Part shown: positions 1-64,000 of the stretch, one piece after another
Numbering within the stretch: position 1 is the first letter of the stretch
Layout of the letters: each line of letters starts with the position of its first letter
Notes under the pieces: generated by a model
Told to the model about the DNA's origin: nothing
Database searches by the model: none
Seen by the model: the letters and a program-made list of their open reading frames with translations, nothing else
Position numbers and translations under genes: made by a program
Assembly: GCF_000367945.1 (NCBI RefSeq)
Contig: NZ_KB849179.1
Coordinates: forward strand, 310,001 to 374,000
Length of the DNA stretch: 64,000 nt
From: Acinetobacter proteolyticus
GTDB lineage: Bacteria; Pseudomonadota; Gammaproteobacteria; Pseudomonadales; Moraxellaceae
Direction of reading: 5' to 3'

Positions 1-24
1 ATTTAAAAAGGGATGTGCAAGACA

Positions 25-1284
25 ATGAGAGTGAATGCAGAGCGATTATGGCAAATGCTCATGGAAATGGCAAAAATTGGTGCAACTGATAAGGGCGGCA
101 ATACCCGTTTAGCACTCAGCGATGAAGATATTGCAGGTCGAGCTTTATTGTTGGAGTGGGCGGACAGAATTGATCTTTCTGTACATTACGATGAAGTCGG
201 AAATTTAATCTTACGTCGTTCTGGTCAAAATGATACTGCCTTGCCGATTGTGATGGGAAGTCATTTAGATACTCAACCCAAGGGTGGCCGCTTTGATGGA
301 ATTTATGGTGTGCTGGCTGGCATGGAAGTTTTGCAGCGTTTGGCCGAAGAGAAAATCACCACCACTCATCCGCTTGAACTTGTGGTTTGGATGAATGAAG
401 AAGGTGCTCGTTTTACTCCAGCGATGATGGGTTCTGCGGCTTTTGCGGGTGTCATTCCTAAACAACAAATTTATGACAGCACAGATAAACAAGGTGTTTC
501 CGTTTTTGCGGAACTGGTGCGTACTGGACAACTTGGCAATTACCCATTGGCTCGTCCATTCCAAGCCTATTACGAAGCGCATATCGAGCAAGGCCCTGTA
601 CTGGAAAAAAACGAGATTTCGATTGGTGTGGTGACAGGTGGACAAGCGATTCTCTGGTTGGATATTGAAACCAAAGGTCGAGCAGCACACGCAGGCACCA
701 CGCCAATGAGTATGCGTAAAGACACCATGGTCGGTACGGCTGAAATGATTGTGGCTTTAGAGCAATGCATTTTGGAACAATTTCCAGAAGGTTTAGTGAC
801 CTTTGGTGAAATGCAGGTCGCGAATTCGTCACGTAATACCATTCCTGGTCAAATCCAGTGGACCATTGACTTACGTAATCCTGATGATTCAGAACTAAAA
901 GCGATGGAACAAGCAACGCATAAACTGTTGCATTCATTGGCTGCACAACGAGATTTAGAGATCAGCATTTCACAACATTGGTTAAGCCCAGCGACCTATT
1001 TTGATCGCGCTTGTGTGGCAACCGTACAAGATGCTGTAGACAGTTTGGGATATAGCAATCAGACCATCGTCAGCGGTGCAGGCCACGATGCAATCAATAT
1101 TGCCAAACACTGCCCAACCACCATGATTTTTATTCCATGTATCAATGGGCTGAGCCATAACGAAGCAGAAGACATCTATGCGAATGATGCGGCACAAGGT
1201 GCCGATGTGCTACTCAATGCCATTCTAAATTATGACAGAAACTATGCTGCGCAAGATTCATCAGCGCATGCAGCAACCATTTAA
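25..1284 (+). CDS. M20-family Zn-dependent N-carbamoyl (ureido) acid hydrolase
   Basis: About 419 residues, the usual length for the allantoate amidohydrolase / N-carbamoyl-L-amino-acid hydrolase / beta-ureidopropionase group of peptidase family M20. Metal-ligand positions are visible: GSHLDTQ (His80), FDG (Asp91), the MNEEGARF pair (Glu125/126), YEAHIEQG (His186) and a C-terminal GAGHDA. The family hydrolyses ureido acids to amino acid, CO2 and ammonia using two divalent metals. I chose the ATG at 25 over the one at 13: a purine-rich AAAAAGGGA lies about 12 bases before it, and family members begin near MRxNxERLW. It heads a plus-strand set ending in agmatine deiminase, so 4-ureidobutyrate is an attractive substrate (inference). 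Allantoate or beta-ureidopropionate remain possible. The operon may begin left of the window. Confidence 0.85.
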   Translation: MRVNAERLWQMLMEMAKIGATDKGGNTRLALSDEDIAGRALLLEWADRIDLSVHYDEVGNLILRRSGQNDTALPIVMGSHLDTQPKGGRFDGIYGVLAGMEVLQRLAEEKITTTHPLELVVWMNEEGARFTPAMMGSAAFAGVIPKQQIYDSTDKQGVSVFAELVRTGQLGNYPLARPFQAYYEAHIEQGPVLEKNEISIGVVTGGQAILWLDIETKGRAAHAGTTPMSMRKDTMVGTAEMIVALEQCILEQFPEGLVTFGEMQVANSSRNTIPGQIQWTIDLRNPDDSELKAMEQATHKLLHSLAAQRDLEISISQHWLSPATYFDRACVATVQDAVDSLGYSNQTIVSGAGHDAINIAKHCPTTMIFIPCINGLSHNEAEDIYANDAAQGADVLLNAILNYDRNYAAQDSSAHAATI

Positions 1285-1360
1285 CGATTAAAGCCAAGAG
1301 CGAAATGTAGGAAATGCAGACTTCTAAAAGAAGTACTGCAAATATTGAGGACGGACAACG

Positions 1361-2761
1361 ATGAACTCTAAATTACCAGTAGAAATTGATATTCAAGATA
1401 TCTGGCAAAAAGATAAAGACCATGTGATTCACCCATGGACAGATTTTTCGACATTTAAAGACGAAGGTTCTTTAATTATGTCTAAAGGTGAAAATGTCTA
1501 TGTTTATGATGCACATGGCAATAAATACCTAGATGGTATCGGCGGCTTATGGTGTGTCAATGTCGGCTATGGACGTAAAGAAATTGCAGATGCGGTTGCT
1601 GAGCAAATTATGCAATTGCCTTATTACTCTCCATTTGGGCATCAAACGACTGCACCAGCAGCAAAGTTGGCTGCCAAACTGGCAGAGTTAGCACCGGGTA
1701 ACTTAAACCATGTGTTCTATGGTTGTGGTGGTTCGGTTGCCAATGATACCGCTGTGCGTTTGATTCACCATTATTTTTATCAAATTGGCAAGCCATCTAA
1801 GAAAAAGCTGATTGCTCGTAAGGATGCTTATCACGGCAGTACTTATATCAGTATGACCTTAACAGGAATTGAAGCCGATCATGTTGGCTTTGAGATTCAC
1901 AATCAATTAGTCCATCACGTTTCATGCCCGAATCCATATCGCAAGCCTGAATCTCAATCGATGGAAGATTTCTGTAATGAAAAAGTGCAGGAACTGGAAG
2001 ATACGATTTTGGAGTTAGGCCCAGATAACGTTGCAGCATTCTTTGCTGAGCCAATCATGGGTGCAGGCGGCGTGATTGTTCCACCAGAAGGCTACCATGC
2101 CAAAACCTTAGCTGTGTGTAAAAAGTACAACGTGTTGTATGTGTCTGATGAAGTGGTGACTGCATTTGGTCGTTTGGGACATATGTTTGCTTCAGAGGCG
2201 GTATTTGGCATTGTTCCAGACATCATTACCTGTGCCAAAGGCTTGTCTTCAGGTTACTTGCCATTAGGCGCAACCATTATTTCTGATGAAATTTATGATG
2301 CGATCAGCAAGCCTCACCATGAAGGTGGTCTGTTAACCCATGGTTTTACTTATTCAGGTCATCCAGTGAGCTGTGTTGCTGCACTTAAAAATATTGAAAT
2401 CATTGAAAAAGAAAATATTTGTGAGCATGTGCAAGACATGGGCGCTTATTTTGAGCAACAGTTAAAAACCTTGGCTGATCTTGAAATCGTCGGTGAAGTA
2501 CGTGGCAAAAAATTCATGATGTGTATTGAAAACTTACGTAATAAACAAACCAAAGAACTGTTTGATCGTTCGGTGGGTGTTGGAAAACGTATTGCCAATC
2601 ATTGTCAAAAATTAGGTCTGATCGTACGCCCAGTTGGTCACATGAATGTGTTATCACCACCGCTGATCTTGACCCGTGATCAAGTTGATTTTGCAGTGAA
2701 GACTTTACGTCATGCAATTCAAAATACTATCCAAGAGCTTAAAGCCGAAGGGCATCTATAA
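1361..2761 (+). CDS. Class III (omega) aminotransferase, PLP-dependent
   Basis: 466 residues, normal for class III aminotransferases of the putrescine/beta-alanine/taurine:pyruvate type. Seen: GIGGLWCVNVGYG substrate-loop motif near residue 60, YHGST (157-161), SDEVVTAFGR with Asp263 to hold the pyridine nitrogen, and CAKGLSSGYLPLGA with the Schiff-base Lys293. GAGGACGGA upstream gives a good ribosome site. Such enzymes move a terminal amine to pyruvate. Beside an aldehyde dehydrogenase and agmatine deiminase, the likely amine is putrescine or N-carbamoylputrescine (inference). The gene sits 76 bases after the M20 hydrolase and probably shares its transcript. The exact amine donor cannot be read from sequence. 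Confidence 0.88.
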   Translation: MNSKLPVEIDIQDIWQKDKDHVIHPWTDFSTFKDEGSLIMSKGENVYVYDAHGNKYLDGIGGLWCVNVGYGRKEIADAVAEQIMQLPYYSPFGHQTTAPAAKLAAKLAELAPGNLNHVFYGCGGSVANDTAVRLIHHYFYQIGKPSKKKLIARKDAYHGSTYISMTLTGIEADHVGFEIHNQLVHHVSCPNPYRKPESQSMEDFCNEKVQELEDTILELGPDNVAAFFAEPIMGAGGVIVPPEGYHAKTLAVCKKYNVLYVSDEVVTAFGRLGHMFASEAVFGIVPDIITCAKGLSSGYLPLGATIISDEIYDAISKPHHEGGLLTHGFTYSGHPVSCVAALKNIEIIEKENICEHVQDMGAYFEQQLKTLADLEIVGEVRGKKFMMCIENLRNKQTKELFDRSVGVGKRIANHCQKLGLIVRPVGHMNVLSPPLILTRDQVDFAVKTLRHAIQNTIQELKAEGHL

Positions 2762-2789
2762 ACTGAAAGATCAGTGTTTATTCCTCTTA

Positions 2790-2860
2790 ATTTCAGCTTG
2801 CCCTCCGGGGTGAGCTGAGCCCCTCAAGCTAAAATCATAGGGGGAGGGGGAAATAGAAAT
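2790..2860 (+). other. GC-rich intergenic hairpin region
   Basis: The 200-base gap between the aminotransferase and the aldehyde dehydrogenase holds a GC-rich patch unlike its surroundings. CAGCT at about 2796 pairs with AGCTG near 2819 around an inner CCC/GGG stem, and CCCCTC at about 2820 can pair with GAGGGG near 2848. No clean T-run follows. It may be an RNA-processing or stability element, a partial terminator, or a small repeat. Low certainty. Confidence 0.35.
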
Positions 2861-2977
2861 AAAAGATATGGACCGAAATGGCTGAGTAATAAAGGTTTAT
2901 ACCATTGCGAAGCAGTTCTGAAGTTCTTGTAATCAGAATACTTCAAATGGATGGATGAACTGAAGGCGAGTAAGCAG

Positions 2978-4393
2978 ATGAAGAATTATATCAATGGCAA
3001 GTGGCAGGCAACTACAGGCACATCACAAATTGCGGTGATCAACCCGAATAATGAAGAGCAGATTCTTCATTTTACCGCTGCTTCTACAGATGATGTTGAT
3101 GCGGCGGTCAATGCTGCCAATCAAGCGCTCGATGCATGGAGTACGACCACGCCTCAACAACGAGCAGAGTGGTTAAACAAAATCGCTGACCAGCTTGAAA
3201 CTGAGAAAACTCGACTGATTGAACTTTCCCATCAAAATAATGGCAAGTCATCTGAGCAAGCACAGGTGGATGTTGATAATAGTATCAAGTGCTATCGCTA
3301 TTATGCGGATTTAGTGCAGAACATGGCGTTGAGTCAAACCACGCAATGTGAAGATGGGACTGAACTTACCCATCAACAGAACCCTGTGGGCGTGGTTGCA
3401 TTGATTACGCCGTGGAATTTTCCGTTAATTACCAGTGCATGGAAAATTGCACCTGCGCTAGCGGCGGGTTGTAGCATTGTTTTTAAACCGTCTGAACTGG
3501 TGCCATTACCTGAATATACCTTTACTGAAATTTTAGATCAAATTCAGTTTCCGCAAGGGGTGTTTAACCTGATTCTTGGGGATGCTGTTGCAGCGCAACA
3601 TTTGGTGGTGCATGCAGATGTGCAAAAAGTCTCATTTACGGGCAGCACTGAAGTCGGAATTCATGTAATGCAGGCTGCGGCACCCTCTGTCAAACGTGTG
3701 ACCTTGGAACTTGGTGGAAAATCACCGATTTTAATTCTGGAAGATGCAGATTTAGATGAGGCTGTAGATAAAGCTTTAGGCGGGATGTTCTATAACAGCG
3801 GTCAAATGTGTTCTGCGACCTCACGCTTATTGGTGCATCAATCCATTGCTGAGCCTTTCTACCAAAAACTGAAATCAGCTGTGGAGTCGATGCAGCTTGG
3901 CACGGATCTTACCGGACCATTGGCGATGGGTCCGATGACCACGCAAAAGCAATTCAATAAAGTGCATGAATATTTAAGCATCGCGCAGCAAGAGCAACTT
4001 CAAGCATTGATTGACTTGAACCAAATTGCTTTACCGAACAAGGGTTTCTTTATCCAACCGCATGTATTTATTGATGTGCCTACCGACAGCCGACTTTGGA
4101 AAGAAGAAATTTTTGGTCCTGTGATGTGCTGTCGTAGTTTTGCAACCGAAGATGAGGCTGTGCGCTTAGCCAATGATTCTGAGTTTGGTTTGGCTGCAAC
4201 CATCATGACGGGTTCTGTGCAACGCGGAAAAAATATCGCCAAACGCTTGCGTTCTGGTCATATCTGGATCAATTCATTCCAAATGATTCAGCCAGGCTCA
4301 TTGTGGGGTGGTTTCAAAAAGAGTGGCATTGGACGTGAACTCGGTGAGTCCGGGATTCAAAGTTATTTAGAGGAAAATGTAATCACGATCTAA
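2978..4393 (+). CDS. NAD(P)-dependent aldehyde dehydrogenase
   Basis: 471 residues from the preferred ATG at 2978. An in-frame ATG at 2951 would add nine residues, but MKNYINGKW is the family-like N terminus and a GGCGAG stretch precedes it. Catalytic features are complete: PWNFPL with Asn147, general base Glu244 in LELGGKSP, nucleophile Cys278 in NSGQMCSA, and GPVM near 375. It resembles betaine-aldehyde / 4-aminobutyraldehyde dehydrogenases. In context it should oxidise the aldehyde made by the preceding aminotransferase, i.e. 4-aminobutanal or 4-ureidobutanal (inference). Confidence 0.88.
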   Translation: MKNYINGKWQATTGTSQIAVINPNNEEQILHFTAASTDDVDAAVNAANQALDAWSTTTPQQRAEWLNKIADQLETEKTRLIELSHQNNGKSSEQAQVDVDNSIKCYRYYADLVQNMALSQTTQCEDGTELTHQQNPVGVVALITPWNFPLITSAWKIAPALAAGCSIVFKPSELVPLPEYTFTEILDQIQFPQGVFNLILGDAVAAQHLVVHADVQKVSFTGSTEVGIHVMQAAAPSVKRVTLELGGKSPILILEDADLDEAVDKALGGMFYNSGQMCSATSRLLVHQSIAEPFYQKLKSAVESMQLGTDLTGPLAMGPMTTQKQFNKVHEYLSIAQQEQLQALIDLNQIALPNKGFFIQPHVFIDVPTDSRLWKEEIFGPVMCCRSFATEDEAVRLANDSEFGLAATIMTGSVQRGKNIAKRLRSGHIWINSFQMIQPGSLWGGFKKSGIGRELGESGIQSYLEENVITI

Positions 4394-4412
4394 TCCATTT
4401 TTAACAGGTTAT

Positions 4413-4440
4413 TGAATCGAGAAAGGGACTTCTCTTTTCA
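4413..4440 (+). other. Weak intergenic hairpin
   Basis: GAGAA and TTCTC separated by six bases, followed by TTTTC, lie between the aldehyde dehydrogenase and the permease. This may be a leaky terminator or processing hairpin that lowers permease expression. The stem is short, so the call is tentative. Confidence 0.3.
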
Positions 4441-4508
4441 ATACAACGCCAATGCGGTGAAAAAACAATGCACTAAACAGTGTTTGCATTGATGCAGGAG
4501 AAATATGC

Positions 4509-5837
4509 ATGGAAAGCGAGAATAATCGGAAAGGACTTTCACTTTGGCAAGTCGTTGTCATTGGTGTGGCCTATATGGCACCCGCAACGGTATTTGATAC
4601 CTTTGGTATTATTTCCAGAGTGACTGAAGGACGTGTCCCACTGGCCTATGTTTTGGCGCTAATCGCAATGTTGTTAACGGCTTTCAGTTATGCTCGTTTT
4701 AGTAAATTATCGCCAAAATCAGGTTCTGCCTATACCTATACCACGGAGACCTGTGGCAAGACTGCGGGCTTTTTTGTGGGCTGGTGTTCACTGATTGATT
4801 ATCTGCTGATCCCGCTGGTCAATGTGCTATTGGCGTCTTTCTATCTGAATGCATTGATGCCTGATATCTCCTATACCGGATGGGTAATTATTATGGTGGG
4901 GCTGTTAACCCTGATTAACAGTTTCCGAATCAATATTCTCGCCAATTTTAGTTTCGTATTTATTGCTGCCACGATTGCAATGATGCTGGTGTTTATCTTT
5001 TTGGTGGTCACAGGCATTGGTAACTCCCACGGCTATGGCAGTGTGATGACGCTCACACCACTGTTTAATGGTAATCCTGAATATCTAACGTTACTCACAG
5101 GTGTCTCACTGGTTTGTTTCTCATATTTAGGTTTCGATGCTGTTTCTACCTTGGCGCATGAAAGCAAGAATCCAACCAAGACCATTCCGCGCGCAATCAT
5201 ACTCACCACGGTATTGGGCGGGATTATCTTTATTACGGTGTCTTGGTTTGTGCAATTGTCTTTCCCTTCGTTGGAACAGTTTAAAAATCCAGATGAGGCT
5301 TTACCTGAAATTGCACTGTATGTCGGTGGGGTATTCTTCCAGTCTGCACTGTTGACTGTACAAATCATGAATGCTTTTGCATCAGGTTTGGCCTCGCATG
5401 CCAGCGCATCGCGGTTGCTGTATATCATGGGCCGAGACGGGGTATTTAACCAAAAAGTATTTGGTTCCGTGAATGCTCGATTAGGTACACCTTTATATTC
5501 GATCTTTTTTGTCGGCATGATTTCGTTGCTCGCGATTGTCGTGGACTTAGCAACAGTCGTCAGTCTGGTGAGTTTTGGTGCCTTGATTGCCTTTACCATG
5601 GTGAACTTTTCGGTATTTATGAAATTTTTCGTGATACGCAAAGAACGGGCTGGATTTAAAAATATTTTCTTCAATTTATTGCTGCCATTGGCTTCGGTGC
5701 TGTGTTTATTAGGGTTGTGGTTACACCTCGAAAAATCAGCTTTGGAGTTTGGCGGAATATGGCTGGCCACAGGTGTTTTGCTTTTACTTTATAAAAAATT
5801 GAGAAAGCAGCCGATTTCCTTTGGTGCAACCACCTGA
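4509..5837 (+). CDS. APC-superfamily amino acid/amine permease
   Basis: 442 residues with about twelve hydrophobic helices, which is standard for APC (amino acid-polyamine-organocation) carriers. The N-terminal GLSLWQVVVIGVAYMAPA matches the helix-1 glycine-rich signature, and YLGFDAVSTLAHESKNP is the typical helix-6/loop segment of APC transporters. AGGAG at 4496-4500 sits eight bases before the start. Located in the inner membrane. Its place between aldehyde dehydrogenase and agmatine deiminase suggests it imports the pathway substrate, possibly agmatine, putrescine or a related amine. Substrate is not readable from sequence. Confidence 0.85.
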   Translation: MESENNRKGLSLWQVVVIGVAYMAPATVFDTFGIISRVTEGRVPLAYVLALIAMLLTAFSYARFSKLSPKSGSAYTYTTETCGKTAGFFVGWCSLIDYLLIPLVNVLLASFYLNALMPDISYTGWVIIMVGLLTLINSFRINILANFSFVFIAATIAMMLVFIFLVVTGIGNSHGYGSVMTLTPLFNGNPEYLTLLTGVSLVCFSYLGFDAVSTLAHESKNPTKTIPRAIILTTVLGGIIFITVSWFVQLSFPSLEQFKNPDEALPEIALYVGGVFFQSALLTVQIMNAFASGLASHASASRLLYIMGRDGVFNQKVFGSVNARLGTPLYSIFFVGMISLLAIVVDLATVVSLVSFGALIAFTMVNFSVFMKFFVIRKERAGFKNIFFNLLLPLASVLCLLGLWLHLEKSALEFGGIWLATGVLLLLYKKLRKQPISFGATT

Positions 5838-5879
5838 AGGCTTACTCAGTTAAAAAATATTTCTAAGGATTTAAAAGTT

Positions 5880-6980
5880 GTGGAAAAACAGGATATGCAA
5901 CAAACAATGAATACACCTAACCAAGATGGTTTTCAGATGCCAGGTGAATGGTCGCCTCAAGAAGCCGTCTGGATGATTTGGCCTTATCGTACCGATAATT
6001 GGCGCGCCAATGGACAACCCGCTCAGCAGGCTTTTGCTCAAGTTGCAGCAGCAATTGCTCAAACCACGCCTGTATTTATGGCAGTTCCATCAGCTGAAAT
6101 GGATAAAGCCCGTCAAACGATGCCAGCGCAAGTGACATTGGTTGAAATGGAAAGTGATGATGCGTGGACACGTGATACGGGGCCAAGTATTGTCAAGAAT
6201 GCTGCGGGAGTGCGGAAAGGGATTAACTGGGTGTTCAATGCGTGGGGTGGTAAAAATGGCGGCTTATACTTTCCATGGGATCAAGATCAATTAATTGCTC
6301 AGCAGATTTCAGCACGACATGATCTTGAAACCTATTCGACTTCTCTCATATTGGAAGGAGGTGCGATTCATGTCGATGGTGAAGGGACATTACTGACAAC
6401 AGCCGAGTGTTTGCTTAATCCAAACCGAAACCCAAATCTGACTCAGACTGAAATTGAGAATACTCTTACAGAATGTCTCGGCGTAAGTCATTTTATTTGG
6501 TTACCTGAAGGCGTATTTAATGATGAAACGGATGGGCATGTCGATAATATGTGTTGCTTTGTCCGTCCCGGGGAAGTTGCATTGCATTGGACTGATGATC
6601 CTAATGATCCCCAATATCCACGATCTGTCGCGGCATTAAAGGTGCTTGAAAATAGCAAAGATGCACAGGGGCGAAAGTTAAAGGTGTGGAAGTTGCCATC
6701 TCCAGGACCTTTATATGCCAGTGAAAATGAAACGATTGACGTTGAAAAAGGCAATGCGATTGAACGTTTTGAAGGTAATCGTCTAGCGGGATCATATGTG
6801 AATTATCTGATCAGTAATCAGCAAATCATTTTCCCATTACTGGATCAGCGTACAGATGAACAAGCCAAGGCGATCTTCCAGCAGATGTATCCAGATTATT
6901 TAATTACTGGTGTTCCTGCACGTGAGATTTTATTGGGCGGTGGCAATATTCACTGTATTACCCAGCAAATCCCAGCATAA
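5880..6980 (+). CDS. aguA: Agmatine deiminase, copy 1
   Basis: 366 residues, pentein-fold guanidine-modifying enzyme converting agmatine to N-carbamoylputrescine plus ammonia. Seen: [18 protein letters not shown] start, [38 protein letters not shown] with the His/Asp pair, and [11 protein letters not shown] with nucleophile Cys359. The start is a GTG with AAGGA at 5865-5869; ATGs at 5895 and 5907 are possible but lack a better ribosome site. It lies 42 bases after the permease and completes the amine-catabolic set. One difference from copy 2 is DDAWTRD where copy 2 and most family members have DDAWMRD. Confidence 0.93.
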
Positions 6981-6991
6981 AGAGTAGCAAA

Positions 6992-7020
6992 GACAGCGAT
7001 ATAGGGGATATATCGCTGTC
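6992..7020. terminator. Long hairpin between convergent genes
   Basis: GACAGCGATATA at 6992-7003 pairs perfectly with TATATCGCTGTC at 7009-7020 around a five-base loop. It lies between the convergent aguA copy 1 and the SMR genes, where a shared terminator is expected. No strong T-run follows on either strand, so termination may be weak or the hairpin may protect 3-prime ends. Confidence 0.6.
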
Positions 7021-7039
7021 TACAACAGTTTAAATGTTT

Positions 7040-7354
7040 TTAACTGGCAAGTTTTAAGGTAATGACGCCCGTGACAATGACACCGACATAAAAAAACTTC
7101 TCCACACTTTTTCGTTCACCCCAAAAGAAAATGCCCATTAAAATGGTTCCAATCACACCGATCCCTGTATAAACGGCATAGGATATTGAAACATCAATGT
7201 TTTTCATCGCCATATGTAATAAAAACAGCGAAGCTGAAAGTGACACAATGTAGAGCGGAATCGCAGTTCTGTATTTTTTATGAATTAGGTCACGAATGCT
7301 TTTCACGACAAATATTTCAAATATTCCAGATATGATTAATAAGAGCCAACTCAT
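7040..7354 (-). CDS. Small multidrug resistance (SMR) transporter subunit B
   Basis: 104 residues with four hydrophobic helices and the membrane-embedded acidic residue in helix 1 (SGIFEIF, Glu13), the proton/substrate site of SMR proteins. GERKS in the last loop is also family-like. It starts three bases after the stop of the preceding SMR gene, with GGAGA in that gene's end as ribosome site, so the two are translationally coupled. This arrangement matches paired, hetero-oligomeric SMRs such as YkkCD, EbrAB and MdtIJ. Known substrates of such pairs include guanidinium, polyamines and cationic biocides. The link to agmatine deiminase is discussed under findings. Confidence 0.87.
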   Translation of the reverse strand: MSWLLLIISGIFEIFVVKSIRDLIHKKYRTAIPLYIVSLSASLFLLHMAMKNIDVSISYAVYTGIGVIGTILMGIFFWGERKSVEKFFYVGVIVTGVITLKLAS

Positions 7355-7357
7355 GCT

Positions 7358-7666
7358 TTAGTCTCCGATCTGTTTTAGTTTGATCACGCCAATAATGATC
7401 ATCACAATCGCAATTACGGAAATAAAATTCACTGGATTTTCTATAATATAGGTATCAAAAAGGAAAGTTCCTAAGGTTCCAAGTACAACAAAAAATACAT
7501 AGGCATAAGAAGGCTTCATTTTTTTTGCTGCTAAGAATAAAAATAGGAAACTCCCGACTATAAAGAAAATCGTAAATGACCATTCAAATAAGTTTCGAGA
7601 ATACTTCAGACCAATGGCCCAAAGTATCTCGAATGAACTTGCAATGAATAAATATAACCAAGCCAT
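7358..7666 (-). CDS. Small multidrug resistance (SMR) transporter subunit A
   Basis: 102 residues, four transmembrane helices, helix-1 motif ASSFEILWAIGLKYS carrying the conserved Glu13. The first half reads like YkkC/Gdx-type members, but substrate class cannot be assigned reliably by eye. It lies 51 bases downstream of agmatine deiminase copy 2 on the same strand and is followed directly by the second SMR gene, so all three probably form one operon. Predicted role: proton-coupled export of a cation across the inner membrane as a heterodimer with its neighbour. Confidence 0.87.
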   Translation of the reverse strand: MAWLYLFIASSFEILWAIGLKYSRNLFEWSFTIFFIVGSFLFLFLAAKKMKPSYAYVFFVVLGTLGTFLFDTYIIENPVNFISVIAIVMIIIGVIKLKQIGD

Positions 7667-7717
7667 AAAAACTCACCGTAAGTAGATTAATTTAAAATTG
7701 AGTTATCCATACAGATG

Positions 7718-8797
7718 CTATTTGGGAATTTGTTGAGTAATACAGTGAATATTCCCGCCACCTAATAAGATTTCTCTCGCCGGTACACCCGTAATTTGAT
7801 AATCAGGATACATTTTGTGGAACAAAATATAGGCTTGATCATCGGTTCTTTCATCCAATAAGGGGAAGATAATATGTTGATTACTGATCAGATAATTCAC
7901 ATATGATCCCGCTAGACGATTACCTTCAAAACGTTCAATCGCATTGCCTTTTTCAACGTCAATTGTTTCATTTTCACTGGCATATAAAGGTCCTGGTGCG
8001 GGTAATTTCCACACCTTCAGTTTTCTGCCTTTTGCATCGGTAACGGATTCAAGGATGTCTAATGCTTGTCTCGAACTCTCATACTGTGGATCATTCTGAT
8101 CATCAGTCCAATGCAAGGCCACTTCGCCTGGACGGACAAAGCAACACATGTTGTCGATATGCCCATCGGTTTCATCGTTATACACACCCAATGGCAACCA
8201 AATGAATTTCTCAATGCCGAGTAAAGTGGAGAGTTCATCTTCAATTTGTGCTTGAGTGAGATTTGGGTTTCGGTTTGGATTAAGCAAACACTCGGTTGTT
8301 GTCAGTAATGTCCCTTCACCATCCACATGAATCGCACCACCTTCTAAAACCATGTCTGACTGATGTAATGGGATGGAATGAAATTGGGCAACTTGGCTCG
8401 CGACTTTAAGATCTTTATCCCAATTGGAATATAAGCCGCCATTTTCTCCACCCCATGCATTAAAGACCCAATCTACAGCGGTCTTGTTACCAGCTGGATC
8501 TTTAACGATGGTGGGACCGGTGTCTCTCATCCATGCATCATCACTCTCCATTTCAACTAAGGTGACATGTGCGGGAATCGTGGCTTTTGCTTTATTCATT
8601 TCAGCATGGGGAACAGCCATAAACACAGGCGTGCTTTGAGATATGGCTTCAGCGACTTTGGCAAAGGCTTGCTGTGCAGGTAATGCACCTAGTCTCCAGT
8701 TATCGGTACGATAAGGCCATATCATCCAAACACATTGTTGTGGCGTCCATTCAGCGGGCATTTTATACATATGATTTTTCATTTGCTTAAATTTCAT
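7718..8797 (-). CDS. aguA: Agmatine deiminase, copy 2
   Basis: 359 residues, closely similar to copy 1 over the whole length, with identical stretches around [17 protein letters not shown], the DETDGH.DNMCCF block and the C-terminal [11 protein letters not shown] (Cys352 nucleophile). The catalytic set is complete, so this is not a decayed duplicate. Start is the ATG at 8797 with a weak GAG upstream; an internal ATG six codons on is possible, since many family members begin near MYKMPAEW. It is transcribed towards copy 1 and heads a probable operon with the SMR pair. The inverted paralogues flanking a transporter pair suggest duplication then recruitment (inference). Confidence 0.92.
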
Positions 8798-8882
8798 ATC
8801 AGACTCGATTCATCTGATATTAGTTCAGATATTTTGAATGTTAAATAAAGGAGCTATCAGTTTTTTTGAAATTTGATAGCTC
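8796..8882 (-). promoter_or_regulatory. Leader of agmatine deiminase copy 2 with inverted repeats
   Basis: ATATCAGA at 8796-8803 and TCTGATAT at 8813-8820 form an 8-9-8 inverted repeat touching the start codon, and a related TCAGATAT follows at 8825. Further up, GAGCTATCA (8851-8859) pairs perfectly with TGATAGCTC (8874-8882) across a 14-base loop. These could be a regulator site over the ribosome-binding region plus a leader hairpin. I looked for, but could not recognise, a guanidine riboswitch here. Confidence 0.45.
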
Positions 8883-9398
8883 TAATCCTCATGATTTTTT
8901 TATTTAAAAGAAAATGGAAGATAAAATAAATAAGAATATTAAATGCTTGAGTGTTGTGAAATGTTTGTTTAAGCATGATTTATTATGTGAGTAGTCATTC
9001 TTAATTTTCGAATAAATGGCCTAAAATGGTTAAAAAATGAATAAATTGGAACATTTGAACGTCTTGTAGGATAAATACTTTGAGTAAAAAATATTAAAAT
9101 GAGTAGATTATATTTAAATGTCTGTAACATCTTCTTGAGTGGCCGTATTTTATTGTTGATATAAATATATTTTTAAATTAATGCTTAGTGATATGACTGG
9201 AATTTTATTTTAATTTTCAAACAAGTTGATATGTTTTGTCCTGATTTGTTTTAAGTTTTTTCCTAAACTGATTTTTTATAAATAACTTTTAAAAAATACA
9301 GATAAAAAAGATAATCCTGTTAATTTTTTAGGTTTTTTATGTGCAGTTATTTTATTTGATTTTTAATATGATCTTTCTTTTGTTCTTGAGAATAGATA
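8883..9398. other. AT-rich intergenic stretch without a recognised gene
   Basis: About 500 bases of very AT-rich sequence between the agmatine deiminase leader and the small Cys-rich protein. It must hold the promoters of the flanking genes, but long runs of A and T make box-level calls unreliable. No ORF with a credible ribosome site, no tRNA and no repeat array is evident. The base composition is unlike the flanking catabolic genes and would suit an H-NS-bound or acquired segment. Confidence 0.5.
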
Positions 9399-9671
9399 GT
9401 GAAGAAATGGGTTTGTAAGAACTGTGGTTTATATAAGAAAGTTATACCAAGTCGTATTAATTCAGGGCGAAAAGTATTTTTTATTCAAGAAGTGAATCAT
9501 TTAGGGAAAGTAAGCAGGATAATCAGTAAAGGGAAAGTTGTCAGCCGCAATCAAGATATTTTGATCATTTTGAGTGAAGGTGTTTTATGCATGGTCAAGG
9601 ATATTGATGTCTATCCAGAGGATGCACCTGTTTATTTTGTATACAATATGTTTGGTGCATGTGAATGTTAA
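9399..9671 (+). CDS. Small hypothetical protein with N-terminal CxxC
   Basis: 90 residues, GTG start. The N terminus reads KKWVCKNCGLYKK, a zinc-knuckle-like CxxC, and the C terminus ends GACEC, so four cysteines could bind one metal or redox-cycle. The middle is basic and mostly beta-strand-like. I do not recognise the family. The ribosome site is weak, and the gene stands alone in AT-rich DNA. It is likely expressed because codon structure is sustained and the Cys pairs look designed, but this is not certain. Function unknown. Confidence 0.55.
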   Translation: MKKWVCKNCGLYKKVIPSRINSGRKVFFIQEVNHLGKVSRIISKGKVVSRNQDILIILSEGVLCMVKDIDVYPEDAPVYFVYNMFGACEC

Positions 9672-9929
9672 TTGATTCACTTCCTATTGTTTAGATAAGA
9701 CTATGCTTGTTATATATTTTTATCATCAAAAGATTGGCACAAGAAGTCAAAAAATAGAAGCAGTGTCAAGCTATGTGGCTGGCACTCTATATAATTACAA
9801 GAAAAATACGACCGAAATTTAGATATAGATTGATGGATAAACAGGCGCTAATGAGATGATGTAAAGCTTGGAAGAGTCGACCTCATATAACAAAAATTTC
9901 GGAACACATCTTGTAAAGGACGATGTCGA
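9672..9929. other. Intergenic region before SRPBCC gene
   Basis: 258 bases with no gene. A TATAAT at 9790-9795 could be a minus-10 box for the downstream gene, but I see no convincing minus-35 partner at the right distance. GGCAC repeats nearby (TTGGCAC, CTGGCAC) do not fit a sigma-54 site because the second element is missing. Confidence 0.3.
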
Positions 9930-10385
9930 ATGCCTAAATTTGTTGTCATGAAACAAAACTTTAATGCGCCTGTAGATCTCATTTTTCATATTTTTTCTAA
10001 ACATCGGACCTTTAATACTGTTTTATGGCCGATACAATCGGTTGTGATTAAAACATCCGAAGATAATCAGAATACTGATGGGGTGGGTTCCATACGGAAA
10101 ATGGGTGTCGGCGTGTTCAAACCGATTCAAGAAGAAATCACGCAGAGTTTGCCCAATCAGATGATTGAATATCAAATGATAAAAAATTGCGTGTTCGCTT
10201 ATCATCTGGGACGACTGGAGTTTGCAGAGTGGGAGGGACGTACCCATTTGACCTATACCATTTGGTTAGAGAGCAAAGTCCCATTAGTCACAGAAATCAG
10301 CTTGATGCAGCTTAAGCTATCCGCAACGCGTGGGTTAAAGAAAATTGCAACCCAAATTAATCAATTTCAGATTAAAGCTCTATAG
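9930..10385 (+). CDS. SRPBCC-family (START/polyketide-cyclase-like) protein
   Basis: 151 residues. The opening KQNFNAPVDLIFHIFSKHRTF, the central GVGSIRKM and the closing long helix with GLKKIATQI fit the SRPBCC helix-grip fold used to bind hydrophobic ligands. GTAAAGGA lies upstream of the ATG. Members act as lipid or aromatic ligand binders, cyclases or coenzyme Q chaperones, and no catalytic residue can be assigned. It lies about 110 bases before an SDR gene on the same strand, a frequent pairing in Acinetobacter lipid metabolism loci (recollection). Confidence 0.7.
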   Translation: MPKFVVMKQNFNAPVDLIFHIFSKHRTFNTVLWPIQSVVIKTSEDNQNTDGVGSIRKMGVGVFKPIQEEITQSLPNQMIEYQMIKNCVFAYHLGRLEFAEWEGRTHLTYTIWLESKVPLVTEISLMQLKLSATRGLKKIATQINQFQIKAL

Positions 10386-10497
10386 TGAAGTGAATACAAA
10401 ATAGAAAACAACATTGATTTGATCAAGATACGCTACAGTAATTGTCGTATGAGTAAATCAATAGATTCGAAGCGATATTGTGTTCAAGGAGAAAACA

Positions 10498-11307
10498 ATG
10501 GACTTAATGGACAAGACCATCATTATTACGGGAGCTTCAAGTGGAATTGGTGAACAGGCTGCAATACAACTGGCGCAAGCAGGGGCTACGGTTTGCCTGA
10601 TCGCGCGTCGTTTAGATGAGTTGCAACGCATTCAAAGCACTATTCAGGCACAAGGCGGACGAGTCTCTATTTATCAGGCCGATTTGACTGATGGAGAACA
10701 AGCACAAAGCTGCATCGCTCAGATTTTGGCTGAACATCAGAAAATTGATGTTTTGGTAAATAATGCGGCCCGTTCCATTCGCCGTCCAATTCTTGAATCA
10801 CTGGATCGACTACATGATTATACCCGGACTATGCAAATTAATTATTTTGCAGCAGTCAATCTGACGCTGGGTCTATTACCGCATTTCTTGGCCAATGGCG
10901 CTGGGCATATTGTCAATATCTCGACCATGTCTACTCAAGTGCCAATTCCATTATTCTCAGCTTATTTGGCCAGTAAATCCGCACTCGAGTCTTTTTCCCG
11001 TTCATTATCAATGGAACTGAAAGGCAAAGGTATTGATGTCAGTATTGTGTATTTCCCAATGGTGCGAACACCGATGTCATCCAAGACTGCAATCTACAAA
11101 CACATGAAAATGTTGGATACATCTGCTGCTGCAGGCTGGATTGTGAAAGCGATCCAAAATAAATCTTATCGTGTCAGCAGTAAAACAGGTTTGATTGCCA
11201 ATGCGGTATTGAATACCGTACCCACATGGATGATGAATTTGTCTCGTCCTTTATTCGATGCGATGGATAAACGTTTAAAAAATAAATTACAGACAGATCA
11301 ATCCTGA
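10498..11307 (+). CDS. Short-chain dehydrogenase/reductase (classical SDR)
   Basis: 269 residues from the ATG at 10498, chosen because AAGGAG at 10486-10491 is ideally placed; a GTG at 10480 lies upstream of that ribosome site. Rossmann motif TGASSGIG near residue 12, NNAA near 90, and the active site with Ser in STMST and Tyr-Lys in YLASK are intact. C terminus is extended and basic. This resembles SDRs acting on lipid or fatty alcohol/ketone substrates. Substrate unknown. It ends in a strong terminator shared with the convergent iclR gene. Confidence 0.83.
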   Translation: MDLMDKTIIITGASSGIGEQAAIQLAQAGATVCLIARRLDELQRIQSTIQAQGGRVSIYQADLTDGEQAQSCIAQILAEHQKIDVLVNNAARSIRRPILESLDRLHDYTRTMQINYFAAVNLTLGLLPHFLANGAGHIVNISTMSTQVPIPLFSAYLASKSALESFSRSLSMELKGKGIDVSIVYFPMVRTPMSSKTAIYKHMKMLDTSAAAGWIVKAIQNKSYRVSSKTGLIANAVLNTVPTWMMNLSRPLFDAMDKRLKNKLQTDQS

Positions 11308-11328
11308 TGATTGAAGTAAGAAAATTTG

Positions 11329-11354
11329 AAAAAAGCAGCTTTCGCTGCTTTTTT
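11329..11354. terminator. Bidirectional Rho-independent terminator
   Basis: AAAAGCAGC and GCTGCTTTTTT form a compact stem with a three-base loop at 11331-11352, flanked by A-run and T-run on both sides. It separates the convergent SDR and iclR genes and should work in both directions. Confidence 0.85.
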
Positions 11355-11362
11355 GTTATCCT

Positions 11363-12175
11363 CTAATAGATAAATTTAGAAATCTTATCTGCACTCTGAA
11401 TTACTGTGTCGGCAATTTCATTTCTAAAATAATGTTCATCATAGCTGCCTAAAGGACAACTGACAGAGAGTACCGCCGCCATTTGATGGGTAGATTGTTT
11501 AAAAATCGGTGCAGCACAGGCCGCCATATCGTGATTGTAATGTCCCCAACTGACCATAGAACGTTGAGTTTTGACAAAACTGAGGCGTTGTAACAGCTCC
11601 TTGAAATTTTTTGGAGTGAGTTCTGAGAATGTATCCCATTGATTAAAGTTTTTATAACGGTCACGAATTTCCGTTTCGTTGAGATCTGCCAACATCATTT
11701 GCCCTATCACAGTGGCATGTGCGGGCCAGCGCGTGCCTAGGCCAATATTGCTGGTGAAGGTGCCATTGGATTGAATGTTATTGATAAAGACAATATGCGT
11801 GCCTTCCAGAATGGATAAATGCACCGCCAGTTGGGTTTGATCACGCAGTTCTTTCATCAACGGCGTGGCTAAATCCAATAAGGATTGTTTAGATAAACTA
11901 TTAAAGCCGAGTTCCATCACCTTTGAATCGAGTGCATAGGTCTTTTGTGACGCTTTGCGTAGAAAGCCGCATGATTCCAGCGTGTAGATCAGTCGAAAGG
12001 CACTGGAACGGTTGACATCCAGAACTTCGGCAATTTCAGTGATGGTCATTTCTTGGGTTTGTTGATTAAAGGCTTGCAAAATTGCCAAGCCACGCACTAA
12101 GCCAGGGACTAAATAGCGATCATCATTTTTTGTGAGTTCAGATTCTTGAGAGTCTGTTTCAATGCTTGAATTCAT
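11363..12175 (-). CDS. IclR-family transcriptional regulator
   Basis: 270 residues from the ATG at 12175, preferred over the ATG at 12208 because AGGAAAA lies in range and MNSSIETDSQ begins a typical flexible tail. N-terminal winged helix-turn-helix (VPGLVRGLAILQAF, then MTITEIAEVLDVNRSSAFRLIYTLE) is followed by an IclR effector domain with the usual Cys-containing end (AAVLSVSCPLGSY). It is divergent from the Rieske cluster and surely its regulator (inference from position). IclR proteins of aromatic pathways often bind the pathway substrate or an intermediate. Candidate operators lie at 12263 and 12407, and a third at 24670. Confidence 0.88.
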   Translation of the reverse strand: MNSSIETDSQESELTKNDDRYLVPGLVRGLAILQAFNQQTQEMTITEIAEVLDVNRSSAFRLIYTLESCGFLRKASQKTYALDSKVMELGFNSLSKQSLLDLATPLMKELRDQTQLAVHLSILEGTHIVFINNIQSNGTFTSNIGLGTRWPAHATVIGQMMLADLNETEIRDRYKNFNQWDTFSELTPKNFKELLQRLSFVKTQRSMVSWGHYNHDMAACAAPIFKQSTHQMAAVLSVSCPLGSYDEHYFRNEIADTVIQSADKISKFIY

Positions 12176-12262
12176 CAGTTTAATTTTCCTACAAAAAACG
12201 CAAATCATAAAATTTAATTTTCTTAGGATTCTATTCTAACTGCAAAGCGTAATGAAAAGATA

Positions 12263-12278
12263 GTTTTATATATGAAAC
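12263..12278. promoter_or_regulatory. Candidate IclR operator 1
   Basis: GTTTTATATATGAAAC, an inverted repeat with one mismatched pair, lies 88 bases upstream of iclR. It shares the GTTTTA half-site with the operators at 12407 and 24670, which supports autoregulation of iclR. Confidence 0.5.
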
Positions 12279-12351
12279 AAAATTTCTTAAGTAAAACGTA
12301 AGATAATGTGTAATAAATATCAAATTTATGATTTTTAAAGATTTATATTGT

Positions 12352-12381
12352 TTGACATAAAAAACAGCATAGGAGTATTCT
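12352..12381 (+). promoter_or_regulatory. Putative sigma-70 promoter of the Rieske operon
   Basis: A consensus TTGACA at 12352-12357 is followed after 18 bases by TATTCT at 12376-12381. This would start transcription near 12388, so the palindrome at 12407-12426 would lie just inside the transcript, fitting a repressor roadblock. Confidence 0.5.
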
Positions 12382-12406
12382 TTATTAAAGTTTGTTATAT
12401 CAAATA

Positions 12407-12426
12407 TTGTTTTATATATAAAACAA
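12407..12426. promoter_or_regulatory. Candidate IclR operator 2, perfect palindrome
   Basis: TTGTTTTATATATAAAACAA is a perfect 20-base palindrome ending 14 bases before the first Rieske-cluster ATG. The half-site TGTTTTA recurs before the porin gene at 24670. Position near the start codon and downstream of the likely promoter suggests repression in the absence of inducer. Confidence 0.65.
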
Positions 12427-12440
12427 ATGAGGATGCAAGG

Positions 12441-12746
12441 ATGAGTTGGATCTCAGTTTGTCAGCAAGACGACGTTACCGAAGATGAGCCGAAAGCCATA
12501 GAAGTCGACGGTAAAAAAATTGGCGTATTTTTCATCGATGACAATTATTTTGCTATTGAGAATGTTTGCCCGCATGCCTTTGCCTTACTTACAGAAGGCT
12601 TTATTGAAGATCAAACCGTTGAATGTCCATTACATGAGGCCATTTTTGATATTCAAACAGGTGCGTTGAAAAGTGGACCAGGATGCCGCGATCTATGTAC
12701 TTATCCAGTACGTGTTGAAGGGCAGGACGTTCAAATTCAACTATAA
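12441..12746 (+). CDS. Rieske-type [2Fe-2S] ferredoxin of a ring-hydroxylating oxygenase
   Basis: 101 residues from the ATG at 12441 (ATGAGGA upstream; the longer reading frame would run through the operator). The Rieske cluster ligands are Cys43-Pro-His45 and Cys62-Pro-Leu-His65, with the usual spacing. Size and sequence match BphA3/HcaC/CarAc-like ferredoxins, which shuttle electrons from a flavoprotein reductase to the terminal oxygenase. The partner reductase is at 15885 and the oxygenase at 13089. First gene of the cluster. Confidence 0.9.
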   Translation: MSWISVCQQDDVTEDEPKAIEVDGKKIGVFFIDDNYFAIENVCPHAFALLTEGFIEDQTVECPLHEAIFDIQTGALKSGPGCRDLCTYPVRVEGQDVQIQL

Positions 12747-12771
12747 ATCTTATTTATAAGGATGGAATCTC

Positions 12772-13071
12772 ATGGAAACATTTAATAAGAAGCTAGCGAA
12801 CTGGATTCATGCCACGCCAGCGACTGAAGCAGGGATCAACAATATTCAGATACCAGGTCAGGCAGAGCTTCTGGTTTGGCAGACACGGTATAAAGCGCCA
12901 ACGGCCTATGAGCAAGATTTTGTTCAGTACTTAATTAAAGCCTTTGCAGCAGGTGTAACAGAACTTGGTGATTTAGTGCAGTCTTTAAATCAACAAGGCT
13001 TCCGTTGTGAATCTGGTGAGCTTTGGACTTCTGAAACCTTCTCAGAAGAAATGCAACGTTTAGGTTATTAA
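12772..13071 (+). CDS. Small protein resembling a recombinase-like helix-turn-helix domain
   Basis: 99 residues, placed between ferredoxin and oxygenase genes with AAGGATGGA before the ATG. The second half (ELGDLVQSLNQQGFRCESGELWTSETFSEEMQRLGY cut across positions 63-99) is laid out like the helix-turn-helix found in serine recombinases and HTH leaders: a helix, a GF turn, a W..E.F helix and a final LGY. The first half has a W.T.YKAPTAYE segment seen in small oxygenase-associated proteins. It has no recombinase catalytic domain. Its role in the oxygenase locus is unknown: it may be an assembly partner, a small oxygenase subunit or a regulator. Confidence 0.72.
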   Translation: METFNKKLANWIHATPATEAGINNIQIPGQAELLVWQTRYKAPTAYEQDFVQYLIKAFAAGVTELGDLVQSLNQQGFRCESGELWTSETFSEEMQRLGY

Positions 13072-13088
13072 TTCAAGGAAGAATAGTG

Positions 13089-14156
13089 ATGAACGCAGCA
13101 GTATCAGTAACACCAAGTGTAGAAGAATATTTAGATTTAGGTTTACGCGACCAATGGCATCCAGTGCTGGCAAGCTGGGAAGTGGCGGCTAATCCAGTCG
13201 GAATTACCCGTTTAGGCGAAAATATTGTGGTTTGGCGTGATGCAGAAGGTCAGGTTCATGCTTTGGAAGATCGCTGTCCGCATCGTGGCGCACGTCTTTC
13301 TTTGGGTTGGAACCTCGGTAATCGCGTTGCTTGTTGGTATCACGGTGTCGAAGTTCGCCATGATGGCGTGGTGGAAGATGTGCCTGCGGTACATGACTGC
13401 CCAATGAAAGGCACTTCATGTGTCAAAAGCTATCCTGTGATCGAGCAGCATGGCGCCATTTTCATGTGGTTTGGGATTGATGCCAATGAAGCCCCTAAGC
13501 CGCTCGATTTTCCTGAGCAACTGGCAAGTGAAGAATGGAGTTCATTCTTATGTCAGGCGGACTGGAAAGTGAATCATCAGTACGCGATTGATAATGTCAT
13601 GGACCCGATGCACGGTAGTTATTTGCACTGTACCTCACATTCGATGGCAGAGGGTGATCGTACTGCAGAAATGAAACATCGTTCGACGGAGCATGGTTTT
13701 ATTTTTGAAAAAGAAGGCCAAGTCGGTGTGAATTTTGACTGGGTTGAATATGCCAATACCGGTGCAAGCTGGTTACGCCTTTCAATCCCGTATCGTAAAG
13801 ATTTTGGTCCCGGTGGTGAGTTCTGGATTGTCGGTTATGCCACACCAATTGATGCCAACAATACCCGTGTATTTTTCTGGCGCTGCCGTAAAGTCAGTGG
13901 CTGGCAACGTAATGTCTGGCGTTTCCTTTACCGTAACTATCTAGAAAAATTGCATTGGGATGTGTTGGAGCAAGATCGGATTATTTTAGAAAATCTTGCA
14001 CCGAATGCCCGTCAACACGAATTCTTGTATCAACATGATGTTGGTCTGTCTCGTTTACGTCGCTTAATGAAAAAAGAAGCGGAAAAACAGTTAAAGAAAA
14101 TTGCAGCATTGAATACGTCGAATCGTATTGAAATGCAGGAACAAGTTCATGGTTAA
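13089..14156 (+). CDS. Rieske non-heme iron oxygenase, terminal (alpha) component
   Basis: 355 residues (ATG at 13089, AAGGA nine bases upstream; a GTG at 13086 is also possible). N-terminal Rieske domain: Cys63-Pro-His65 and Cys82-Trp-Tyr-His85. The catalytic domain has AIDNVMDPMHGSYLHC, giving the bridging Asp and iron ligands His175 and His180. No beta subunit gene is present, so the enzyme is probably an alpha-only oligomer, as in CarAa or vanillate demethylase types. It should hydroxylate an aromatic acid or heteroaromatic, either as a dioxygenase or as a demethylase/monooxygenase. Substrate unknown. Confidence 0.9.
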   Translation: MNAAVSVTPSVEEYLDLGLRDQWHPVLASWEVAANPVGITRLGENIVVWRDAEGQVHALEDRCPHRGARLSLGWNLGNRVACWYHGVEVRHDGVVEDVPAVHDCPMKGTSCVKSYPVIEQHGAIFMWFGIDANEAPKPLDFPEQLASEEWSSFLCQADWKVNHQYAIDNVMDPMHGSYLHCTSHSMAEGDRTAEMKHRSTEHGFIFEKEGQVGVNFDWVEYANTGASWLRLSIPYRKDFGPGGEFWIVGYATPIDANNTRVFFWRCRKVSGWQRNVWRFLYRNYLEKLHWDVLEQDRIILENLAPNARQHEFLYQHDVGLSRLRRLMKKEAEKQLKKIAALNTSNRIEMQEQVHG

Positions 14157-14913
14157 TGTCGCATTGTTACAGGGCAAAAAAGTCCTTGTCACAGGCGCGG
14201 CAAGAGGCTTGGGTCGAGACTTTGCACAAGCCATCGCGGAAGCAGGTGCGCAAGTGGTCATGGCTGATATCTTGACTGATCTGGTGCAACAAGAAGCTGC
14301 TGCTTTGCAAGCACAGGGTTTAACGGTGAATGCTGTAAGCATTGATCTGGCCAATGCCGACTCGATCCAGCAGGCCGTTCAGCAAGCAGCTGAACGCATG
14401 GGCGGAATGGATGGTCTGGTGAATTGTGCCGCACTGGCAACCAATGTGGGCGGTAAAAGCATGATGGATTATGACGCAAATCTTTGGGATCGAGTGATGA
14501 ACATCAATGTCAAAGGCACGTGGTTGGTGACCAAGGCATGTGTACCTTATCTCAAGCTGTCTCATGCCGGCAAGATTATTAATGTGGCTTCGGATACTGC
14601 TTTATGGGGTGCTCCCAACCTCATGGCCTATGTCGCGAGCAAAGGTGCATTAACCGCAATGACACGGTCCATGGCCAGAGAACTTGGGCCATTCAATATC
14701 TGTATTAACACGCTATCACCGGGTTTAACTCTCGTTGAAGCAACAGAATATGTGCCGCAGGAACGTCATGATTTATATGTCAACGGTCGTGCGATTCAAC
14801 GTCAGCAATTACCACAGGATTTGAACGGAACAGCCCTTTATTTATTGTCAGATTTGTCCTCGTTTGTGACAGGACAGAATATCCCAGTAAATGGCGGTTT
14901 TGTCTTTAATTAA
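14149..14913 (+). CDS. SDR, predicted dihydrodiol or hydroxy-acid dehydrogenase
   Basis: 254 residues from the ATG at 14149, which overlaps the oxygenase stop by eight bases and has GCAGGA in place. The motif TGAARGLG, Asp adjacent to MAD for NAD preference, NCAAL, and the Ser/Tyr/Lys set (NVASD, YVASK) are intact. Translational coupling to a Rieske oxygenase points to oxidation of its cis-dihydrodiol product to a catechol (inference from context). A different hydroxy compound cannot be excluded. Confidence 0.85.
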   Translation: MVNVALLQGKKVLVTGAARGLGRDFAQAIAEAGAQVVMADILTDLVQQEAAALQAQGLTVNAVSIDLANADSIQQAVQQAAERMGGMDGLVNCAALATNVGGKSMMDYDANLWDRVMNINVKGTWLVTKACVPYLKLSHAGKIINVASDTALWGAPNLMAYVASKGALTAMTRSMARELGPFNICINTLSPGLTLVEATEYVPQERHDLYVNGRAIQRQQLPQDLNGTALYLLSDLSSFVTGQNIPVNGGFVFN

Positions 14914-14924
14914 GGAGTCATCTC

Positions 14925-15857
14925 ATGATTACAGGGATTGAGATTTTAAAGTTTGGCGTTGAAGACAGAGCTGCTTCGAATAAGTTTTTGGCAGATTTTG
15001 GTCTTAAGCAAAGCCAGTCGGATATTGAAGGGGCGGATCTTTACCAGACACAAAATGGCAGTAAGATCTATTTATTTGATTGTGATGATCAACGTCTACC
15101 ACCCGCAATTGAATCAGGTTCAACCTTACGTGAAGTGACGTGGGGTTTAGATGATGCAGCACAGGATTTGGCAAATTTAGCATTAACGTTAAATGATGTT
15201 GATGGCTTTCAAGCCAGTGTTGATTTAGTGCAATGCGTTGATCCCAATGGCATGACCATTCGTTTTCAAAAGAGTTTTACGCAAGAGCTATCTGCTTTAA
15301 AAACCGAAGGCATTAATCAGTATGGCAATGTGCAACGTGTCAATGCAGCCAGTCCTGTGTATGACAAAGGTCAACCTGTTGCGATAGGTCATGTGGTGTT
15401 CTTTACTCCTGATTTAGAAAAAACTGAAAATTTCTATCGTGAGAAACTTAGTTTTCATTTATCGGATGCGTATCGCAATCGCGGTGCATTCTTACGCTGT
15501 CGCGGTAAAGGTTTCCATCATGATCTGTTCTTGCTTTCAGTGCCAAATAAACCTGCAGGACTCAATCACGTCGCATTCGTGGTTCGTGATATTCATGAGG
15601 TGATTGGTGGCGGATTGCATATGAACCGTTCGGATTGGTCAACCTTTATTGGTCCAGGGCGTCATCCGATTTCTTCAGCTTATTTCTGGTATGTCAATTC
15701 ACCACTTGGTGGGGCTTTTGAGTATTACACCAATGATGACTATTTGACTGAAGAGTGGCAGCCAAGGGTTGAAGAACATCGCTTAGAGCTTTTCACAGAA
15801 TGGGCGATTGAAGGTGGTCTGGATGATCACACCCGTCGTCAAGTCAAACCTGCATAA
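14925..15857 (+). CDS. VOC-superfamily extradiol ring-cleavage dioxygenase
   Basis: 310 residues with two vicinal-oxygen-chelate domains, the size of type I extradiol dioxygenases such as BphC. Iron ligands are readable in the C-terminal domain: His156 (IGHVVFF), His215 (LNHVAFVV) and Glu266 (GAFEYYTND), and His198/199 lies where the family has its catalytic histidine. AAGGAG precedes the ATG. It should open a catechol next to the hydroxyls, giving a yellow meta-cleavage product. Its place between diol dehydrogenase and reductase supports this. Confidence 0.88.
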   Translation: MITGIEILKFGVEDRAASNKFLADFGLKQSQSDIEGADLYQTQNGSKIYLFDCDDQRLPPAIESGSTLREVTWGLDDAAQDLANLALTLNDVDGFQASVDLVQCVDPNGMTIRFQKSFTQELSALKTEGINQYGNVQRVNAASPVYDKGQPVAIGHVVFFTPDLEKTENFYREKLSFHLSDAYRNRGAFLRCRGKGFHHDLFLLSVPNKPAGLNHVAFVVRDIHEVIGGGLHMNRSDWSTFIGPGRHPISSAYFWYVNSPLGGAFEYYTNDDYLTEEWQPRVEEHRLELFTEWAIEGGLDDHTRRQVKPA

Positions 15858-15884
15858 CGCAACATAGAGCAGGGAGTACAAGCA

Positions 15885-17096
15885 ATGGAAAGAATCGTAA
15901 TTGTGGGTGCAGGACAAGCAGCGGGTTGGGCGGTCAGTACTTTGCGCCAAAATGGATATTCGGGTGAAATCCATGTGGTCTCCAATGAGGATCGGGTCTT
16001 TTACGAAAGACCACCTTTGTCGAAACAAGTGTTGTCCAAAGAAGCCACTTATGAAAGCTTGCATCTGTTTTCTCCAGAGCAAGTGCAGGATTTTAATATC
16101 CAATGGCATAAGCCCGCGGTGGCAACGCAAGTCGATCGCCAGCAGAAACAAGTGGTTCTGGAAAGTGGTCAGGTTTTACCGTATGACAAATTGTTGATTG
16201 CAACTGGTAGCCGTGCGCGTGTTCCTGTGAATACGTGGCAGTTTATTCCGAATGTGGTGACGTTACGTAATGTTCAGGATTGTGAGCGTTTAGCCGAAAT
16301 CTTGCAGCATTCGCAAAAGTTAGCCGTGATTGGTGGTGGCTGGATTGGTTTGGAAATTGCAGCGACCGCACGTAAACAAGGTAAAGAAGTTCATATTTTT
16401 GAATATGGCGAGCGTCTATGCGCACGTAGTGTCAGCCCCGATGTCTCTGAGTTCTTGAAAAACATGCATGAGCAACAGGGTACACAAATTCATTTGAACA
16501 GTAAAAATCTGCATTTGATTGAAGCGGGTCAGCAAAAAGTCGAAGTCGTGAATCATCCACATGCAAGTGAGCTGTTTGACTGTGTGGTTGTTGGTGCAGG
16601 TGCAGATATTGCCAAAGAATTGGGCGTAAATGCGGGTTTGGATGTCAAAGATGGCATTGTGGTGAATGGTTTTGGTCAAACCTCTGATCAGGATATTTAT
16701 GCCGCAGGTGATGTTGCAATTCATCCAGGGCTTGGATATTGCATTCAATCATGGGCCAATGCACAGAATCAGGCGATCGCAGCAGCAAAATCAATGCTGG
16801 GTATTGAAACCGAATATAGCGATATTCCGTGGTTATGGTCAGATCAGTATCATTTCAATATTCAGATTTTAGGTACTTATCAACCTGAAAAAACAGGGCA
16901 GATTGTAGTTCGAAAAAGCGCAGATGATCAATGCAGTTATTTGTATTTAGATGATCAAAACCGTTTGTTGAACATGATCGCCATCAATGATTCAAAACTG
17001 GTCAAACTGGCAAAGCGCTGGATGCAGTCGAATACCGTGTTAGACCCAAACTTATTAGCAGACCCTGAATTTAATGTAATGAAATTAAAACCGTAA
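15885..17096 (+). CDS. FAD-dependent ferredoxin--NAD(P) reductase of the Rieske system
   Basis: 403 residues, the length of BphA4/HcaD/RodA-type reductases. FAD-binding GAGQAAG near residue 9, ERPPLSKQVL, ATGSR, the NAD-binding VIGGGWIGLEIA near 148, and YAAGDVA for the FAD ribityl are in the right order. It passes electrons from NAD(P)H to the Rieske ferredoxin at 12441. AGGGAG precedes the start. With this gene the three-component oxygenase is complete. Confidence 0.92.
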   Translation: MERIVIVGAGQAAGWAVSTLRQNGYSGEIHVVSNEDRVFYERPPLSKQVLSKEATYESLHLFSPEQVQDFNIQWHKPAVATQVDRQQKQVVLESGQVLPYDKLLIATGSRARVPVNTWQFIPNVVTLRNVQDCERLAEILQHSQKLAVIGGGWIGLEIAATARKQGKEVHIFEYGERLCARSVSPDVSEFLKNMHEQQGTQIHLNSKNLHLIEAGQQKVEVVNHPHASELFDCVVVGAGADIAKELGVNAGLDVKDGIVVNGFGQTSDQDIYAAGDVAIHPGLGYCIQSWANAQNQAIAAAKSMLGIETEYSDIPWLWSDQYHFNIQILGTYQPEKTGQIVVRKSADDQCSYLYLDDQNRLLNMIAINDSKLVKLAKRWMQSNTVLDPNLLADPEFNVMKLKP

Positions 17097-17111
17097 AGCT
17101 TAGAGTCTGTA

Positions 17112-17154
17112 GACATTTAAACCATCTGTGAAATGTCAACGGACCCTAGATCCG
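17112..17154 (+). other. Intercistronic hairpins before the MFS gene
   Basis: GACATTT (17112-17118) pairs with AAATGTC (17131-17137), and CGGA/TCCG follow at about 17140-17154. This 86-base gap is the longest inside the cluster. The hairpins could be processing or partial-termination sites separating enzyme and transporter expression. Confidence 0.35.
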
Positions 17155-17182
17155 GTTCATGACTCAATCGAAGGAATGAAGT

Positions 17183-18406
17183 ATGAGTAATGAAGAGAAA
17201 AGTGGATTAAAGCATTGGGTTCCTGCTTTTGTCCTGATGGTGTGTGTCGTACTGGCATTCTTCGACAAAATTAGTATCGCGGTCTTGTTTGCTGACCCGC
17301 ACTTTCAAGGTGCGATGGGAATTGCAGAGGATAAGGCCAAGCTCGGATGGCTCATGACCAGCTTCTTGTTGGCTTATGGGTTCTCTTCGGTGTTTTTAAG
17401 CTTTTTGGGCGATATTTTTAATCCGAAGAAAATGCTGTTCTGGAGCGTTGCATCGTGGGGCATTTTAATGTTCTGCATGGGATTTACTACCAACTATACC
17501 GGCATGTTGATCCTACGTGTTTTGCTCGGTTTGGCTGAGGGACCATTGTTTGCATTGGCTTATGCCATTGTGAAGCAAACCTATACCGATCGCCAGCAAG
17601 CGCGCGCTTCGACCATGTTCCTGTTGGGCACACCGATTGGTGCATTTCTGGGTTTTCCGATTACTGCGGCAGTATTAGCAAAGCATGATTGGCACACCAC
17701 GTTTTTTGTGATGTCTGGCCTCACCGTGGTTGCATTACTGGCAATTGCTTTTGGTCTACGTAATTTACAGCTCAAGAAAACCATCGAACTGGAATCGACC
17801 AGCAAACGTGTCAATTTCAAAGGACATATTCACAACACCAAACTTCTATTGCAGAACCGTGCATTTTGGTTGGTGTGTATCTTCAATATTGCATTGATGA
17901 CCTATCTCTGGGGCCTAAACAGTTGGGTACCTTCTTATCTGATTCAGGACAAGGGCTTTAACCTGAAAGAGTTTGGGGTTTATTCAAGCTTTCCATTCAT
18001 TGCCATGCTGATTGGTGAAGTGATTGGCGCATTCCTTTCGGACAAATTAGGCCGCCGTGCTATTCAGGTCTTCAGTGGCCTGTTGGTGGCAGGCATCTTT
18101 ATGTATGTCATGGTGATTATGACTGATCCGATTCTGGTGATCGCGGCAATGTCTTTAAGCGCAATGGCTTGGGGTTTTGGTGTCGCAGCAGTATTCGCCT
18201 TACTTGCCCGTGTCACAACTGCCGATGTTGGTGCAACTGCGGGTGGAATTTTCAACGGAATGGGTAATTTTGCCAGCGCAATTGCGCCTGTTCTGATCGG
18301 TTACATCGTGATGCAAACCCACAGTTTTAATTTAGGAATTACCTTCTTGGCAGCCGTTGCCGTGATCGGATCGTTCTTCTTAGTTCCTTTATTAAAACGT
18401 TATTAA
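17183..18406 (+). CDS. MFS transporter, probable aromatic-acid importer
   Basis: 407 residues with about twelve transmembrane helices. The helix 2-3 loop GDIFNPKKML, the helix-4 R(V)LLGLAEGP motif and an acidic residue in helix 1 (FFDKISIAV) fit the anion:cation symporter (ACS) branch that carries aromatic and sugar acids. GAAGGAATG gives the start. Inside the Rieske operon it most likely brings the substrate across the inner membrane, with the porin at 24736 serving the outer membrane. Confidence 0.87.
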   Translation: MSNEEKSGLKHWVPAFVLMVCVVLAFFDKISIAVLFADPHFQGAMGIAEDKAKLGWLMTSFLLAYGFSSVFLSFLGDIFNPKKMLFWSVASWGILMFCMGFTTNYTGMLILRVLLGLAEGPLFALAYAIVKQTYTDRQQARASTMFLLGTPIGAFLGFPITAAVLAKHDWHTTFFVMSGLTVVALLAIAFGLRNLQLKKTIELESTSKRVNFKGHIHNTKLLLQNRAFWLVCIFNIALMTYLWGLNSWVPSYLIQDKGFNLKEFGVYSSFPFIAMLIGEVIGAFLSDKLGRRAIQVFSGLLVAGIFMYVMVIMTDPILVIAAMSLSAMAWGFGVAAVFALLARVTTADVGATAGGIFNGMGNFASAIAPVLIGYIVMQTHSFNLGITFLAAVAVIGSFFLVPLLKRY

Positions 18407-18440
18407 TCAAACGGTTCATCAAAAACCTAGGAGTTAAAAC

Positions 18441-18962
18441 ATGACTACTCAACAATTCGAATCATGGACACAACCTGAAGGTACAAATTTACAAGACTGG
18501 TTGAATACCCGTATCGCACGCTTTGAAACACGTAAATATGATTTTGATGCCTTGAAGTTCCAAGCGGACTATGACCCGAAATATCGTCGCGCACAAATGC
18601 GTTATATGGGTACAGGTGCAACAGGTGTGGTTAATGATGGCAATACGGTTCCAGCTGAAAACTTTACCTTCTCAACCATGGTTTTACCTGCGCAATGTGA
18701 AGGGCCTTTGCATATTCATCACGATGTTGAAGAAGTGTTTTTCATGTTGCGTGGCGAAATTGACCTGTTCATTGAACATAACGGGGAAAAATTTGAGACC
18801 AGACTGAAAGAGCGTGACCTGATTTCAATTCCACCGGGTATTTATCGTGGCTTATTTAATCCAGGTCAGGAAGATGCCTTGATGTGTGTGATGTTGGGTG
18901 CGGGTAAACCAACCATTCCGAACTATCCACCTGAGCATCCATTGTCTCAAATCAAACGTTAA
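18441..18962 (+). CDS. Cupin-domain protein
   Basis: 173 residues, single cupin domain: HIHHDVEEVFFMLRGEIDLF carries the first metal motif (two His plus Glu), and ISIPPGIYRGLFNPG the second. TAGGAG lies upstream. Small cupins in aromatic loci serve as ring-cleavage dioxygenases, isomerases or decarboxylases, or as non-catalytic metal proteins. The dominant candidate here is processing of a ring-cleavage product (inference). Family certain, reaction unknown. Confidence 0.78.
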   Translation: MTTQQFESWTQPEGTNLQDWLNTRIARFETRKYDFDALKFQADYDPKYRRAQMRYMGTGATGVVNDGNTVPAENFTFSTMVLPAQCEGPLHIHHDVEEVFFMLRGEIDLFIEHNGEKFETRLKERDLISIPPGIYRGLFNPGQEDALMCVMLGAGKPTIPNYPPEHPLSQIKR

Positions 18963-18995
18963 TCCGATTGATCTTATAAATGTTGAAGGAATGAC

Positions 18996-19811
18996 ATGAT
19001 GACACTGATTGAGCGTTTAACTCACTATCCAGTCAAAACGGTTGCCGTAAATGGCGCTGTGCAAGCTTATCGTGAAGCAGGTCAAGGCCAGCCGCTGGTT
19101 TTGCTGCATGGAATTAGCTCAGGTTCAGCATCCTGGATTAAGCAGTTGGAGACACTCAGTCAACATTTTCATGTCATTGCTTGGGATGCACCCGGTTATG
19201 GTTTATCCGATGGTTTAAACATAGATCAACCCAATGCAGCCGATTATGCGGAGCGAGTATTGGGCTTGATAGATGCGTTGAACATTTCAAAAGCTATTGT
19301 AGTTGGACATTCATTGGGTGCTTTACAAGCCAGTGCTTTTGCCCATCTTTATCCTGAACGGATACAGACCTTAATCATTGCCAATGCAGCACAAGGTTAT
19401 CAACGTTCCGATGAAGAAACCCAAGCACAAGTTTATCAAAAACGCCCGAATATGTTGAAAAGCTTGGGCAATGCAGGCATGGCTACCAGCCGTGGACCGC
19501 ATTTGATTTATAAACAAGACCCTCAGGCACTGGCTTTGGTCAATGAGGTGATGGGGCAACTAACATTAGAGGGTTTTACCCGAGCATCTTATTTGTTGGC
19601 CTATGACGAAATTCGAAATTATTTAACACAACTTACTGTTCCTTGTGTGGTGATTGCGGGTGACAAGGATGGAATTACGCCTGCGCAAGCGATCAAGGAA
19701 CTTGCTGTAGAAATGCAATTGAGCCGATGTCATCTCATTACAGATGCAGGTCATCTGAGTTATGTCGATCAACCTGAACAGTTTAACGACATTGTTTTAT
19801 CGGCACATTAA
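18996..19811 (+). CDS. Alpha/beta hydrolase, predicted meta-cleavage product hydrolase
   Basis: 271 residues (tandem ATGs at 18996 and 18999; AAGGA just upstream). Oxyanion segment LLHGISSGSASW, nucleophile elbow VVGHSLGA, acid in AGDKDGITP and histidine in DAGHLSYVDQP make a full Ser-Asp-His triad. Size and sequence match C-C bond hydrolases of the BphD/MhpC/XylF group. Next to an extradiol dioxygenase, hydrolysis of the ring-opened product is the best guess. A plain esterase or amidase role is possible. Confidence 0.83.
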   Translation: MMTLIERLTHYPVKTVAVNGAVQAYREAGQGQPLVLLHGISSGSASWIKQLETLSQHFHVIAWDAPGYGLSDGLNIDQPNAADYAERVLGLIDALNISKAIVVGHSLGALQASAFAHLYPERIQTLIIANAAQGYQRSDEETQAQVYQKRPNMLKSLGNAGMATSRGPHLIYKQDPQALALVNEVMGQLTLEGFTRASYLLAYDEIRNYLTQLTVPCVVIAGDKDGITPAQAIKELAVEMQLSRCHLITDAGHLSYVDQPEQFNDIVLSAH

Positions 19812-19827
19812 GGCTTAAACGAGAGAT

Positions 19828-20628
19828 ATGGATATGAGCTTCCAAGTTGAAGGAAAAGTAGCAGTTGTCACAGGTGGCTCGTCAGGCATTGGTTTGGCTG
19901 CAGTCGAAATTTTAGTTGCAGAAGGTGCCAAGGTGGCATGGTGCGGTCGAGATGAGCAGCGTTTGGCTGCATCAAAACTGTATATTTTAGAAAAATATCC
20001 GCATGCCAATATCTTCACCAGTATCTGCAATGTCTTGGATAAAGAAGATGTAAAACGTTTTGCACAACAGGTCAATCAACATCTGGGCAATGTCGACATG
20101 CTAATCAATAACGCAGGTCAGGGACGTGTGTCTAATTTTGAAAATACCCAAGACGAAGACTGGATGAAGGAAATTGAACTGAAGTATTTCAGTGTATTAC
20201 ATCCAGTACGGGCATTTTTAAATGATTTAAAACATTCGGCATACGGGTCGATTACCAATGTGAATTCTTTGCTGGCACTGCAACCTGAGCCGCATATGAT
20301 TGCGACTTCATCTGCACGTGCAGCACTGCTGAATTTAACCCATTCATTGGCGCATGAATTTACCCAGTACGGTGTTCGGGTCAATTCAATCCTGTTAGGC
20401 ATGGTGGAATCAGCACAGTGGAAACGCCGTTTTGAAACCCGTTCAGATCCAAATGCAACATGGGAACAGTGGACAGGCAACATTGCCAAGAACCGTGGCA
20501 TTCCGATGCAGCGTTTAGGCAAGCCAGAAGAACCCGCGCGTGCCTTGGTGTTCTTGGCATCACCTTTAGCATCGTATACCACAGGTTCGACACTGGATGT
20601 CTCTGGTGGATTTAACAAACATTTATAA
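19828..20628 (+). CDS. SDR-family protein with altered catalytic residues
   Basis: 266 residues. The nucleotide-binding TGGSSGIG (15-22), NNAG (94-97) and a C-terminal TGSTLDVSGGF are normal. The active site is not: Ser147 is followed thirteen residues later by Thr160, and four further on by Arg164, where classical SDRs have Tyr and Lys. The surrounding HMIATSSARAAL aligns plainly with the YxASK region, so this is substitution rather than misalignment. It may use a different acid-base or be non-redox. Start at ATG 19828 or 19834. It belongs to the Rieske cluster. Confidence 0.82.
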   Translation: MDMSFQVEGKVAVVTGGSSGIGLAAVEILVAEGAKVAWCGRDEQRLAASKLYILEKYPHANIFTSICNVLDKEDVKRFAQQVNQHLGNVDMLINNAGQGRVSNFENTQDEDWMKEIELKYFSVLHPVRAFLNDLKHSAYGSITNVNSLLALQPEPHMIATSSARAALLNLTHSLAHEFTQYGVRVNSILLGMVESAQWKRRFETRSDPNATWEQWTGNIAKNRGIPMQRLGKPEEPARALVFLASPLASYTTGSTLDVSGGFNKHL

Positions 20629-20637
20629 GGTGTTCAC

Positions 20638-21429
20638 ATGAAACAGTTGATGATGATTGGTTTTGGAGCGATGGCAGCAGAAGTGTATGCGCATATGCCC
20701 CAAGACCTGCAACTTAAATGGATTGTGGTCCCTGCACGTAGTGTCGAAAAAGTACGGGCGCAGGTTGCGGCTGATGTGCAAGTGATTAGTTCAATCGAAC
20801 AATGTCAGGGGACACCGGACTATGTAATTGAAGTGGCTGGTCAGGCAGCGGTGAAAGAACATGCGCAAAAAGTGCTGGAAAAAGGCTGGACCATTGGCCT
20901 GATCTCTGTGGGCACTTTGGCCGATAACGAATTTTTAATTCAGCTGAAAACCACGGCAGAACAAAACGATGCGCATCTGCATTTATTGGCAGGCGCAATT
21001 GCCGGGATTGATGGGATCTCTGCAGCTAAAGAAGGTGGTCTGGAAAAGGTCACCTATAAGGGCTGTAAGAGTCCAAAAAGCTGGCGTGGTAGCTATGCAG
21101 AGCAATTGGTTGATCTCGATCAGGTCAGTGAAGCAACGGTTTTTTTCCGTGGTACAGCCAGAGAAGCAGCTTTGAAATTTCCAGCCAATGCCAATGTAGC
21201 CGCCACGATTGCACTGGCTGGGCTGGGCATGGATGACACTATGGTTGAGCTGACGGTTGATCCGAGCATTAACAAAAACAAGCACACCATTGTAGCAGAA
21301 GGTGTATTTGGTGAAATGACCATTGAACTGGTGGGGGTGCCATTGGCAAGTAATCCCAAAACCTCAACCTTGGCTGCATTAAGTGTGATTCGCGCTTGTC
21401 GCAATAGCGTTGAAGCAATTCAGATTTAA
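20638..21429 (+). CDS. L-aspartate dehydrogenase-like protein (DUF108 family)
   Basis: 263 residues, normal for aspartate dehydrogenases. N-terminal Rossmann fold (MIGFGAMAAEVY), AGAIAGIDG, a FPANANVAATIALAG block and NKHTI with the conserved histidine of the catalytic domain. The family reversibly deaminates L-aspartate to oxaloacetate or iminosuccinate with NAD(P). NadX feeds NAD synthesis, but this copy sits in a catabolic operon, so it may handle an amino-dicarboxylate or imine released from an N-containing substrate (inference). I recall a comparable gene, PA3505 of Pseudomonas aeruginosa, also sitting in a catabolic set; this needs checking. Confidence 0.83.
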   Translation: MKQLMMIGFGAMAAEVYAHMPQDLQLKWIVVPARSVEKVRAQVAADVQVISSIEQCQGTPDYVIEVAGQAAVKEHAQKVLEKGWTIGLISVGTLADNEFLIQLKTTAEQNDAHLHLLAGAIAGIDGISAAKEGGLEKVTYKGCKSPKSWRGSYAEQLVDLDQVSEATVFFRGTAREAALKFPANANVAATIALAGLGMDDTMVELTVDPSINKNKHTIVAEGVFGEMTIELVGVPLASNPKTSTLAALSVIRACRNSVEAIQI

Positions 21430-21441
21430 AAGGATTTGATC

Positions 21442-22908
21442 ATGGTAAAGGAAATTTATATCGCAGGTGAATGGCGATTAGGTAAAGGCGCTACGATTCA
21501 AAGTTTATTTCCAGCAGATCAATCGGTGAATGCTGAAATTTCAACGGCGAGTCTGGATGATGTCAATGAAGCCATTGAAAAGGCAGATGCGGCTTGGCGT
21601 AAGGCGGAATGGCGCAACAGCATGCCGCATGAACGTGCCCGTATTTTATATAAAGTGGCCGACATTATTGAAGCGCGTGTGGATGAACTTTCAAAGCTAC
21701 AAACCCGTGATAATGGCAAGCCCTTGGCTGAAACCCGTGCCTTGACCATGAGTGCTGCGGCAACAGCGCGTTATGTGGCCGCAGCCTGTGAAACCTTAAA
21801 TGATGAGCTGACCACGCAACGTGCCGCAGATTTTATGACCATGAGCGTGTATGAGCCCGTAGGTGTAGTCGCTGCAATTACCCCGTGGAACTCACCGATT
21901 GCCAGTGAAGTGCAAAAATTGGCACCGACACTTGCGGGCGGCAATGCCGTGATTCTAAAACCAGCAGAAGTGACTTCTTTGATTGCATTGGAACTCGCCA
22001 AAATCTTTGAAGAAGCAGGCCTGCCAAAAGGTTTGCTCAGTGTACTGGTCGGACGCGGTTCGGTGATTGGTGATGCGATTGTGAAGCATCCTTTGGTACG
22101 TAAAATTTCATTTACCGGTGGAACCACTACGGGTCGTCATCTGGCACATCTTGCTGCAGATAAACTGATCACCACCTCTTTGGAACTTGGTGGAAAATCA
22201 CCAACGATTGTGTTGCCAGATGCAGATATTGAATTGGCAGCCAAAGGTGTGGCTTACGGTATTTTCAGTTCGGCTGGACAAGCCTGTATTGCCGGTTCGC
22301 GTCTGTTTGTACACAGCAGTATTTATGATCAATTTCTCAGTCGTTTGGTTGAAATCACCAAAGGCTTGCGCGTTGGGCATCCTGAAACCGCAGGTGTACA
22401 TCTCGGCTCTTTGATTAATCCGAAACATTTGGCTTCTGTTGATGACTATGTACAGCTCGCGAAACAAGAAGGTGGACAAGTTCTTGTGGGTGGTCATGCC
22501 TTAACCGAAGGTGAATTTGCCAAAGGGAGCTATTACTTACCAACCATTATCACTGGTTTAAGCAATTCAGCGCAAACCTGTCAGGAAGAGATTTTTGGCC
22601 CTGTACTGGTGGTGATGAAATATGACGATGAACAAGACTTGCTTGCACAAGCCAATGACAGTTGTTTTGGTCTTGCCGCAGGCATCTGGACTGAAAACTA
22701 TCGTAAGGCATGGCAAATTGCCCGTGCTTTAGAAGTCGGTACAGTCTGGATTAATACCTATAAGAAATTCTCGATTTCAGCGCCATTTGGTGGCTTTAAA
22801 GAAAGTGGCATTGGTCGTGAAAAAGGTCGTTTAGGCATTTTGTCTTATATGCAACAAAAAAGCATCTATATGGGATTAAGCGAGCAGCCAAATCCTTGGG
22901 CGAATTAA
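21442..22908 (+). CDS. NAD(P)-dependent aldehyde dehydrogenase of the Rieske cluster
   Basis: 488 residues from the ATG at 21442, seven bases after AAAAGGA; a TTG at 21436 is inferior. PWNSP with Asn, LELGGKSPT with the general-base Glu, and SSAGQACIAG with the catalytic Cys are all present. It resembles betaine-aldehyde and hydroxymuconic-semialdehyde-type dehydrogenases. The ThDP enzyme next door may supply its aldehyde by decarboxylating a 2-oxo acid, or it may oxidise a meta-cleavage semialdehyde (inference). Confidence 0.88.
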   Translation: MVKEIYIAGEWRLGKGATIQSLFPADQSVNAEISTASLDDVNEAIEKADAAWRKAEWRNSMPHERARILYKVADIIEARVDELSKLQTRDNGKPLAETRALTMSAAATARYVAAACETLNDELTTQRAADFMTMSVYEPVGVVAAITPWNSPIASEVQKLAPTLAGGNAVILKPAEVTSLIALELAKIFEEAGLPKGLLSVLVGRGSVIGDAIVKHPLVRKISFTGGTTTGRHLAHLAADKLITTSLELGGKSPTIVLPDADIELAAKGVAYGIFSSAGQACIAGSRLFVHSSIYDQFLSRLVEITKGLRVGHPETAGVHLGSLINPKHLASVDDYVQLAKQEGGQVLVGGHALTEGEFAKGSYYLPTIITGLSNSAQTCQEEIFGPVLVVMKYDDEQDLLAQANDSCFGLAAGIWTENYRKAWQIARALEVGTVWINTYKKFSISAPFGGFKESGIGREKGRLGILSYMQQKSIYMGLSEQPNPWAN

Positions 22909-22946
22909 TACATTCATGGAATGAACAGTTTTTGAGGAATATACCA

Positions 22947-24587
22947 ATGACAGAACGTGTAAATGTCGGCGAAGCCATCGCCCGTGTTTTAGAAGCACAC
23001 CAAGTTGACAGTATGTATGGAGTGATCTCGATCCATAACTTACCGATTGCTGATGCCGTCGGTCGCCGTGAAAAAATCCGTTTTGTGGCGGCACGCGGTG
23101 AAGCAGGTGCGGTCACCATGGCAGATGGCCACTCTCGTTTTAAAGGACTCGGTGTGGCATTAACCAGTACGGGTGCTGGTGCAGGTAATGCAGTCGGTTC
23201 ACTGATTGAAGCAATGAATGCAGGCAGTCCTGTTTTACACTTAACTGGGCAAGTGGAGCGTGAATATTTGGATCGTGATGCCAGCTTTATTCATGAAACC
23301 AAAGATCAGCTGACTTTCTTACGTGCATCAAGCAAAGCTGCTTTCCGTATCACCAGTCCTGACAATGCGGTGGGTGTGATTCGTGAAGCGATTCGTGTAG
23401 CCACTACCGTACCAATGGGACCAGTCAGTGTTGAGTTGCCGATTGATGTACAGGCAGCAGAAATCGATTTGCCGCTGAACTTGGGGCCAGTAAAAGCACT
23501 GGAATTGCCACAAGCTGAACAGGTGGAAGTTGACCTGATTGTCGATGAACTGAAGAAAGCCAAACGTCCCGTGTTCTGGATTGGTGGTGGAACGCTGAAC
23601 AGTGTTGCAGAAGTCAAGGCGATTGCCGATCTTGGGATTCCTGTGGTGTCATCGACCCATGCGCGTGGTGTATTGGCCGATGATCATCCGCGTAGCCTAG
23701 GTGCTTTCCATAACTCGGCAGGGGTTGAGCAGTTGCTCAAAGAGGCTGATTTATTGGTGGTGGTCGGTTCACGCTTACGCAGTAATGAAACCAAAACCTA
23801 TTCCGTGCAATTCCCTGACAATATTATCCAGATTGATGCCAATCCTGTGGCACAACAGCGTAATTACAAAGTGCGTAACTTCATCTGTGGCGATGCCAAA
23901 GATGTACTGCAACGTGTATTGACGGGCTTGCAAGGCGTATCCAAAGTTGATATGGAATATGATGCAGCGGTGGTGAAAGCGAAACAGGCGGCGATTGAGG
24001 CATTACGTACCCAGTTGGATCAGTACGCTTTAATCTGTGATCATTTACGTGCCGCATTGCCGCAAGACGGTATTTTTGTACGCGATATTACTATGTCAGG
24101 CAGTACCTGGGGCAGCCGTTTATTCCCAGTACAGGAACCGAATCAAAATATTCACTCTTTAGCAGGTGCGATTGGTTTGGGTCTAGCAACGGCAATTGGC
24201 GCGTCGATTGCCAATCCCGACAAGAAAGTCATTGGCTTGGTCGGTGATGGTGGTTTGATGCTAGGCATTGGTGAAATCGCAACCATGGCGCAAGAAAATA
24301 CCAATATGGTGCTGATGATCATGAATGACGGTGGCTATGGCGTGATGCGTGGCATCCAAAAGAATTACTTCGGTGGTCGCCAGTATTTCAATGAATTGCA
24401 TACCCCAGACTATAAAGTTCTAGGCGAAGCCATGGGCGTGAAAAGCTGGAAAGTAGGCAGTGCAGAGGAATTCAAAACTGTGATTCAGGAAGCCATTGCT
24501 TTCCAAGGGCCAAGTGTGATTGAACTCGACATGCATTCAATTGGGCCATTGAACTTTGCTGGTCCACCACAGAAAAAATTGTATTAA
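22947..24587 (+). CDS. Thiamine-diphosphate-dependent enzyme (acetolactate synthase/benzoylformate decarboxylase superfamily)
   Basis: 546 residues from the ATG at 22947 (GAGGA eight bases upstream; the frame is open further up but overlaps the aldehyde dehydrogenase end). The catalytic glutamate of the PYR domain is in RGEAGAVTMADG, and the ThDP/Mg motif starts GDGGLML and ends in MNDGGYG. Three-domain layout is normal. Such enzymes decarboxylate 2-oxo acids or carboligate them. In this cluster decarboxylation of a 2-oxo acid fragment is likely. The substrate pocket cannot be read. Confidence 0.86.
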   Translation: MTERVNVGEAIARVLEAHQVDSMYGVISIHNLPIADAVGRREKIRFVAARGEAGAVTMADGHSRFKGLGVALTSTGAGAGNAVGSLIEAMNAGSPVLHLTGQVEREYLDRDASFIHETKDQLTFLRASSKAAFRITSPDNAVGVIREAIRVATTVPMGPVSVELPIDVQAAEIDLPLNLGPVKALELPQAEQVEVDLIVDELKKAKRPVFWIGGGTLNSVAEVKAIADLGIPVVSSTHARGVLADDHPRSLGAFHNSAGVEQLLKEADLLVVVGSRLRSNETKTYSVQFPDNIIQIDANPVAQQRNYKVRNFICGDAKDVLQRVLTGLQGVSKVDMEYDAAVVKAKQAAIEALRTQLDQYALICDHLRAALPQDGIFVRDITMSGSTWGSRLFPVQEPNQNIHSLAGAIGLGLATAIGASIANPDKKVIGLVGDGGLMLGIGEIATMAQENTNMVLMIMNDGGYGVMRGIQKNYFGGRQYFNELHTPDYKVLGEAMGVKSWKVGSAEEFKTVIQEAIAFQGPSVIELDMHSIGPLNFAGPPQKKLY

Positions 24588-24626
24588 TCCCGTTGAGCAT
24601 TGGCAGTCCGTGCTGATGTGAAGACT

Positions 24627-24658
24627 GTTTTATGGGCAAATTTTTTTGTCCATAAAAC
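24627..24658 (+). terminator. AT-rich hairpin after the ThDP gene, possible terminator or double half-site
   Basis: GTTTTATGGGC at 24627-24637 pairs with GTCCATAAAAC at 24648-24658, eleven pairs with one G-T wobble and a ten-base loop. It contains GTTTTA half-sites like the IclR operators, so it may be a regulator site as well as, or instead of, a terminator. Confidence 0.45.
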
Positions 24659-24669
24659 GATAAAAACTA

Positions 24670-24687
24670 TGTTTTATAGGTAAAACA
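24670..24687. promoter_or_regulatory. Candidate IclR operator 3, before the porin
   Basis: TGTTTTATAGGTAAAACA has perfect seven-base arms TGTTTTA/TAAAACA around a four-base spacer. It lies 49 bases before the porin ATG and shares its half-site with the palindrome at 12407, tying the porin to the Rieske regulon. Confidence 0.6.
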
Positions 24688-24735
24688 AAAAGCTAGCCAA
24701 CAGGATCGTTGGAACAAAAACCAAGGAATTAAGAG

Positions 24736-25929
24736 ATGAAAAAGACCTCTATAGCCATGCTATTTGCTGCATTTTATTTGGGTACCACATCCCATGTTTT
24801 TGCACAAAGCTCAGCACTAGAATGGAAAAGTGAAGATGGAACGGATTCGGTAAAATTGGGTGGCGTGGTGCGACTCAACCAACGTTATGAAAATTGGGAA
24901 GGATCCAATGGCGGTTTTGGTAAGCTGTATTTTGATATTTTCAGGGTAGATCTAAAAGGCAAATTTGACGACGCTTATTTTAATGCCAGTTATCTGTTTC
25001 AGGATCAAGAGAAACGCTCGATTGAGAAAGCTTATGTCGGCTATAACCTTGATCAAAATAATAGTATTGAAGCAGGGCTGGTGTATAAACCTTTTGCAAT
25101 TTATCCTTATCCGCAAAATGGCTGGACTTATCATATTCCGTTTTTCTTGGGCTATGGCAATAACATTGCACCTGGGTTGAACTGGAATTTTAACAACAAG
25201 GATTGGGATATCAAATTAGGCTATTATCCGCAAATGCTGGATACCAGCCTGCGTTATTCACCAGAAAGTGCGACCTATGATGATTTGGCCGAGAATGCCT
25301 TTCCCACCCAAAAAGCCTATCAAAATGAAAAGCGCCATCAATTGAATACGCGCATCGTACGTAAATTAGAAACTGATTTTGGCAAGCAAGAATTTGGTGT
25401 ATCGGGAGCTATTGCGCAATTGCATAACAAGACCACTGATAAAAATGGTCAGTATTATGCAGTCGGTCTGCATACCGATAATAATTACAAACGCTTTAAT
25501 TTACAAAGCTCTGTGATTCATTATCAATATGATGCCAAAAACCCAGAAGGGGTCAGTAATGATGTCACATTGATGGGCAATAATGGCTTTACCCCTGCGT
25601 ATTTCATTGCTTCAGAAGCCACAGTTGCCAGTTTAAATTTGGCTTATACCTTACCTGTACAGGATATGGGCAAACTCAAAGCCATCCGTTTCTATAATGA
25701 CTATAGTTATATGGACAAGAAACGTACGGATTGGTCAGCCTCACAGATGAATACCACAGGGATGATGTTTATCGCGTCACCGTTTATGGTGTGGGCAGAT
25801 TATACTTGGGGTAAAAATGCCAATATTATTGGTGGCGCTTCCAATGCCACAGGTTTTACTTCAACGGTTTCACCTTATAGCGACCAATGGCTTTATCGAA
25901 TCAATCTCAATATTGGCTTTAGTTTCTAA
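24736..25929 (+). CDS. Outer-membrane porin with signal peptide
   Basis: 397 residues. A signal peptide (MKKTSIAMLFAAFYLGTTSHVFAQ) is cleaved near residue 24. The body alternates polar and aromatic residues in beta-strand pattern and ends in a terminal Phe (NIGFSF), the assembly signal of outer-membrane barrels. It looks like the phosphate-selective-porin-like barrels associated with aromatic and organic-acid uptake. AAGGAATTAAGAG precedes the start. Likely outer-membrane entry route for the substrate of the cluster. Confidence 0.83.
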   Translation: MKKTSIAMLFAAFYLGTTSHVFAQSSALEWKSEDGTDSVKLGGVVRLNQRYENWEGSNGGFGKLYFDIFRVDLKGKFDDAYFNASYLFQDQEKRSIEKAYVGYNLDQNNSIEAGLVYKPFAIYPYPQNGWTYHIPFFLGYGNNIAPGLNWNFNNKDWDIKLGYYPQMLDTSLRYSPESATYDDLAENAFPTQKAYQNEKRHQLNTRIVRKLETDFGKQEFGVSGAIAQLHNKTTDKNGQYYAVGLHTDNNYKRFNLQSSVIHYQYDAKNPEGVSNDVTLMGNNGFTPAYFIASEATVASLNLAYTLPVQDMGKLKAIRFYNDYSYMDKKRTDWSASQMNTTGMMFIASPFMVWADYTWGKNANIIGGASNATGFTSTVSPYSDQWLYRINLNIGFSF

Positions 25930-25951
25930 ACCTTTCGATTAACAAGTTGTT

Positions 25952-25982
25952 AGAGTGAGTCATACCCATGATTCACTCTTTG
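25952..25982 (+). terminator. Rho-independent terminator after the porin
   Basis: AGAGTGA..TCAT pairs with ATGA..TCACTCT around ACCC, ending in TTTGTG. It closes the Rieske-porin region and lies before the convergent AraC gene. Confidence 0.7.
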
Positions 25983-25997
25983 TGCTTTTGAGTTTTT

Positions 25998-26993
25998 TTA
26001 GCTGAGATGGCTTTTTCGATATTCAGACGGAGAGATATTCTCCCATTGTTTAAAGGCGCGGCTAAAGGCACTTTGTTCGGCATAACCAAGTAGTAGTGCA
26101 ATTTCAGTGAGCGACAGCTCTGATTTGACCAGATAGCTTTTTGCCAGTTCTAAGCGAATGCTTTTGACCAGATCACTGTACTGTAAATTATAGCCACTGA
26201 GTTTACGATAAAAGCTTCTTAGCGACAGGTTCATCTGTTTGGCAATATTCTCTGCCGAAGGCTCGCCGATTTTAAGCATATTCACAATCAGCAACTGCAA
26301 GTCTTTCAAGAAGGTATCTGGATTGGGAATACTCTTAAGCAGGGCTTCTGCTTGCTGGTCTAACAGTTTTTTTAAATGCGGGTCTCGACTTGGAATGGGC
26401 AGATGCAGAATTTCAAGCGGCAACCATAGTCTTAATACATCTGAATCGAAACTGACGGGACAGCCATATACCGCGGCATAGGGGGTGATATCAACAGGTG
26501 CAGTGGCAGAAAATTCGATTTTTAAGGGACAAATCTCAGGTTGTTGCAAGATCTTACGGATGGTACTCAACACGCCAGAAAGAAGAACCTCATTGGAGAG
26601 TTGCGAGTTTTTATGCACCACGGGCGTCCAGCACATACAAAAGCGATCTTCCTTTTGCACAATGGAGAATGAGGCTGAGTTCTGCAACAGCGGCTGGAAG
26701 TTTCTGAAACAATTCAGAAAGCCAATTAGATTCGGACTAGAAAGTGCCAAGTAGCCTAAAATATGAATATGATGTGGTTCGGCCAACTGACCAATAAAAT
26801 GTCCCAGCACTGGGGTGGGATGTTGTTGGTAAATGTGTTCGAGTAAATTCCACCATTTGTGCAGTGGCATTCGGGGCTGATGTGCATACTGTTTGCTCAG
26901 CTCATTGAACTGAAAATTTGAAATATTGTTTTGTTGTAGGTACTTTGCAATGAGTTCTAACAGAACCGATGGAATACTTGGAATTTCAGTCAT
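25998..26993 (-). CDS. AraC-family regulator with N-terminal arabinose-binding-like domain
   Basis: 331 residues from the ATG at 26993. A GTG at 27062 would add 23 residues but has no ribosome site and gives an atypical N terminus; neither start has a strong site. The first two thirds resemble the variable ligand-binding domain of OruR/ToxT-like AraC proteins. The C-terminal part holds two helix-turn-helices (AENIAKQMNLSLRSFYRKL, then LTEIALLLGYAEQSAFSRAFKQW). It is divergent from a Baeyer-Villiger-type monooxygenase and is its probable activator. Confidence 0.83.
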   Translation of the reverse strand: MTEIPSIPSVLLELIAKYLQQNNISNFQFNELSKQYAHQPRMPLHKWWNLLEHIYQQHPTPVLGHFIGQLAEPHHIHILGYLALSSPNLIGFLNCFRNFQPLLQNSASFSIVQKEDRFCMCWTPVVHKNSQLSNEVLLSGVLSTIRKILQQPEICPLKIEFSATAPVDITPYAAVYGCPVSFDSDVLRLWLPLEILHLPIPSRDPHLKKLLDQQAEALLKSIPNPDTFLKDLQLLIVNMLKIGEPSAENIAKQMNLSLRSFYRKLSGYNLQYSDLVKSIRLELAKSYLVKSELSLTEIALLLGYAEQSAFSRAFKQWENISPSEYRKSHLS

Positions 26994-27338
26994 AATTGTT
27001 CTGCTCGTTTCGAAGTCAAATCCTTTAACTCTATCCCGATCAATCAGCTCAGTTATTTTCACTGATTGCGGTATTTATCTTAGCGGATTCAAATCCAAGC
27101 CTATTTATCTTCAAAGGACAGAATAGCGGTATGAAGTACCCAAACTGTTGAATGAATCATCAATTAAATCTTATTTGTTATGATGCTTTATTCATTTGAC
27201 TTTGATTATTTTAATCTGGCATTGACGGTCAAGTCTTTATTGCACAATCAAACTATTTTCCACAGATAGCGCTGTTCATAAATTTGTTGATTTATGAATG
27301 GGTTGAACTGACAAGATTTTTATATTTGGGAGTGGAAA
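26994..27338. other. Divergent promoter region, AraC/monooxygenase
   Basis: 345 bases without a gene. TTCATAAAT (27275-27283) and ATTTATGAA (27290-27298) form a perfect 9-6-9 inverted repeat 40 bases before the monooxygenase ATG. TTGACGGTCAA at 27222-27232 is a shorter palindrome. Either may be an AraC-type site or the first a leader hairpin. The promoter itself is not clear. Confidence 0.45.
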
Positions 27339-28820
27339 ATGTCAGATTTAAAGCAGGATGTGGTTGTAAATAATCATCAGTTTGATGTGGTGATAATCGG
27401 GGCCGGTTTTTCTGGAATTGCTGCTGGAATTAAGCTGAAACAGCAAAATATCAATAACTTTATTATTGTCGAAAAATCAAATGAAGTGGGTGGGGTCTGG
27501 CGGGAAAATACCTATCCGGGTTGTGAGTGTGATGTACCATCTTCGATTTATTCCTATTCATTCGCACCGAATCCAAACTGGAGTCATATTTTCGCGAAAC
27601 AAAAAGAGATCCAGCAATATATTCAGGACGTCACTAACCGCTTTAAGATGGACCAGCATATTCTGTTTAATACCGAATTGCAGCAAGCCTCATGGTCGCA
27701 TGAGCAACAGTGTTGGCAAATTGAGACCAATCAAGGCATCTATCAGGCACGCTTTGTATTTTTTGCGGTGGGTCCGTTGAGTGAACCGACAATGCCGACT
27801 GTGAAAGGTTTAAATCGTTTTAAAGGTGAGGTCTTCCATTCTGCACAATGGAATCACGCGGTTGATTTAAGCCATAAACGCGTCGCCGTGATTGGAACAG
27901 GCGCCTCGGCGATACAGATTATTCCTGCGATTCAACCGATTGTTGATCAGCTATATGTATTTCAACGCACCGCGCCATGGGTGATTCCGAAACCGAATCT
28001 GGTGCTGCATGATGCATCTAAAAATGTTCAGCAAAAAGTGCCCTTTACCATGCGCTCTCTACGCAAATTGACCAGTGTGTCGATGGATATGTTTAGTTCC
28101 AGTGTCAATCAACCAAAAACCTTGGAGGCTTTAGGTAAGGGCTTGATTCACTGGATGCATTACCAGATTCAAGATCCAATATTACGAGAAAAAGTCCGAC
28201 CAAAATTTACTTTGGGCTGTAAGCGAATTTTATTTTCAAATAGTTATTATCCTGCCTTGGCAGCCAAAAATGTGGAACTGATTGATCAAGGCGTGAAGGA
28301 AGTCACGGCAAAAGGTATTTTGGTGGATGGTCAAGAAATTCCTTTGGACATTATTGTTTGGAGTACTGGTTTCGAGGTGGCAAAACCGCCCATTGCCAAA
28401 CGGATTATGACCAAAACGGGTGTATTGCTGGATGATGTCTGGCAAATCAATACGGTACAAGCCTATAAAGGCTGTGTGGTGAAAGACCTACCCAATGCCT
28501 TTATGTTGCTCGGCCCCAATAGTATTAGCTATAACTCCTTAATCAGTGCTGTTGAAAACCAGATTGATTATGCAGTGAAAGCCATACGTTTTGTATTGGA
28601 TAATCATTTAAGCAGTTTTGAAATCTCTGCTTTTGCCGATACTCAATATAATCAAAAGTTGCAAAATAAGTTGAATGCCTCGGTGTTTAACCAAGGCGGA
28701 TGTGCAAGTTATTATTTGGATGCTCAGCAAGTGAATGTGGCGAATTATCCATGGACCATGCAATATATGAAAAATGATATGGCAGAATTCGATAGCTATA
28801 GTTATAGCTTCCATCGTTAA
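27339..28820 (+). CDS. Flavin-containing / Baeyer-Villiger-type monooxygenase
   Basis: 493 residues. FAD-binding GAGFSGIA near residue 21, the Baeyer-Villiger-type fingerprint FKGEVFHSAQWNH near 161, NADPH-binding VIGTGASAIQ near 188 and the ATG-like STGF near 345 are in order. Length fits group-I BVMOs that lack long extensions and AlmA/EthA-like enzymes. GGGAGTGG precedes the ATG. It should insert oxygen into a ketone or oxidise a hydrophobic chain using NADPH and O2. The hydrolases at 28926-30708 could cleave the resulting ester. Confidence 0.87.
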   Translation: MSDLKQDVVVNNHQFDVVIIGAGFSGIAAGIKLKQQNINNFIIVEKSNEVGGVWRENTYPGCECDVPSSIYSYSFAPNPNWSHIFAKQKEIQQYIQDVTNRFKMDQHILFNTELQQASWSHEQQCWQIETNQGIYQARFVFFAVGPLSEPTMPTVKGLNRFKGEVFHSAQWNHAVDLSHKRVAVIGTGASAIQIIPAIQPIVDQLYVFQRTAPWVIPKPNLVLHDASKNVQQKVPFTMRSLRKLTSVSMDMFSSSVNQPKTLEALGKGLIHWMHYQIQDPILREKVRPKFTLGCKRILFSNSYYPALAAKNVELIDQGVKEVTAKGILVDGQEIPLDIIVWSTGFEVAKPPIAKRIMTKTGVLLDDVWQINTVQAYKGCVVKDLPNAFMLLGPNSISYNSLISAVENQIDYAVKAIRFVLDNHLSSFEISAFADTQYNQKLQNKLNASVFNQGGCASYYLDAQQVNVANYPWTMQYMKNDMAEFDSYSYSFHR

Positions 28821-28826
28821 AACCTT

Positions 28827-28856
28827 AAAAGCCTTATATCCATAAGGCTTTTTTAT
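28827..28856 (+). terminator. Rho-independent terminator after the monooxygenase
   Basis: AAAAGCCTTAT and ATAAGGCTTTT form an eleven-pair stem with a four-base loop, followed by TTTTATG. Strong terminator for the plus strand. Confidence 0.88.
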
Positions 28857-28867
28857 GTCTACTTTTA

Positions 28868-28900
28868 ATTAAAAATAAAAAAAGGCACATCATGTGCCTA
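28868..28900 (-). terminator. Rho-independent terminator for the hydrolase genes
   Basis: On the minus strand AGGCACA-TGA-TGTGCCT is followed by TTTTTTTATTTTT. It ends the two-gene hydrolase operon, back-to-back with the monooxygenase terminator. Confidence 0.85.
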
Positions 28901-28925
28901 AAAGAGGAAAGAATAATTGAGTGGC

Positions 28926-29855
28926 TTAGCAAACCCGAAGTTGGGTTAAGGCTTTAACCGCGGGGGAGTTATCGATCACCTGCAATGCTTTAAACGTATC
29001 GCCTTCATAAAATGGATGATAGTTGGGTTTAACCCAATGTCTTAAGCTAGAAATCATCGCGAAAAAACTGGGTACTTGTTTGCTGCGGGCATTTTCAATT
29101 GCGGTTTGGGCTAAAGAACGAAGCAGGCCATAGTTCTGATAGCGTTTAGCTTGAGCATCTTGTTGGGCTAGTTTCTTAAAGCATTGATAGATGGCAAACG
29201 TAAATCCTGGCGCAACCGCCAGCATGATCATTTGGCGTTGTAAGTAGGCAAAGGTTTTATTTTCTTCACCGCATAAGTGCATATACAAATCAAAAGCTAC
29301 ACTTCGATGCTCAACTTCTTCTGCCAAATGCCAAGTCATTAGATCAGACATCATTTCATCAGCAGTTTTATTTTGCCACGGTTGGTCATCGAGACACCAT
29401 GTACCCAACATGGTGGTGAAATGTTCAACTGCAGCGGCGATACCCACGCGAATGGTTAACCAACGATAAGCCAGATTTTGTGGTAATGCCAAGCCTAAAG
29501 GGGCTGTATTCAGTTGCTTTGATATCGTATCTAAGCTAGTAATAAAGTCATCAATCTCATAGCCATAATGTCTTAAATAGTCTTGCGCGACTTTATGAGC
29601 GGAGGCATGGTGCGCTTCTTGATGGACAAAACCTTTTACATCGGCACGTAGCTTTTCGTCCGTGACATAGGGCAGTGCTTCATTAAAAGATCGGCACATC
29701 CAGAGTTCACCCACAGGTAAAATCAAATGCACGGCATTAATTAAATGGGTTGCAAATGGGTTGTCATATATCCAGTGTTCAGGCGTATGGCTAAAATCAA
29801 ATTGAACACGGCGTTGCTCAAGAGAATGATTTTCCAGTCGTTGTTTAGGATGCAT
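28926..29855 (-). CDS. Predicted metal-dependent hydrolase (PF10118-type)
   Basis: 309 residues from the ATG at 29855, chosen because GGAGGAGAAG lies directly before it (the frame upstream encodes the Shine-Dalgarno). His-rich helices carry a likely di-metal site: EAHHASAH near residue 93 and AEEVEHRSVAFD near 184, as in the ferritin-like PF10118 family. No characterised function is known to me. It overlaps the end of the alpha/beta hydrolase gene by eleven bases and is translationally coupled to it. Confidence 0.78.
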   Translation of the reverse strand: MHPKQRLENHSLEQRRVQFDFSHTPEHWIYDNPFATHLINAVHLILPVGELWMCRSFNEALPYVTDEKLRADVKGFVHQEAHHASAHKVAQDYLRHYGYEIDDFITSLDTISKQLNTAPLGLALPQNLAYRWLTIRVGIAAAVEHFTTMLGTWCLDDQPWQNKTADEMMSDLMTWHLAEEVEHRSVAFDLYMHLCGEENKTFAYLQRQMIMLAVAPGFTFAIYQCFKKLAQQDAQAKRYQNYGLLRSLAQTAIENARSKQVPSFFAMISSLRHWVKPNYHPFYEGDTFKALQVIDNSPAVKALTQLRVC

Positions 29856-30708
29856 TTGCTTCTCCTCCATTCACGGCATTGATAAAATACTGGCTCAATT
29901 GCTCGGCATTCTGGGCAGGAATCCAATGTGTGGCATCCAGATAAATCTCTTGATATGAGCCAGTAAAAAACTGCTTGTTGAGCTGGGCACTTTTCTTGCC
30001 GATCGCAATATCCTTATCTCCCCAGATAAACAGGGTGGGTACTTTTACTTTTTTAAAGGTTGAGCGAATCGGGGCCAACGGCATACTGCGATACCAGTTA
30101 ATGGCAGTGCCGATACGGTTTTCTTGAATGAAATGTTGTTGGAAGTCCTTGATTTGTTCAGCATTCATGCCTGAGTTTTTTAGCAATATGTGGCTGAGTG
30201 ATTTGGCTTTTTTAAAAAGTAGTTCAGGAATAAAGGGCAGTTGGAAAAAACCAATATAGTACGAGGTAAAAATTTGCGTACTGCTGAGCATGGATTTCAG
30301 GAATGCACCTGTATGTGGAACCGAGACCAAAGTGAGATGCTTGACTAGATTGGGGTATTGCTGGGCCAACTCACAGGCCACAATGGAGCCCCAATCATGA
30401 CCAATTACATAGACGGGTTGTCCAAGCAGATCAATCAAGCTTTTTACATCTGCAACCAGTTCCGCAATTGCGTACTGAAAACGACCTTTGGGAGAGGCTG
30501 CTAAGCTGTAGCCACGTTGTTCAATGGCAAAGGTTCGAAAGTTCTGCTGATTGAGAATAGCGCTGGTGGCTTGCCAACTGTGTGCAGTTTCAGGAAAACC
30601 ATGCAAAAGAATAACTGGCTTTCCATCGATTGGACCGGAATCAATCACATTAAAAATCAGATTATTACGACAATACTGGCTGTATCGTTTTTCTGTCTGT
30701 TTTGCCAT
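29845..30708 (-). CDS. Alpha/beta hydrolase (epoxide hydrolase/haloalkane dehalogenase-like)
   Basis: 287 residues. LLHGFPETAHSW supplies the oxyanion HGFP, GHDWGS the nucleophile elbow with Asp (not Ser), WGDKDIAIG the charge-relay acid and DATHWIPAQNAE the histidine. The Asp nucleophile and HGFPE fit epoxide hydrolases and dehalogenases rather than esterases. It may hydrolyse an epoxide or related ester-enzyme intermediate. Coupled to the metal-dependent hydrolase and convergent with the monooxygenase, so a shared lipid or ketone pathway is plausible. Confidence 0.85.
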   Translation of the reverse strand: MAKQTEKRYSQYCRNNLIFNVIDSGPIDGKPVILLHGFPETAHSWQATSAILNQQNFRTFAIEQRGYSLAASPKGRFQYAIAELVADVKSLIDLLGQPVYVIGHDWGSIVACELAQQYPNLVKHLTLVSVPHTGAFLKSMLSSTQIFTSYYIGFFQLPFIPELLFKKAKSLSHILLKNSGMNAEQIKDFQQHFIQENRIGTAINWYRSMPLAPIRSTFKKVKVPTLFIWGDKDIAIGKKSAQLNKQFFTGSYQEIYLDATHWIPAQNAEQLSQYFINAVNGGEANAS

Positions 30709-30891
30709 GCTGAGCTACTTATCAAAGAGGTTGATTTCAATCGATAGTAATTAGCGTTATGGGTACAGTCTTGACAGTAGAGCATGGAATTTAACTTCTT
30801 GTGCCATGCCATATATTTTTGGCACATGCAGCATATGACTTGGCACTTAAAGACAGTTGATTCGAGGATAAAAGCGGATATTTCTGTTTAA

Positions 30892-31749
30892 TCATTCGGC
30901 TTTGCTTTGTTCAAAACGATGTTGCAGCACCGTGGTCATCTGCTGCAATAGATTGGCGACCAGTCCTTCTTTATCCCAAGCATAGATGGAAACGGTCATG
31001 GCTTGTGCTTTACCCAAGGGTAGATATTCCCGTACCCGATGACCTGTGGTGGTGGCGACAGGCAAAAGTGATAAACCGAGACCTGTTTCAACCCCGACCA
31101 ATACACTGGCCAAGCTGTTACTGGTAAAGGCGATATAGCCATGCTGGCGGTTACGTTCAATCGCTTCAAACATCTCATCTCGATAGAGTCCACCTTGTGG
31201 AAACGTCACCAATGGCAGGGGATCAGACCATTCTCCACCATGATCGATACTTTCAAACCAGGCCATTTCCTCGGGGAAGCTGGCATGATGATCTGAACTT
31301 GCCGCTGTTTCTTTGACAATCACAATATCAAGTTGCCCATTGCGGTAACGTTCCATCAGATCACGGCTTAACCCCGCGGTCACATCCAGTCGAACCGTAC
31401 GATGTTGTTTGCTAAAGGCACTTAAAGCCAAAGCCATATCGCTATTCATAATATCCTCAGGCAAACCAATTCGAATGGGAATCGTGCCTGATGGATCACC
31501 CAAAATCATCTGGGCTTCTTGTTGCAGGGCTAAAATTCGTCGTGCATAGCTAATCAAATATTCACCTGAGCTTGTCAATTGTAAGGGGCGTACATTTCGA
31601 TCAATCAATTGTTTACCCACAGATTCTTCCAATCTAGCGAGTTGTTGGCTGACCGTGGATTGAGTCATATGCAAGCGCTCGGCAGCTAAGGTAAAGCTAC
31701 CAGCTTCAAAGATATTGACAAAGGCGCGGAGCAAGCGGGGATCAAACAT
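30892..31749 (-). CDS. LysR-family transcriptional regulator
   Basis: 285 residues. N-terminal winged helix (LLRAFVNIFEAGSFTLAAERLHMTQSTVSQQLARLE) followed by a substrate-binding domain starting near residue 90. Standard length. It is divergent from the ankyrin-protein/deaminase/MFS unit across a 160-base gap and may control it (inference). Ligand unknown. Confidence 0.87.
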   Translation of the reverse strand: MFDPRLLRAFVNIFEAGSFTLAAERLHMTQSTVSQQLARLEESVGKQLIDRNVRPLQLTSSGEYLISYARRILALQQEAQMILGDPSGTIPIRIGLPEDIMNSDMALALSAFSKQHRTVRLDVTAGLSRDLMERYRNGQLDIVIVKETAASSDHHASFPEEMAWFESIDHGGEWSDPLPLVTFPQGGLYRDEMFEAIERNRQHGYIAFTSNSLASVLVGVETGLGLSLLPVATTTGHRVREYLPLGKAQAMTVSIYAWDKEGLVANLLQQMTTVLQHRFEQSKAE

Positions 31750-31912
31750 ATCGAATTACTCGGAAGACCAGTGTTGAAAATGGAGCTTTGAATTTTTTAT
31801 TCATAATCTTAATACATTGGATTAAATAATTTAATTTTTAAATAGTAATAAAGCTGATTATCCTAAGCATAGATCTTATTTTTGATTTTTGGGCTGATTC
31901 ATGGAGGGCTTT

Positions 31913-32599
31913 ATGCACAAATCATTTCTGTCGGCTGTATGTGCGCTGGCTTTGACCGCATGTAGCCGCGCAACTTCAGGAGATGCGATGCCAGACGACG
32001 CCTTACATACTGCGGCTGCACGCAATAATGTCGTGCAAATCCAGCAGTTGCTCGCTCAACCCATTCAGATTGATACACGTGATGCATCAGGCTCAACTGC
32101 TTTAATGATTGCAACACGTGCCAATAATGTCGATGCTGCACAGGTCTTGATCGATGCTGGAGCCGATGTCAATGCCAAAGATCAGATTCAGGACAGTCCT
32201 TATCTTTATGCAGGCGCACGTGGCTATTTAAAAATATTAAAGCTGACCTTAACGCACGGTGCGGATTTGAAAAGTACCAACCGCTATGGTGGCACAGCCT
32301 TGATTCCTGCGGCTGAACGTGGACATGTGGATACCGTACGGACATTGATTGAGGCGGGTGTGGATGTCGATCACATCAATAACTTAGGCTGGACGGCTTT
32401 ATTGGAAGCGATCATTTTAGGTAATGGTACTCAACCTTATCAACAGATTGTCGATTTACTCATTGCAGCGGGAGCCAATGTCAACATTCCTGATGCAGAT
32501 GGGATTACAGCACTCGAGCATGCCCATGCACGTGGTTATACCGCTATCGAAAAAGCTTTATTGCGTGCAGGCGCAAAAACAACGTTATTGGAGCATTAA
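31913..32599 (+). CDS. Ankyrin-repeat lipoprotein
   Basis: 228 residues from the ATG at 31913 (GGAGGG just upstream; the ATG at 31901 lies before it). The lipobox LTAC marks Cys20 or so for lipidation. The rest is about five ankyrin repeats (DASGSTALMIATRANNVDAAQ, NRYGGTALIPAAERGH, NLGWTALLEAII and others). Periplasmic, probably outer-membrane anchored, for protein contact. It is followed one base later by a nucleoside deaminase gene, so the two are co-transcribed; a link in function is not obvious. Confidence 0.82.
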   Translation: MHKSFLSAVCALALTACSRATSGDAMPDDALHTAAARNNVVQIQQLLAQPIQIDTRDASGSTALMIATRANNVDAAQVLIDAGADVNAKDQIQDSPYLYAGARGYLKILKLTLTHGADLKSTNRYGGTALIPAAERGHVDTVRTLIEAGVDVDHINNLGWTALLEAIILGNGTQPYQQIVDLLIAAGANVNIPDADGITALEHAHARGYTAIEKALLRAGAKTTLLEH

Positions 32600-32600
32600 A

Positions 32601-33062
32601 ATGCAGCAGGATCATGATTTTCTGCGTCAGGCGATTGAACTGGCGTACCAAAATTGCGAGCAAGGTGGACGGCCATTTGGTGCAGTCTTGGTGAAAGATG
32701 GTCAAGTGATTGCCTCAGGTGTGAATGAAATACTGAAAAGCAATGATCCAACCGCGCATGCAGAACTCTTGGCAATACGTGCCGCCAGCCAACAATTAGG
32801 GACAGCTAATTTACAAGGCTGTGCTGTATTTGCTAGCGGGCAGCCTTGTCCCATGTGTATGGCAGCCATGCGTATGGCAGGGATTAACCGTGTGACTTAC
32901 GCACATTCAAATGATGATGCCGAGGCATATGGCTTATCGACAGCGGAAATTTATGCGGATTTGGCAAAACCCTTTGCTGAGCAGTCTATGATGATTCGAT
33001 ATATTCCTGTAAGAATTGAAGCCAAGCCCGATTTGTACGGCTATTGGACGTCTATCTCATGA
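32601..33062 (+). CDS. Nucleoside/guanine deaminase (CDA fold)
   Basis: 153 residues from the ATG at 32601, one base after the ankyrin gene with GGAG in range; the open frame further up overlaps that gene and is not coding. The zinc site is HAE (His and catalytic Glu) and PCPMCMAA (two Cys), as in guanine deaminase GuaD and tRNA adenosine deaminases. The preceding GGRPFGAVLV is typical for free-base or nucleoside deaminases. Likely purine salvage or degradation in the cytoplasm. Confidence 0.85.
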   Translation: MQQDHDFLRQAIELAYQNCEQGGRPFGAVLVKDGQVIASGVNEILKSNDPTAHAELLAIRAASQQLGTANLQGCAVFASGQPCPMCMAAMRMAGINRVTYAHSNDDAEAYGLSTAEIYADLAKPFAEQSMMIRYIPVRIEAKPDLYGYWTSIS

Positions 33063-33081
33063 TTGATATACGGTTAAAACC

Positions 33082-34254
33082 ATGAGCGCAATCAAGCATC
33101 GATCATTGTTGATCATCACCGTTGCTTTGGTTGGATTGAATCTTCGGCCATTTATGACCAGTGTTGGGCCTGTTGCCAATCAGATTCGTGCTACTACAGG
33201 TTTGAGCCTGCAAGTTATTGCACTTTTAACCCTTGTGCCAATGTTACTGATGGGACTCATTGCCTTCGTTGGCCCAGTTCTGCAAAACCTCTTTGGTGAG
33301 CGTCGTACGATTCTTGGCGCATTGCTGATGATCTGCGTGGGCTGTAGTTTACGCTTTTTTACTGTACATGGTTGGGCTTTAATCTTTACCGCTGCCGTGA
33401 TTGGCTTTGGCGTTGCTATGATTCAAGCAGCGTTCCCAAGTCTGATTAAAAGAGAGTTCCATGAACATCTGAGTCCGATGATGGGGCTTTATTCAGCTAC
33501 ATTAATGGGGGGGGGAGCGCTTGGAGCATTGCTTGCACCTGTGCTGACAAATAGCAGTGGTGACTGGAAAATCGGGCTGGCTGTTTTTGTGTTGCCTGCA
33601 TTACTGGCGTTGATCTTTGCAACGTATGTTTTGACTCAGACAGTACAGCAGCACAAAAAAATGCCTTCGGTGATGCGGCTGATCAATAAGCCAAGAACAT
33701 GGTTGCTGATCTGCTGTTTTGGTTTAATCAATGGCGGCTATAGCTCGATTGTGGCTTGGCTTGCACCTGCTTTTCAAGCACACGGTTGGACGGCAACGGC
33801 CAGTGGCAATCTGATGGCTGTGTTGACATTAAGTCAAGCAGGGGCCGCATTGTTATTACCGTATTTATCCCGAAAGCAGCGAGATCGTCGAATCTGGGTG
33901 GGATTCACTTTAATCTTGCAACTGATTGGCTTTTCAGGCTTGGCTTTTTTTGCAGATGCTTTGCCTTACCTCTGGGCAATCACTGTAGGAGCGGGTTTAG
34001 GCGGATGCTTTGCTTTGTTGATGATCGTGGTGCTCGACCATTTACCTGGTCCTACACATGCAGGACAGCTTTCAGCCTTGATGCAAGGTGGCGGATTCCT
34101 ATTGGCTGCAATTGCACCTTGGTGGGTTGCGGTATTGCATGATATGACAGGAACGTATGCTGCAGGATGGATCTGGCATTTATGTATGGTGGTGATAGTT
34201 ATCGTATTGATGATTCGGCTTAATCCACAACATTATGAGAAAGCGATGGCCTAA
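33082..34254 (+). CDS. MFS transporter, CynX/NimT-like
   Basis: 390 residues, about twelve helices. The N-terminal LVGLNLRPFMTSVGPV motif is characteristic of the cyanate/nitroimidazole CynX-NimT branch of the major facilitator superfamily. It follows the deaminase after 19 bases and shares its transcript. It may export a toxic small molecule or carry a purine-related compound; substrate not readable. Confidence 0.85.
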   Translation: MSAIKHRSLLIITVALVGLNLRPFMTSVGPVANQIRATTGLSLQVIALLTLVPMLLMGLIAFVGPVLQNLFGERRTILGALLMICVGCSLRFFTVHGWALIFTAAVIGFGVAMIQAAFPSLIKREFHEHLSPMMGLYSATLMGGGALGALLAPVLTNSSGDWKIGLAVFVLPALLALIFATYVLTQTVQQHKKMPSVMRLINKPRTWLLICCFGLINGGYSSIVAWLAPAFQAHGWTATASGNLMAVLTLSQAGAALLLPYLSRKQRDRRIWVGFTLILQLIGFSGLAFFADALPYLWAITVGAGLGGCFALLMIVVLDHLPGPTHAGQLSALMQGGGFLLAAIAPWWVAVLHDMTGTYAAGWIWHLCMVVIVIVLMIRLNPQHYEKAMA

Positions 34255-34557
34255 GCGGTTGATCAAAAATAAATCCATGAACAGTGAGTAAAATTACTTT
34301 TAATGCCTGTTATGAATGGGGTTCACAGTTTAAAGTATAGCAAGAAGATGCATTGTGATTTGAGAAAACATGAGAAATCGAAGTCTTAATTTGGATTGTA
34401 ATGTTTTTTATATGGGGTTGTTCTCAAGCTAAGATGTCGTACAAGCACACTTTTTAGAGCAGGTCAAAGCACTATCTTGATCAATGTAAGTCATGATTGA
34501 ATACTTTATTTTTCAAGGTGAGATGTTGATGTTCTCACCTTAGCATGAAGATGATTT
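34255..34557. promoter_or_regulatory. Intergenic region with leader hairpin
   Basis: 303 bases with no gene. AAGGTGAGA (34515-34523) pairs perfectly with TCTCACCTT (34533-34541) around a nine-base loop, ending 16 bases before the start of the next gene. The hairpin contains the only strong purine-rich tract, so it could hide or present a ribosome site. No other recognisable element. Confidence 0.45.
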
Positions 34558-35013
34558 ATGAAAAAAAATATAGCGATTACTTTTTTAATTCTTTTGGCGT
34601 TGATTCAATTTCTCTTCATTTTGTATTTATGGGAATACCTTAAGACACCTAAAATTCATGTTTTGGAAAGACCTTTAAGCATCGCATCAAGTTTTGATAA
34701 TTATTCAGATTACACCATTTTACCTGCAGGCACCGTGTTATATGATGATAGTGACGCATTGAATAGAAGAGTTATGGTGTATTTCAATTTACAAGGCGTT
34801 GATTTTAAGTTTATTGAACAAGATGCGGATATTCTCAAGCAGCCCAGTGAAGTCGCAGCAATTAGAGTTACAGAATTGGCAGACCTATTAAAATCTATAC
34901 CTTTAACCAAGAAAGATATTTACTTCATTATTAAATACGATGAAAGTTTGAGTGAGGCCGAACGTTCGTTGTACTTTAAACAATATCAGATTGATCGCAA
35001 CAGCTTTGAATAG
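34558..35013 (+). CDS. Hypothetical membrane-anchored protein
   Basis: 151 residues. One N-terminal hydrophobic helix (residues 5-25, preceded by KK) anchors an otherwise soluble, probably periplasmic domain of about 120 residues rich in alternating strands. I do not recognise the family. It stands alone with its own leader hairpin and terminator. No catalytic motif is evident. Function unknown. Confidence 0.65.
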   Translation: MKKNIAITFLILLALIQFLFILYLWEYLKTPKIHVLERPLSIASSFDNYSDYTILPAGTVLYDDSDALNRRVMVYFNLQGVDFKFIEQDADILKQPSEVAAIRVTELADLLKSIPLTKKDIYFIIKYDESLSEAERSLYFKQYQIDRNSFE

Positions 35014-35098
35014 ATCGGTAATGCTGCTCAGTGAAACAAGCTCAATTCAGACCATTGTTAGGGCGCCAGTTAATGGGTTCAGTTAAAAATTGAATCGA

Positions 35099-35126
35099 TA
35101 AAACGCAACTGAAGGTTGCGTTTTTA
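35099..35126 (+). terminator. Rho-independent terminator
   Basis: AAAACGCAAC and GTTGCGTTTTT form a stem with a five-base loop and T-tail at 35100-35125. It ends the hypothetical gene and may act on the convergent thiM side too. Confidence 0.82.
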
Positions 35127-35182
35127 GCATCGCTAAGCAAGGTATTACACTCAAGTAGGAAAGTCTTTTATTGATAAACGAC

Positions 35183-35998
35183 TTAAATGATTTCAATATC
35201 AACATATTGCTGGATTAAATTGTCATCCAACATATGCACATAATCCAAAAAAGCCACATTAAAACTGCCCACCGTTTGTGCATGGTCATAGGCCAATTTA
35301 CCTGCAATGGCAAAATGAATATGTGAGGCGAGTGCAGCAATGCTTGGACTACTGACTGCATGATAGGCTGCGGTTAAGGCACCTAGGGCACAACCTGTTG
35401 CGGTAATTTTAGGTTGTAAATAACAGCCACCATTGACTTGAATTACAGCATCGAGTTGTTTCGAGATGATAAAGTCTGATTCACCTGAAATTGCAATACA
35501 TTCAGTATGTTGCAATAGGCTTTTTGCCTGTGCATAAACCTCATGACTATTTAAAGTACTATCTACGCCTTTAGACTGGATCTGGCTGCCTGCTAAAGTA
35601 CTGATCTCAGAGGCATTACCACGAATGATACTCGGCTGGAACCTTAACAGTTGATCGACCGTTTCACTGCGCCACTTTAACACTACTCCATAACCAACTG
35701 GGTCAAGCACCCACGGCACTTGATGCTGATGCGCAGTTTGAGCCGAAATCAACATGGCTTGAGTTTGTTCGGTGGTTGGGGTTCCAATATTGATGCTTAA
35801 GGCAGCACTAATTTTGGTGAAATCTTCGGCTTCAAATGGATTATCAATCATGGCAGGTGAGGCACCTGCTGCAAGTAAGATATTCGCCACATAATTATTG
35901 GCAACGCTATTGGTCATACATTGCACTAAAGGTGTTTGTTGTTGTAAGGCACGCCAAGCGTCGATGACCTGATCAATGAGTTGTTGTTTTTGTGACAT
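35183..35998 (-). CDS. thiM: Hydroxyethylthiazole kinase
   Basis: 271 residues, usual length. The N-terminal PLVQCMTNSVANNYVANILLAAG block, PWVLDPVGYG and the near-C-terminal ITATGCALGALTAAY (anion hole plus catalytic Cys region) are characteristic of ThiM. It phosphorylates the thiazole alcohol for thiamin salvage. It lies 25 bases after a zinc-ribbon protein gene on the same strand, with no thiamin riboswitch visible between them. No thiD/thiE neighbour is present. Confidence 0.92.
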   Translation of the reverse strand: MSQKQQLIDQVIDAWRALQQQTPLVQCMTNSVANNYVANILLAAGASPAMIDNPFEAEDFTKISAALSINIGTPTTEQTQAMLISAQTAHQHQVPWVLDPVGYGVVLKWRSETVDQLLRFQPSIIRGNASEISTLAGSQIQSKGVDSTLNSHEVYAQAKSLLQHTECIAISGESDFIISKQLDAVIQVNGGCYLQPKITATGCALGALTAAYHAVSSPSIAALASHIHFAIAGKLAYDHAQTVGSFNVAFLDYVHMLDDNLIQQYVDIEII

Positions 35999-36022
35999 GA
36001 CATATCCTGAATAAAGTTTTTA

Positions 36023-37183
36023 TTAACGAGTGAAATAATGATCTTGATGCTTACATTGACGACAAATGAGCGACACATAATCTGTCGCATCATAATCCAC
36101 GATTAAGTCATTTGAACCGCAATACATGCAACGTTTAACCGAATAGAAATTTAAACGAGGTTCGATTTTTCGCCAAGATTTCCAGACAGGCTGAATAAAA
36201 ATACTCTCGTCATAACCCAAAAACTTAAACAGCAAAACTTCACTCATTTTACTAAATGGAATGGTATAAGGTCTTGGTAAAGTCGTGGTTTCCCAGCGCT
36301 CGGTCAAAGCACGCTCACGATACTGTTCTAAAGTCTTTTTGAGCAAATTGGTGTTGATAAATTTATCATTTCTGGGTTGTAACACGTTTTGTTTATGCAG
36401 ATATTCTAAAGCGGTTTGGATCAAATAGAAAATCTGCCCGACAGCCAGACCTTCCATTAAACGGTAGCAAAAAGCTTGGAATGGTCGATTACCAGCAATC
36501 TGAATACCCCAAGTTCGACAATAGAACTGCATGAACTGCACAATTTCCTGATAGAGCACGAGGTAGAGTGTGTCTTTGACTTCATCTGTGCTTTTAAAGG
36601 GAATCCCTTGGCTCAGATTTTCATAGAACCAGTGGCGTAATTGTTGCGCCACACTAAATAAGCTTGGATCTGAATAACCATCCAGTCGGACATTAAGATA
36701 ATAGTGTTCTGTTTCCAAACCTGCATCTTGCGATTTAAACACCCCTAATTTCAATAACTCTTGAACTAAGTGGTTCTGAAATAAATAGTTAGGTGTAAAT
36801 TCTCGATATTTAATATTCTGCCAATGAATCAGCTCATCATGCTGTACATCTTCCCGTGCATAGCTGTCCAACAAGCTAAGCAAGAATAATTTATGTAAAA
36901 AGCTGAGTTGATTCAGGCTGTAAATCACTTCATCTTTGACTTTATATTTACGTTGTTCTTGTAAAATGGTCTGCTGGGTCTGCTTTTTCCGTTGTGCCGT
37001 ACACTGAGCACAATGACAATTTAGTTTGCTGTCACTTCTAAAAACGCGGTGCTGGCAATGGCTACATTCGTGAAATTGAAATTCTTGGCTGTATTGTTCA
37101 GCCTCGACCCAGAACATGGATGCGTGGCACAGAGGGCAATGGCTACTTTCATCTAACTGTTTTTGTAGAATCTGTAAATCCAT
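36023..37183 (-). CDS. Hypothetical protein with zinc ribbons at both ends
   Basis: 386 residues from the ATG at 37183 (ATG at 37204 is an alternative; neither ribosome site is good). N-terminal cysteine pairs CPLC, CSHC and CHCAQC look like one or two zinc ribbons. A C-terminal pair CMYC...CRQC forms another. The 250 residues between are helical and Tyr/Gln-rich. I do not recognise the family. It precedes thiM and may be co-transcribed. A nucleic-acid-binding or scaffold role is possible but unsupported. Confidence 0.7.
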   Translation of the reverse strand: MDLQILQKQLDESSHCPLCHASMFWVEAEQYSQEFQFHECSHCQHRVFRSDSKLNCHCAQCTAQRKKQTQQTILQEQRKYKVKDEVIYSLNQLSFLHKLFLLSLLDSYAREDVQHDELIHWQNIKYREFTPNYLFQNHLVQELLKLGVFKSQDAGLETEHYYLNVRLDGYSDPSLFSVAQQLRHWFYENLSQGIPFKSTDEVKDTLYLVLYQEIVQFMQFYCRTWGIQIAGNRPFQAFCYRLMEGLAVGQIFYLIQTALEYLHKQNVLQPRNDKFINTNLLKKTLEQYRERALTERWETTTLPRPYTIPFSKMSEVLLFKFLGYDESIFIQPVWKSWRKIEPRLNFYSVKRCMYCGSNDLIVDYDATDYVSLICRQCKHQDHYFTR

Positions 37184-37413
37184 TGATATTAAACCTATAA
37201 CCATTAAATAGAGGATTATACATGCTCAATCCAAGGAGTGATGCAAAGTTTAGAGAGAGATAAAAATTATGATTAAAATGAGATCTAATCTACTGAATTG
37301 TATATAAAAGATAAGCCTATAGCTTTGTAGTTTTTTAAACTATGGTAAATTCTTGCGCCAATTAGAATCATAACTTCATCTTAATTGAACAAAGCAAAAG
37401 TAAAGGGGAAAAC

Positions 37414-37887
37414 ATGAATAATCGGATATGGATGCAATGTATCATTGGCCTAATAGCTTGTTTCAGTTGTATTTTAACCTATGCAAGCTCAATCGAAGGT
37501 TATTGGCGCAGTATTGATGATCGTACTGGGGAACAGCTCACGATTATTGAAATTAGAAAAGCGCCAGACAATACCTATCGCGGCAAAATTGTTTATATCT
37601 ACCCCAATGCACAAGGTGTTGTAGTGACCCATTGTACCAACTGCCCAGCACCGTATACAGGTAAGCCGCGAATGGGATTGGATGTATTAACGGGATTGAT
37701 TGAAGATCCCCTCAAGCCAAATAATTTTATCAATGGGCGTATTGTTGAAAGCAAAACAGGCAAGGTATATAAGGGCAAAGCCCGTTTAACCGCCGATGGT
37801 AAGCGTTTGCATATGCGAGGCTATGTTGGAATTTCTGCTTTGGGCCGTACTGTGGTATGGATTCGTACGGACAGTGCCAATCCCTAA
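37414..37887 (+). CDS. DUF2147 secreted protein, copy 1
   Basis: 157 residues. Signal peptide of about 24 residues ending AYASS, then the DUF2147 domain: IEGYWRSIDDRTGEQLTI start, GKIVY, a CTNC pair near residue 76, GL.EDP, NGRI..SKTGK.YKGKA and GALGRTVVWIR close. The same order recurs in the two following genes. Predicted periplasmic or surface beta-rich protein. Family function is unknown; some members relate to envelope or host-association traits. GGGGAAAAC precedes the ATG. Confidence 0.82.
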   Translation: MNNRIWMQCIIGLIACFSCILTYASSIEGYWRSIDDRTGEQLTIIEIRKAPDNTYRGKIVYIYPNAQGVVVTHCTNCPAPYTGKPRMGLDVLTGLIEDPLKPNNFINGRIVESKTGKVYKGKARLTADGKRLHMRGYVGISALGRTVVWIRTDSANP

Positions 37888-38030
37888 TCATTTATTTTTA
37901 ATTGTGTGAATTGCTTAAGATTTCTTTTGATTTTAAGTAATTAAATATCCTTTAGTAAGGTTGACTGTTTCTGAACATTCGCATAAAAATGAAGTCATAG
38001 ATGGATCGATTTTGCATTACGGAGCTTATT

Positions 38031-38507
38031 ATGCAAAAACACACACTCATGAAAGGAGTCATGGGCATTTCTTTGACTGTAATCACGTCACTCAGTTTTG
38101 CTTCTACACCTGAAGGGTTTTGGAAAAGTATTGATGATCGTACAGGCGAGCAACTGTCAATCGTAGAAATTAAGAAAAAACCTGATAATACCTATACGGG
38201 AACCATTGTTTATCGTTATCCAGTTCCAGGTGGTGGGACGGTACTCACCAATTGTGTAAAATGTCCAGAACCTTTTAAAAATAAACCGATTCAAGGACTA
38301 CAAATTGCATGGGGATTGAAAGAAGATCCGAAGAATCCAAATCAATATATTGATGGTCGGGTACTTGAGCCAAAGACAGGTAATATTTATAAAGGTAAAG
38401 CACAGCTCAGTGCCGATGGAAAGCGTTTACGTATGCGTGGTTATATGGGAATTTCGGCACTCGGACGTACTCAAGTCTGGATTCGTACCGATAGCGCTAA
38501 TCCTTAA
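38031..38507 (+). CDS. DUF2147 secreted protein, copy 2
   Basis: 158 residues from the ATG at 38031 (GGAG at 38021; the ATG at 38001 lies upstream of that site). Signal peptide ends near FASTPEG. The domain matches copies 1 and 3 with a CVKC pair in place of CTNC and a slightly different central loop (GGGTVLTN). It lies 143 bases after copy 1. Tandem duplication is the simplest origin. Function unknown. Confidence 0.82.
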   Translation: MQKHTLMKGVMGISLTVITSLSFASTPEGFWKSIDDRTGEQLSIVEIKKKPDNTYTGTIVYRYPVPGGGTVLTNCVKCPEPFKNKPIQGLQIAWGLKEDPKNPNQYIDGRVLEPKTGNIYKGKAQLSADGKRLRMRGYMGISALGRTQVWIRTDSANP

Positions 38508-38527
38508 GGTTATAAACCGTTTTTTAG

Positions 38528-38558
38528 AAAGCCTAAACGAACCGTTTGGGCTTTTTTA
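38528..38558 (+). terminator. Rho-independent terminator after DUF2147 copy 2
   Basis: AAGCCTAAACG pairs with CGTTTGGGCTT around a three-base loop, with one T-G wobble, then TTTTTATTTG. Copy 3 therefore needs its own promoter. Confidence 0.78.
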
Positions 38559-38722
38559 TTTGTACTAAAGAATATATGCATTGGTGTTAGATTGAGCGGT
38601 TAGATCAGTTATTTCTTATACAAATGAACGCTAGCGTACAGTGTAACTTGGGTAAAAGTGTGATAATTTCCGTGCATTAAACCTATAAAGATGAATAGGT
38701 TACTTTTTTAGACGGGGTTAAT

Positions 38723-39196
38723 ATGCTAAATCGTATACTCATGAACGGAATCATGGGGCTTACTCTTGCTTGTGCAAGTGCAACGACTTTTGCGGCTTCT
38801 ATTGAAGGCTACTGGAAAAGCATTGAAGAACGTACAGGTGAACAACTTTCTATCGTAGAAATCCGTAAAGGAAATGACGGCCGTTATCATGGGAAGATTG
38901 TTTATCGTTATCCAAACTCACATGGTATTGCCCTTACCAATTGCACAAAATGTGCAGCCCCAAATACCAATAAACCGATTTTAGGCTTAGAAATTTTATC
39001 GGGCTTTAAAGAAGATCCAAACAAACCTGATTCATATATTGATGGTCGAGTATTAGAACCGACGTCTGGTCGTATCTATAAAGGTAAAGGTGTGGTAACA
39101 GGAGAAGGAAAACGTTTACGTATGCGTGGTTATATGGGCGTTTCTGCACTGGGTCGCACTGTCGTTTGGTTACGTACCGATAACGCAACGCCATAA
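38723..39196 (+). CDS. DUF2147 secreted protein, copy 3
   Basis: 157 residues. Signal peptide ending FAASIEG, then DUF2147 with CTKC pair, YIDGRVLEP.SGRIYKGK and MRGYMGVSALGRTVVWLR. It is preceded by 215 bases containing its probable own promoter and followed by a strong terminator, so it is an independent unit. It is equally close to both neighbours by eye. Confidence 0.82.
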   Translation: MLNRILMNGIMGLTLACASATTFAASIEGYWKSIEERTGEQLSIVEIRKGNDGRYHGKIVYRYPNSHGIALTNCTKCAAPNTNKPILGLEILSGFKEDPNKPDSYIDGRVLEPTSGRIYKGKGVVTGEGKRLRMRGYMGVSALGRTVVWLRTDNATP

Positions 39197-39208
39197 TCGG
39201 ATATTTAT

Positions 39209-39240
39209 AAAAAACCTCGAATTGGCTTCGAGGTTTTTTG
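39209..39240. terminator. Bidirectional Rho-independent terminator
   Basis: AAAACCTCGAA and TTCGAGGTTTTTT flank a five-base TTGGC loop, with A-run before and T-run after. It serves DUF2147 copy 3 and the convergent small gene. Confidence 0.87.
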
Positions 39241-39255
39241 GGTTAAAGTGGTTGG

Positions 39256-39513
39256 TTAAACAGGGCATGGTAAGTTTTCGTCCTCCTGACCGATTTTTTT
39301 AGCTGCAATAAGCGCTTGTACTTTTTTACTTGGTAGCTTTTCTTTACCAAGTGCGTCATAGGTGTTCACGATATTGGTCACTTCTAAAGTTGTCAGTTCA
39401 ATTCCTTCTGCTGTTAAAAAAACTGAGATCACATGATGATCCACACCGGCTTTAGCCAGATCATGGATCGCCTTGATATTTTCTAAACGATATAGGTGTG
39501 CTTTTAATTCCAT
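39256..39513 (-). CDS. Small hypothetical cytoplasmic protein
   Basis: 85 residues, GCGAGGG upstream of the ATG. Mostly helical, with LENIKAIHDLAKAGVDHHVISVFLTAEGIELTTLEV resembling a small helix-loop-helix binding domain and ending NLPCPV. I do not recognise it. Possibly a DNA- or protein-binding accessory. No operon partner is visible. Confidence 0.62.
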   Translation of the reverse strand: MELKAHLYRLENIKAIHDLAKAGVDHHVISVFLTAEGIELTTLEVTNIVNTYDALGKEKLPSKKVQALIAAKKIGQEDENLPCPV

Positions 39514-39853
39514 CGTCGTAACCCTCGCATGTTTTATTGTATGAACTACATTGGCATATTAGGTTAAGCAATAACCGTGCACAAAATGTAAAACACCGGA
39601 AAAAAATGTAAGTTGAGCGATATAACCCATTTGGTTATGTAGCATTTATTTAAGAATGGCAAACTGTGTTGTAATTTTGTCTAAACGGCATGTGATTTGC
39701 TCAATAAATTTGAAAACCTGAAATCTAAACCCAATAAAATTCTTAATATTGCGATGTGGCTCTAAAGACAGCTTTTATAAGTTGGCGTATGATCGACTGA
39801 TTAAGAGTCTTGCCTACAAGACCATCCGACATGATGAAAGATAAGGAATACTG
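39514..39853. other. Divergent intergenic region before pepN
   Basis: 340 bases without a gene. It must hold promoters for the small protein (leftward) and pepN (rightward). One short inverted repeat, ATAACC-N5-GGTTAT at 39622-39638, stands out. No RNA gene is recognised. Confidence 0.45.
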
Positions 39854-42460
39854 ATGAATATAGCGGCGCAGCCTCCTGTACAAGCAGATCAAACGATTTA
39901 TTTAAAAGACTATCAAAAGCCATCTTTCTTGGTTGAATCCATCAATCTCGATATCCAAGTTTATGATGATCATACGCTTGTAGATTCAACATTGGTGATG
40001 AAACGTCAGACAGCAGGTGCATTGGTTCTGTTAGGCCGTGATCTGGAACTGAAATCGATTCAACTCAATGGTCAGACGCTGAGTGCCGAGCAATATGACT
40101 TAGACAGTGAGCAATTGCTGATCACTGATGCACCAGATCAGGTCATTCTACAAACCCAAGTGATCATTCATCCCGAATCGAACACGCAGCTTGAAGGTTT
40201 ATACAAGGCGGGGGATTTATTTGTCACTCAAAATGAACCAGAGGGTTTCCGTAAAATTACCTTCTATCCTGACCGTCCAGATGTATTGGCTGAATTTACC
40301 ACACGGGTAGAAGCTGACAAGAAGTATCCGGTATTGCTTGCAAATGGGAACTTATTGGAAACGGGTGAGGCTGGGGAAGGTCGTCATTTTGCAATTTGGC
40401 AAGACCCAACCAAAAAGCCAAGCTATTTATTTGCCTGTGTGATTGGTGATTTGGCGGTATTGAAAGATCGTTATACGACTTCTGAAGGCCGAGATGTTGC
40501 GCTAGAAATTTATGCAATCGAGAAAGATATTCCGAAATGTCATATCGCCATGGAAGCATTAAAGCATTCTATGCGTTGGGACGAAGAACACTATGGTCGT
40601 CCTTACGATCTCGATAACTACATGATTGTCGCCGTCAGTCAATTCAACATGGGTGCAATGGAGAATAAAGGTTTAAATATCTTTAATACCTCATGTGTGC
40701 TTGCCGATGAGGAATACACCACGGATGCTGCGATTATGCGAGTTCAGTCAGTCATTGCTCATGAATATTTCCATAACTGGACAGGTAACCGAATTACCTG
40801 TCGTGACTGGTTCCAATTGTGTTTAAAAGAAGGCTTAACGGTTTTCCGTGATCAGTCGTTCTCCGAAGATTTACAATCGGCAGCCGTACAACGAATTGAT
40901 GATGTGGCGGTATTAAAATCGCATCAATTCCCTGAAGATGCTGGTCCTTTATCACATCCACCACGTCCAGACCATTTTGTCGAAATCAACAACTTCTATA
41001 CCGCGACGGTGTATGAGAAGGGTGCTGAAATCAACCGCATGATGGCAACGTTATTGGGGAAAGAAAAATACCGTAAAGGCACAGATGAATATTTCCTGCG
41101 TCATGATGGGCAAGCAGTTACGGTTGAAGATTGGGTTGCGGCATTGAGTGCAGGTTCGGGTGTGGATCTATCTAACTTCCTCACATGGTATAACCAACCG
41201 GGGACACCGAAGTTAGAAGCTCAAGGTGAATATGATGCTGCTGCACAGACTTATCGTTTAAGCTTCAAACAAAGCTTGAAAGCACATCCAAAATATCCAA
41301 ACCTCAAAGCAGTCCCAATTCCTGTGGCGCTGGCATTATTTAATGCCAATACAGGTGAACAATATACCTTACACAGCACTGATCTGTTTGTGAATGAGGT
41401 CAAAGATGGCGTGTACTTATTTGATCAAGATGAAGCAACAATTGAATTTACAGGGGTGACTGAGCAACCTGTTGCCTCGTTATTACGTAATTTTTCTGCC
41501 CCTGTGAATTTAGTCTTTGATTATTCCAATGATGATCTTGCCTTCTTGATTCAGCATGAGACCAATGGCTTTAACCAATGGCAAGCGACACAAACCTTAT
41601 TGGAACGTATTCTTTTAGAAGACCATAAGGTGGATACCTATATTCAGGCAATTAAAAATACCTTGCCTGACTTAGTAAATAAAGATCCGTTATTGGCATC
41701 ACGTTTATTTGATGTACCAAGTGAAAACTATTTAGGCAGTCGTGTTGATCAAGACTATGAGCCTGAACTGATTCGTGAAAAACGGGAAGCGGTGCTGGAT
41801 CGTTTAGCACGTGATTTAGGTTCATTTTGGAAAGAGACTTATTTGGCCTTAGATCCAGACCAGCAAAAAGAGTTTTCTTTGGCGATGGGGGTACGTTCAT
41901 TAAAGAATATCACTCTGAATATGTTGGCGCGCCAAGGCGATGAGTCTGTGTTTGATTTAGCTTATGCACAATACCAACAAACAGGCAACATGTCTGAGCG
42001 TTTAGGCGCATTACGTGTTTTAGTCTGGAATGATGCACCGCAAGCGCAGGCAGCACTTGCAGATTTTTATAACCGTTTTAAAGAGGAAGCCTTGTCATTA
42101 GATCAGTGGTTTAGCATCCAAGCTTCTAATCCATGTGCGACAGCGGAAACGATTGAGTATCTGACCAAACATGCGGATTATGATTTGGGAACGCCGAACC
42201 GTATCCGTGCCGTAAGTGGTGGTTTGGCAGCAAATCCAGTGAATACGTGGAGCTTTGGTGTTGATCATTTCATTGAGCTTGCTGCTTATCTAGATGAGAA
42301 AAACCCAATTTTAGGTTCGCGTTTATTACAAGTCCTGTCACGCTGGTACACCTTGGCTGAACCACAACGTAGTCAGGTGCAACAAGCGCTTAAGGCATTA
42401 CAACCGAAAGTAAAATCGAAAAATGTAGCTGAAACATTGAACAGTTTACTCAGTATTTAA
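39854..42460 (+). CDS. pepN: Aminopeptidase N (M1 family)
   Basis: 868 residues, near the length of gammaproteobacterial PepN. The exopeptidase motif GAMENKG near residue 266 and the zinc site HEYFHNWTGNRITCRDWFQLCLKEG cut as HExxH at about 303 plus Glu 18 residues later are intact. It removes N-terminal residues from peptides in the cytoplasm. Ribosome site AAGGAAT. Stands alone with its own terminator. Confidence 0.96.
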   Translation: MNIAAQPPVQADQTIYLKDYQKPSFLVESINLDIQVYDDHTLVDSTLVMKRQTAGALVLLGRDLELKSIQLNGQTLSAEQYDLDSEQLLITDAPDQVILQTQVIIHPESNTQLEGLYKAGDLFVTQNEPEGFRKITFYPDRPDVLAEFTTRVEADKKYPVLLANGNLLETGEAGEGRHFAIWQDPTKKPSYLFACVIGDLAVLKDRYTTSEGRDVALEIYAIEKDIPKCHIAMEALKHSMRWDEEHYGRPYDLDNYMIVAVSQFNMGAMENKGLNIFNTSCVLADEEYTTDAAIMRVQSVIAHEYFHNWTGNRITCRDWFQLCLKEGLTVFRDQSFSEDLQSAAVQRIDDVAVLKSHQFPEDAGPLSHPPRPDHFVEINNFYTATVYEKGAEINRMMATLLGKEKYRKGTDEYFLRHDGQAVTVEDWVAALSAGSGVDLSNFLTWYNQPGTPKLEAQGEYDAAAQTYRLSFKQSLKAHPKYPNLKAVPIPVALALFNANTGEQYTLHSTDLFVNEVKDGVYLFDQDEATIEFTGVTEQPVASLLRNFSAPVNLVFDYSNDDLAFLIQHETNGFNQWQATQTLLERILLEDHKVDTYIQAIKNTLPDLVNKDPLLASRLFDVPSENYLGSRVDQDYEPELIREKREAVLDRLARDLGSFWKETYLALDPDQQKEFSLAMGVRSLKNITLNMLARQGDESVFDLAYAQYQQTGNMSERLGALRVLVWNDAPQAQAALADFYNRFKEEALSLDQWFSIQASNPCATAETIEYLTKHADYDLGTPNRIRAVSGGLAANPVNTWSFGVDHFIELAAYLDEKNPILGSRLLQVLSRWYTLAEPQRSQVQQALKALQPKVKSKNVAETLNSLLSI

Positions 42461-42480
42461 TTTACTGATTGAATGAATAG

Positions 42481-42508
42481 AAAAGGATGTCGTCAGACAT
42501 CCTTTTCT
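42481..42508 (+). terminator. Rho-independent terminator after pepN
   Basis: AAAAGGATGTC pairs with GACATCCTTTT around GTCA, followed by CTATTTG. Clear hairpin, modest T-tail. Confidence 0.82.
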
Positions 42509-42570
42509 ATTTGACAATTAGTATTGTCAGAAATAGTATGGAAATCATTCGAATCTAACGGATGACTGCA

Positions 42571-43257
42571 ATGGAAATAAAAACAATCACATTACCGACA
42601 CGTCAAATTGAAGTTGAAGTGTATGCACCTGCATCAAGCTCGGAAAAAGCACCAGCAATATTATTGCTGCATGAGTTATTCGGCATTCTCGATGTTTACC
42701 GTGAAGATGCCCAAGACTTGGCTGATCGTGGTTATTTGGTTTATGTGCCTAATTTATTTAGTGGTGGTGCAGTCAAATATTGTATTCGTGCCATGGTGAG
42801 CAAAGCGGGACGCATCAATGCTGCGGATAGTGAAGTTAATCAAGAAATTCATGTATTGTTAGATGCCTTAAAGGCAGATCCTCGATCCAATGGTCGTTTA
42901 GGCATGTTAGGGCAGTGCTTAACCGGTGGCTATGTGATTCAGATGGCCAAGCGCGAAGATATGTTAGCACCTGTGGTTTATCATCATTCTCTGGGGATTC
43001 AAGGTGCTGGCGTTCCAAACAAAGAGTCTCTGGAGGAAGTTCGTATTCTACAAGGACATTGGTCTACCGTAGATCCATTTTGTCCAGCAACCAAACGTAA
43101 TAAATTGATCCAGCAATTGGGTGATCGGGTTGAAGCTTATACTTATAATATGCCACATGGCTTCCGTAGTGTGAGTCGAGGTTTGCCAGAAGCTCAAGTG
43201 GTGTGGCAACGTACGCTTGATTTCTTTGAGCGAGAATTAAAACAAAACACAATATAA
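42571..43257 (+). CDS. Dienelactone hydrolase-family protein
   Basis: 228 residues from the ATG at 42571 (ATG at 42562 lacks a ribosome site). ILLLHELFGI forms the oxyanion region, GMLGQCLTGGYV the Cys nucleophile elbow, and the late NMPHGFRS the histidine. The Cys nucleophile is typical of dienelactone hydrolases, which open lactones in chlorocatechol and related pathways, but many relatives hydrolyse unrelated esters. No pathway partner is nearby. Confidence 0.8.
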   Translation: MEIKTITLPTRQIEVEVYAPASSSEKAPAILLLHELFGILDVYREDAQDLADRGYLVYVPNLFSGGAVKYCIRAMVSKAGRINAADSEVNQEIHVLLDALKADPRSNGRLGMLGQCLTGGYVIQMAKREDMLAPVVYHHSLGIQGAGVPNKESLEEVRILQGHWSTVDPFCPATKRNKLIQQLGDRVEAYTYNMPHGFRSVSRGLPEAQVVWQRTLDFFERELKQNTI

Positions 43258-43324
43258 ATCATTGGAACAACAGGGTATTATTTACTGAGATTCATTTATA
43301 GAAATAAAAAAGCGAGGGGAATAT

Positions 43325-43762
43325 ATGTCTCAACAATACGCATACGCGGGCTTCTGGATACGTTTCGGTGCCGCGATTATTGACTCAATCATTGTAATCG
43401 TTGCCATGATTCCATTAACCATGATTTTTGGAGGAGGCAACACCACAGTTGCCTCTGATGGTTTTTCATCATTCCAATTTATGTCTACGGCAGATTGGAT
43501 TTGGCAAATTCTCGCCGCAGTTTTTTATATTTTCTGCTGGATTAAATTTGCAGGTACACCGGGTAAACGCTTGCTTCGATTAAAAGTGCTGGATGAAAAA
43601 ACGGGTGAAAATGTGACTGTCGGGCAGGCTATCATTCGCTACATTGGTTATATCCCAGCAACATTAGTATTTTTTATTGGTTTAATCTGGGTGGCTTTTG
43701 ATTCTAAAAAGCAGGGCTGGCACGACAAAATGGCAAAAACTGTAGTGGTAAGAGAGCTTTAA
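43325..43762 (+). CDS. RDD-family membrane protein
   Basis: 145 residues, three hydrophobic segments. [18 protein letters not shown] is the RDD signature (arginine then two aspartate-position residues) at the start of helix 1, and [12 protein letters not shown] and [17 protein letters not shown] are the conserved loops. RDD proteins are implicated in sodium or other ion transport; function here is unknown. GAGGGGAA precedes the ATG. Confidence 0.85.
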
Positions 43763-43809
43763 TTTAGAGCGAAATTTTATCATGTAATAAAAAATTCATA
43801 AGATAGGGC

Positions 43810-43837
43810 TTGTGAATCAATTCGCATGTCCTATAAT
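43810..43837 (+). promoter_or_regulatory. Strong sigma-70 promoter
   Basis: TTGTGA at 43810-43815, 16-base spacer, and consensus TATAAT at 43832-43837. Transcription should begin near 43844, just before the short reading frame at 43867. Confidence 0.6.
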
Positions 43838-43843
43838 GCCGTT

Positions 43844-43972
43844 GAGTTTATTCACGGAGATCCTAAATGGGAAGTTGTTCGAGGTTCGGGTTTAATAAAG
43901 GATTAAGCCAAAGCGAATACTGAGCAAGTGAGCTATTTAGGTCGGCTATCTTGCAATGAGATAGCTTTGTTA
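43844..43972 (+). ncRNA. Putative small transcript encoding an 18-residue peptide
   Basis: A compact unit: promoter at 43810-43837, GGAGA at 43856-43860, an 18-codon frame at 43867-43923 reading MGSCSRFGFNKGLSQSEY, then a hairpin (GCTATCT 43945-43951 with AGATAGC 43959-43965) followed by TTTGTT. This could be a small mRNA for a micro-protein, a regulatory RNA, or the leader of the downstream outer-membrane gene. Seen in sequence; function is inference. Confidence 0.45.
43945..43970 (+). terminator. Hairpin ending the small transcript
   Basis: Seven-pair stem GCTATCT/AGATAGC with a seven-base loop and TTTGTT tail. Plausible intrinsic terminator or attenuator. Confidence 0.5.
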
Positions 43973-44072
43973 AAAATTATCTAAACCCTCCTATAAAATT
44001 TTGCTGTATCCACAAAATTTATTGTATTGACTGCATCCTGTTTAGTTTCTCACCTAAAATGGGGAGAAGCCT

Positions 44073-44765
44073 ATGTTTTTTCATGCTTCCATTCAATGGC
44101 TTGCTATTGTTAACGTATTTATTTTATGTGGATTCTTGCTGATTCAAAAGAGTAAGGCGGGTCCACTCATCAACACCGATGATGTCTCTATTACAGCAGC
44201 ACAGCAGTGTCAGCTAGAAAGCACTTATAGCTATAACAAAGACGGAACTTGGTCTTATCAAGTCGTACCTGCTTGTAATCTCAATCAAAATTTAGAAGTA
44301 TCGTTGGGTTATCACTCCAGTAAAGATCAAGATCAGATTCATGGTTTTTCGGTTCAAGCGAAAAGCATTTTAAAGCCAATGGAGAATGATTGGGGTGTTG
44401 CCAGTAGTTTGCAGCTATCACGTGATGATGTTGCTCATCATGGGGATTTAAACTGGTTTTTGAATGTTCCTGTCAGTTTTCAACTCTTAGATCAACGTTT
44501 AGCATTGGATACCAACCTCGGTTATCAACAGGCCGATGAGCGCCTCGTTCGTTGGGGAATTGCTTCAACCTATACGCTGACCGAGCATGTCGGTGTAACA
44601 GTTGAAACGTATAATCAAGATCGCCAAGCGCCATTCTTCCAGACGGCATTGCAATACAGTTTGATTCCCAATGTACTCACTTTAGAAGCCTCGTTTGGCG
44701 ATCGTCTACATTGTTTAAAACAACATTGGTTTGGACTTGGCTTGAGTTATACGCCATCATCATAA
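44073..44765 (+). CDS. Predicted outer-membrane beta-barrel protein
   Basis: 230 residues. N-terminal hydrophobic segment (about residues 8-26) is a signal peptide or anchor. The rest alternates in amphipathic strands (YSYNKDGTWSYQVVP, LEVSLGYHSS, SSLQLSRDD, LDTNLGYQQ, TVETYNQD), typical of a small barrel, though the last residue is Ser, not Phe. Two cysteine pairs could form disulfides. I do not recognise the family. GGGGAG precedes the ATG. Function unknown. Confidence 0.62.
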   Translation: MFFHASIQWLAIVNVFILCGFLLIQKSKAGPLINTDDVSITAAQQCQLESTYSYNKDGTWSYQVVPACNLNQNLEVSLGYHSSKDQDQIHGFSVQAKSILKPMENDWGVASSLQLSRDDVAHHGDLNWFLNVPVSFQLLDQRLALDTNLGYQQADERLVRWGIASTYTLTEHVGVTVETYNQDRQAPFFQTALQYSLIPNVLTLEASFGDRLHCLKQHWFGLGLSYTPSS

Positions 44766-44821
44766 TGCACTTAAATTCAGTTGATCCATCATTAAATCAT
44801 TGATAAGAATATAGGTATAAG

Positions 44822-45541
44822 ATGCAATTAAAATTTTTACATAATATTGATTTATCGAATATTGCGGACACTTTGGTCAGCCTGTCCGTTGCTTTTATTC
44901 TCGGTGCATTAATTGGCTTTGAACGTCAGTATCGACAACGCACGGCAGGACTCAGAACCAATGTTTTGGTGGCTGTCGGTGCTGCAATTTTTGTCGATAT
45001 TGCGACCAATTTAACGGGTGCAGAAGGTGCAGTCCGCGTGATTGCCTATGTGGTTTCGGGTATTGGTTTCTTGGGTGCGGGTGTGATTATGCGTCAAGAA
45101 GGTAATATTCATGGTTTAAACACGGCCGCGACCCTCTGGTGCTCAGCCGCCGTGGGGGCTTCTGCGGGTTCAGATCTCATTATTGAAGCAATACTGGCAA
45201 CGGCTTTTATCTTGGCAGCCAATACGCTGTTAAGACCGATTGTTCATGCTATTGATCGTCGTCCAATTGATGACGATACCGAGGTTTTACATGTCATCTA
45301 TATTATTTGTGACCGCAGTCAGAGTAAGGTGGTGATGGATGAATTGAATTTGACCTTGCAACACCATAATTATCCTGCCAAAGATATTGAAGTAACACCC
45401 TTTGGTGAAAAAGAGGTAGAGATTGAAGTTACTTTAATTGCCACTTCAATTGATGCAGAAGAAGCACAGCATATTACCAATCATCTGAATGCCATGCCGC
45501 AAATTCGACAGGCATTTTGGGATAAAAATACCTTTAATTAA
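44822..45541 (+). CDS. MgtC/SapB-family membrane protein
   Basis: 239 residues. Five N-terminal helices contain the MgtC signature: LGALIGFERQYRQRTAGLRTNVLVAVGAA and GIGFLGAGVIMRQ, followed by LNTAATLW. A cytoplasmic ACT-like domain follows from about 150. MgtC proteins affect magnesium homeostasis, F-ATPase activity and survival under low magnesium. No magnesium riboswitch is evident upstream. Lies 56 bases after the barrel protein. Confidence 0.88.
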   Translation: MQLKFLHNIDLSNIADTLVSLSVAFILGALIGFERQYRQRTAGLRTNVLVAVGAAIFVDIATNLTGAEGAVRVIAYVVSGIGFLGAGVIMRQEGNIHGLNTAATLWCSAAVGASAGSDLIIEAILATAFILAANTLLRPIVHAIDRRPIDDDTEVLHVIYIICDRSQSKVVMDELNLTLQHHNYPAKDIEVTPFGEKEVEIEVTLIATSIDAEEAQHITNHLNAMPQIRQAFWDKNTFN

Positions 45542-45656
45542 GCCTTTAGAAATTGTTTCTATATCATGGCATTGGGATACATTGTCTCAATAATGATATA
45601 TAAAATGTCTATTGTTTCACATAAAATGACGCCAGCTTGATAACAATGAGAACAGT

Positions 45657-47489
45657 ATGAGTTCAGAAGCACATTCAATCAGTTTAATTGCGCCAGTGGT
45701 CTTGCTTGCCGCTGCTGTAATTGCCGTTCCAATTTTTAAACGTATTGGCTTGGGTTCCGTCCTTGGTTATTTAATTGCAGGCCTGATTATTGGCCCATTT
45801 GGTTTTGCATTTTTTCATGATTCGGCTTCGATCTTACACATTGCAGAACTCGGGATTGTGATGTACTTATTTGTGATTGGTCTGGAGATGCAGCCCTCAC
45901 ATTTATGGAGTTTAAGGCGTGAAATCTTTGGACTAGGCACCTTGCAAATTGTTGCCTGTGCTTTGGCATTGACTGGCGTAGGTTTATTGTTTGGTTTTAC
46001 TTGGCAAGTTGCCTTTATCGGTGCGGCGGGTTTTGTCCTGACCTCTACAGCTATTGTGATGCAGCTGTTGGGAGATCGCGGTGATATCGCTCAGCCACAA
46101 GGGCAAAAAATTGTAGCCATTTTATTATTTGAAGATTTGTTGATTGTACCTTTACTGGCAATTGTTGCTTTTATGGCGCCGAACCATGTGGTGGAAAGTA
46201 CTTCGACCCGTTTAGAAAGCATCGGAATTGGCCTGATTGCGATTGCAGGTCTCATTGCAGCAGGGTATTGGTTGCTAAATCCGTTATTCAGATTGCTTGC
46301 TGCGGCAAAAGCCCGAGAAGTGATGACGGCGGCAGCACTTCTGGTGGTTTTAGGTGCAGCATTGTTGATGCAAGTCAGCGGTTTATCCATGGCGATGGGT
46401 GCTTTCTTGGCAGGGGTGTTGCTGTCTGAATCAACCTTTAGACATCAAATTGAAGCGGATATTGAACCCTTCCGTGGTTTATTACTGGGGTTGTTCTTCC
46501 TCGGTGTCGGGATGTCACTGGATTTATCCGTCGTTGCGCAGAACTGGAAGCTCATCATCAGTGGTGTTTTAGCTATGATGTTTGCCAAGGCTTTGATGAT
46601 TTATGTCGTTGCACGCGTCACCAAAAGCTCACATACCGAAGCTTTAGATCGAGCATTGTTGATGGCACAGGGTGGAGAGTTCGCATTTGTCCTGTTTGCA
46701 GCTGCAGTCAGTGCCCAAGTGATTGATAATTCAATTAAGTCGAACTTGACCGCGATTGTAGTGTTATCAATGGTGTTAACCCCAATTCTGGGTATCATTT
46801 TTAAACGCTTTACCGAAACTAAAGATCAGATCAATTTAGACAACGTGAGTATTGCTGAAGGCTTGAGTGGCAGCGTGCTAATGATTGGTTTTGGACGTTT
46901 TGGTCAGGTGACCAGTCAACTCTTATTGGCAAGAGGAGTAGATGTCACCATTATTGACAATGACATCGACATGATTCAAAACGCAGAAAAGTTTGGTTTT
47001 AAAATCTATTATGGCGATGGCTGCCGTTTAGATATTCTGCATGCTTCGGGTGCATCTACTGCTCAAGCCATTGTGGTTTGTGTGGATAGTAAAGAAACCA
47101 CCAATCGTATCGTGGAATTGGTCACACATGAATTTCCATTGGCTAAGCTACTGGTTCGTTCTTATGATCGTGAACATTCGCTCTATTTAGTGAAACATCA
47201 AGTGGATTATATGATTCGAGAAACCTTCGAGTCTGCGATCAAATTTGGCGGCGTGATCTTGCAAGAATTAGGCGTTGATGAAGACGAAGTACAACGTATC
47301 ACTGATGAAATTCGTGATCGTGATGATGAGCGTTTTGAAACTGAAATTGCTGCGGATGATGTCTATGCAGGTGTAGGCTTACAATATACACATTCACATC
47401 CGCGTCCAACAGCGCCATTAATTCGTCCTAAAAAAGCAGCACGTATTTTAAATGATGAGGAAGCACAAAAGGATTTAGAGGAAAAGTAA
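45657..47489 (+). CDS. CPA2-family monovalent cation:proton antiporter with TrkA-N domain
   Basis: 610 residues. About twelve to thirteen N-terminal helices of the Na/H-exchanger fold (GSVLGYLIAGLIIGP near 33), then a TrkA-N/RCK nucleotide-binding domain from about 404 (VLMIGFGRFGQV), and a charged tail. This is the KefB/KefC/YbaL layout: potassium efflux gated by glutathione adducts or nucleotides. No KefF/KefG ancillary gene is adjacent. Located in the inner membrane. Confidence 0.9.
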   Translation: MSSEAHSISLIAPVVLLAAAVIAVPIFKRIGLGSVLGYLIAGLIIGPFGFAFFHDSASILHIAELGIVMYLFVIGLEMQPSHLWSLRREIFGLGTLQIVACALALTGVGLLFGFTWQVAFIGAAGFVLTSTAIVMQLLGDRGDIAQPQGQKIVAILLFEDLLIVPLLAIVAFMAPNHVVESTSTRLESIGIGLIAIAGLIAAGYWLLNPLFRLLAAAKAREVMTAAALLVVLGAALLMQVSGLSMAMGAFLAGVLLSESTFRHQIEADIEPFRGLLLGLFFLGVGMSLDLSVVAQNWKLIISGVLAMMFAKALMIYVVARVTKSSHTEALDRALLMAQGGEFAFVLFAAAVSAQVIDNSIKSNLTAIVVLSMVLTPILGIIFKRFTETKDQINLDNVSIAEGLSGSVLMIGFGRFGQVTSQLLLARGVDVTIIDNDIDMIQNAEKFGFKIYYGDGCRLDILHASGASTAQAIVVCVDSKETTNRIVELVTHEFPLAKLLVRSYDREHSLYLVKHQVDYMIRETFESAIKFGGVILQELGVDEDEVQRITDEIRDRDDERFETEIAADDVYAGVGLQYTHSHPRPTAPLIRPKKAARILNDEEAQKDLEEK

Positions 47490-47505
47490 GAACTGATTCT
47501 ATTCC

Positions 47506-47536
47506 CCAATAAGCCTTAGTCAATCTAAGGCTTATT
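47506..47536. terminator. Bidirectional Rho-independent terminator
   Basis: AATAAGCCTTAG and CTAAGGCTTATT enclose TCAAT, followed by TTTTGC. It lies between the convergent antiporter and benE genes. Confidence 0.83.
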
Positions 47537-48703
47537 TTTTGCTTTAAATCTAAATAGTATCAATACGAAGATACCCAATAATAACCCCCAAAACGCTGAG
47601 CCAATGCCCCAGAATTGGACACCAGAAGCACTACATAAAAAGGTGAGTAGCGCAGCTTCACGTTCTTCTACATTTGAAAAAGCGACTGCAATGTTATGGC
47701 TAATCGTCGCAAAAAGCGCAATCCCTGCAAGCGCCACAATAAAGATTTGTGGGAATGACATTAGTAGGCTGACCAGTGTCGCTGCAAAGAGTCCCATTAA
47801 GATATAGAACAGACCGCAGCTAATGCCTGCGATATAACGTTTGCTTGGATCTGGATGGACTTGATCATCTAAACTTACCGCTGCACTAATTGCCGCTAAG
47901 TTTATTGAGAAACAGCCGAAAGGCGCAAAAACAGTATGTGCAATCCCAGTCCAACCGACCAACTGATTCACATGCGGGTGATAGCCATAGCTTTTAATCA
48001 TGGCAATCCCTGGCAAGTTTTGTGAAGTCATATTGATGACAAACAGTGGCAAAGCTAGGCCTAAGATAGCAGACCAAGAAAAAGAGGGCTGCATCCATAC
48101 CGGTTGGGTCAGTGACCACGTAATCGACTGGAGTTTAAAGTCAATAAAGAGTGGGCAGATCGCTGCACCTAAAATCACCGTCAGTACAATGCTATAACGT
48201 GGGAATAAGCGTTTTGAAACCAAATAGATCACAAGCATACTGAGAATAAAGCCAAGATGACTTTCTAAGCTGCTAAAAATCTGAATACCAAATTTTAATA
48301 AGATTCCTGCCAGCATGGCGCAGGTCAGACTTTGTGGAATATGGGCCAATAGTTTTTGGAAGATTCCTGAAAAACCAACAATTGCAATGGCGATACCACA
48401 GATCAGGAAGGCACCAATCGCCTCATACAAATCATAATGTCCAGTCGATGCAATGATCAATGCAATCCCAGGTGTCGACCATGCGGTGGCAACGGGATAT
48501 TTATATTTCCAAGATAGAATCAAGCCCGAGAGACCAATCGCAAGTCCCAATGCCCAAAACCAAGAACTGATTTGAGCAGTATTGGCACCTAAAGACTGTG
48601 CACCTTGGATGACGAGGATTGCGGAAACACTAATCCCGATTAAGAACGTAATAAAGCCAGCAAAAACTGCTGGAATTGAAAAATCTTGGAGGAGACGTTG
48701 CAT
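47525..48703 (-). CDS. benE: Benzoate/H+ symporter BenE-like
   Basis: 392 residues, about twelve helices, with the BenE-family blocks WSTPGIALIIASTG, GIFQKLLAHIPQSLTCAMLAGILLKFG (cut) and FGCFSINLAAISAAV. BenE of A. calcoaceticus is the founding member and takes up benzoate with protons. Here the gene is alone, not in a ben cluster, so the substrate may differ. GGAGGAGACG gives a strong ribosome site before the ATG. Confidence 0.86.
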   Translation of the reverse strand: MQRLLQDFSIPAVFAGFITFLIGISVSAILVIQGAQSLGANTAQISSWFWALGLAIGLSGLILSWKYKYPVATAWSTPGIALIIASTGHYDLYEAIGAFLICGIAIAIVGFSGIFQKLLAHIPQSLTCAMLAGILLKFGIQIFSSLESHLGFILSMLVIYLVSKRLFPRYSIVLTVILGAAICPLFIDFKLQSITWSLTQPVWMQPSFSWSAILGLALPLFVINMTSQNLPGIAMIKSYGYHPHVNQLVGWTGIAHTVFAPFGCFSINLAAISAAVSLDDQVHPDPSKRYIAGISCGLFYILMGLFAATLVSLLMSFPQIFIVALAGIALFATISHNIAVAFSNVEEREAALLTFLCSASGVQFWGIGSAFWGLLLGIFVLILFRFKAKNKP

Positions 48704-48811
48704 CTATGCATCTATACTTGTTTAAAATTTGTTGAAAAGTATATCGTTAATGCGTCTTCAATCGTAGTTCTAAAATGATTGAATAAATTGATCATTCAAT
48801 CAAATTTATGC

Positions 48812-49462
48812 TTAGGTGAGCGTCGAAGTTGCCAATCTTAAACCGAAACCAAAGAATAAGATGCCGACCAAACAAATACCCGCGGCTGCCAATTTATAAT
48901 TATGTTTGAAAAAACTGGCCAGTTTAATTCCAGAGAAAATCAAGGCGGTTAAATAGCTAAAACTTACAATTTGGACAATCAATGCCAAAACTAAAAAGCT
49001 TAATGCAGGATAGGCATAGTCAGGTTCTACAAACTGTACAAAGAAAGACAGGAAAAATAGAATTGCTTTGGGATTCAGTAAGCTGATACTGAGTGCTGTT
49101 CGATAAGGATGAACTTGATCAAGTTTAGGTAAATCAGCAAGCTCGGCATGATGAGACGGTTTATTCCAAGTTTGATAAGCACCTTGTAATAATTTAAAAC
49201 CTAAGTATGCGAGATAACAAGCCCCTGTTAATTTAAGAATAATGAACAGGATCGGGAAGGCTTTGAGTAAGGATGCTGCACCTAATACTGTACAGAGGAT
49301 TAAAATAGAATCTCCTGTAAATACACCACAAGCTGCGGCGTAACCAGTACGAATGCCATAACGAGAAGCTACGGACATGACATAGAGAGAGTTAGGGCCA
49401 GGTAATAACACAATTAAGATTGTACCAATAATATAAGTGGTTAAATCTGTTATACCGAACAC
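48812..49462 (-). CDS. LysE/RhtB-family amino-acid exporter
   Basis: 216 residues, six helices, GTG start. LLPGPNSLYVMSVASRYGIRTGYAAACGVFTGD is the LysE/RhtB N-terminal block (positions 18-50) and LNPKAILFFLSFFVQF the conserved second motif. Exports amino acids or related metabolites from the cytoplasm. It lies downstream of transaldolase across a strong hairpin and probably needs read-through or an internal promoter. Confidence 0.86.
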   Translation of the reverse strand: MFGITDLTTYIIGTILIVLLPGPNSLYVMSVASRYGIRTGYAAACGVFTGDSILILCTVLGAASLLKAFPILFIILKLTGACYLAYLGFKLLQGAYQTWNKPSHHAELADLPKLDQVHPYRTALSISLLNPKAILFFLSFFVQFVEPDYAYPALSFLVLALIVQIVSFSYLTALIFSGIKLASFFKHNYKLAAAGICLVGILFFGFGLRLATSTLT

Positions 49463-49474
49463 AATGAACTCATT

Positions 49475-49516
49475 AAAAAACCGATTTTCGCTAATATAAC
49501 AAAAATCGGTTTTTAT
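49475..49516 (-). terminator. Rho-independent terminator after tal
   Basis: AAAAACCGATTTT at about 49476 pairs with AAAATCGGTTTTT ending at 49514 across a 12-15-base loop. On the minus strand it follows the tal stop and precedes the LysE-family start. Confidence 0.75.
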
Positions 49517-49534
49517 TGGTGAAAAATCGACTAA

Positions 49535-50524
49535 TTATGGTTTGATTTCAGCATCAATACCAAAAGACTGACGTAACAATAAACTAAGCTGATCACGGGC
49601 CTTGATAAAGCCATCAATACCACCTTGCAGTAATTGGAAAGCCATCAAATCTTGCTCAAGTTCAGCTTTAAAACTCTCTTTGCTTTGTGCTGGACGTTCA
49701 ATTTTTTCTGCTTGTTGCGCAAATTCGGCACTCAGTTGAGGTTCAACAAGCTGTTGGTCTTGTTCCAACTGTGCCAACAGATTTGGGGCAATCGTAAGTA
49801 AGTCACAACCTGCTAAACCAAGTACTTGTGCCGTACTACGGAAGCTTGCACCCATTACTTGAGTCGGAATGGCATGTTGTTTGTAGTAATTATAAATTTT
49901 CTTCACAGACAGCACGCCTGGGTCTTTGGCAATTGGATATTGCTCAACACCTTCAGCTTTTTTATACCAATCTAAAATACGACCTACGAAAGGTGAGATC
50001 AGCGTGACTTTCGCATCAGCACAAGCCTGAGCTTGATGCAAACCGAATAACAAAGTCAGATTACATGGAATACCTTCAGCTTCAAGCACTTTTGCAGCCT
50101 GAATACCTTCCCATGTTGACGCGATCTTAATTAGGATACGGGATTGTTCAATGCCGTAACCTTGATAGAGCTGAGATAACTCACGTGCTTTGGCAATGGT
50201 TGCTTCCGTGTTGTAAGAAAGAGAAGCATCGACTTCGGTAGAAACACGACCATCGATCAATTTTAAAATTTCGACACCAAACTTCACAGTCAAAATATCA
50301 ATGGTGCGTTCAATCAGTTCATCACGTTGATAGCCTTCTTGCTTGGCTTGAGTATAAGCATCTTCTATCAGCTCGCGGCTTTCTGGTTGTTCAGCCGCAG
50401 CAGTAATGAGTGATGGATTGGTTGTTGCATCGAGTGGGCGAAATTTTTCAATCGCTTCTAGATCACTACTATCAGCAACAACGGTGGTTAAATTTTTTAA
50501 TTGGTGTAATGCGGTCTGAGTCAT
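49535..50524 (-). CDS. tal: Transaldolase
   Basis: 329 residues, class I TalB-like. Schiff-base lysine lies in ILIKIASTWEGI near 133; DATTNPSLI near 33 and DGRVSTEVDA near 96 are conserved. It transfers dihydroxyacetone units in the non-oxidative pentose phosphate pathway, in the cytoplasm. Stand-alone gene with its own terminator. Confidence 0.95.
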   Translation of the reverse strand: MTQTALHQLKNLTTVVADSSDLEAIEKFRPLDATTNPSLITAAAEQPESRELIEDAYTQAKQEGYQRDELIERTIDILTVKFGVEILKLIDGRVSTEVDASLSYNTEATIAKARELSQLYQGYGIEQSRILIKIASTWEGIQAAKVLEAEGIPCNLTLLFGLHQAQACADAKVTLISPFVGRILDWYKKAEGVEQYPIAKDPGVLSVKKIYNYYKQHAIPTQVMGASFRSTAQVLGLAGCDLLTIAPNLLAQLEQDQQLVEPQLSAEFAQQAEKIERPAQSKESFKAELEQDLMAFQLLQGGIDGFIKARDQLSLLLRQSFGIDAEIKP

Positions 50525-50634
50525 TGATATCGCGTTCTTACATAAACAATATTATTGGTAACTTCTGTTATAACACAATCTGCGTGAAAGCAAAGCCCTG
50601 CATTTGTTTGCAGAATTGTTTATCTTGCTGACAC

Positions 50635-51528
50635 TTATTCCTCATTTTGTTTGCGTTGTTGTCGGATATGATCGATTAAGTATTTCGCAGCAACCCCTAA
50701 TTCGCTTTCACGGCTCCAGACCAGATCAACATAGTATTCAAATTTAGGTGTGAAATCATACATATCCAAAATCTTCAGTTTCTTTTTAAGCTCAGGATTT
50801 TCATTGAACATTTGCAAGGGCAACACACCCCAACCTAAATTACGAATAATCATCATACACGCTGAATGATGATTGTCGGTACGCCAATAGTCCTTTGAAT
50901 AAAGCAATTCGGGCTTGATGCTATGATCACGGCTTGCAACTACAATTTGACGTATTTGCACTGCTTGCTCAAAAGAAACTTTATCGAGGAGCGCCAATGG
51001 ATGATTTTTTGCAATCACAGGAACAAGGGCTTCCCGTTTAAGTTCTACAAACTGTTCACGACTATCCAATTGTTCTCGCTCAAACATCAATGCAAGTTGT
51101 GCAGATTGATCCAGTAGCATCTGTAAAGCATCTTCTTGTGGTGCTGAAAAAATATTAATTTCAAGACTTGGAAAACGCTGCTCCAATAGGGTGATATAGT
51201 CGGTCCAGTTGGTATAAAGCAGTTCTGAAACTACTACAATATTTAAGGTTGACTCCAAGCCTGTACTCAGTGCATGCGCATGTTGCTTCCATTGATTCAT
51301 TTCAATCAATAATTGTTGTGTTTTCTCATAGAGCACAGTGGCTTCTGCCGTTGGGACAGGTTCACGTCCGACCCGATTAAATAAATTGAGATTGAGATCA
51401 ATTTCTAAATTGGCAATCGACATACTCACAGCAGAAGGGACTTTACCTAATTTACGGGCTGCTGCCGAGAATGAGCCTGTTTCAATGACGGTTTGAAACA
51501 TGATGAGTTGTTCTTGATTAATATTCAT
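50635..51528 (-). CDS. aceR: LysR-family activator of aceI
   Basis: 297 residues with N-terminal winged helix (LIMFQTVIETGSFSAAARKLGKVPSAVSMSIANLE cut) and a LysR effector domain. It is divergent from aceI with 87 bases between, the arrangement known for AceR, the chlorhexidine-responsive LysR activator in A. baumannii. I assign it on that context plus LysR type; the effector pocket cannot confirm the ligand. Confidence 0.85.
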   Translation of the reverse strand: MNINQEQLIMFQTVIETGSFSAAARKLGKVPSAVSMSIANLEIDLNLNLFNRVGREPVPTAEATVLYEKTQQLLIEMNQWKQHAHALSTGLESTLNIVVVSELLYTNWTDYITLLEQRFPSLEINIFSAPQEDALQMLLDQSAQLALMFEREQLDSREQFVELKREALVPVIAKNHPLALLDKVSFEQAVQIRQIVVASRDHSIKPELLYSKDYWRTDNHHSACMMIIRNLGWGVLPLQMFNENPELKKKLKILDMYDFTPKFEYYVDLVWSRESELGVAAKYLIDHIRQQRKQNEE

Positions 51529-51615
51529 CTGTCAAAAAAACTGAAAGAACCTGATTGGATTGATCAGTATTATAAAAATAAAATGGCGGATATCCAAACA
51601 AGAGAGTGTTATGAA

Positions 51616-52047
51616 ATGTTGATTTCCAAAAGAAGACTCATTCATGCAATTAGCTATGAAGTGATTTTATTGGTCATCATCGCGATTGCTTTAAGTTTTA
51701 TTTTCAGTATGCCATTAGAAGTAACCGGTATTTTAGGTACGGTTATGGCAGTCATTTCCGTATTCTGGAATATGATTTTTAACCATTATTTTGAAAAAGT
51801 AGAGCATAAATATCAGTGGGAAAGAACCATTCCAGTGCGTATTATGCATGCGATTGGATTTGAGGGCGGCTTGATGCTTGCAACAATTCCAATTATTGCG
51901 TATTTGATGAAGATGACCATCATTGAAGCAATCATCTTAGATTTCGGTTTGACCATGTGTATCTTGGTCTATACATTCATCTTCCAATGGTGTTATGACC
52001 TAGTAGAGGGGCGTTTCTTTCCAAACGCAAAATTGGCATCATCATAA
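51616..52047 (+). CDS. aceI: PACE-family chlorhexidine efflux transporter
   Basis: 143 residues, almost exactly the length of AceI, starting MLISKRRLIHAISYE with the essential Glu15 in helix 1. Two bacterial transmembrane pair (BTP) domains: VFWNMIFNHYFEK and FIFQWCYD are signature blocks. Proton-driven exporter of chlorhexidine and short-chain diamines such as cadaverine and putrescine. The frame is open further upstream into the aceR overlap, but family length and GAGAG set the start at 51616. Confidence 0.94.
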   Translation: MLISKRRLIHAISYEVILLVIIAIALSFIFSMPLEVTGILGTVMAVISVFWNMIFNHYFEKVEHKYQWERTIPVRIMHAIGFEGGLMLATIPIIAYLMKMTIIEAIILDFGLTMCILVYTFIFQWCYDLVEGRFFPNAKLASS

Positions 52048-52057
52048 TGATTGATGA

Positions 52058-52096
52058 AAAGCATTCTTCAGGATTTTCTGAAGAGTGCTTTTTTAT
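52058..52096 (+). terminator. Rho-independent terminator after aceI
   Basis: AAAGCA..CTTCAG pairs with CTGAAG..TGCTTTTTT around GATTTT with a small internal mismatch, then TATTGC. Strong T-run. Confidence 0.83.
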
Positions 52097-52238
52097 TGCT
52101 AAGAGATAAACATCATTTAATTACAGTATCTATAAAGTCAGATCGCTTAAGTTTATTTAATATCTTGAGAGCGCGCCCGAAAAAATATAAGTGCAAATAC
52201 CAAGATTTTATGACGCTAGATCGTAGGAGAATAAAAAT

Positions 52239-52634
52239 ATGCCAAGTGTACTGATTGAAGTTAGGCAACAATATCCAGTTGCCGTTGAATTGGAGATCAT
52301 GGAAGCAGTGCATACGGCGCTGAGAGATGCTTTTAAAATCATGGCCAGTGATCGAAATGTGCGTTTAATTGTACATGAAGCACATCGCTTTCAATGCCCG
52401 CCTGAAAAGGCAAAACCAGAATGTTATACCTTGATTAGTATTGATGCATTTCTTGGACGCTCATTAGATGCGAAGCGTCAGCTGTATAAATTGATTGTGC
52501 ATAATCTTGAGCCGATAGGCATTCCCAAAGATCATGTGAAAATTATGCTCCGTGAACTGCCCTCGGAGAATTTTGGTGTTCGTGGTGGACAAGCGGCTTG
52601 TGATGTTAATTTAGGTTTTAAAATTGATGTTTAG
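52239..52634 (+). CDS. Tautomerase-superfamily protein
   Basis: 131 residues. Met-Pro start exposes the catalytic Pro after methionine removal, the hallmark of the 4-oxalocrotonate tautomerase / macrophage-migration-inhibitory-factor fold, with the larger Tautomerase_2-like size. GGAG is placed before the ATG. It may isomerise an enol acid. No pathway neighbour shows which. Confidence 0.8.
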   Translation: MPSVLIEVRQQYPVAVELEIMEAVHTALRDAFKIMASDRNVRLIVHEAHRFQCPPEKAKPECYTLISIDAFLGRSLDAKRQLYKLIVHNLEPIGIPKDHVKIMLRELPSENFGVRGGQAACDVNLGFKIDV

Positions 52635-52700
52635 ATTAAATTTTTGCTAGGAAATTGCTTTTAAGAACCAACATACATTTTTAAGCCGTTAAGAATTTAG

Positions 52701-52739
52701 CCATGGCATGAGATTTAAAAATATGCCATGGTTTATTTA
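52701..52739 (+). terminator. Rho-independent terminator
   Basis: CCATGGCAT (52701-52709) and ATGCCATGG (52723-52731) form a nine-pair stem with a 13-base loop, followed by TTTATTTAT. Lies between the convergent tautomerase and DUF4291 genes. Confidence 0.7.
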
Positions 52740-53306
52740 TGGGATATAAATTGTTTCCTGAGGTAATAGTTGAGTAGCTTCATCCAATTTATTTTCTTCT
52801 ATTAATGCATGAATCTGATGAGCTAGAGGGGTAACATCTGTAATTGATGTGATCCATTCATTTACATATAACTGAACAGCTTCATGACTTAGGCCTATTT
52901 GTATTGCTCTATGATCAAGAGGACTTAATTTTAAGTCTCGTTCAGGATCCCATTGGATTCGGACTGGAGAGCTCGCTTTGAGTTGTTGCCACTGTTCCTG
53001 ATTCATTGATGGATTACGGTGACTTAGGCAACTATGTGCCAACGCCCATTCGAAACCTTCACGCGTTATATCAACAGCTAAGATTCGGCTTTGTCCATTA
53101 TCTTTAAATCCCCAGCTAGAGCGATACATCATCCAAAGGAATGAGGGTTTAATCCACGTCATTCTTTCCATCTTGAATGGTGGCGAAACAAAGGTTTGAT
53201 TTTTTAGAGCGGAGTTAGCAATAACTTCAGAATAAGCTTGATATACACGTATGGTTTTATGGTTATAAACGGCGCGAATTTGATATGCAGGAATGTTAGT
53301 TAACAT
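52737..53306 (-). CDS. DUF4291-family protein
   Basis: 189 residues from the ATG at 53306 (a GTG at 53327 would add seven). RAVYNHKTIRVYQAYS, FVSPPFKMERMTWIKPSFLWMMYRSSWG (cut) and DHRAIQIGLSHEAVQLY are the conserved DUF4291 blocks. No known function; small cytoplasmic protein. Ribosome site is weak for both starts. Confidence 0.8.
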   Translation of the reverse strand: MLTNIPAYQIRAVYNHKTIRVYQAYSEVIANSALKNQTFVSPPFKMERMTWIKPSFLWMMYRSSWGFKDNGQSRILAVDITREGFEWALAHSCLSHRNPSMNQEQWQQLKASSPVRIQWDPERDLKLSPLDHRAIQIGLSHEAVQLYVNEWITSITDVTPLAHQIHALIEENKLDEATQLLPQETIYIP

Positions 53307-53529
53307 AAGTTTGTTAGAATTTCTCACTTTTATTTGTTTAAATATTTGATTTTAAATGTAAAATTAAATTTATCTTTTTGGCAGTTCAGCTTTATTAAAC
53401 TTAAATTACGTGAATAAAATATCAAATAAAATAGCCTAAGTAAATTAGAATGCATTTAATTCAACTGCGAATTTCTTCTTTAACTAAAAAACATCATGCT
53501 AAAATAGGGAACTTATCTTTTTAGATTGC

Positions 53530-56500
53530 ATGATTTTCTCTATGTTTCAACAAGAAATCTCTCAATTAAACTTACAACAATTCAAAGCGGGTGAAAAACG
53601 TTGGGTCGGTTCCTTACTTGGATCATCAGCTGCATTATTATTTAAAGAAATTGCCACTCAAAATTCGAATCTGTATGTGATTATTGCAAGGAATAATCAA
53701 CATCTTGCCCAGCTTGAAAGTGAGCTTGAATTTTATGGCATAACGCCTGTTATTTTCCCTGATTGGGAAATTTTGCCTTATGACCGCTTGTCTCCACACC
53801 AAGATATTGTTTCAGAGCGTTTGGCAATTTTATCGAATATGCCACAAAAGGGTATTTTACTGGTTTCTGCCAGTACCTTAGCGCAACGCGTTGCACCTTA
53901 TTCCTGGGTCGTGGGCGAACACTTTGATATTAAAGTCGGGCAGAAGCTAGACCTCGAAGCACAAAAGAAACAATTGGTTCAAGCAGGCTATCGTTTAGTT
54001 GACACGGTTTATGATCATGGTGAATTTGCAGTTCGCGGTAGCATCATGGATATTTTTGCATCTGGACAAGATCAACCGATTCGAATTGATTTATTTGATG
54101 ATGAAATTGAAAGTCTAAAATTCTTTGATCCAGAAACACAAAGAACCACGGAATCCTTAAAAAACTTTACTGTTTTACCTGCAAAAGAATTTCCACTCAA
54201 AGAGGGACGCTCTACCTTTAGAGATCGCTATGCTGAAAGCTTTCCGACCGCAAACCCCAAGAAAAATCCAATTTATCAGGATGTATTAGAGGGAATTGCA
54301 ACGCCAGGTTTAGAGTTTTATTTACCATTATTCTTTGATAAGAAGGTGATGGGAGCGCAAAGTATGTTGACGACATACTTACCTAGTAATTGTGTTGTCA
54401 TTACAAATAGTGAAATTGAAGATGATTTAATCAACTTCTGGAAAGAAGTAATGCGTCGTTATGAAGATCGACGTCATAACATTGATCAACCCATTCTGCC
54501 GCCTGAAGAATTATTTTTAATGCCCAACCATGTTTTACAGGCACTAAATCAATTCCCTCGAATTTTGGCTTCAGCTGAAGCTTTAGAGACCAAGGCGGGT
54601 GTACTTAATATCGCCGCTGAGGAACCGCCTAAACTGGCAGTTGATCCGAAAAAGGAACAACCTTTCCAAGCAGTGAAGCATTATATCGACCAAGCCAAGC
54701 ATCCTGTTTTATTGGTAGCAGAGAGTGCGGGCCGTCGAGAAACGCTAAAAGATGCGCTGCGTGGTGTGTTGGGTGAAATTCAAAATGTAGATACTTTTGC
54801 TCAATTCCAAAAAGATAAGTTGCAGGTTGCGATTACCAGTGCACCTCTGGATCGAGGGCTGTTGCTGACTACTCAGCTGTCTGTAATTTCGGAAAATCAG
54901 CTTTATGAACACCGTGTGGTACAACGCCGCCGTAAGCGCCAGCAAGAAGTTTCTGAAGAGTTCTTGATCCGTAGTTTAACCGAGTTGAGTATTGGTGCAC
55001 CTGTCGTACATATCGATCATGGTGTAGGGCGTTACGCAGGTTTAATTACTCTGGAAATCGATGAGCAGGATCATGAGTTCTTGCAGCTTGATTATGCTGA
55101 TGGCGCTAAAGTCTATGTGCCTGTAACCAATTTACATCTGATTAGCCGTTATAGTGGGGGTGATCCTGATTTAGCCCCATTGCATAAATTGGGGACGGAT
55201 ACTTGGAGCAAAGCGAAGCGTAAAGCTTTGGAGCAAATCCATGATGTTGCCGCAGAGCTATTACATATTCAGGCGCGTCGTCAATCCAAACCTGGTTTTG
55301 CTTTTGAACTCGATCATACGGGATATATGCAATTCTCCAGTGGCTTTGCCTATGAGGAGACTTTAGATCAGGCTAACGCAATTGAAGCAACCCTTCATGA
55401 TATGCAGCTGGCTAAACCGATGGATCGTTTGGTATGTGGGGATGTGGGCTTTGGTAAAACCGAAGTGGCGATGCGTGCAGCATTCGTTGCGGTACAAAAT
55501 AATAAGCAAGTTGCAGTTCTGGTACCCACGACCTTGTTAGCACAGCAACATTATGAATCTTTTAAAGATCGTTTTGCCGATACAGCGGTACGCATTGAAG
55601 TATTGTCGCGTTTTGGCAGCAATAAGACTCACCTAAAAACCATTGAAGATTTGGCTGAAGGCAAAGTCGATATTGTGGTGGGAACGCATAAAATCCTGCA
55701 AGAAAACATCCAATTCAAGAATCTTGGACTCATGATTGTCGATGAAGAGCATCGTTTTGGTGTTCGCGACAAAGAACGGATCAAAGCCTTACGTGCCGAT
55801 GTGGACATGCTGACCTTAACGGCGACACCGATTCCACGTACCTTGAATATGGCATTTTCTGGGATGCGTGATCTCTCGATTATTGCAACACCGCCCGCCC
55901 GCCGTTTAGCCGTGAAAACCTTTGTGCAAGAACACACTGATGATTCGGTCAAAGAAGCGATTCTGCGTGAGTTATTACGTGGTGGTCAGGTGTACTTGTT
56001 ACACAATGAGGTGGATACCATTGAACGTGCTGCTGAAAGTATTCGTAATTTAGTGCCAGAAGCGCGCGTCGCCGTGGCGCACGGGCAAATGCGAGAACGT
56101 GAACTCGAGCAGGTGATGCAGCAGTTCTACCATAAAGAATATAACGTGTTGGTTTGTTCAACCATTATCGAAACGGGTATTGATGTGCCGAACGCCAATA
56201 CCATCATTATCGAGCGCGCGGATAAACTGGGTCTGGCGCAACTGCATCAATTGCGTGGTCGTGTTGGACGTTCGCATCACCAAGCCTATGCCTATTTATT
56301 AGTACCGTCGATCAAGCATCTCAAAGGCGATGCAGAAAAGCGTCTTGATGCTATTCAACGTGCTTCAACACTTGGCGCAGGATTCATGCTTGCAACTGAA
56401 GACTTGGAGATTCGAGGTGCGGGTGAATTACTCGGTGAGCAGCAAAGTGGTTCGATGCAAGCGATTGGTTATAGCCTGTATATGGAGATGCTTGAAAAAG

Positions 56501-57000
56501 CAACCAAAGCCATTCAAAAAGGCAAAACACCGAATTTTGATGCGCCGTTGTCATTAACTGCTGAAATTAACTTGCATATGCCTGCGTTGATTCCAGATGA
56601 TTATCTAGGTGACGTACATCAGCGCCTGTTGTTCTATAAGCGCATTAGTAATACCGATAGTCAGGAGAAGCTCGACAATATCCGTATGGAGCTGATTGAT
56701 CGTTTTGGTATTCCGCCACAACCTGTGAAGCAATTGTTTAGTGTGCATCAGCTACGCCTACGTGCTGAACAATTGGGAATTACCAAAATTGATATCAATA
56801 GTAATGGGGGATATATCGAGTTTTCACCGGATACCCCTGTACAGGCGATCAGTATCATTCAATTGATGCAGAAAAATCCGACTTATTATCGAATGGAAGG
56901 TGGGCAGCGCTTGAAAGTCACAGTGCAATTGGCTGAGTACGATAAGCGGATTCAGTTCATTGTCGACTTGCTAAACAAGCTCTTGAGCGAGTTAAATTGA
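53530..57000 (+). CDS. mfd: Transcription-repair coupling factor
   Basis: 1156 residues, full Mfd length. N-terminal UvrB-like module, RNA-polymerase-interacting CarD-like domain around 500 (VHIDHGVGRYAGL), RecG-type motor with Walker A GDVGFGKTEVA near 636 and DEEHRFGV near 737, helicase lobe with LRGRVGRSHH, and the C-terminal TRCF domain. It removes stalled RNA polymerase at lesions and recruits UvrA. Start is ATG 53530 or 53542. Stand-alone gene. Confidence 0.97.
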   Translation: MIFSMFQQEISQLNLQQFKAGEKRWVGSLLGSSAALLFKEIATQNSNLYVIIARNNQHLAQLESELEFYGITPVIFPDWEILPYDRLSPHQDIVSERLAILSNMPQKGILLVSASTLAQRVAPYSWVVGEHFDIKVGQKLDLEAQKKQLVQAGYRLVDTVYDHGEFAVRGSIMDIFASGQDQPIRIDLFDDEIESLKFFDPETQRTTESLKNFTVLPAKEFPLKEGRSTFRDRYAESFPTANPKKNPIYQDVLEGIATPGLEFYLPLFFDKKVMGAQSMLTTYLPSNCVVITNSEIEDDLINFWKEVMRRYEDRRHNIDQPILPPEELFLMPNHVLQALNQFPRILASAEALETKAGVLNIAAEEPPKLAVDPKKEQPFQAVKHYIDQAKHPVLLVAESAGRRETLKDALRGVLGEIQNVDTFAQFQKDKLQVAITSAPLDRGLLLTTQLSVISENQLYEHRVVQRRRKRQQEVSEEFLIRSLTELSIGAPVVHIDHGVGRYAGLITLEIDEQDHEFLQLDYADGAKVYVPVTNLHLISRYSGGDPDLAPLHKLGTDTWSKAKRKALEQIHDVAAELLHIQARRQSKPGFAFELDHTGYMQFSSGFAYEETLDQANAIEATLHDMQLAKPMDRLVCGDVGFGKTEVAMRAAFVAVQNNKQVAVLVPTTLLAQQHYESFKDRFADTAVRIEVLSRFGSNKTHLKTIEDLAEGKVDIVVGTHKILQENIQFKNLGLMIVDEEHRFGVRDKERIKALRADVDMLTLTATPIPRTLNMAFSGMRDLSIIATPPARRLAVKTFVQEHTDDSVKEAILRELLRGGQVYLLHNEVDTIERAAESIRNLVPEARVAVAHGQMRERELEQVMQQFYHKEYNVLVCSTIIETGIDVPNANTIIIERADKLGLAQLHQLRGRVGRSHHQAYAYLLVPSIKHLKGDAEKRLDAIQRASTLGAGFMLATEDLEIRGAGELLGEQQSGSMQAIGYSLYMEMLEKATKAIQKGKTPNFDAPLSLTAEINLHMPALIPDDYLGDVHQRLLFYKRISNTDSQEKLDNIRMELIDRFGIPPQPVKQLFSVHQLRLRAEQLGITKIDINSNGGYIEFSPDTPVQAISIIQLMQKNPTYYRMEGGQRLKVTVQLAEYDKRIQFIVDLLNKLLSELN

Positions 57001-57198
57001 GGCTTTTAAGCACTTGATTTGATGGTTAATTGAGCAAGTTCTGTTTTTTAGCAAATGTGATCCTGTTTTTGATCAGATGTTCATGCAATAAATGAGGAAA
57101 ATCATTGTTATTTGTAATCAAACGGGTTACTAATAATATTCACATCAAAACTGATGTGATAGTATTGATCATCATTATTCTGCATCATTTATAAAGAT

Positions 57199-57633
57199 AT
57201 GTTTAGTTTGCATCCACAACTTGCTCAAGATACATTTTTTGTAGGCGACTTCCCGCTTTCAACATGTCGTTTAATGAATGATATGCAATTTCCTTGGTTG
57301 ATCCTGATTCCACGCGTTCCAGGTGTCACAGAATTATATGAATTAAGCCAAGCAGACCAAGAACAGTTCCTACGTGAATCAAGCTGGTTATCAAGCCAAT
57401 TGTCACGTGTATTCCGTGCAGACAAGATGAATGTTGCTGCTTTAGGAAACGTGGTTCCTCAGCTTCATTTTCATCATGTAGTACGTTATCAAAATGATGT
57501 TGCATGGCCAAAACCAGTATGGGGAACACCAGCTGTGCCTTATAGCAATGATGTACTTGCGCATATGCGTCAAACATTAATGCTGGCATTGCGTGGACAG
57601 GGTGATATGCCATTTGATTGGCGTATGGACTGA
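57199..57633 (+). CDS. HIT-domain protein
   Basis: 144 residues. The histidine triad reads QLHFHHVVRY rather than the textbook HVHVHVVP, a variant seen in a bacterial HIT subgroup with HPQLAQDTFFVGDFPLSTCRLM start and a WPKPVWG tail. HIT proteins hydrolyse or transfer nucleotides from phosphoramide or adenylylated substrates. Substrate unknown. It is followed within 51 bases by a nucleotide cyclase gene and may be co-transcribed. Confidence 0.82.
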   Translation: MFSLHPQLAQDTFFVGDFPLSTCRLMNDMQFPWLILIPRVPGVTELYELSQADQEQFLRESSWLSSQLSRVFRADKMNVAALGNVVPQLHFHHVVRYQNDVAWPKPVWGTPAVPYSNDVLAHMRQTLMLALRGQGDMPFDWRMD

Positions 57634-57684
57634 TCCAGAAAATAGAATAAATACAGTATTCTATAATAAGAAAAGGAGGATAGA

Positions 57685-59121
57685 GTGCCACTAGATAGGT
57701 TGATAGATAAAGAACCTAGACAGTTCGCTTATTTTCATCGTTTGATGGGATATTCGATTCTGTCACTTATTTTGGTAATTTATACATTTACCTCAACCAG
57801 TGCTAGCTATCAACTCTACCTTCTTCCTTTATTACTGATTTATTTTCTGCTTTGTCCTCGTTTAGAAAAATGGCTGCAATATAAATTTGATAAAAAAATA
57901 GAAAAAAATGTTCTTTTTGCCAATGAGGCGGTCATTGTTGCACTGGTGCTTGCAGCAACCCATTTGAGCTTAGTTCCAACGTTTACGATTCTATTTGCTT
58001 TGCTCTATGTCGGATTGAATAATCGCATATCTTTGCCTGTTTCATGTTTGATTGGGCTAATTGGTGTGATTACTTTCTATTTTAGTACCTACATCATTTT
58101 TGGTGCTGAAGAATATTTTGAACCAACCAACCCAGAACTGACGGTTGTGAGCCTTTTGGGCTTAATGATGTTTATCGTGATTGGTAACTATTACCAGCAT
58201 CGTCGTCTGAATATTTTGGGACAACAGCGCCAGCATTACCATAACCAAATGACACGTTATATTGCGTTCGCCAATCAGTTAAGTCGTTATGCGCCACTAC
58301 AATTATGGCAGTCGATTATGCGTGGTGAAGCCGAGGCGAAAATAGAATATAAGCGTAAAAAATTAACCATTTTCTTCTCGGATATTCAAGGTTTTACTGA
58401 ACTGTCAGAAACCCTTATCCCTGATGATTTGGCCTTCTTACTGAATGATTATTTGAGTCACATGACTGAAATTGCCAAACAGTATGAGGCAACTGTTGAT
58501 AAGTTCATGGGTGATGCGATTCTTATTTTCTTTGGGGATCCAAACTCGCAGGGTGTCGAGCAGGATGCTAAATCTTGTGTCGAAATGGCCATTGCGATGC
58601 GTCAACAAATGAAACTGTTGCGTGAACGCTGGAAGAAAATGGGTTATCCGGCTTTGCATATTCGTATGGGCATCAGTACAGGTTATTGCCACGTAGGTAA
58701 CTACGGTGCTTCTCATCGTATGGCTTATACCATTGTGGGTCGTGATGTAAATTTGGCAGCACGTTTGCAGTCTGCTGCTGAAGTCGATGAAATTTTGATT
58801 GCCGATGATACACATCAGTTGATTAAAAATGAGTTTTTGTGTGTGCCTAAAGTACCTATTTATTTAAAAGGTATTCAAGGTCCTGTAAAAACCTGGCAGG
58901 TGATGGAGAAATTCACAGGCAAGAAATCAGATACGCAAAAATGGTTTGATTTCGATTATAAAGGTTTCCATTTGGTTCTGAATTTGGAAGAAGTGCAGAA
59001 CTATGAGTATCCTGAACTGGTCGAGATCTTGGAAAATATGGTTCAGCGTATCAAGACCCAGCAAAAAATCACCAATGCTCAGGGTATTCCAAAACTGAGT
59101 TTGGATGATGAAGTTAGATAA
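57685..59121 (+). CDS. Membrane-anchored class III adenylate/guanylate cyclase
   Basis: 478 residues, GTG start fixed by AAGGAGG at 57673-57679. About six N-terminal helices (residues 15-170) are followed by a class III cyclase domain: FFSDIQGFTELSE with the first metal Asp, DKFMGDAILIFFGDP with the second, and GRDVNLAARLQSA. Likely makes cAMP at the inner membrane. Acinetobacter has one class III adenylate cyclase linked to Vfr-type regulation and virulence traits, named CavA (recollection); this may be it. Confidence 0.86.
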   Translation: MPLDRLIDKEPRQFAYFHRLMGYSILSLILVIYTFTSTSASYQLYLLPLLLIYFLLCPRLEKWLQYKFDKKIEKNVLFANEAVIVALVLAATHLSLVPTFTILFALLYVGLNNRISLPVSCLIGLIGVITFYFSTYIIFGAEEYFEPTNPELTVVSLLGLMMFIVIGNYYQHRRLNILGQQRQHYHNQMTRYIAFANQLSRYAPLQLWQSIMRGEAEAKIEYKRKKLTIFFSDIQGFTELSETLIPDDLAFLLNDYLSHMTEIAKQYEATVDKFMGDAILIFFGDPNSQGVEQDAKSCVEMAIAMRQQMKLLRERWKKMGYPALHIRMGISTGYCHVGNYGASHRMAYTIVGRDVNLAARLQSAAEVDEILIADDTHQLIKNEFLCVPKVPIYLKGIQGPVKTWQVMEKFTGKKSDTQKWFDFDYKGFHLVLNLEEVQNYEYPELVEILENMVQRIKTQQKITNAQGIPKLSLDDEVR

Positions 59122-59149
59122 TCAAAACGAGTACACATTCTAAAGCTCA

Positions 59150-59587
59150 TCATTTATGGGCGTGAATCTCATATAAGTGATCAAATTCAGCGGCTAAAGA
59201 TGCCAATGTCGTGGCTTTAAGTTGTTGTGTCAGAATTTCGTGTGCATCTTGTATTGCATGATCTAAAGCGGCATTTACGACACGTTCTACTAAGCATTCT
59301 GGATTTTCTCTTTCATTGCCAATCGCAAAAATAGTCGGTTCTCCCACGGCTTGATAAATATCCCAAAGTGTAATTTTTTCTAAATCGCCTGTAAGTTGCC
59401 AACCACCGCCTGCACCTTTTTCTGAGTGGACAAAACCAGCTTTTTTTAGGCCTGACATGGTTCGTCTGACCACGACTGGATTAGTAGAAAGCATCTGTGC
59501 GATTTCATCAGAGGTAAAAGTCTTATTTTGTCTTGCCATGTGAAGTAACACATGCAGCATTCGAGAGAGTTTACTGTCTGTACGCAT
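59150..59587 (-). CDS. Rrf2-family regulator without an iron-sulfur Cys triad
   Basis: About 145 residues from ATG 59587, matching family starts near MRxDSKLSR; an ATG at 59596 is three codons longer. Rrf2 helix-turn-helix (TSDEIAQMLSTNPVVVRRTMSGLKKAGFV cut) is plain. Only one cysteine (ECLVERV) is present, so it cannot hold the three-Cys cluster of IscR/NsrR and belongs to the YwnA-like thiol or ligand-sensing group. It faces a flavoprotein across paired operators and likely represses both. Confidence 0.82.
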   Translation of the reverse strand: MRTDSKLSRMLHVLLHMARQNKTFTSDEIAQMLSTNPVVVRRTMSGLKKAGFVHSEKGAGGGWQLTGDLEKITLWDIYQAVGEPTIFAIGNERENPECLVERVVNAALDHAIQDAHEILTQQLKATTLASLAAEFDHLYEIHAHK

Positions 59588-59620
59588 TGAATCCATAAGC
59601 AAAAAAGGAATTAAATTAAA

Positions 59621-59639
59621 TGTAACATCAAAAGTTGCA
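59621..59639. promoter_or_regulatory. Candidate Rrf2 operator 1 (imperfect)
   Basis: TGTAAC-N7-GTTGCA, the same 6-7-6 layout as operator 2 forty bases away, with one altered base in the right arm. Lies nearer to the rrf2 gene. Confidence 0.55.
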
Positions 59640-59658
59640 AATTAAAATAAAAAGTATT

Positions 59659-59681
59659 AATGTAACTTTTAAAGTTACATT
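59659..59681. promoter_or_regulatory. Candidate Rrf2 operator 2 (perfect palindrome)
   Basis: A 23-base perfect palindrome with the core TGTAAC-N7-GTTACA at 59661-59679. It ends 13 bases before the flavoprotein ATG and overlaps its likely promoter or leader. Confidence 0.68.
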
Positions 59682-59694
59682 AAGGGTTAAAGTT

Positions 59695-60579
59695 ATGCAG
59701 TACGATGTTGCCATTATTGGTGGAAGTTATGCTGGTCTGTCCGCAGCGATGCCCTTGGTCAGAGCGCGTAGGAAAGTGGTGGTGATTGATGCGGGGCAAA
59801 GACGGAATCGCTTTGCAGTGCATTCACATGGCTTTTTAACGCAGGATGGAAGTAAAGCCAGTGAGATTGTGCAGATTGCCAAGCAACAGCTTTTAGCTTA
59901 CCAGACTGTCGATTGGGAGGATGGTCGGGTGAAGTGTGCAGAAAAAGTTGAGGGTGGCTTTGCCATCTGTATTGATGCAACTCGGTCTATCACAGCAAAA
60001 CGATTGATCATTGCAGCTGGCATCACGGATCAACTTCCTGAAATTCCGGGTTTAGCTGAACGTTGGGGCAAAAGCATTTTTCATTGTCCTTATTGTCATG
60101 GTTATGAGCTGAATCAAGGTAAGATCGGGATTATTGCCAGTTCTGCGCACGCGGCGCATATGGCAATGATGTTGCCAGATTGGGGTGATACCACGCTGTT
60201 CTTGAATGATTATCCGGTAGAAGAGGAGTTACTTGATCAATTAACCACTCGAGGTGTTGGTGTAGAAAAAAGATTAATTCAAGAAATTATTGGACATAGT
60301 GATGTGTTACTCGCAGATGGCTCTGTTGTTCAGTTAGAGGGCATTTTTGCTACCACCCAATGCAGCATTGCTCAGGACTGGATTTTTAAGCTGGGTTGCG
60401 AGATAGAGCGGAATGCCATGGGTGAGGCGATTAAAACCAATGCGATGAAGGAAACTACAGTTGCAGGTATTTTTGCATGTGGCGATGTGGCACGCTTGGG
60501 AAGCTCAGTGCCTTTGGCTGTTGGAGATGGCACCATGGCAGGTGCTGCTGCGCATCGATCTTTAATCTTTACAGCATGA
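59695..60579 (+). CDS. Thioredoxin-reductase-like FAD/NAD(P) oxidoreductase
   Basis: 294 residues from the ATG at 59695 (AAGGG eight bases before; the longer frame reads through the operators). FAD motif GGSYAGLSAA near residue 10, CPYCHGYE near 138 as redox-active disulfide in thioredoxin-reductase position, a degenerate NADPH loop (IASSAHAAHMA) and C-terminal FACGDVARLG. Low-molecular-weight thioredoxin-reductase-like fold; the partner may be a thiol, not thioredoxin. Divergent from the Rrf2 regulator, which probably represses it until oxidant or a thiol signal arrives (inference). Confidence 0.85.
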   Translation: MQYDVAIIGGSYAGLSAAMPLVRARRKVVVIDAGQRRNRFAVHSHGFLTQDGSKASEIVQIAKQQLLAYQTVDWEDGRVKCAEKVEGGFAICIDATRSITAKRLIIAAGITDQLPEIPGLAERWGKSIFHCPYCHGYELNQGKIGIIASSAHAAHMAMMLPDWGDTTLFLNDYPVEEELLDQLTTRGVGVEKRLIQEIIGHSDVLLADGSVVQLEGIFATTQCSIAQDWIFKLGCEIERNAMGEAIKTNAMKETTVAGIFACGDVARLGSSVPLAVGDGTMAGAAAHRSLIFTA

Positions 60580-60591
60580 TGTAATGAGAAA

Positions 60592-60620
60592 TAAAAAAGC
60601 CAGAGATAAACTCTGGCATT
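60592..60620. terminator. Bidirectional Rho-independent terminator
   Basis: GCCAGAG (60599-60605) and CTCTGGC (60611-60617) with a five-base loop, flanked by AAAAAA before and ATTTTTATTT after. Ends the flavoprotein gene and the convergent isc operon. Confidence 0.87.
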
Positions 60621-60646
60621 TTTATTTCCTGAACAATCATTGAGTC

Positions 60647-60985
60647 TTAATGATTTTCTGAAGCATGGTTGATGGTGTATTTAGGAATCTCAATTTCTAA
60701 ATCTTCATCAACGATCTCTACTTGGCAAGACAGGCGAGAGTCTGGTTCTAGGCCCCATGCACGGTCAAGCAAATCTGCTTCAACGTCATTCATTTCTTCT
60801 AGGCTGTCAAAGCCTTTACGAACAACCACGTGACACGTAGTGCAGGCTGCAGACATGTCACAAGCATGTTCAATTTTAATGCCATTTTTTAATAAACTTT
60901 GGCATAAATTGGCGTTATGCTCGACTTCAAATTCTGCACCTTCAGGGCAAATTTGTGCATGAGGAAGAACTTTAATACGTGGCAT
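60647..60985 (-). CDS. fdx: ISC-type [2Fe-2S] ferredoxin
   Basis: 112 residues from the ATG at 60985 (AGGTG upstream). Adrenodoxin-type ligands: C-N5-C-N2-C in HACDMSAACTTC, and the fourth in RLSCQVE. It supplies electrons for cluster assembly on IscU. Last gene of the isc operon here, separated from hscA by 17 bases. Confidence 0.95.
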   Translation of the reverse strand: MPRIKVLPHAQICPEGAEFEVEHNANLCQSLLKNGIKIEHACDMSAACTTCHVVVRKGFDSLEEMNDVEADLLDRAWGLEPDSRLSCQVEIVDEDLEIEIPKYTINHASENH

Positions 60986-61002
60986 ATTGATCACCTATAC
61001 CT

Positions 61003-62862
61003 TTAGTTTGAGTTTGACCAATCTTCAAGTTTCGTACCTTTTAAGGCATGGTCAATATGTCGGTTCATACGTAATGCAGCAAAAGCATCACTATGAATTT
61101 TAAGTTGCTTAACAGCATGTTCAATCGCTGCAAGCTCATCGGTTTTCAGACGGGCTTTTAACGCTTCAGCGGCAAGAATTAAGTCGCGTGCCTGCTGCTG
61201 TGAGAGTAAATCAGTATCTGCTTTTAACGCTTGTTCGAGTGCTTCTAGCTCGCGTTGTGCTTCTACTTTGGTTTCTTGCAAATGACGAAGATGTTTATCT
61301 TCCTCGGCATATTGAAAGCCTTCAACCAATAAACGTTCAGTATCTGCTGCAGATAAACCATAAGATGGTTTGATGTCAATTTGTGCTTGAACACCAGAGG
61401 TGGTTTCTTTGGCAGATACTGTGAGTAAACCATCGGCGTCAACTTGGAAAGTCACTTCAATACGTGCTTGACCTGCTGTCATTGGAGGAATGCCATGTAA
61501 TACAAAGCGGCCCAATGAACGGCAATGCTCAACCAGATCACGTTCACCTTGCAGCACATGAATCAACATCGCGGTTTGACCATCTTGATAAGTGGTAAAT
61601 TCTTGACGGCGTGCCACAGGAATCGCTGTATTACGTGAAATCAGACGTTCAACCAATCCACCCATGGTTTCTAGACCAAGAGAAAGTGGCGTGACATCAA
61701 GCAATAATGAACCATCTTGGCTATTACCAATCAACTGATTGGCTGTAATTGATGCGCCAATGGCAACCACTTCATCTGGATTAATGGTGCATAATGGCTC
61801 ACGTTCAAACAATTCACCTACAGCTTTCTGCACTGCATAAGAACGCGTAGAACCACCCACAAGTACCACATGTTCGATTTCATCAAGTTCAAGCTTGGCG
61901 TCACGTAATACGCGCTTGCACACGCTCATGGTTTTATCGAGTGCGACTTGAATAATCGATTCAAAGGTCGGGCGATCTAAAGTGAGACGATCATCCAGTA
62001 ATTTTAATTCGGTAGATTCATGATCGGTTAAATGTTCTTTGGCTTGACGTGCTGCCACAACAAAAACGGCATACTCTTCATCGGTTAAAGTTTCGATGCT
62101 GAGCTGTTTTTTGGCCCATTTTACAATTAAGCGATCAAGGTCATCACCACCAAGGGCAGTGTGTCCACCAGTCGCAAGAACTTCAAATACACCTTGCGAA
62201 AAACGTAAGATCGAGACGTCAAATGTACCGCCACCCAGATCGTAAATCACATAGTTGCGATCGGTGCTGAGATTGGTGTCTTGATCCAAGCCATAAGCTA
62301 CAGCCGCCGCTGTAGGTTCATTCAATAAACGTAAAACATTCAGACCTGCCAGTTGGGCAGCATCACGTGTGGCTTGGCGTTGTGCTTCATCGAAATATGC
62401 TGGAACGGTAATCACAGCGCCATTGACTGGATTGTTGAGGCTGGCTTCGGCACGGTCTTTCAACTGCTTTAAAATTTCTGCAGAAATTTCGACAGGTGTT
62501 TTACGACCAGCAGCAGTTTCAAATGCTGGCATTTCATTTTCCGCACCAACAAGTGTGTATGGATGCTGGAATTTGATATCTGCTTGCGAGCGACCCATAA
62601 AACGTTTTACGGAAACGACTGTATTTTTTGGATCAGTCAGCATAAATGGTTTAGCTTCATAGCCAAACGTGGTTGCATCCTTTGCATAGTGAACAATAGA
62701 CGGGAGTAACACTCGGTCTTTGTCATCTTGTAGAACTTTCGGTTTTCCCGATAGCACTGTCGCCACTAAAGAGTGGGTTGTCCCCAAGTCAATGCCGATC
62801 GCAATAAGATGTTGATGCGGGGCAGTAGATTGACCAGGTTCAGCAATTTGCAAAAGTGCCAT
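61003..62862 (-). CDS. hscA: Hsp70-type chaperone HscA
   Basis: 619 residues. [13 protein letters not shown] near 22 is the phosphate-1 motif, [12 protein letters not shown] near 208 phosphate-2, and LVGGSTRS the adenosine motif; the substrate-binding domain and helical lid follow. It is the specialised DnaK that, with HscB, releases clusters from IscU (LPPVK motif). It starts 38 bases after hscB. Confidence 0.97.
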
Positions 62863-62900
62863 GCGTGCGGTATCCCTTGAAAATAATTGGTAAGAGCGGT

Positions 62901-63419
62901 TTAAAAATCATCATCGAGGTCGAAGCTTTCTTCTTCGTCCAACATGCGATCTTCAGCTTTATCAATATCATTCATAACACGTTGGAAAAAACGTAACTTA
63001 CGAACAGTATCACGTGCTTCGGCCCAGTCTTCGTCAGCAAAATCAATTTTAAATTCGCGAACGAGACCATCGATCCATTGCTGAATTTCAACTTTTAAAG
63101 TGTGAAGTTGCTCAGTTGAAGTCGCTTCGTCAAGTTGTTCACGCATTTCGAGTGCAGATTGCAAAAATTCAAAATCGCTAATGGATTGGTCAAGATGGTG
63201 ATCTTGTTTTTTTAAGGCAAGTAGATATGCCGCACGACTATCAACTTGTGAGAGTACTTTATACGCTTGGTTGATTTCGCTTGACTTGATCAATGCCTGA
63301 TCTTTGTCAGTGGCTTTATCTGGGTGATATTGCTGTTGCAAACTTAAAAACTGTTTTTTTAAAGCTGCTAAATCTATATCGAGTGCTTCGGGTAATTGGA
63401 ACAACTCAAAATGATTCAT
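62901..63419 (-). CDS. hscB: Co-chaperone HscB (J-domain)
   Basis: 172 residues. N-terminal J-domain with HPD at 32-34 (QQYHPDKA) and a C-terminal three-helix IscU-binding domain ending in acidic residues. Stimulates HscA ATPase and delivers IscU. Normal length. Confidence 0.95.
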
Positions 63420-63451
63420 GGGAGATGAATTCCGCTATTGATAAATACGTT

Positions 63452-63476
63452 AAAACAGTGCGGAACACACTGTTTT
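63452..63476 (-). other. Perfect hairpin between iscA and hscB
   Basis: AAAACAGTG and CACTGTTTT, nine pairs with a seven-base loop, lie in the 81-base gap between iscA and hscB. The A/T ends give a U-run-like tail on the minus strand. It may attenuate transcription or mark an RNA-processing point within the operon. Confidence 0.5.
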
Positions 63477-63500
63477 GACGAAAAGAAAGAGGGTGCTTGC

Positions 63501-63821
63501 TTAGACGGTAAATGATTCACCACAACCACATTCACCTTTTTGATTTGGGTTGCTAAATTCAAAACCTTCGTTTAAACCATTTTTGACATAGTCCATCTCT
63601 AAACCATCGAGATAAACCAAGCTTTTAGGGTCAACAAAAACTTTAACACCGAGTTGTTCAAAGACTTGATCATGTGTATCGACATCGTCGACAAACTCAA
63701 GTACATAAGCCAACCCAGAACAACCCGAAGTTTTCACACCAATACGAATGCCTTCACCCTTACCGCGGTTTTGCAGGTAATTGCTGATGTGAGTCGCAGC
63801 ATTTTCAGTTAAATGGATCAT
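63501..63821 (-). CDS. iscA: A-type iron-sulfur carrier IscA
   Basis: 106 residues. Three cluster-binding cysteines are visible: Cys in TSGCSGLAY near 34 and the C-terminal CGCG pair. Carries [2Fe-2S] or [4Fe-4S] clusters to apoproteins. It follows iscU by 29 bases on the minus strand. Confidence 0.95.
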
Positions 63822-63850
63822 GAAAACTCCAATGTTATTTCGGTCATCAA

Positions 63851-64000
63851 TTAAGCTTTCGCTTTTTTACCGCGATAATCTTCAATCGCAGCTTTAATTG
63901 CATCTTCAGCCAAGACAGAGCAGTGTACTTTCACTGGTGGAAGTGCAAGCTCAGTCGCAATATCAATATTCTTGATTGATTGAGCTTCATCAAGCGTTTT
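63851..64000 (-). CDS. iscU: Scaffold protein IscU, C-terminal part (cut by window edge)
   Basis: 49 codons plus stop at 63851-63853, reading off the right edge. [17 protein letters not shown] includes LPPVK, the HscA recognition motif, and the third cluster-ligand Cys (HCSVLAE). The N-terminal part with the first two cysteines, and presumably iscS and iscR, lie outside the window. Confidence 0.95.

What the first reader, a model, noticed from the sequence alone, without database searches (positions are those of the whole stretch)
12441..25929. IclR-controlled Rieske / meta-cleavage cluster of unknown substrate
Thirteen close-packed genes plus a porin encode a three-component Rieske oxygenase, predicted diol dehydrogenase, extradiol dioxygenase, C-C hydrolase, cupin, MFS, atypical SDR, aspartate-dehydrogenase-like enzyme, aldehyde dehydrogenase and ThDP enzyme. 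The usual hydratase/aldolase of meta pathways is missing; an aspartate dehydrogenase and a ThDP enzyme take that space. This differs from ben, hca, bph, ant and iac clusters known to me, and suggests an N-containing or side-chain-bearing aromatic. A partly similar set may exist around PA3505 in Pseudomonas aeruginosa (recollection, to be checked).
Basis: partly seen in the sequence, partly recalled or inferred. Interest (0 to 1): 0.8.

Follow-up and report, generated by a model that had tools for sequence, protein, structure and literature searches.

The report
Probable kynurenate breakdown gene cluster
A tightly packed, widely shared bacterial gene set looks like the missing genes for eating kynurenic acid, a tryptophan product that acts on nerves and immune cells; the gene set is certain, the compound it breaks down is inferred.

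Summary
The cluster is real: 13 packed genes plus a porin; the divergent IclR gene lies just outside the given span. A VOC ortholog is in 52 of 149 genus genomes, and the gene set recurs in enterobacteria, Burkholderia relatives, alphaproteobacteria and Pseudomonas-like genomes; the PA3505 recollection is supported. A palindrome repeated between iclR and the ferredoxin gene recurs before the porin (4 copies in 64 kb, 0.04 expected). In 49 full-length relatives, all 8 loci without the Rieske gene carry a phenol-hydroxylase-like flavoenzyme and 39 of 41 with it do not; in a wider set 11 of 21 flavoenzyme loci have both: two doors, sometimes side by side. The hydroxypentadienoate aldolase is missing from 14 of 18 cluster genomes. 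Best reading: catabolism of kynurenate (and xanthurenate), the 'quinoline pathway' known biochemically since 1961-63. Rieske enzyme, SDR1, VOC, SDR2, ThDP enzyme and aldehyde dehydrogenase match its recalled steps; cupin, hydrolase and aspartate dehydrogenase would open the pyridine ring to 2-oxoglutarate plus aspartate, closing the C10 balance. I saw no paper naming genes for it (open-access library, capped lists). The substrate is inferred, not shown (0.56).

The parts
11363..12208 (-). IclR-family regulator (PcaR/PcaU/PobR-like), divergent
   Evidence: TIGR02431 155 bits, below cut-off 284.75
12262..12425 (.). three copies of a palindrome (12262-12279, 12349-12366, 12408-12425), candidate IclR operator around a promoter-like site (TTGACA at 12352)
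12441..12746 (+). Rieske-type ferredoxin of the oxygenase (mechanical ORF begins at a TTG at 12348; ATG 12441 preferred)
12772..13071 (+). 99-aa HTH_62 protein that travels with the Rieske gene, role unknown
13086..14156 (+). Rieske oxygenase alpha subunit; proposed kynurenate 7,8-dioxygenase
14128..14913 (+). SDR1; proposed cis-dihydrodiol dehydrogenase (ATG near 14149 likely)
14925..15857 (+). VOC type I extradiol dioxygenase; proposed 7,8-dihydroxykynurenate 8,8a-dioxygenase
15885..17096 (+). ferredoxin reductase (HcaD-like)
17183..18406 (+). MFS transporter; proposed uptake of the organic anion
   Evidence: TIGR00893 189 bits, below cut-off 395
18441..18962 (+). cupin; proposed second ring-cleaving dioxygenase
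18996..19811 (+). alpha/beta hydrolase; proposed N-acyl-enamine (amide) hydrolase
19828..20628 (+). SDR2, atypical centre, ortholog of P. aeruginosa Q9HYA2; proposed enone reductase
20638..21429 (+). aspartate dehydrogenase family; proposed iminosuccinate to L-aspartate
21436..22908 (+). aldehyde dehydrogenase; proposed formylethyl to carboxyethyl
22896..24587 (+). ThDP-dependent enzyme; proposed 2-oxo-acid decarboxylase
24670..24687 (.). fourth palindrome copy (2 mismatches), upstream of the porin
   Evidence: no Pfam, NCBIfam or PDB match
25952..25979 (+). terminator-like stem-loop after the porin
   Evidence: 18 such sites found in the region, 13.8 expected

Best explanation
The cluster imports and degrades kynurenate (4-hydroxyquinoline-2-carboxylate), with xanthurenate as a second entry in relatives. 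Proposed steps: porin + MFS uptake; the Rieske oxygenase makes the 7,8-dihydrodiol; SDR1 oxidises it to 7,8-dihydroxykynurenate; VOC cleaves bond 8-8a to 5-(3-carboxy-3-oxopropenyl)-4,6-dihydroxypicolinate; SDR2 reduces the enone; the ThDP enzyme decarboxylates the 2-oxo acid; the aldehyde dehydrogenase gives 5-(2-carboxyethyl)-4,6-dihydroxypicolinate; the cupin cleaves C4-C5 with O2; the hydrolase splits the amide to 2-oxoglutarate plus 2-aminofumarate/iminosuccinate; aspartate dehydrogenase reduces this to L-aspartate (RidA, in some relatives, would hydrolyse it). C10 = C5 + C4 + CO2. Shown here: genes, residues, conservation, the Rieske/flavoenzyme pattern and the repeated palindrome. Inferred: every substrate, the step order after VOC, and that IclR binds the palindrome.
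For: (1) Enzyme classes match the quinoline pathway steps (steps recalled from KEGG/EC; titles of the founding papers, on 7,8-dihydroxykynurenate and on L-glutamate, D/L-alanine and acetate from kynurenate, seen in reference lists). Asp and 2-oxoglutarate would explain Ala and Glu. (2) In 49 full loci, 8 of 8 without RoA carry a flavoenzyme nearest to 3-hydroxybenzoate 6-hydroxylase (below its cut-off, two members scanned), 39 of 41 with RoA lack it; SDR1 motif 25 of 41 v 0 of 8, HTH_62 34 of 41 v 0 of 8. Kynurenate and xanthurenate (8-hydroxykynurenate) would need just this. (3) 14 of 18 cluster genomes lack the 4-hydroxy-2-oxovalerate aldolase domain. (4) TRAP and ABC carriers in relatives and an MFS here suit an organic anion (recalled). 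(5) A Mo-hydroxylase follows RoA-ThDP-VOC in Caballeronia NK8, as quinaldate to kynurenate would need; RidA in 10 loci fits an enamine. (6) TDO in 9 of 15 Rieske-gene genomes v 98 of 383 others, p=0.006; TDO and kynureninase about 9 kb from the cluster in G976. (7) The cupin profile's best PDB match is quercetinase QueD (E 2e-5), oxalate oxidase close behind (3e-5).
Against: No experiment on any of these proteins with kynurenate. The pattern in (2) is weaker than it looks: the 8 Rieske-less loci are all alphaproteobacterial, and all 10 flavoenzyme loci among the 49 carry a diverged VOC (about 25% identical to the window's), so lineage or a different substrate could explain it; in 99 loci of 15 kb or more, 11 of 21 flavoenzyme loci also have RoA, and only 5 have a window-type VOC. 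The window's genome has no TDO. At my thresholds none of the 80 named loci, 31 of them shorter than 20 kb, has TDO or kynureninase; 1 of 9 TDO genomes has them near. The TDO statistic ignores kinship and genome size. The hydrolase's best PDB relatives are esterases and C-C hydrolases. SDR2 as enone reductase is a guess. The cupin model (pLDDT 73) matches cupins in general. 6 of 49 loci show no VOC. Mo-hydroxylases are in 4 loci only and differ (26-34% to the NK8 one).
Confidence: 0.56

Rival explanations
1. The same logic, but another bicyclic N-heteroaromatic carboxylate (quinaldate, another hydroxyquinoline, an isoquinoline or indole carboxylate) is the true substrate; kynurenate is at most an intermediate or analogue.
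For: Mo-hydroxylase next to RoA-ThDP-VOC in Caballeronia NK8; duplicated VOC and ThDP genes there suggest parallel substrates; two VOC subfamilies exist; no gene reads the 4-hydroxyl directly.
Against: Kynurenate puts N and a carboxyl so that aspartate and 2-oxoglutarate fall out with exact carbon balance (chemical inference); Mo-hydroxylases in 4 of 153 loci scanned, some of them overlapping.
Confidence: 0.21
2. Phenylalanine / m-tyrosine pathway: the Rieske enzyme or flavoenzyme makes 2,3-dihydroxyphenylalanine, VOC cleaves it, the hydrolase releases L-aspartate plus hydroxypentadienoate, and aspartate dehydrogenase makes oxaloacetate.
For: Explains aspartate dehydrogenase, the C-C hydrolase likeness and the Rieske/flavoenzyme pattern by analogy with the hca/mhp routes (recalled).
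Against: 14 of 18 genomes lack the aldolase domain for hydroxypentadienoate, although the window's genome has one elsewhere; cupin, SDR2, ThDP enzyme and aldehyde dehydrogenase would be idle or need an unknown route; Mo-hydroxylase unexplained.
Confidence: 0.06
3. An aromatic acid without ring nitrogen (nitrogen-free, or an amino-acid conjugate of an aromatic acid); aspartate dehydrogenase, RidA and ThDP enzyme serve side reactions or the amino-acid half.
For: No call shows a nitrogen atom in the substrate; VOC, hydrolase and ALDH have relatives in nitrogen-free pathways; an M20 amidohydrolase gene (13-1284) has a palindrome copy about 260 bp upstream.
Against: Aspartate dehydrogenase is in 46 of 49 full loci, as constant as ThDP (46) and hydrolase (47); no M20 gene is among the 13 genes.
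Confidence: 0.13

Closest known systems
Kynurenate 'quinoline' pathway of Pseudomonas extracts (Hayaishi 1961, Taniuchi and Hayaishi 1963, Dagley and Johnson 1963; only titles seen, in reference lists)
   Same: Recalled order of enzyme classes: dioxygenation to a dihydrodiol, dehydrogenation, extradiol cleavage, reduction, decarboxylation, aldehyde oxidation; end products consistent with Asp and 2-oxoglutarate.
   Different: No genes assigned in the papers I could search; the cupin/hydrolase/aspartate dehydrogenase end is inferred here.
PA3498-PA3511 region of Pseudomonas aeruginosa (gene numbers partly recalled)
   Same: SDR2 = Q9HYA2; PA3499 is a YjgF/RidA protein; three genomes of an unnamed, presumably Pseudomonas genus have SDR1-cupin-ABH-IclR-SDR2-ThDP-AspDH-ALDH-VOC-(FMO in 2 of 3)-RoA-RidA-VanB.
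   Different: Other gene order, VanB-type reductase instead of HcaD-type, IclR inside, extra RidA and flavoenzyme; PAO1 itself could not be opened.
A. baumannii ATCC 17978 A1S_0944 to A1S_0958
   Same: Tags named ferredoxin (0945), aspartate dehydrogenase (0956), betaine-aldehyde dehydrogenase (0957), acetolactate synthase (0958) fall in this order; A. baumannii records match four of the proteins at 83-94%.
   Different: Tag-to-gene match is by name and order, not by sequence; no substrate in the passages read.
hca/mhp and and/ant clusters
   Same: Ferredoxin and reductase parts, diol dehydrogenase and extradiol logic.
   Different: No beta subunit, no hydratase/aldolase, different lower half.
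lum cluster for lumichrome (PMC12746152; abstract and Discussion read)
   Same: Rieske oxygenase, extradiol enzyme and ThDP decarboxylase for an N-heteroaromatic.
   Different: P450, xanthine-oxidase-like enzyme, two-subunit ThDP enzyme, hydratase and retro-aldolase; none in this cluster.

Membership tests
Kynurenate quinoline pathway | oxygenase giving a 7,8-dihydrodiol | tested here: inconclusive
   Rieske system present with ligands; substrate not testable here
Kynurenate quinoline pathway | NAD-dependent diol dehydrogenase | tested here: inconclusive
   SDR1 with canonical S-Y-K; its motif only in loci with the Rieske gene among 49; activity untested
Kynurenate quinoline pathway | extradiol 8,8a-cleavage | tested here: inconclusive
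   VOC has the metal and acid/base residues; substrate untested
Kynurenate quinoline pathway | 2-oxo acid decarboxylation, then aldehyde oxidation | tested here: inconclusive
   ThDP enzyme and ALDH present; activities untested
Kynurenate quinoline pathway | growth on or conversion of kynurenate | not testable with these tools
   needs an experiment
Classical meta-cleavage pathway (hydroxypentadienoate type) | hydratase and aldolase in the cluster | tested here: not met
   absent from the cluster; aldolase domain PF07836 absent from 14 of 18 genomes, present elsewhere in the window's own genome
Type I extradiol (VOC) dioxygenases | 2-His-1-Glu site plus second-shell His/His/Tyr | tested here: met
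   H156, H215, E266; H199, H247, Y256 (roles by recalled comparison)
Three-component Rieske oxygenases, alpha-only (VanA_C type) | alpha with Rieske + VanA_C, separate Rieske ferredoxin and flavin reductase, no beta | tested here: met
Aspartate dehydrogenase family | Asp_DH_C domain and family score over cut-off | tested here: met
   PF01958; NF009828 449 bits, cut-off 177
Classical SDR oxidoreductases (for SDR2) | catalytic Tyr and Lys | tested here: not met
   T160 (98%) and R164 (100%) instead, 58 sequences
lum (lumichrome) cluster | P450, Mo-hydroxylase, two-subunit ThDP enzyme | tested here: not met
   none among the genes of 9930-28820 that were scanned

The most novel reading that the evidence does not exclude
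This is the gene set of the kynurenate/xanthurenate pathway, without assigned genes for about 60 years as far as I could see, and it ends in an undescribed ring-opening route: a quercetinase-like cupin cleaves a 4,6-dihydroxypicolinate, an alpha/beta hydrolase splits the N-acyl enamine, and an aspartate dehydrogenase rescues the reactive imine as aspartate, so the ring nitrogen leaves as an amino acid and not as ammonia.
Probability: 0.42. Interest if true: 0.85.

Novelty: new variant of a known kind. Interest (0 to 1): 0.67.

Why it matters
Kynurenate is an immune- and nerve-active tryptophan product; a 2018 review knew its microbial breakdown only from Pseudomonas and Aerococcus (passages of PMC5770815). 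If right, sequences can be given to several enzymes that (from memory) are orphans: kynurenate 7,8-dioxygenase, its dihydrodiol dehydrogenase and 7,8-dihydroxykynurenate dioxygenase. Kynurenate breakdown would become readable in any genome or metagenome, and the 'aspartate dehydrogenase' of P. aeruginosa and A. baumannii would get a catabolic role. A question open since 1963 becomes directly testable.

Tried and rejected
Ordinary hca/ant/ben/iac type cluster: rejected; no beta subunit, no lower meta pathway, and NCBIfam cut-offs not reached by ferredoxin, reductase or VOC. Lumichrome cluster: considered after a paper search, rejected on gene content. Aromatic-aspartate conjugates: no M20 or amidase gene inside the cluster; not fully excluded, because an M20 amidohydrolase gene lies at 13-1284 with a palindrome copy upstream. 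DOPA-type 4-substituted catechol cleavage: would not free aspartate (reasoning only).

Led nowhere: paper searches on aspartate dehydrogenase + Rieske, kynurenate degradation, EC numbers, xanthurenate degraders (25 of 299 listed), intermediate names (40 of 181 listed). PDB search of the porin. Fold of HTH_62 (three helices, pLDDT 74.6, best PDB E 1.8), which is no evidence that the fold is new. Fold of the cupin: many cupins with close scores, ring-cleaving and non-oxygenase ones mixed. The first form of the palindrome pattern was wrong and found nothing. TDO/kynureninase linkage: 0 of 80 named loci. The promoter scan as a whole found fewer sites than shuffles (21 v 25.3).

Thresholds are mine and can miss diverged copies (ALDH 37 of 49). 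In some searches the longest-ORF rule picked antisense ORFs in GC-rich loci, so gene content rests on tblastn mapping. The palindrome pattern was taken from the copy at 12408, so that copy is no independent hit. On checking I lowered the main odds from 0.60 to 0.56 because one search shows the flavoenzyme beside RoA in 11 of 21 loci and because of the M20 gene.


Full report
WHAT IS THERE. The window lies in an Acinetobacter genome (inferred: VOC at 65-97% identity in same-genus genomes, and A. baumannii records at 83-94%). Thirteen genes in one direction, 12441-24587, are followed by a porin-like gene (24736-25929); a divergent IclR gene is at 11363-12208 (ORFs and family scans). The ferredoxin's ATG is 12441; SDR1 and the ThDP enzyme have ATGs later than the mechanical TTG starts.

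IT IS A CONSERVED UNIT. VOC orthologs of 65% identity or more occur in 52 of 149 genus genomes, the window's included. In 8 Acinetobacter loci mapped in detail, chosen by me among these, the order Fdx-HTH62-RoA-SDR1-VOC-FdR-MFS-cupin-ABH-SDR2-AspDH-ALDH-ThDP is kept as far as each locus reaches. Relatives with names: Klebsiella, Caballeronia, Burkholderia, Cupriavidus, Novosphingobium, Streptomyces, Nitratireductor and Vibrio plasmid records (Burkholderia and Cupriavidus seen as search hits only, the others mapped gene by gene) and 80 genome loci, among them Enterobacter, Raoultella, Serratia, Yersinia, Rhizobiales and roseobacters. Among the 49 of the 80 that are at least 20 kb long: cupin 49 (the bait), hydrolase 47, SDR2 47, AspDH 46, ThDP 46, VOC 43, RoA 41, ALDH 37. 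At phylum level 15 of 398 evenly drawn genomes, the window's included, carry the Rieske gene at E 1e-60.

THE PSEUDOMONAS LINK. SDR2's best PDB match is the P. aeruginosa oxidoreductase Q9HYA2 (3lf1/3lf2, E 1.4e-95; the organism is recalled from the accession). In an unnamed genus that I take for Pseudomonas, 3 of 25 genomes have SDR2, and all three loci show SDR1-cupin-ABH-IclR-SDR2-ThDP-AspDH-ALDH-VOC-(flavoenzyme in 2 of 3)-RoA-RidA-VanB-type reductase. PA3499 is a YjgF/RidA protein (a table of PMC1884159). The recollection of PA3505 is thus supported, although PAO1 could not be opened by name.

REGULATION. The palindrome TGTTTTATATATAAAACA has a perfect copy at 12408 and weaker ones at 12262 and 12349 around the ferredoxin promoter; a fourth, with 2 mismatches, is at 24670 before the porin. 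With up to 3 mismatches 4 are found in 64 kb, 0.04 expected (the pattern itself comes from 12408). In the whole genome the pattern has 14 places against 5 for the reversed control; the best is 12408; one 2-mismatch copy lies 260 bp left of the window, upstream of an M20 amidohydrolase gene. In all 8 other Acinetobacter loci scanned a copy lies beside the ferredoxin gene; copies also precede the porin in L045, L055 and L056 and the flavoenzyme in L055. I read this as the IclR operator; binding is untested.

TWO DOORS TO ONE CATECHOL. Of the 49 full loci, 8 lack RoA and all 8 have a flavoenzyme whose nearest NCBIfam model is 3-hydroxybenzoate 6-monooxygenase (below its cut-off; two members scanned); of 41 with RoA, 39 lack it (Fisher p about 1e-7, not corrected for kinship). 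SDR1's motif (25 of 41 v 0 of 8) and HTH_62 (34 of 41 v 0 of 8) travel with RoA. A Rieske dihydroxylation plus dehydrogenation and a phenol hydroxylation give the same catechol when the second substrate is the mono-hydroxy form of the first; kynurenate and xanthurenate are such a natural pair. Two cautions. The 8 loci are all alphaproteobacterial, and all 10 flavoenzyme loci of the 49 have a diverged VOC. In the wider set of 99 loci of 15 kb or more, 21 have the flavoenzyme: 11 of them also have RoA, 10 do not (Vibrio L058 among these), and 5 (L055, L075, L187, L208, L209) pair it with a window-type VOC. So the two entries replace each other in some lineages and coexist in others.

WHY KYNURENATE. 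The quinoline branch of tryptophan catabolism was worked out in Pseudomonas extracts; I saw the titles in reference lists (L-glutamate, D/L-alanine and acetate from kynurenate; 7,8-dihydroxykynurenate; [quoted passage not shown]), and recall its steps from KEGG. Every recalled step has an enzyme of a fitting class here. The remaining three genes would open the pyridine ring: cupin dioxygenase at C4-C5, hydrolase at the amide, aspartate dehydrogenase on iminosuccinate. That gives 2-oxoglutarate (C5), aspartate (C4) and CO2 (C1) from C10, and accounts for Glu and Ala. This last part is my inference. RidA, which handles enamines (recalled), is in 10 loci, a Mo-hydroxylase of the xanthine dehydrogenase family in 4, a sulfatase in 8 (153 loci scanned, some overlapping). 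In Caballeronia NK8 the Mo-hydroxylase genes follow RoA, a ThDP gene and a VOC gene, as expected if quinaldate feeds in (quinaldate 4-oxidoreductase recalled).

WEAKER OR CONTRARY POINTS. TDO is commoner in genomes with the Rieske gene (9 of 15 v 98 of 383, p=0.006; the two draws of 398 are taken as the same), without correction for phylogeny. TDO and kynureninase lie about 9 kb from the cluster in G976, with unrelated genes between; none of the 80 named loci shows this at my thresholds, and the window's genome has no TDO, so it would have to import its substrate. The hydrolase resembles C-C hydrolases and esterases. The cupin's best PDB profile matches are quercetinase and, almost level, oxalate oxidase. 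SDR2's missing Tyr and Lys argue against an alcohol dehydrogenase and leave its reaction open.

THE LOWER META PATHWAY. The aldolase domain PF07836 is absent from 14 of 18 cluster-bearing genomes; the window's genome has one copy elsewhere. A classical hydroxypentadienoate route is therefore no general requirement of the cluster. This is the main argument against the phenylalanine / m-tyrosine rival, which I raised because it also frees aspartate.

PRIOR KNOWLEDGE. In an open-access library (10 searches; two searches listed only part of their hits) I saw no paper that names genes for kynurenate breakdown or assigns this cluster. Subscription journals are mostly not covered. A. baumannii tags of the cluster appear in a mucin transcriptome (A1S_0956-0958 up 2.2-2.4), in a biofilm-only list (A1S_0945, 0946, 0956) and as a lux promoter trap (A1S_0947, with the 0944-0945 gap cloned); passages read only.

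VERDICT. Observation confirmed; a widespread, coherent catabolic unit; kynurenate/xanthurenate as substrate at 0.56.

Noticed in passing
12772-13071 and relatives (A6): A 99-aa HTH_62 protein occurs only with the Rieske gene among 49 full loci (34 of 41 v 0 of 8), next to ferredoxin and alpha here; it could be an accessory subunit and not a DNA binder.
   Followed up: partly
5880-6980 (+) and 7718-8797 (-): Two agmatine deiminase genes, 75% identical, face each other around a pair of small multidrug resistance family genes (7040-7354, 7358-7666).
   Followed up: partly
G000:C3:309740, 260 bp left of the window; gene at 13-1284: A 2-mismatch copy of the cluster's palindrome, reverse complement of the one before the porin, upstream of an M20 amidohydrolase gene of the allantoate/N-carbamoyl group: a possible second operon of the regulon.
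   Followed up: partly
L042, L043 (other Acinetobacter genomes): A different cluster with two VOC enzymes 35-38% identical to this one, ALDH, reductase, hydrolases and a flavin monooxygenase; a further unassigned ring-cleavage system.
   Followed up: no
L071, L073, L098, L120, L132, L189, L190, L191: A sulfatase gene lies in or beside the cluster (39-100% identical to the one in L190), suggesting that a sulfated phenol may be a natural substrate form.
   Followed up: partly
L058, L098, L104, L111 and others: A second VOC subfamily (about 25% identical to the window's) goes with the flavoenzyme in 10 of 10 full loci that have the flavoenzyme; its substrate may differ.
   Followed up: partly
P. 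aeruginosa PA3505: A Tn-seq study lists this aspartate dehydrogenase gene as required in 3 of 4 host-like media (passages of PMC9732424), odd for a catabolic gene.
   Followed up: no
25998-30708: Next to the cluster: an AraC-type regulator (QhpR-like, below cut-off), an FMO-like flavin monooxygenase, a PF10118 predicted metal-dependent hydrolase and an alpha/beta hydrolase; seems a separate unit.
   Followed up: no
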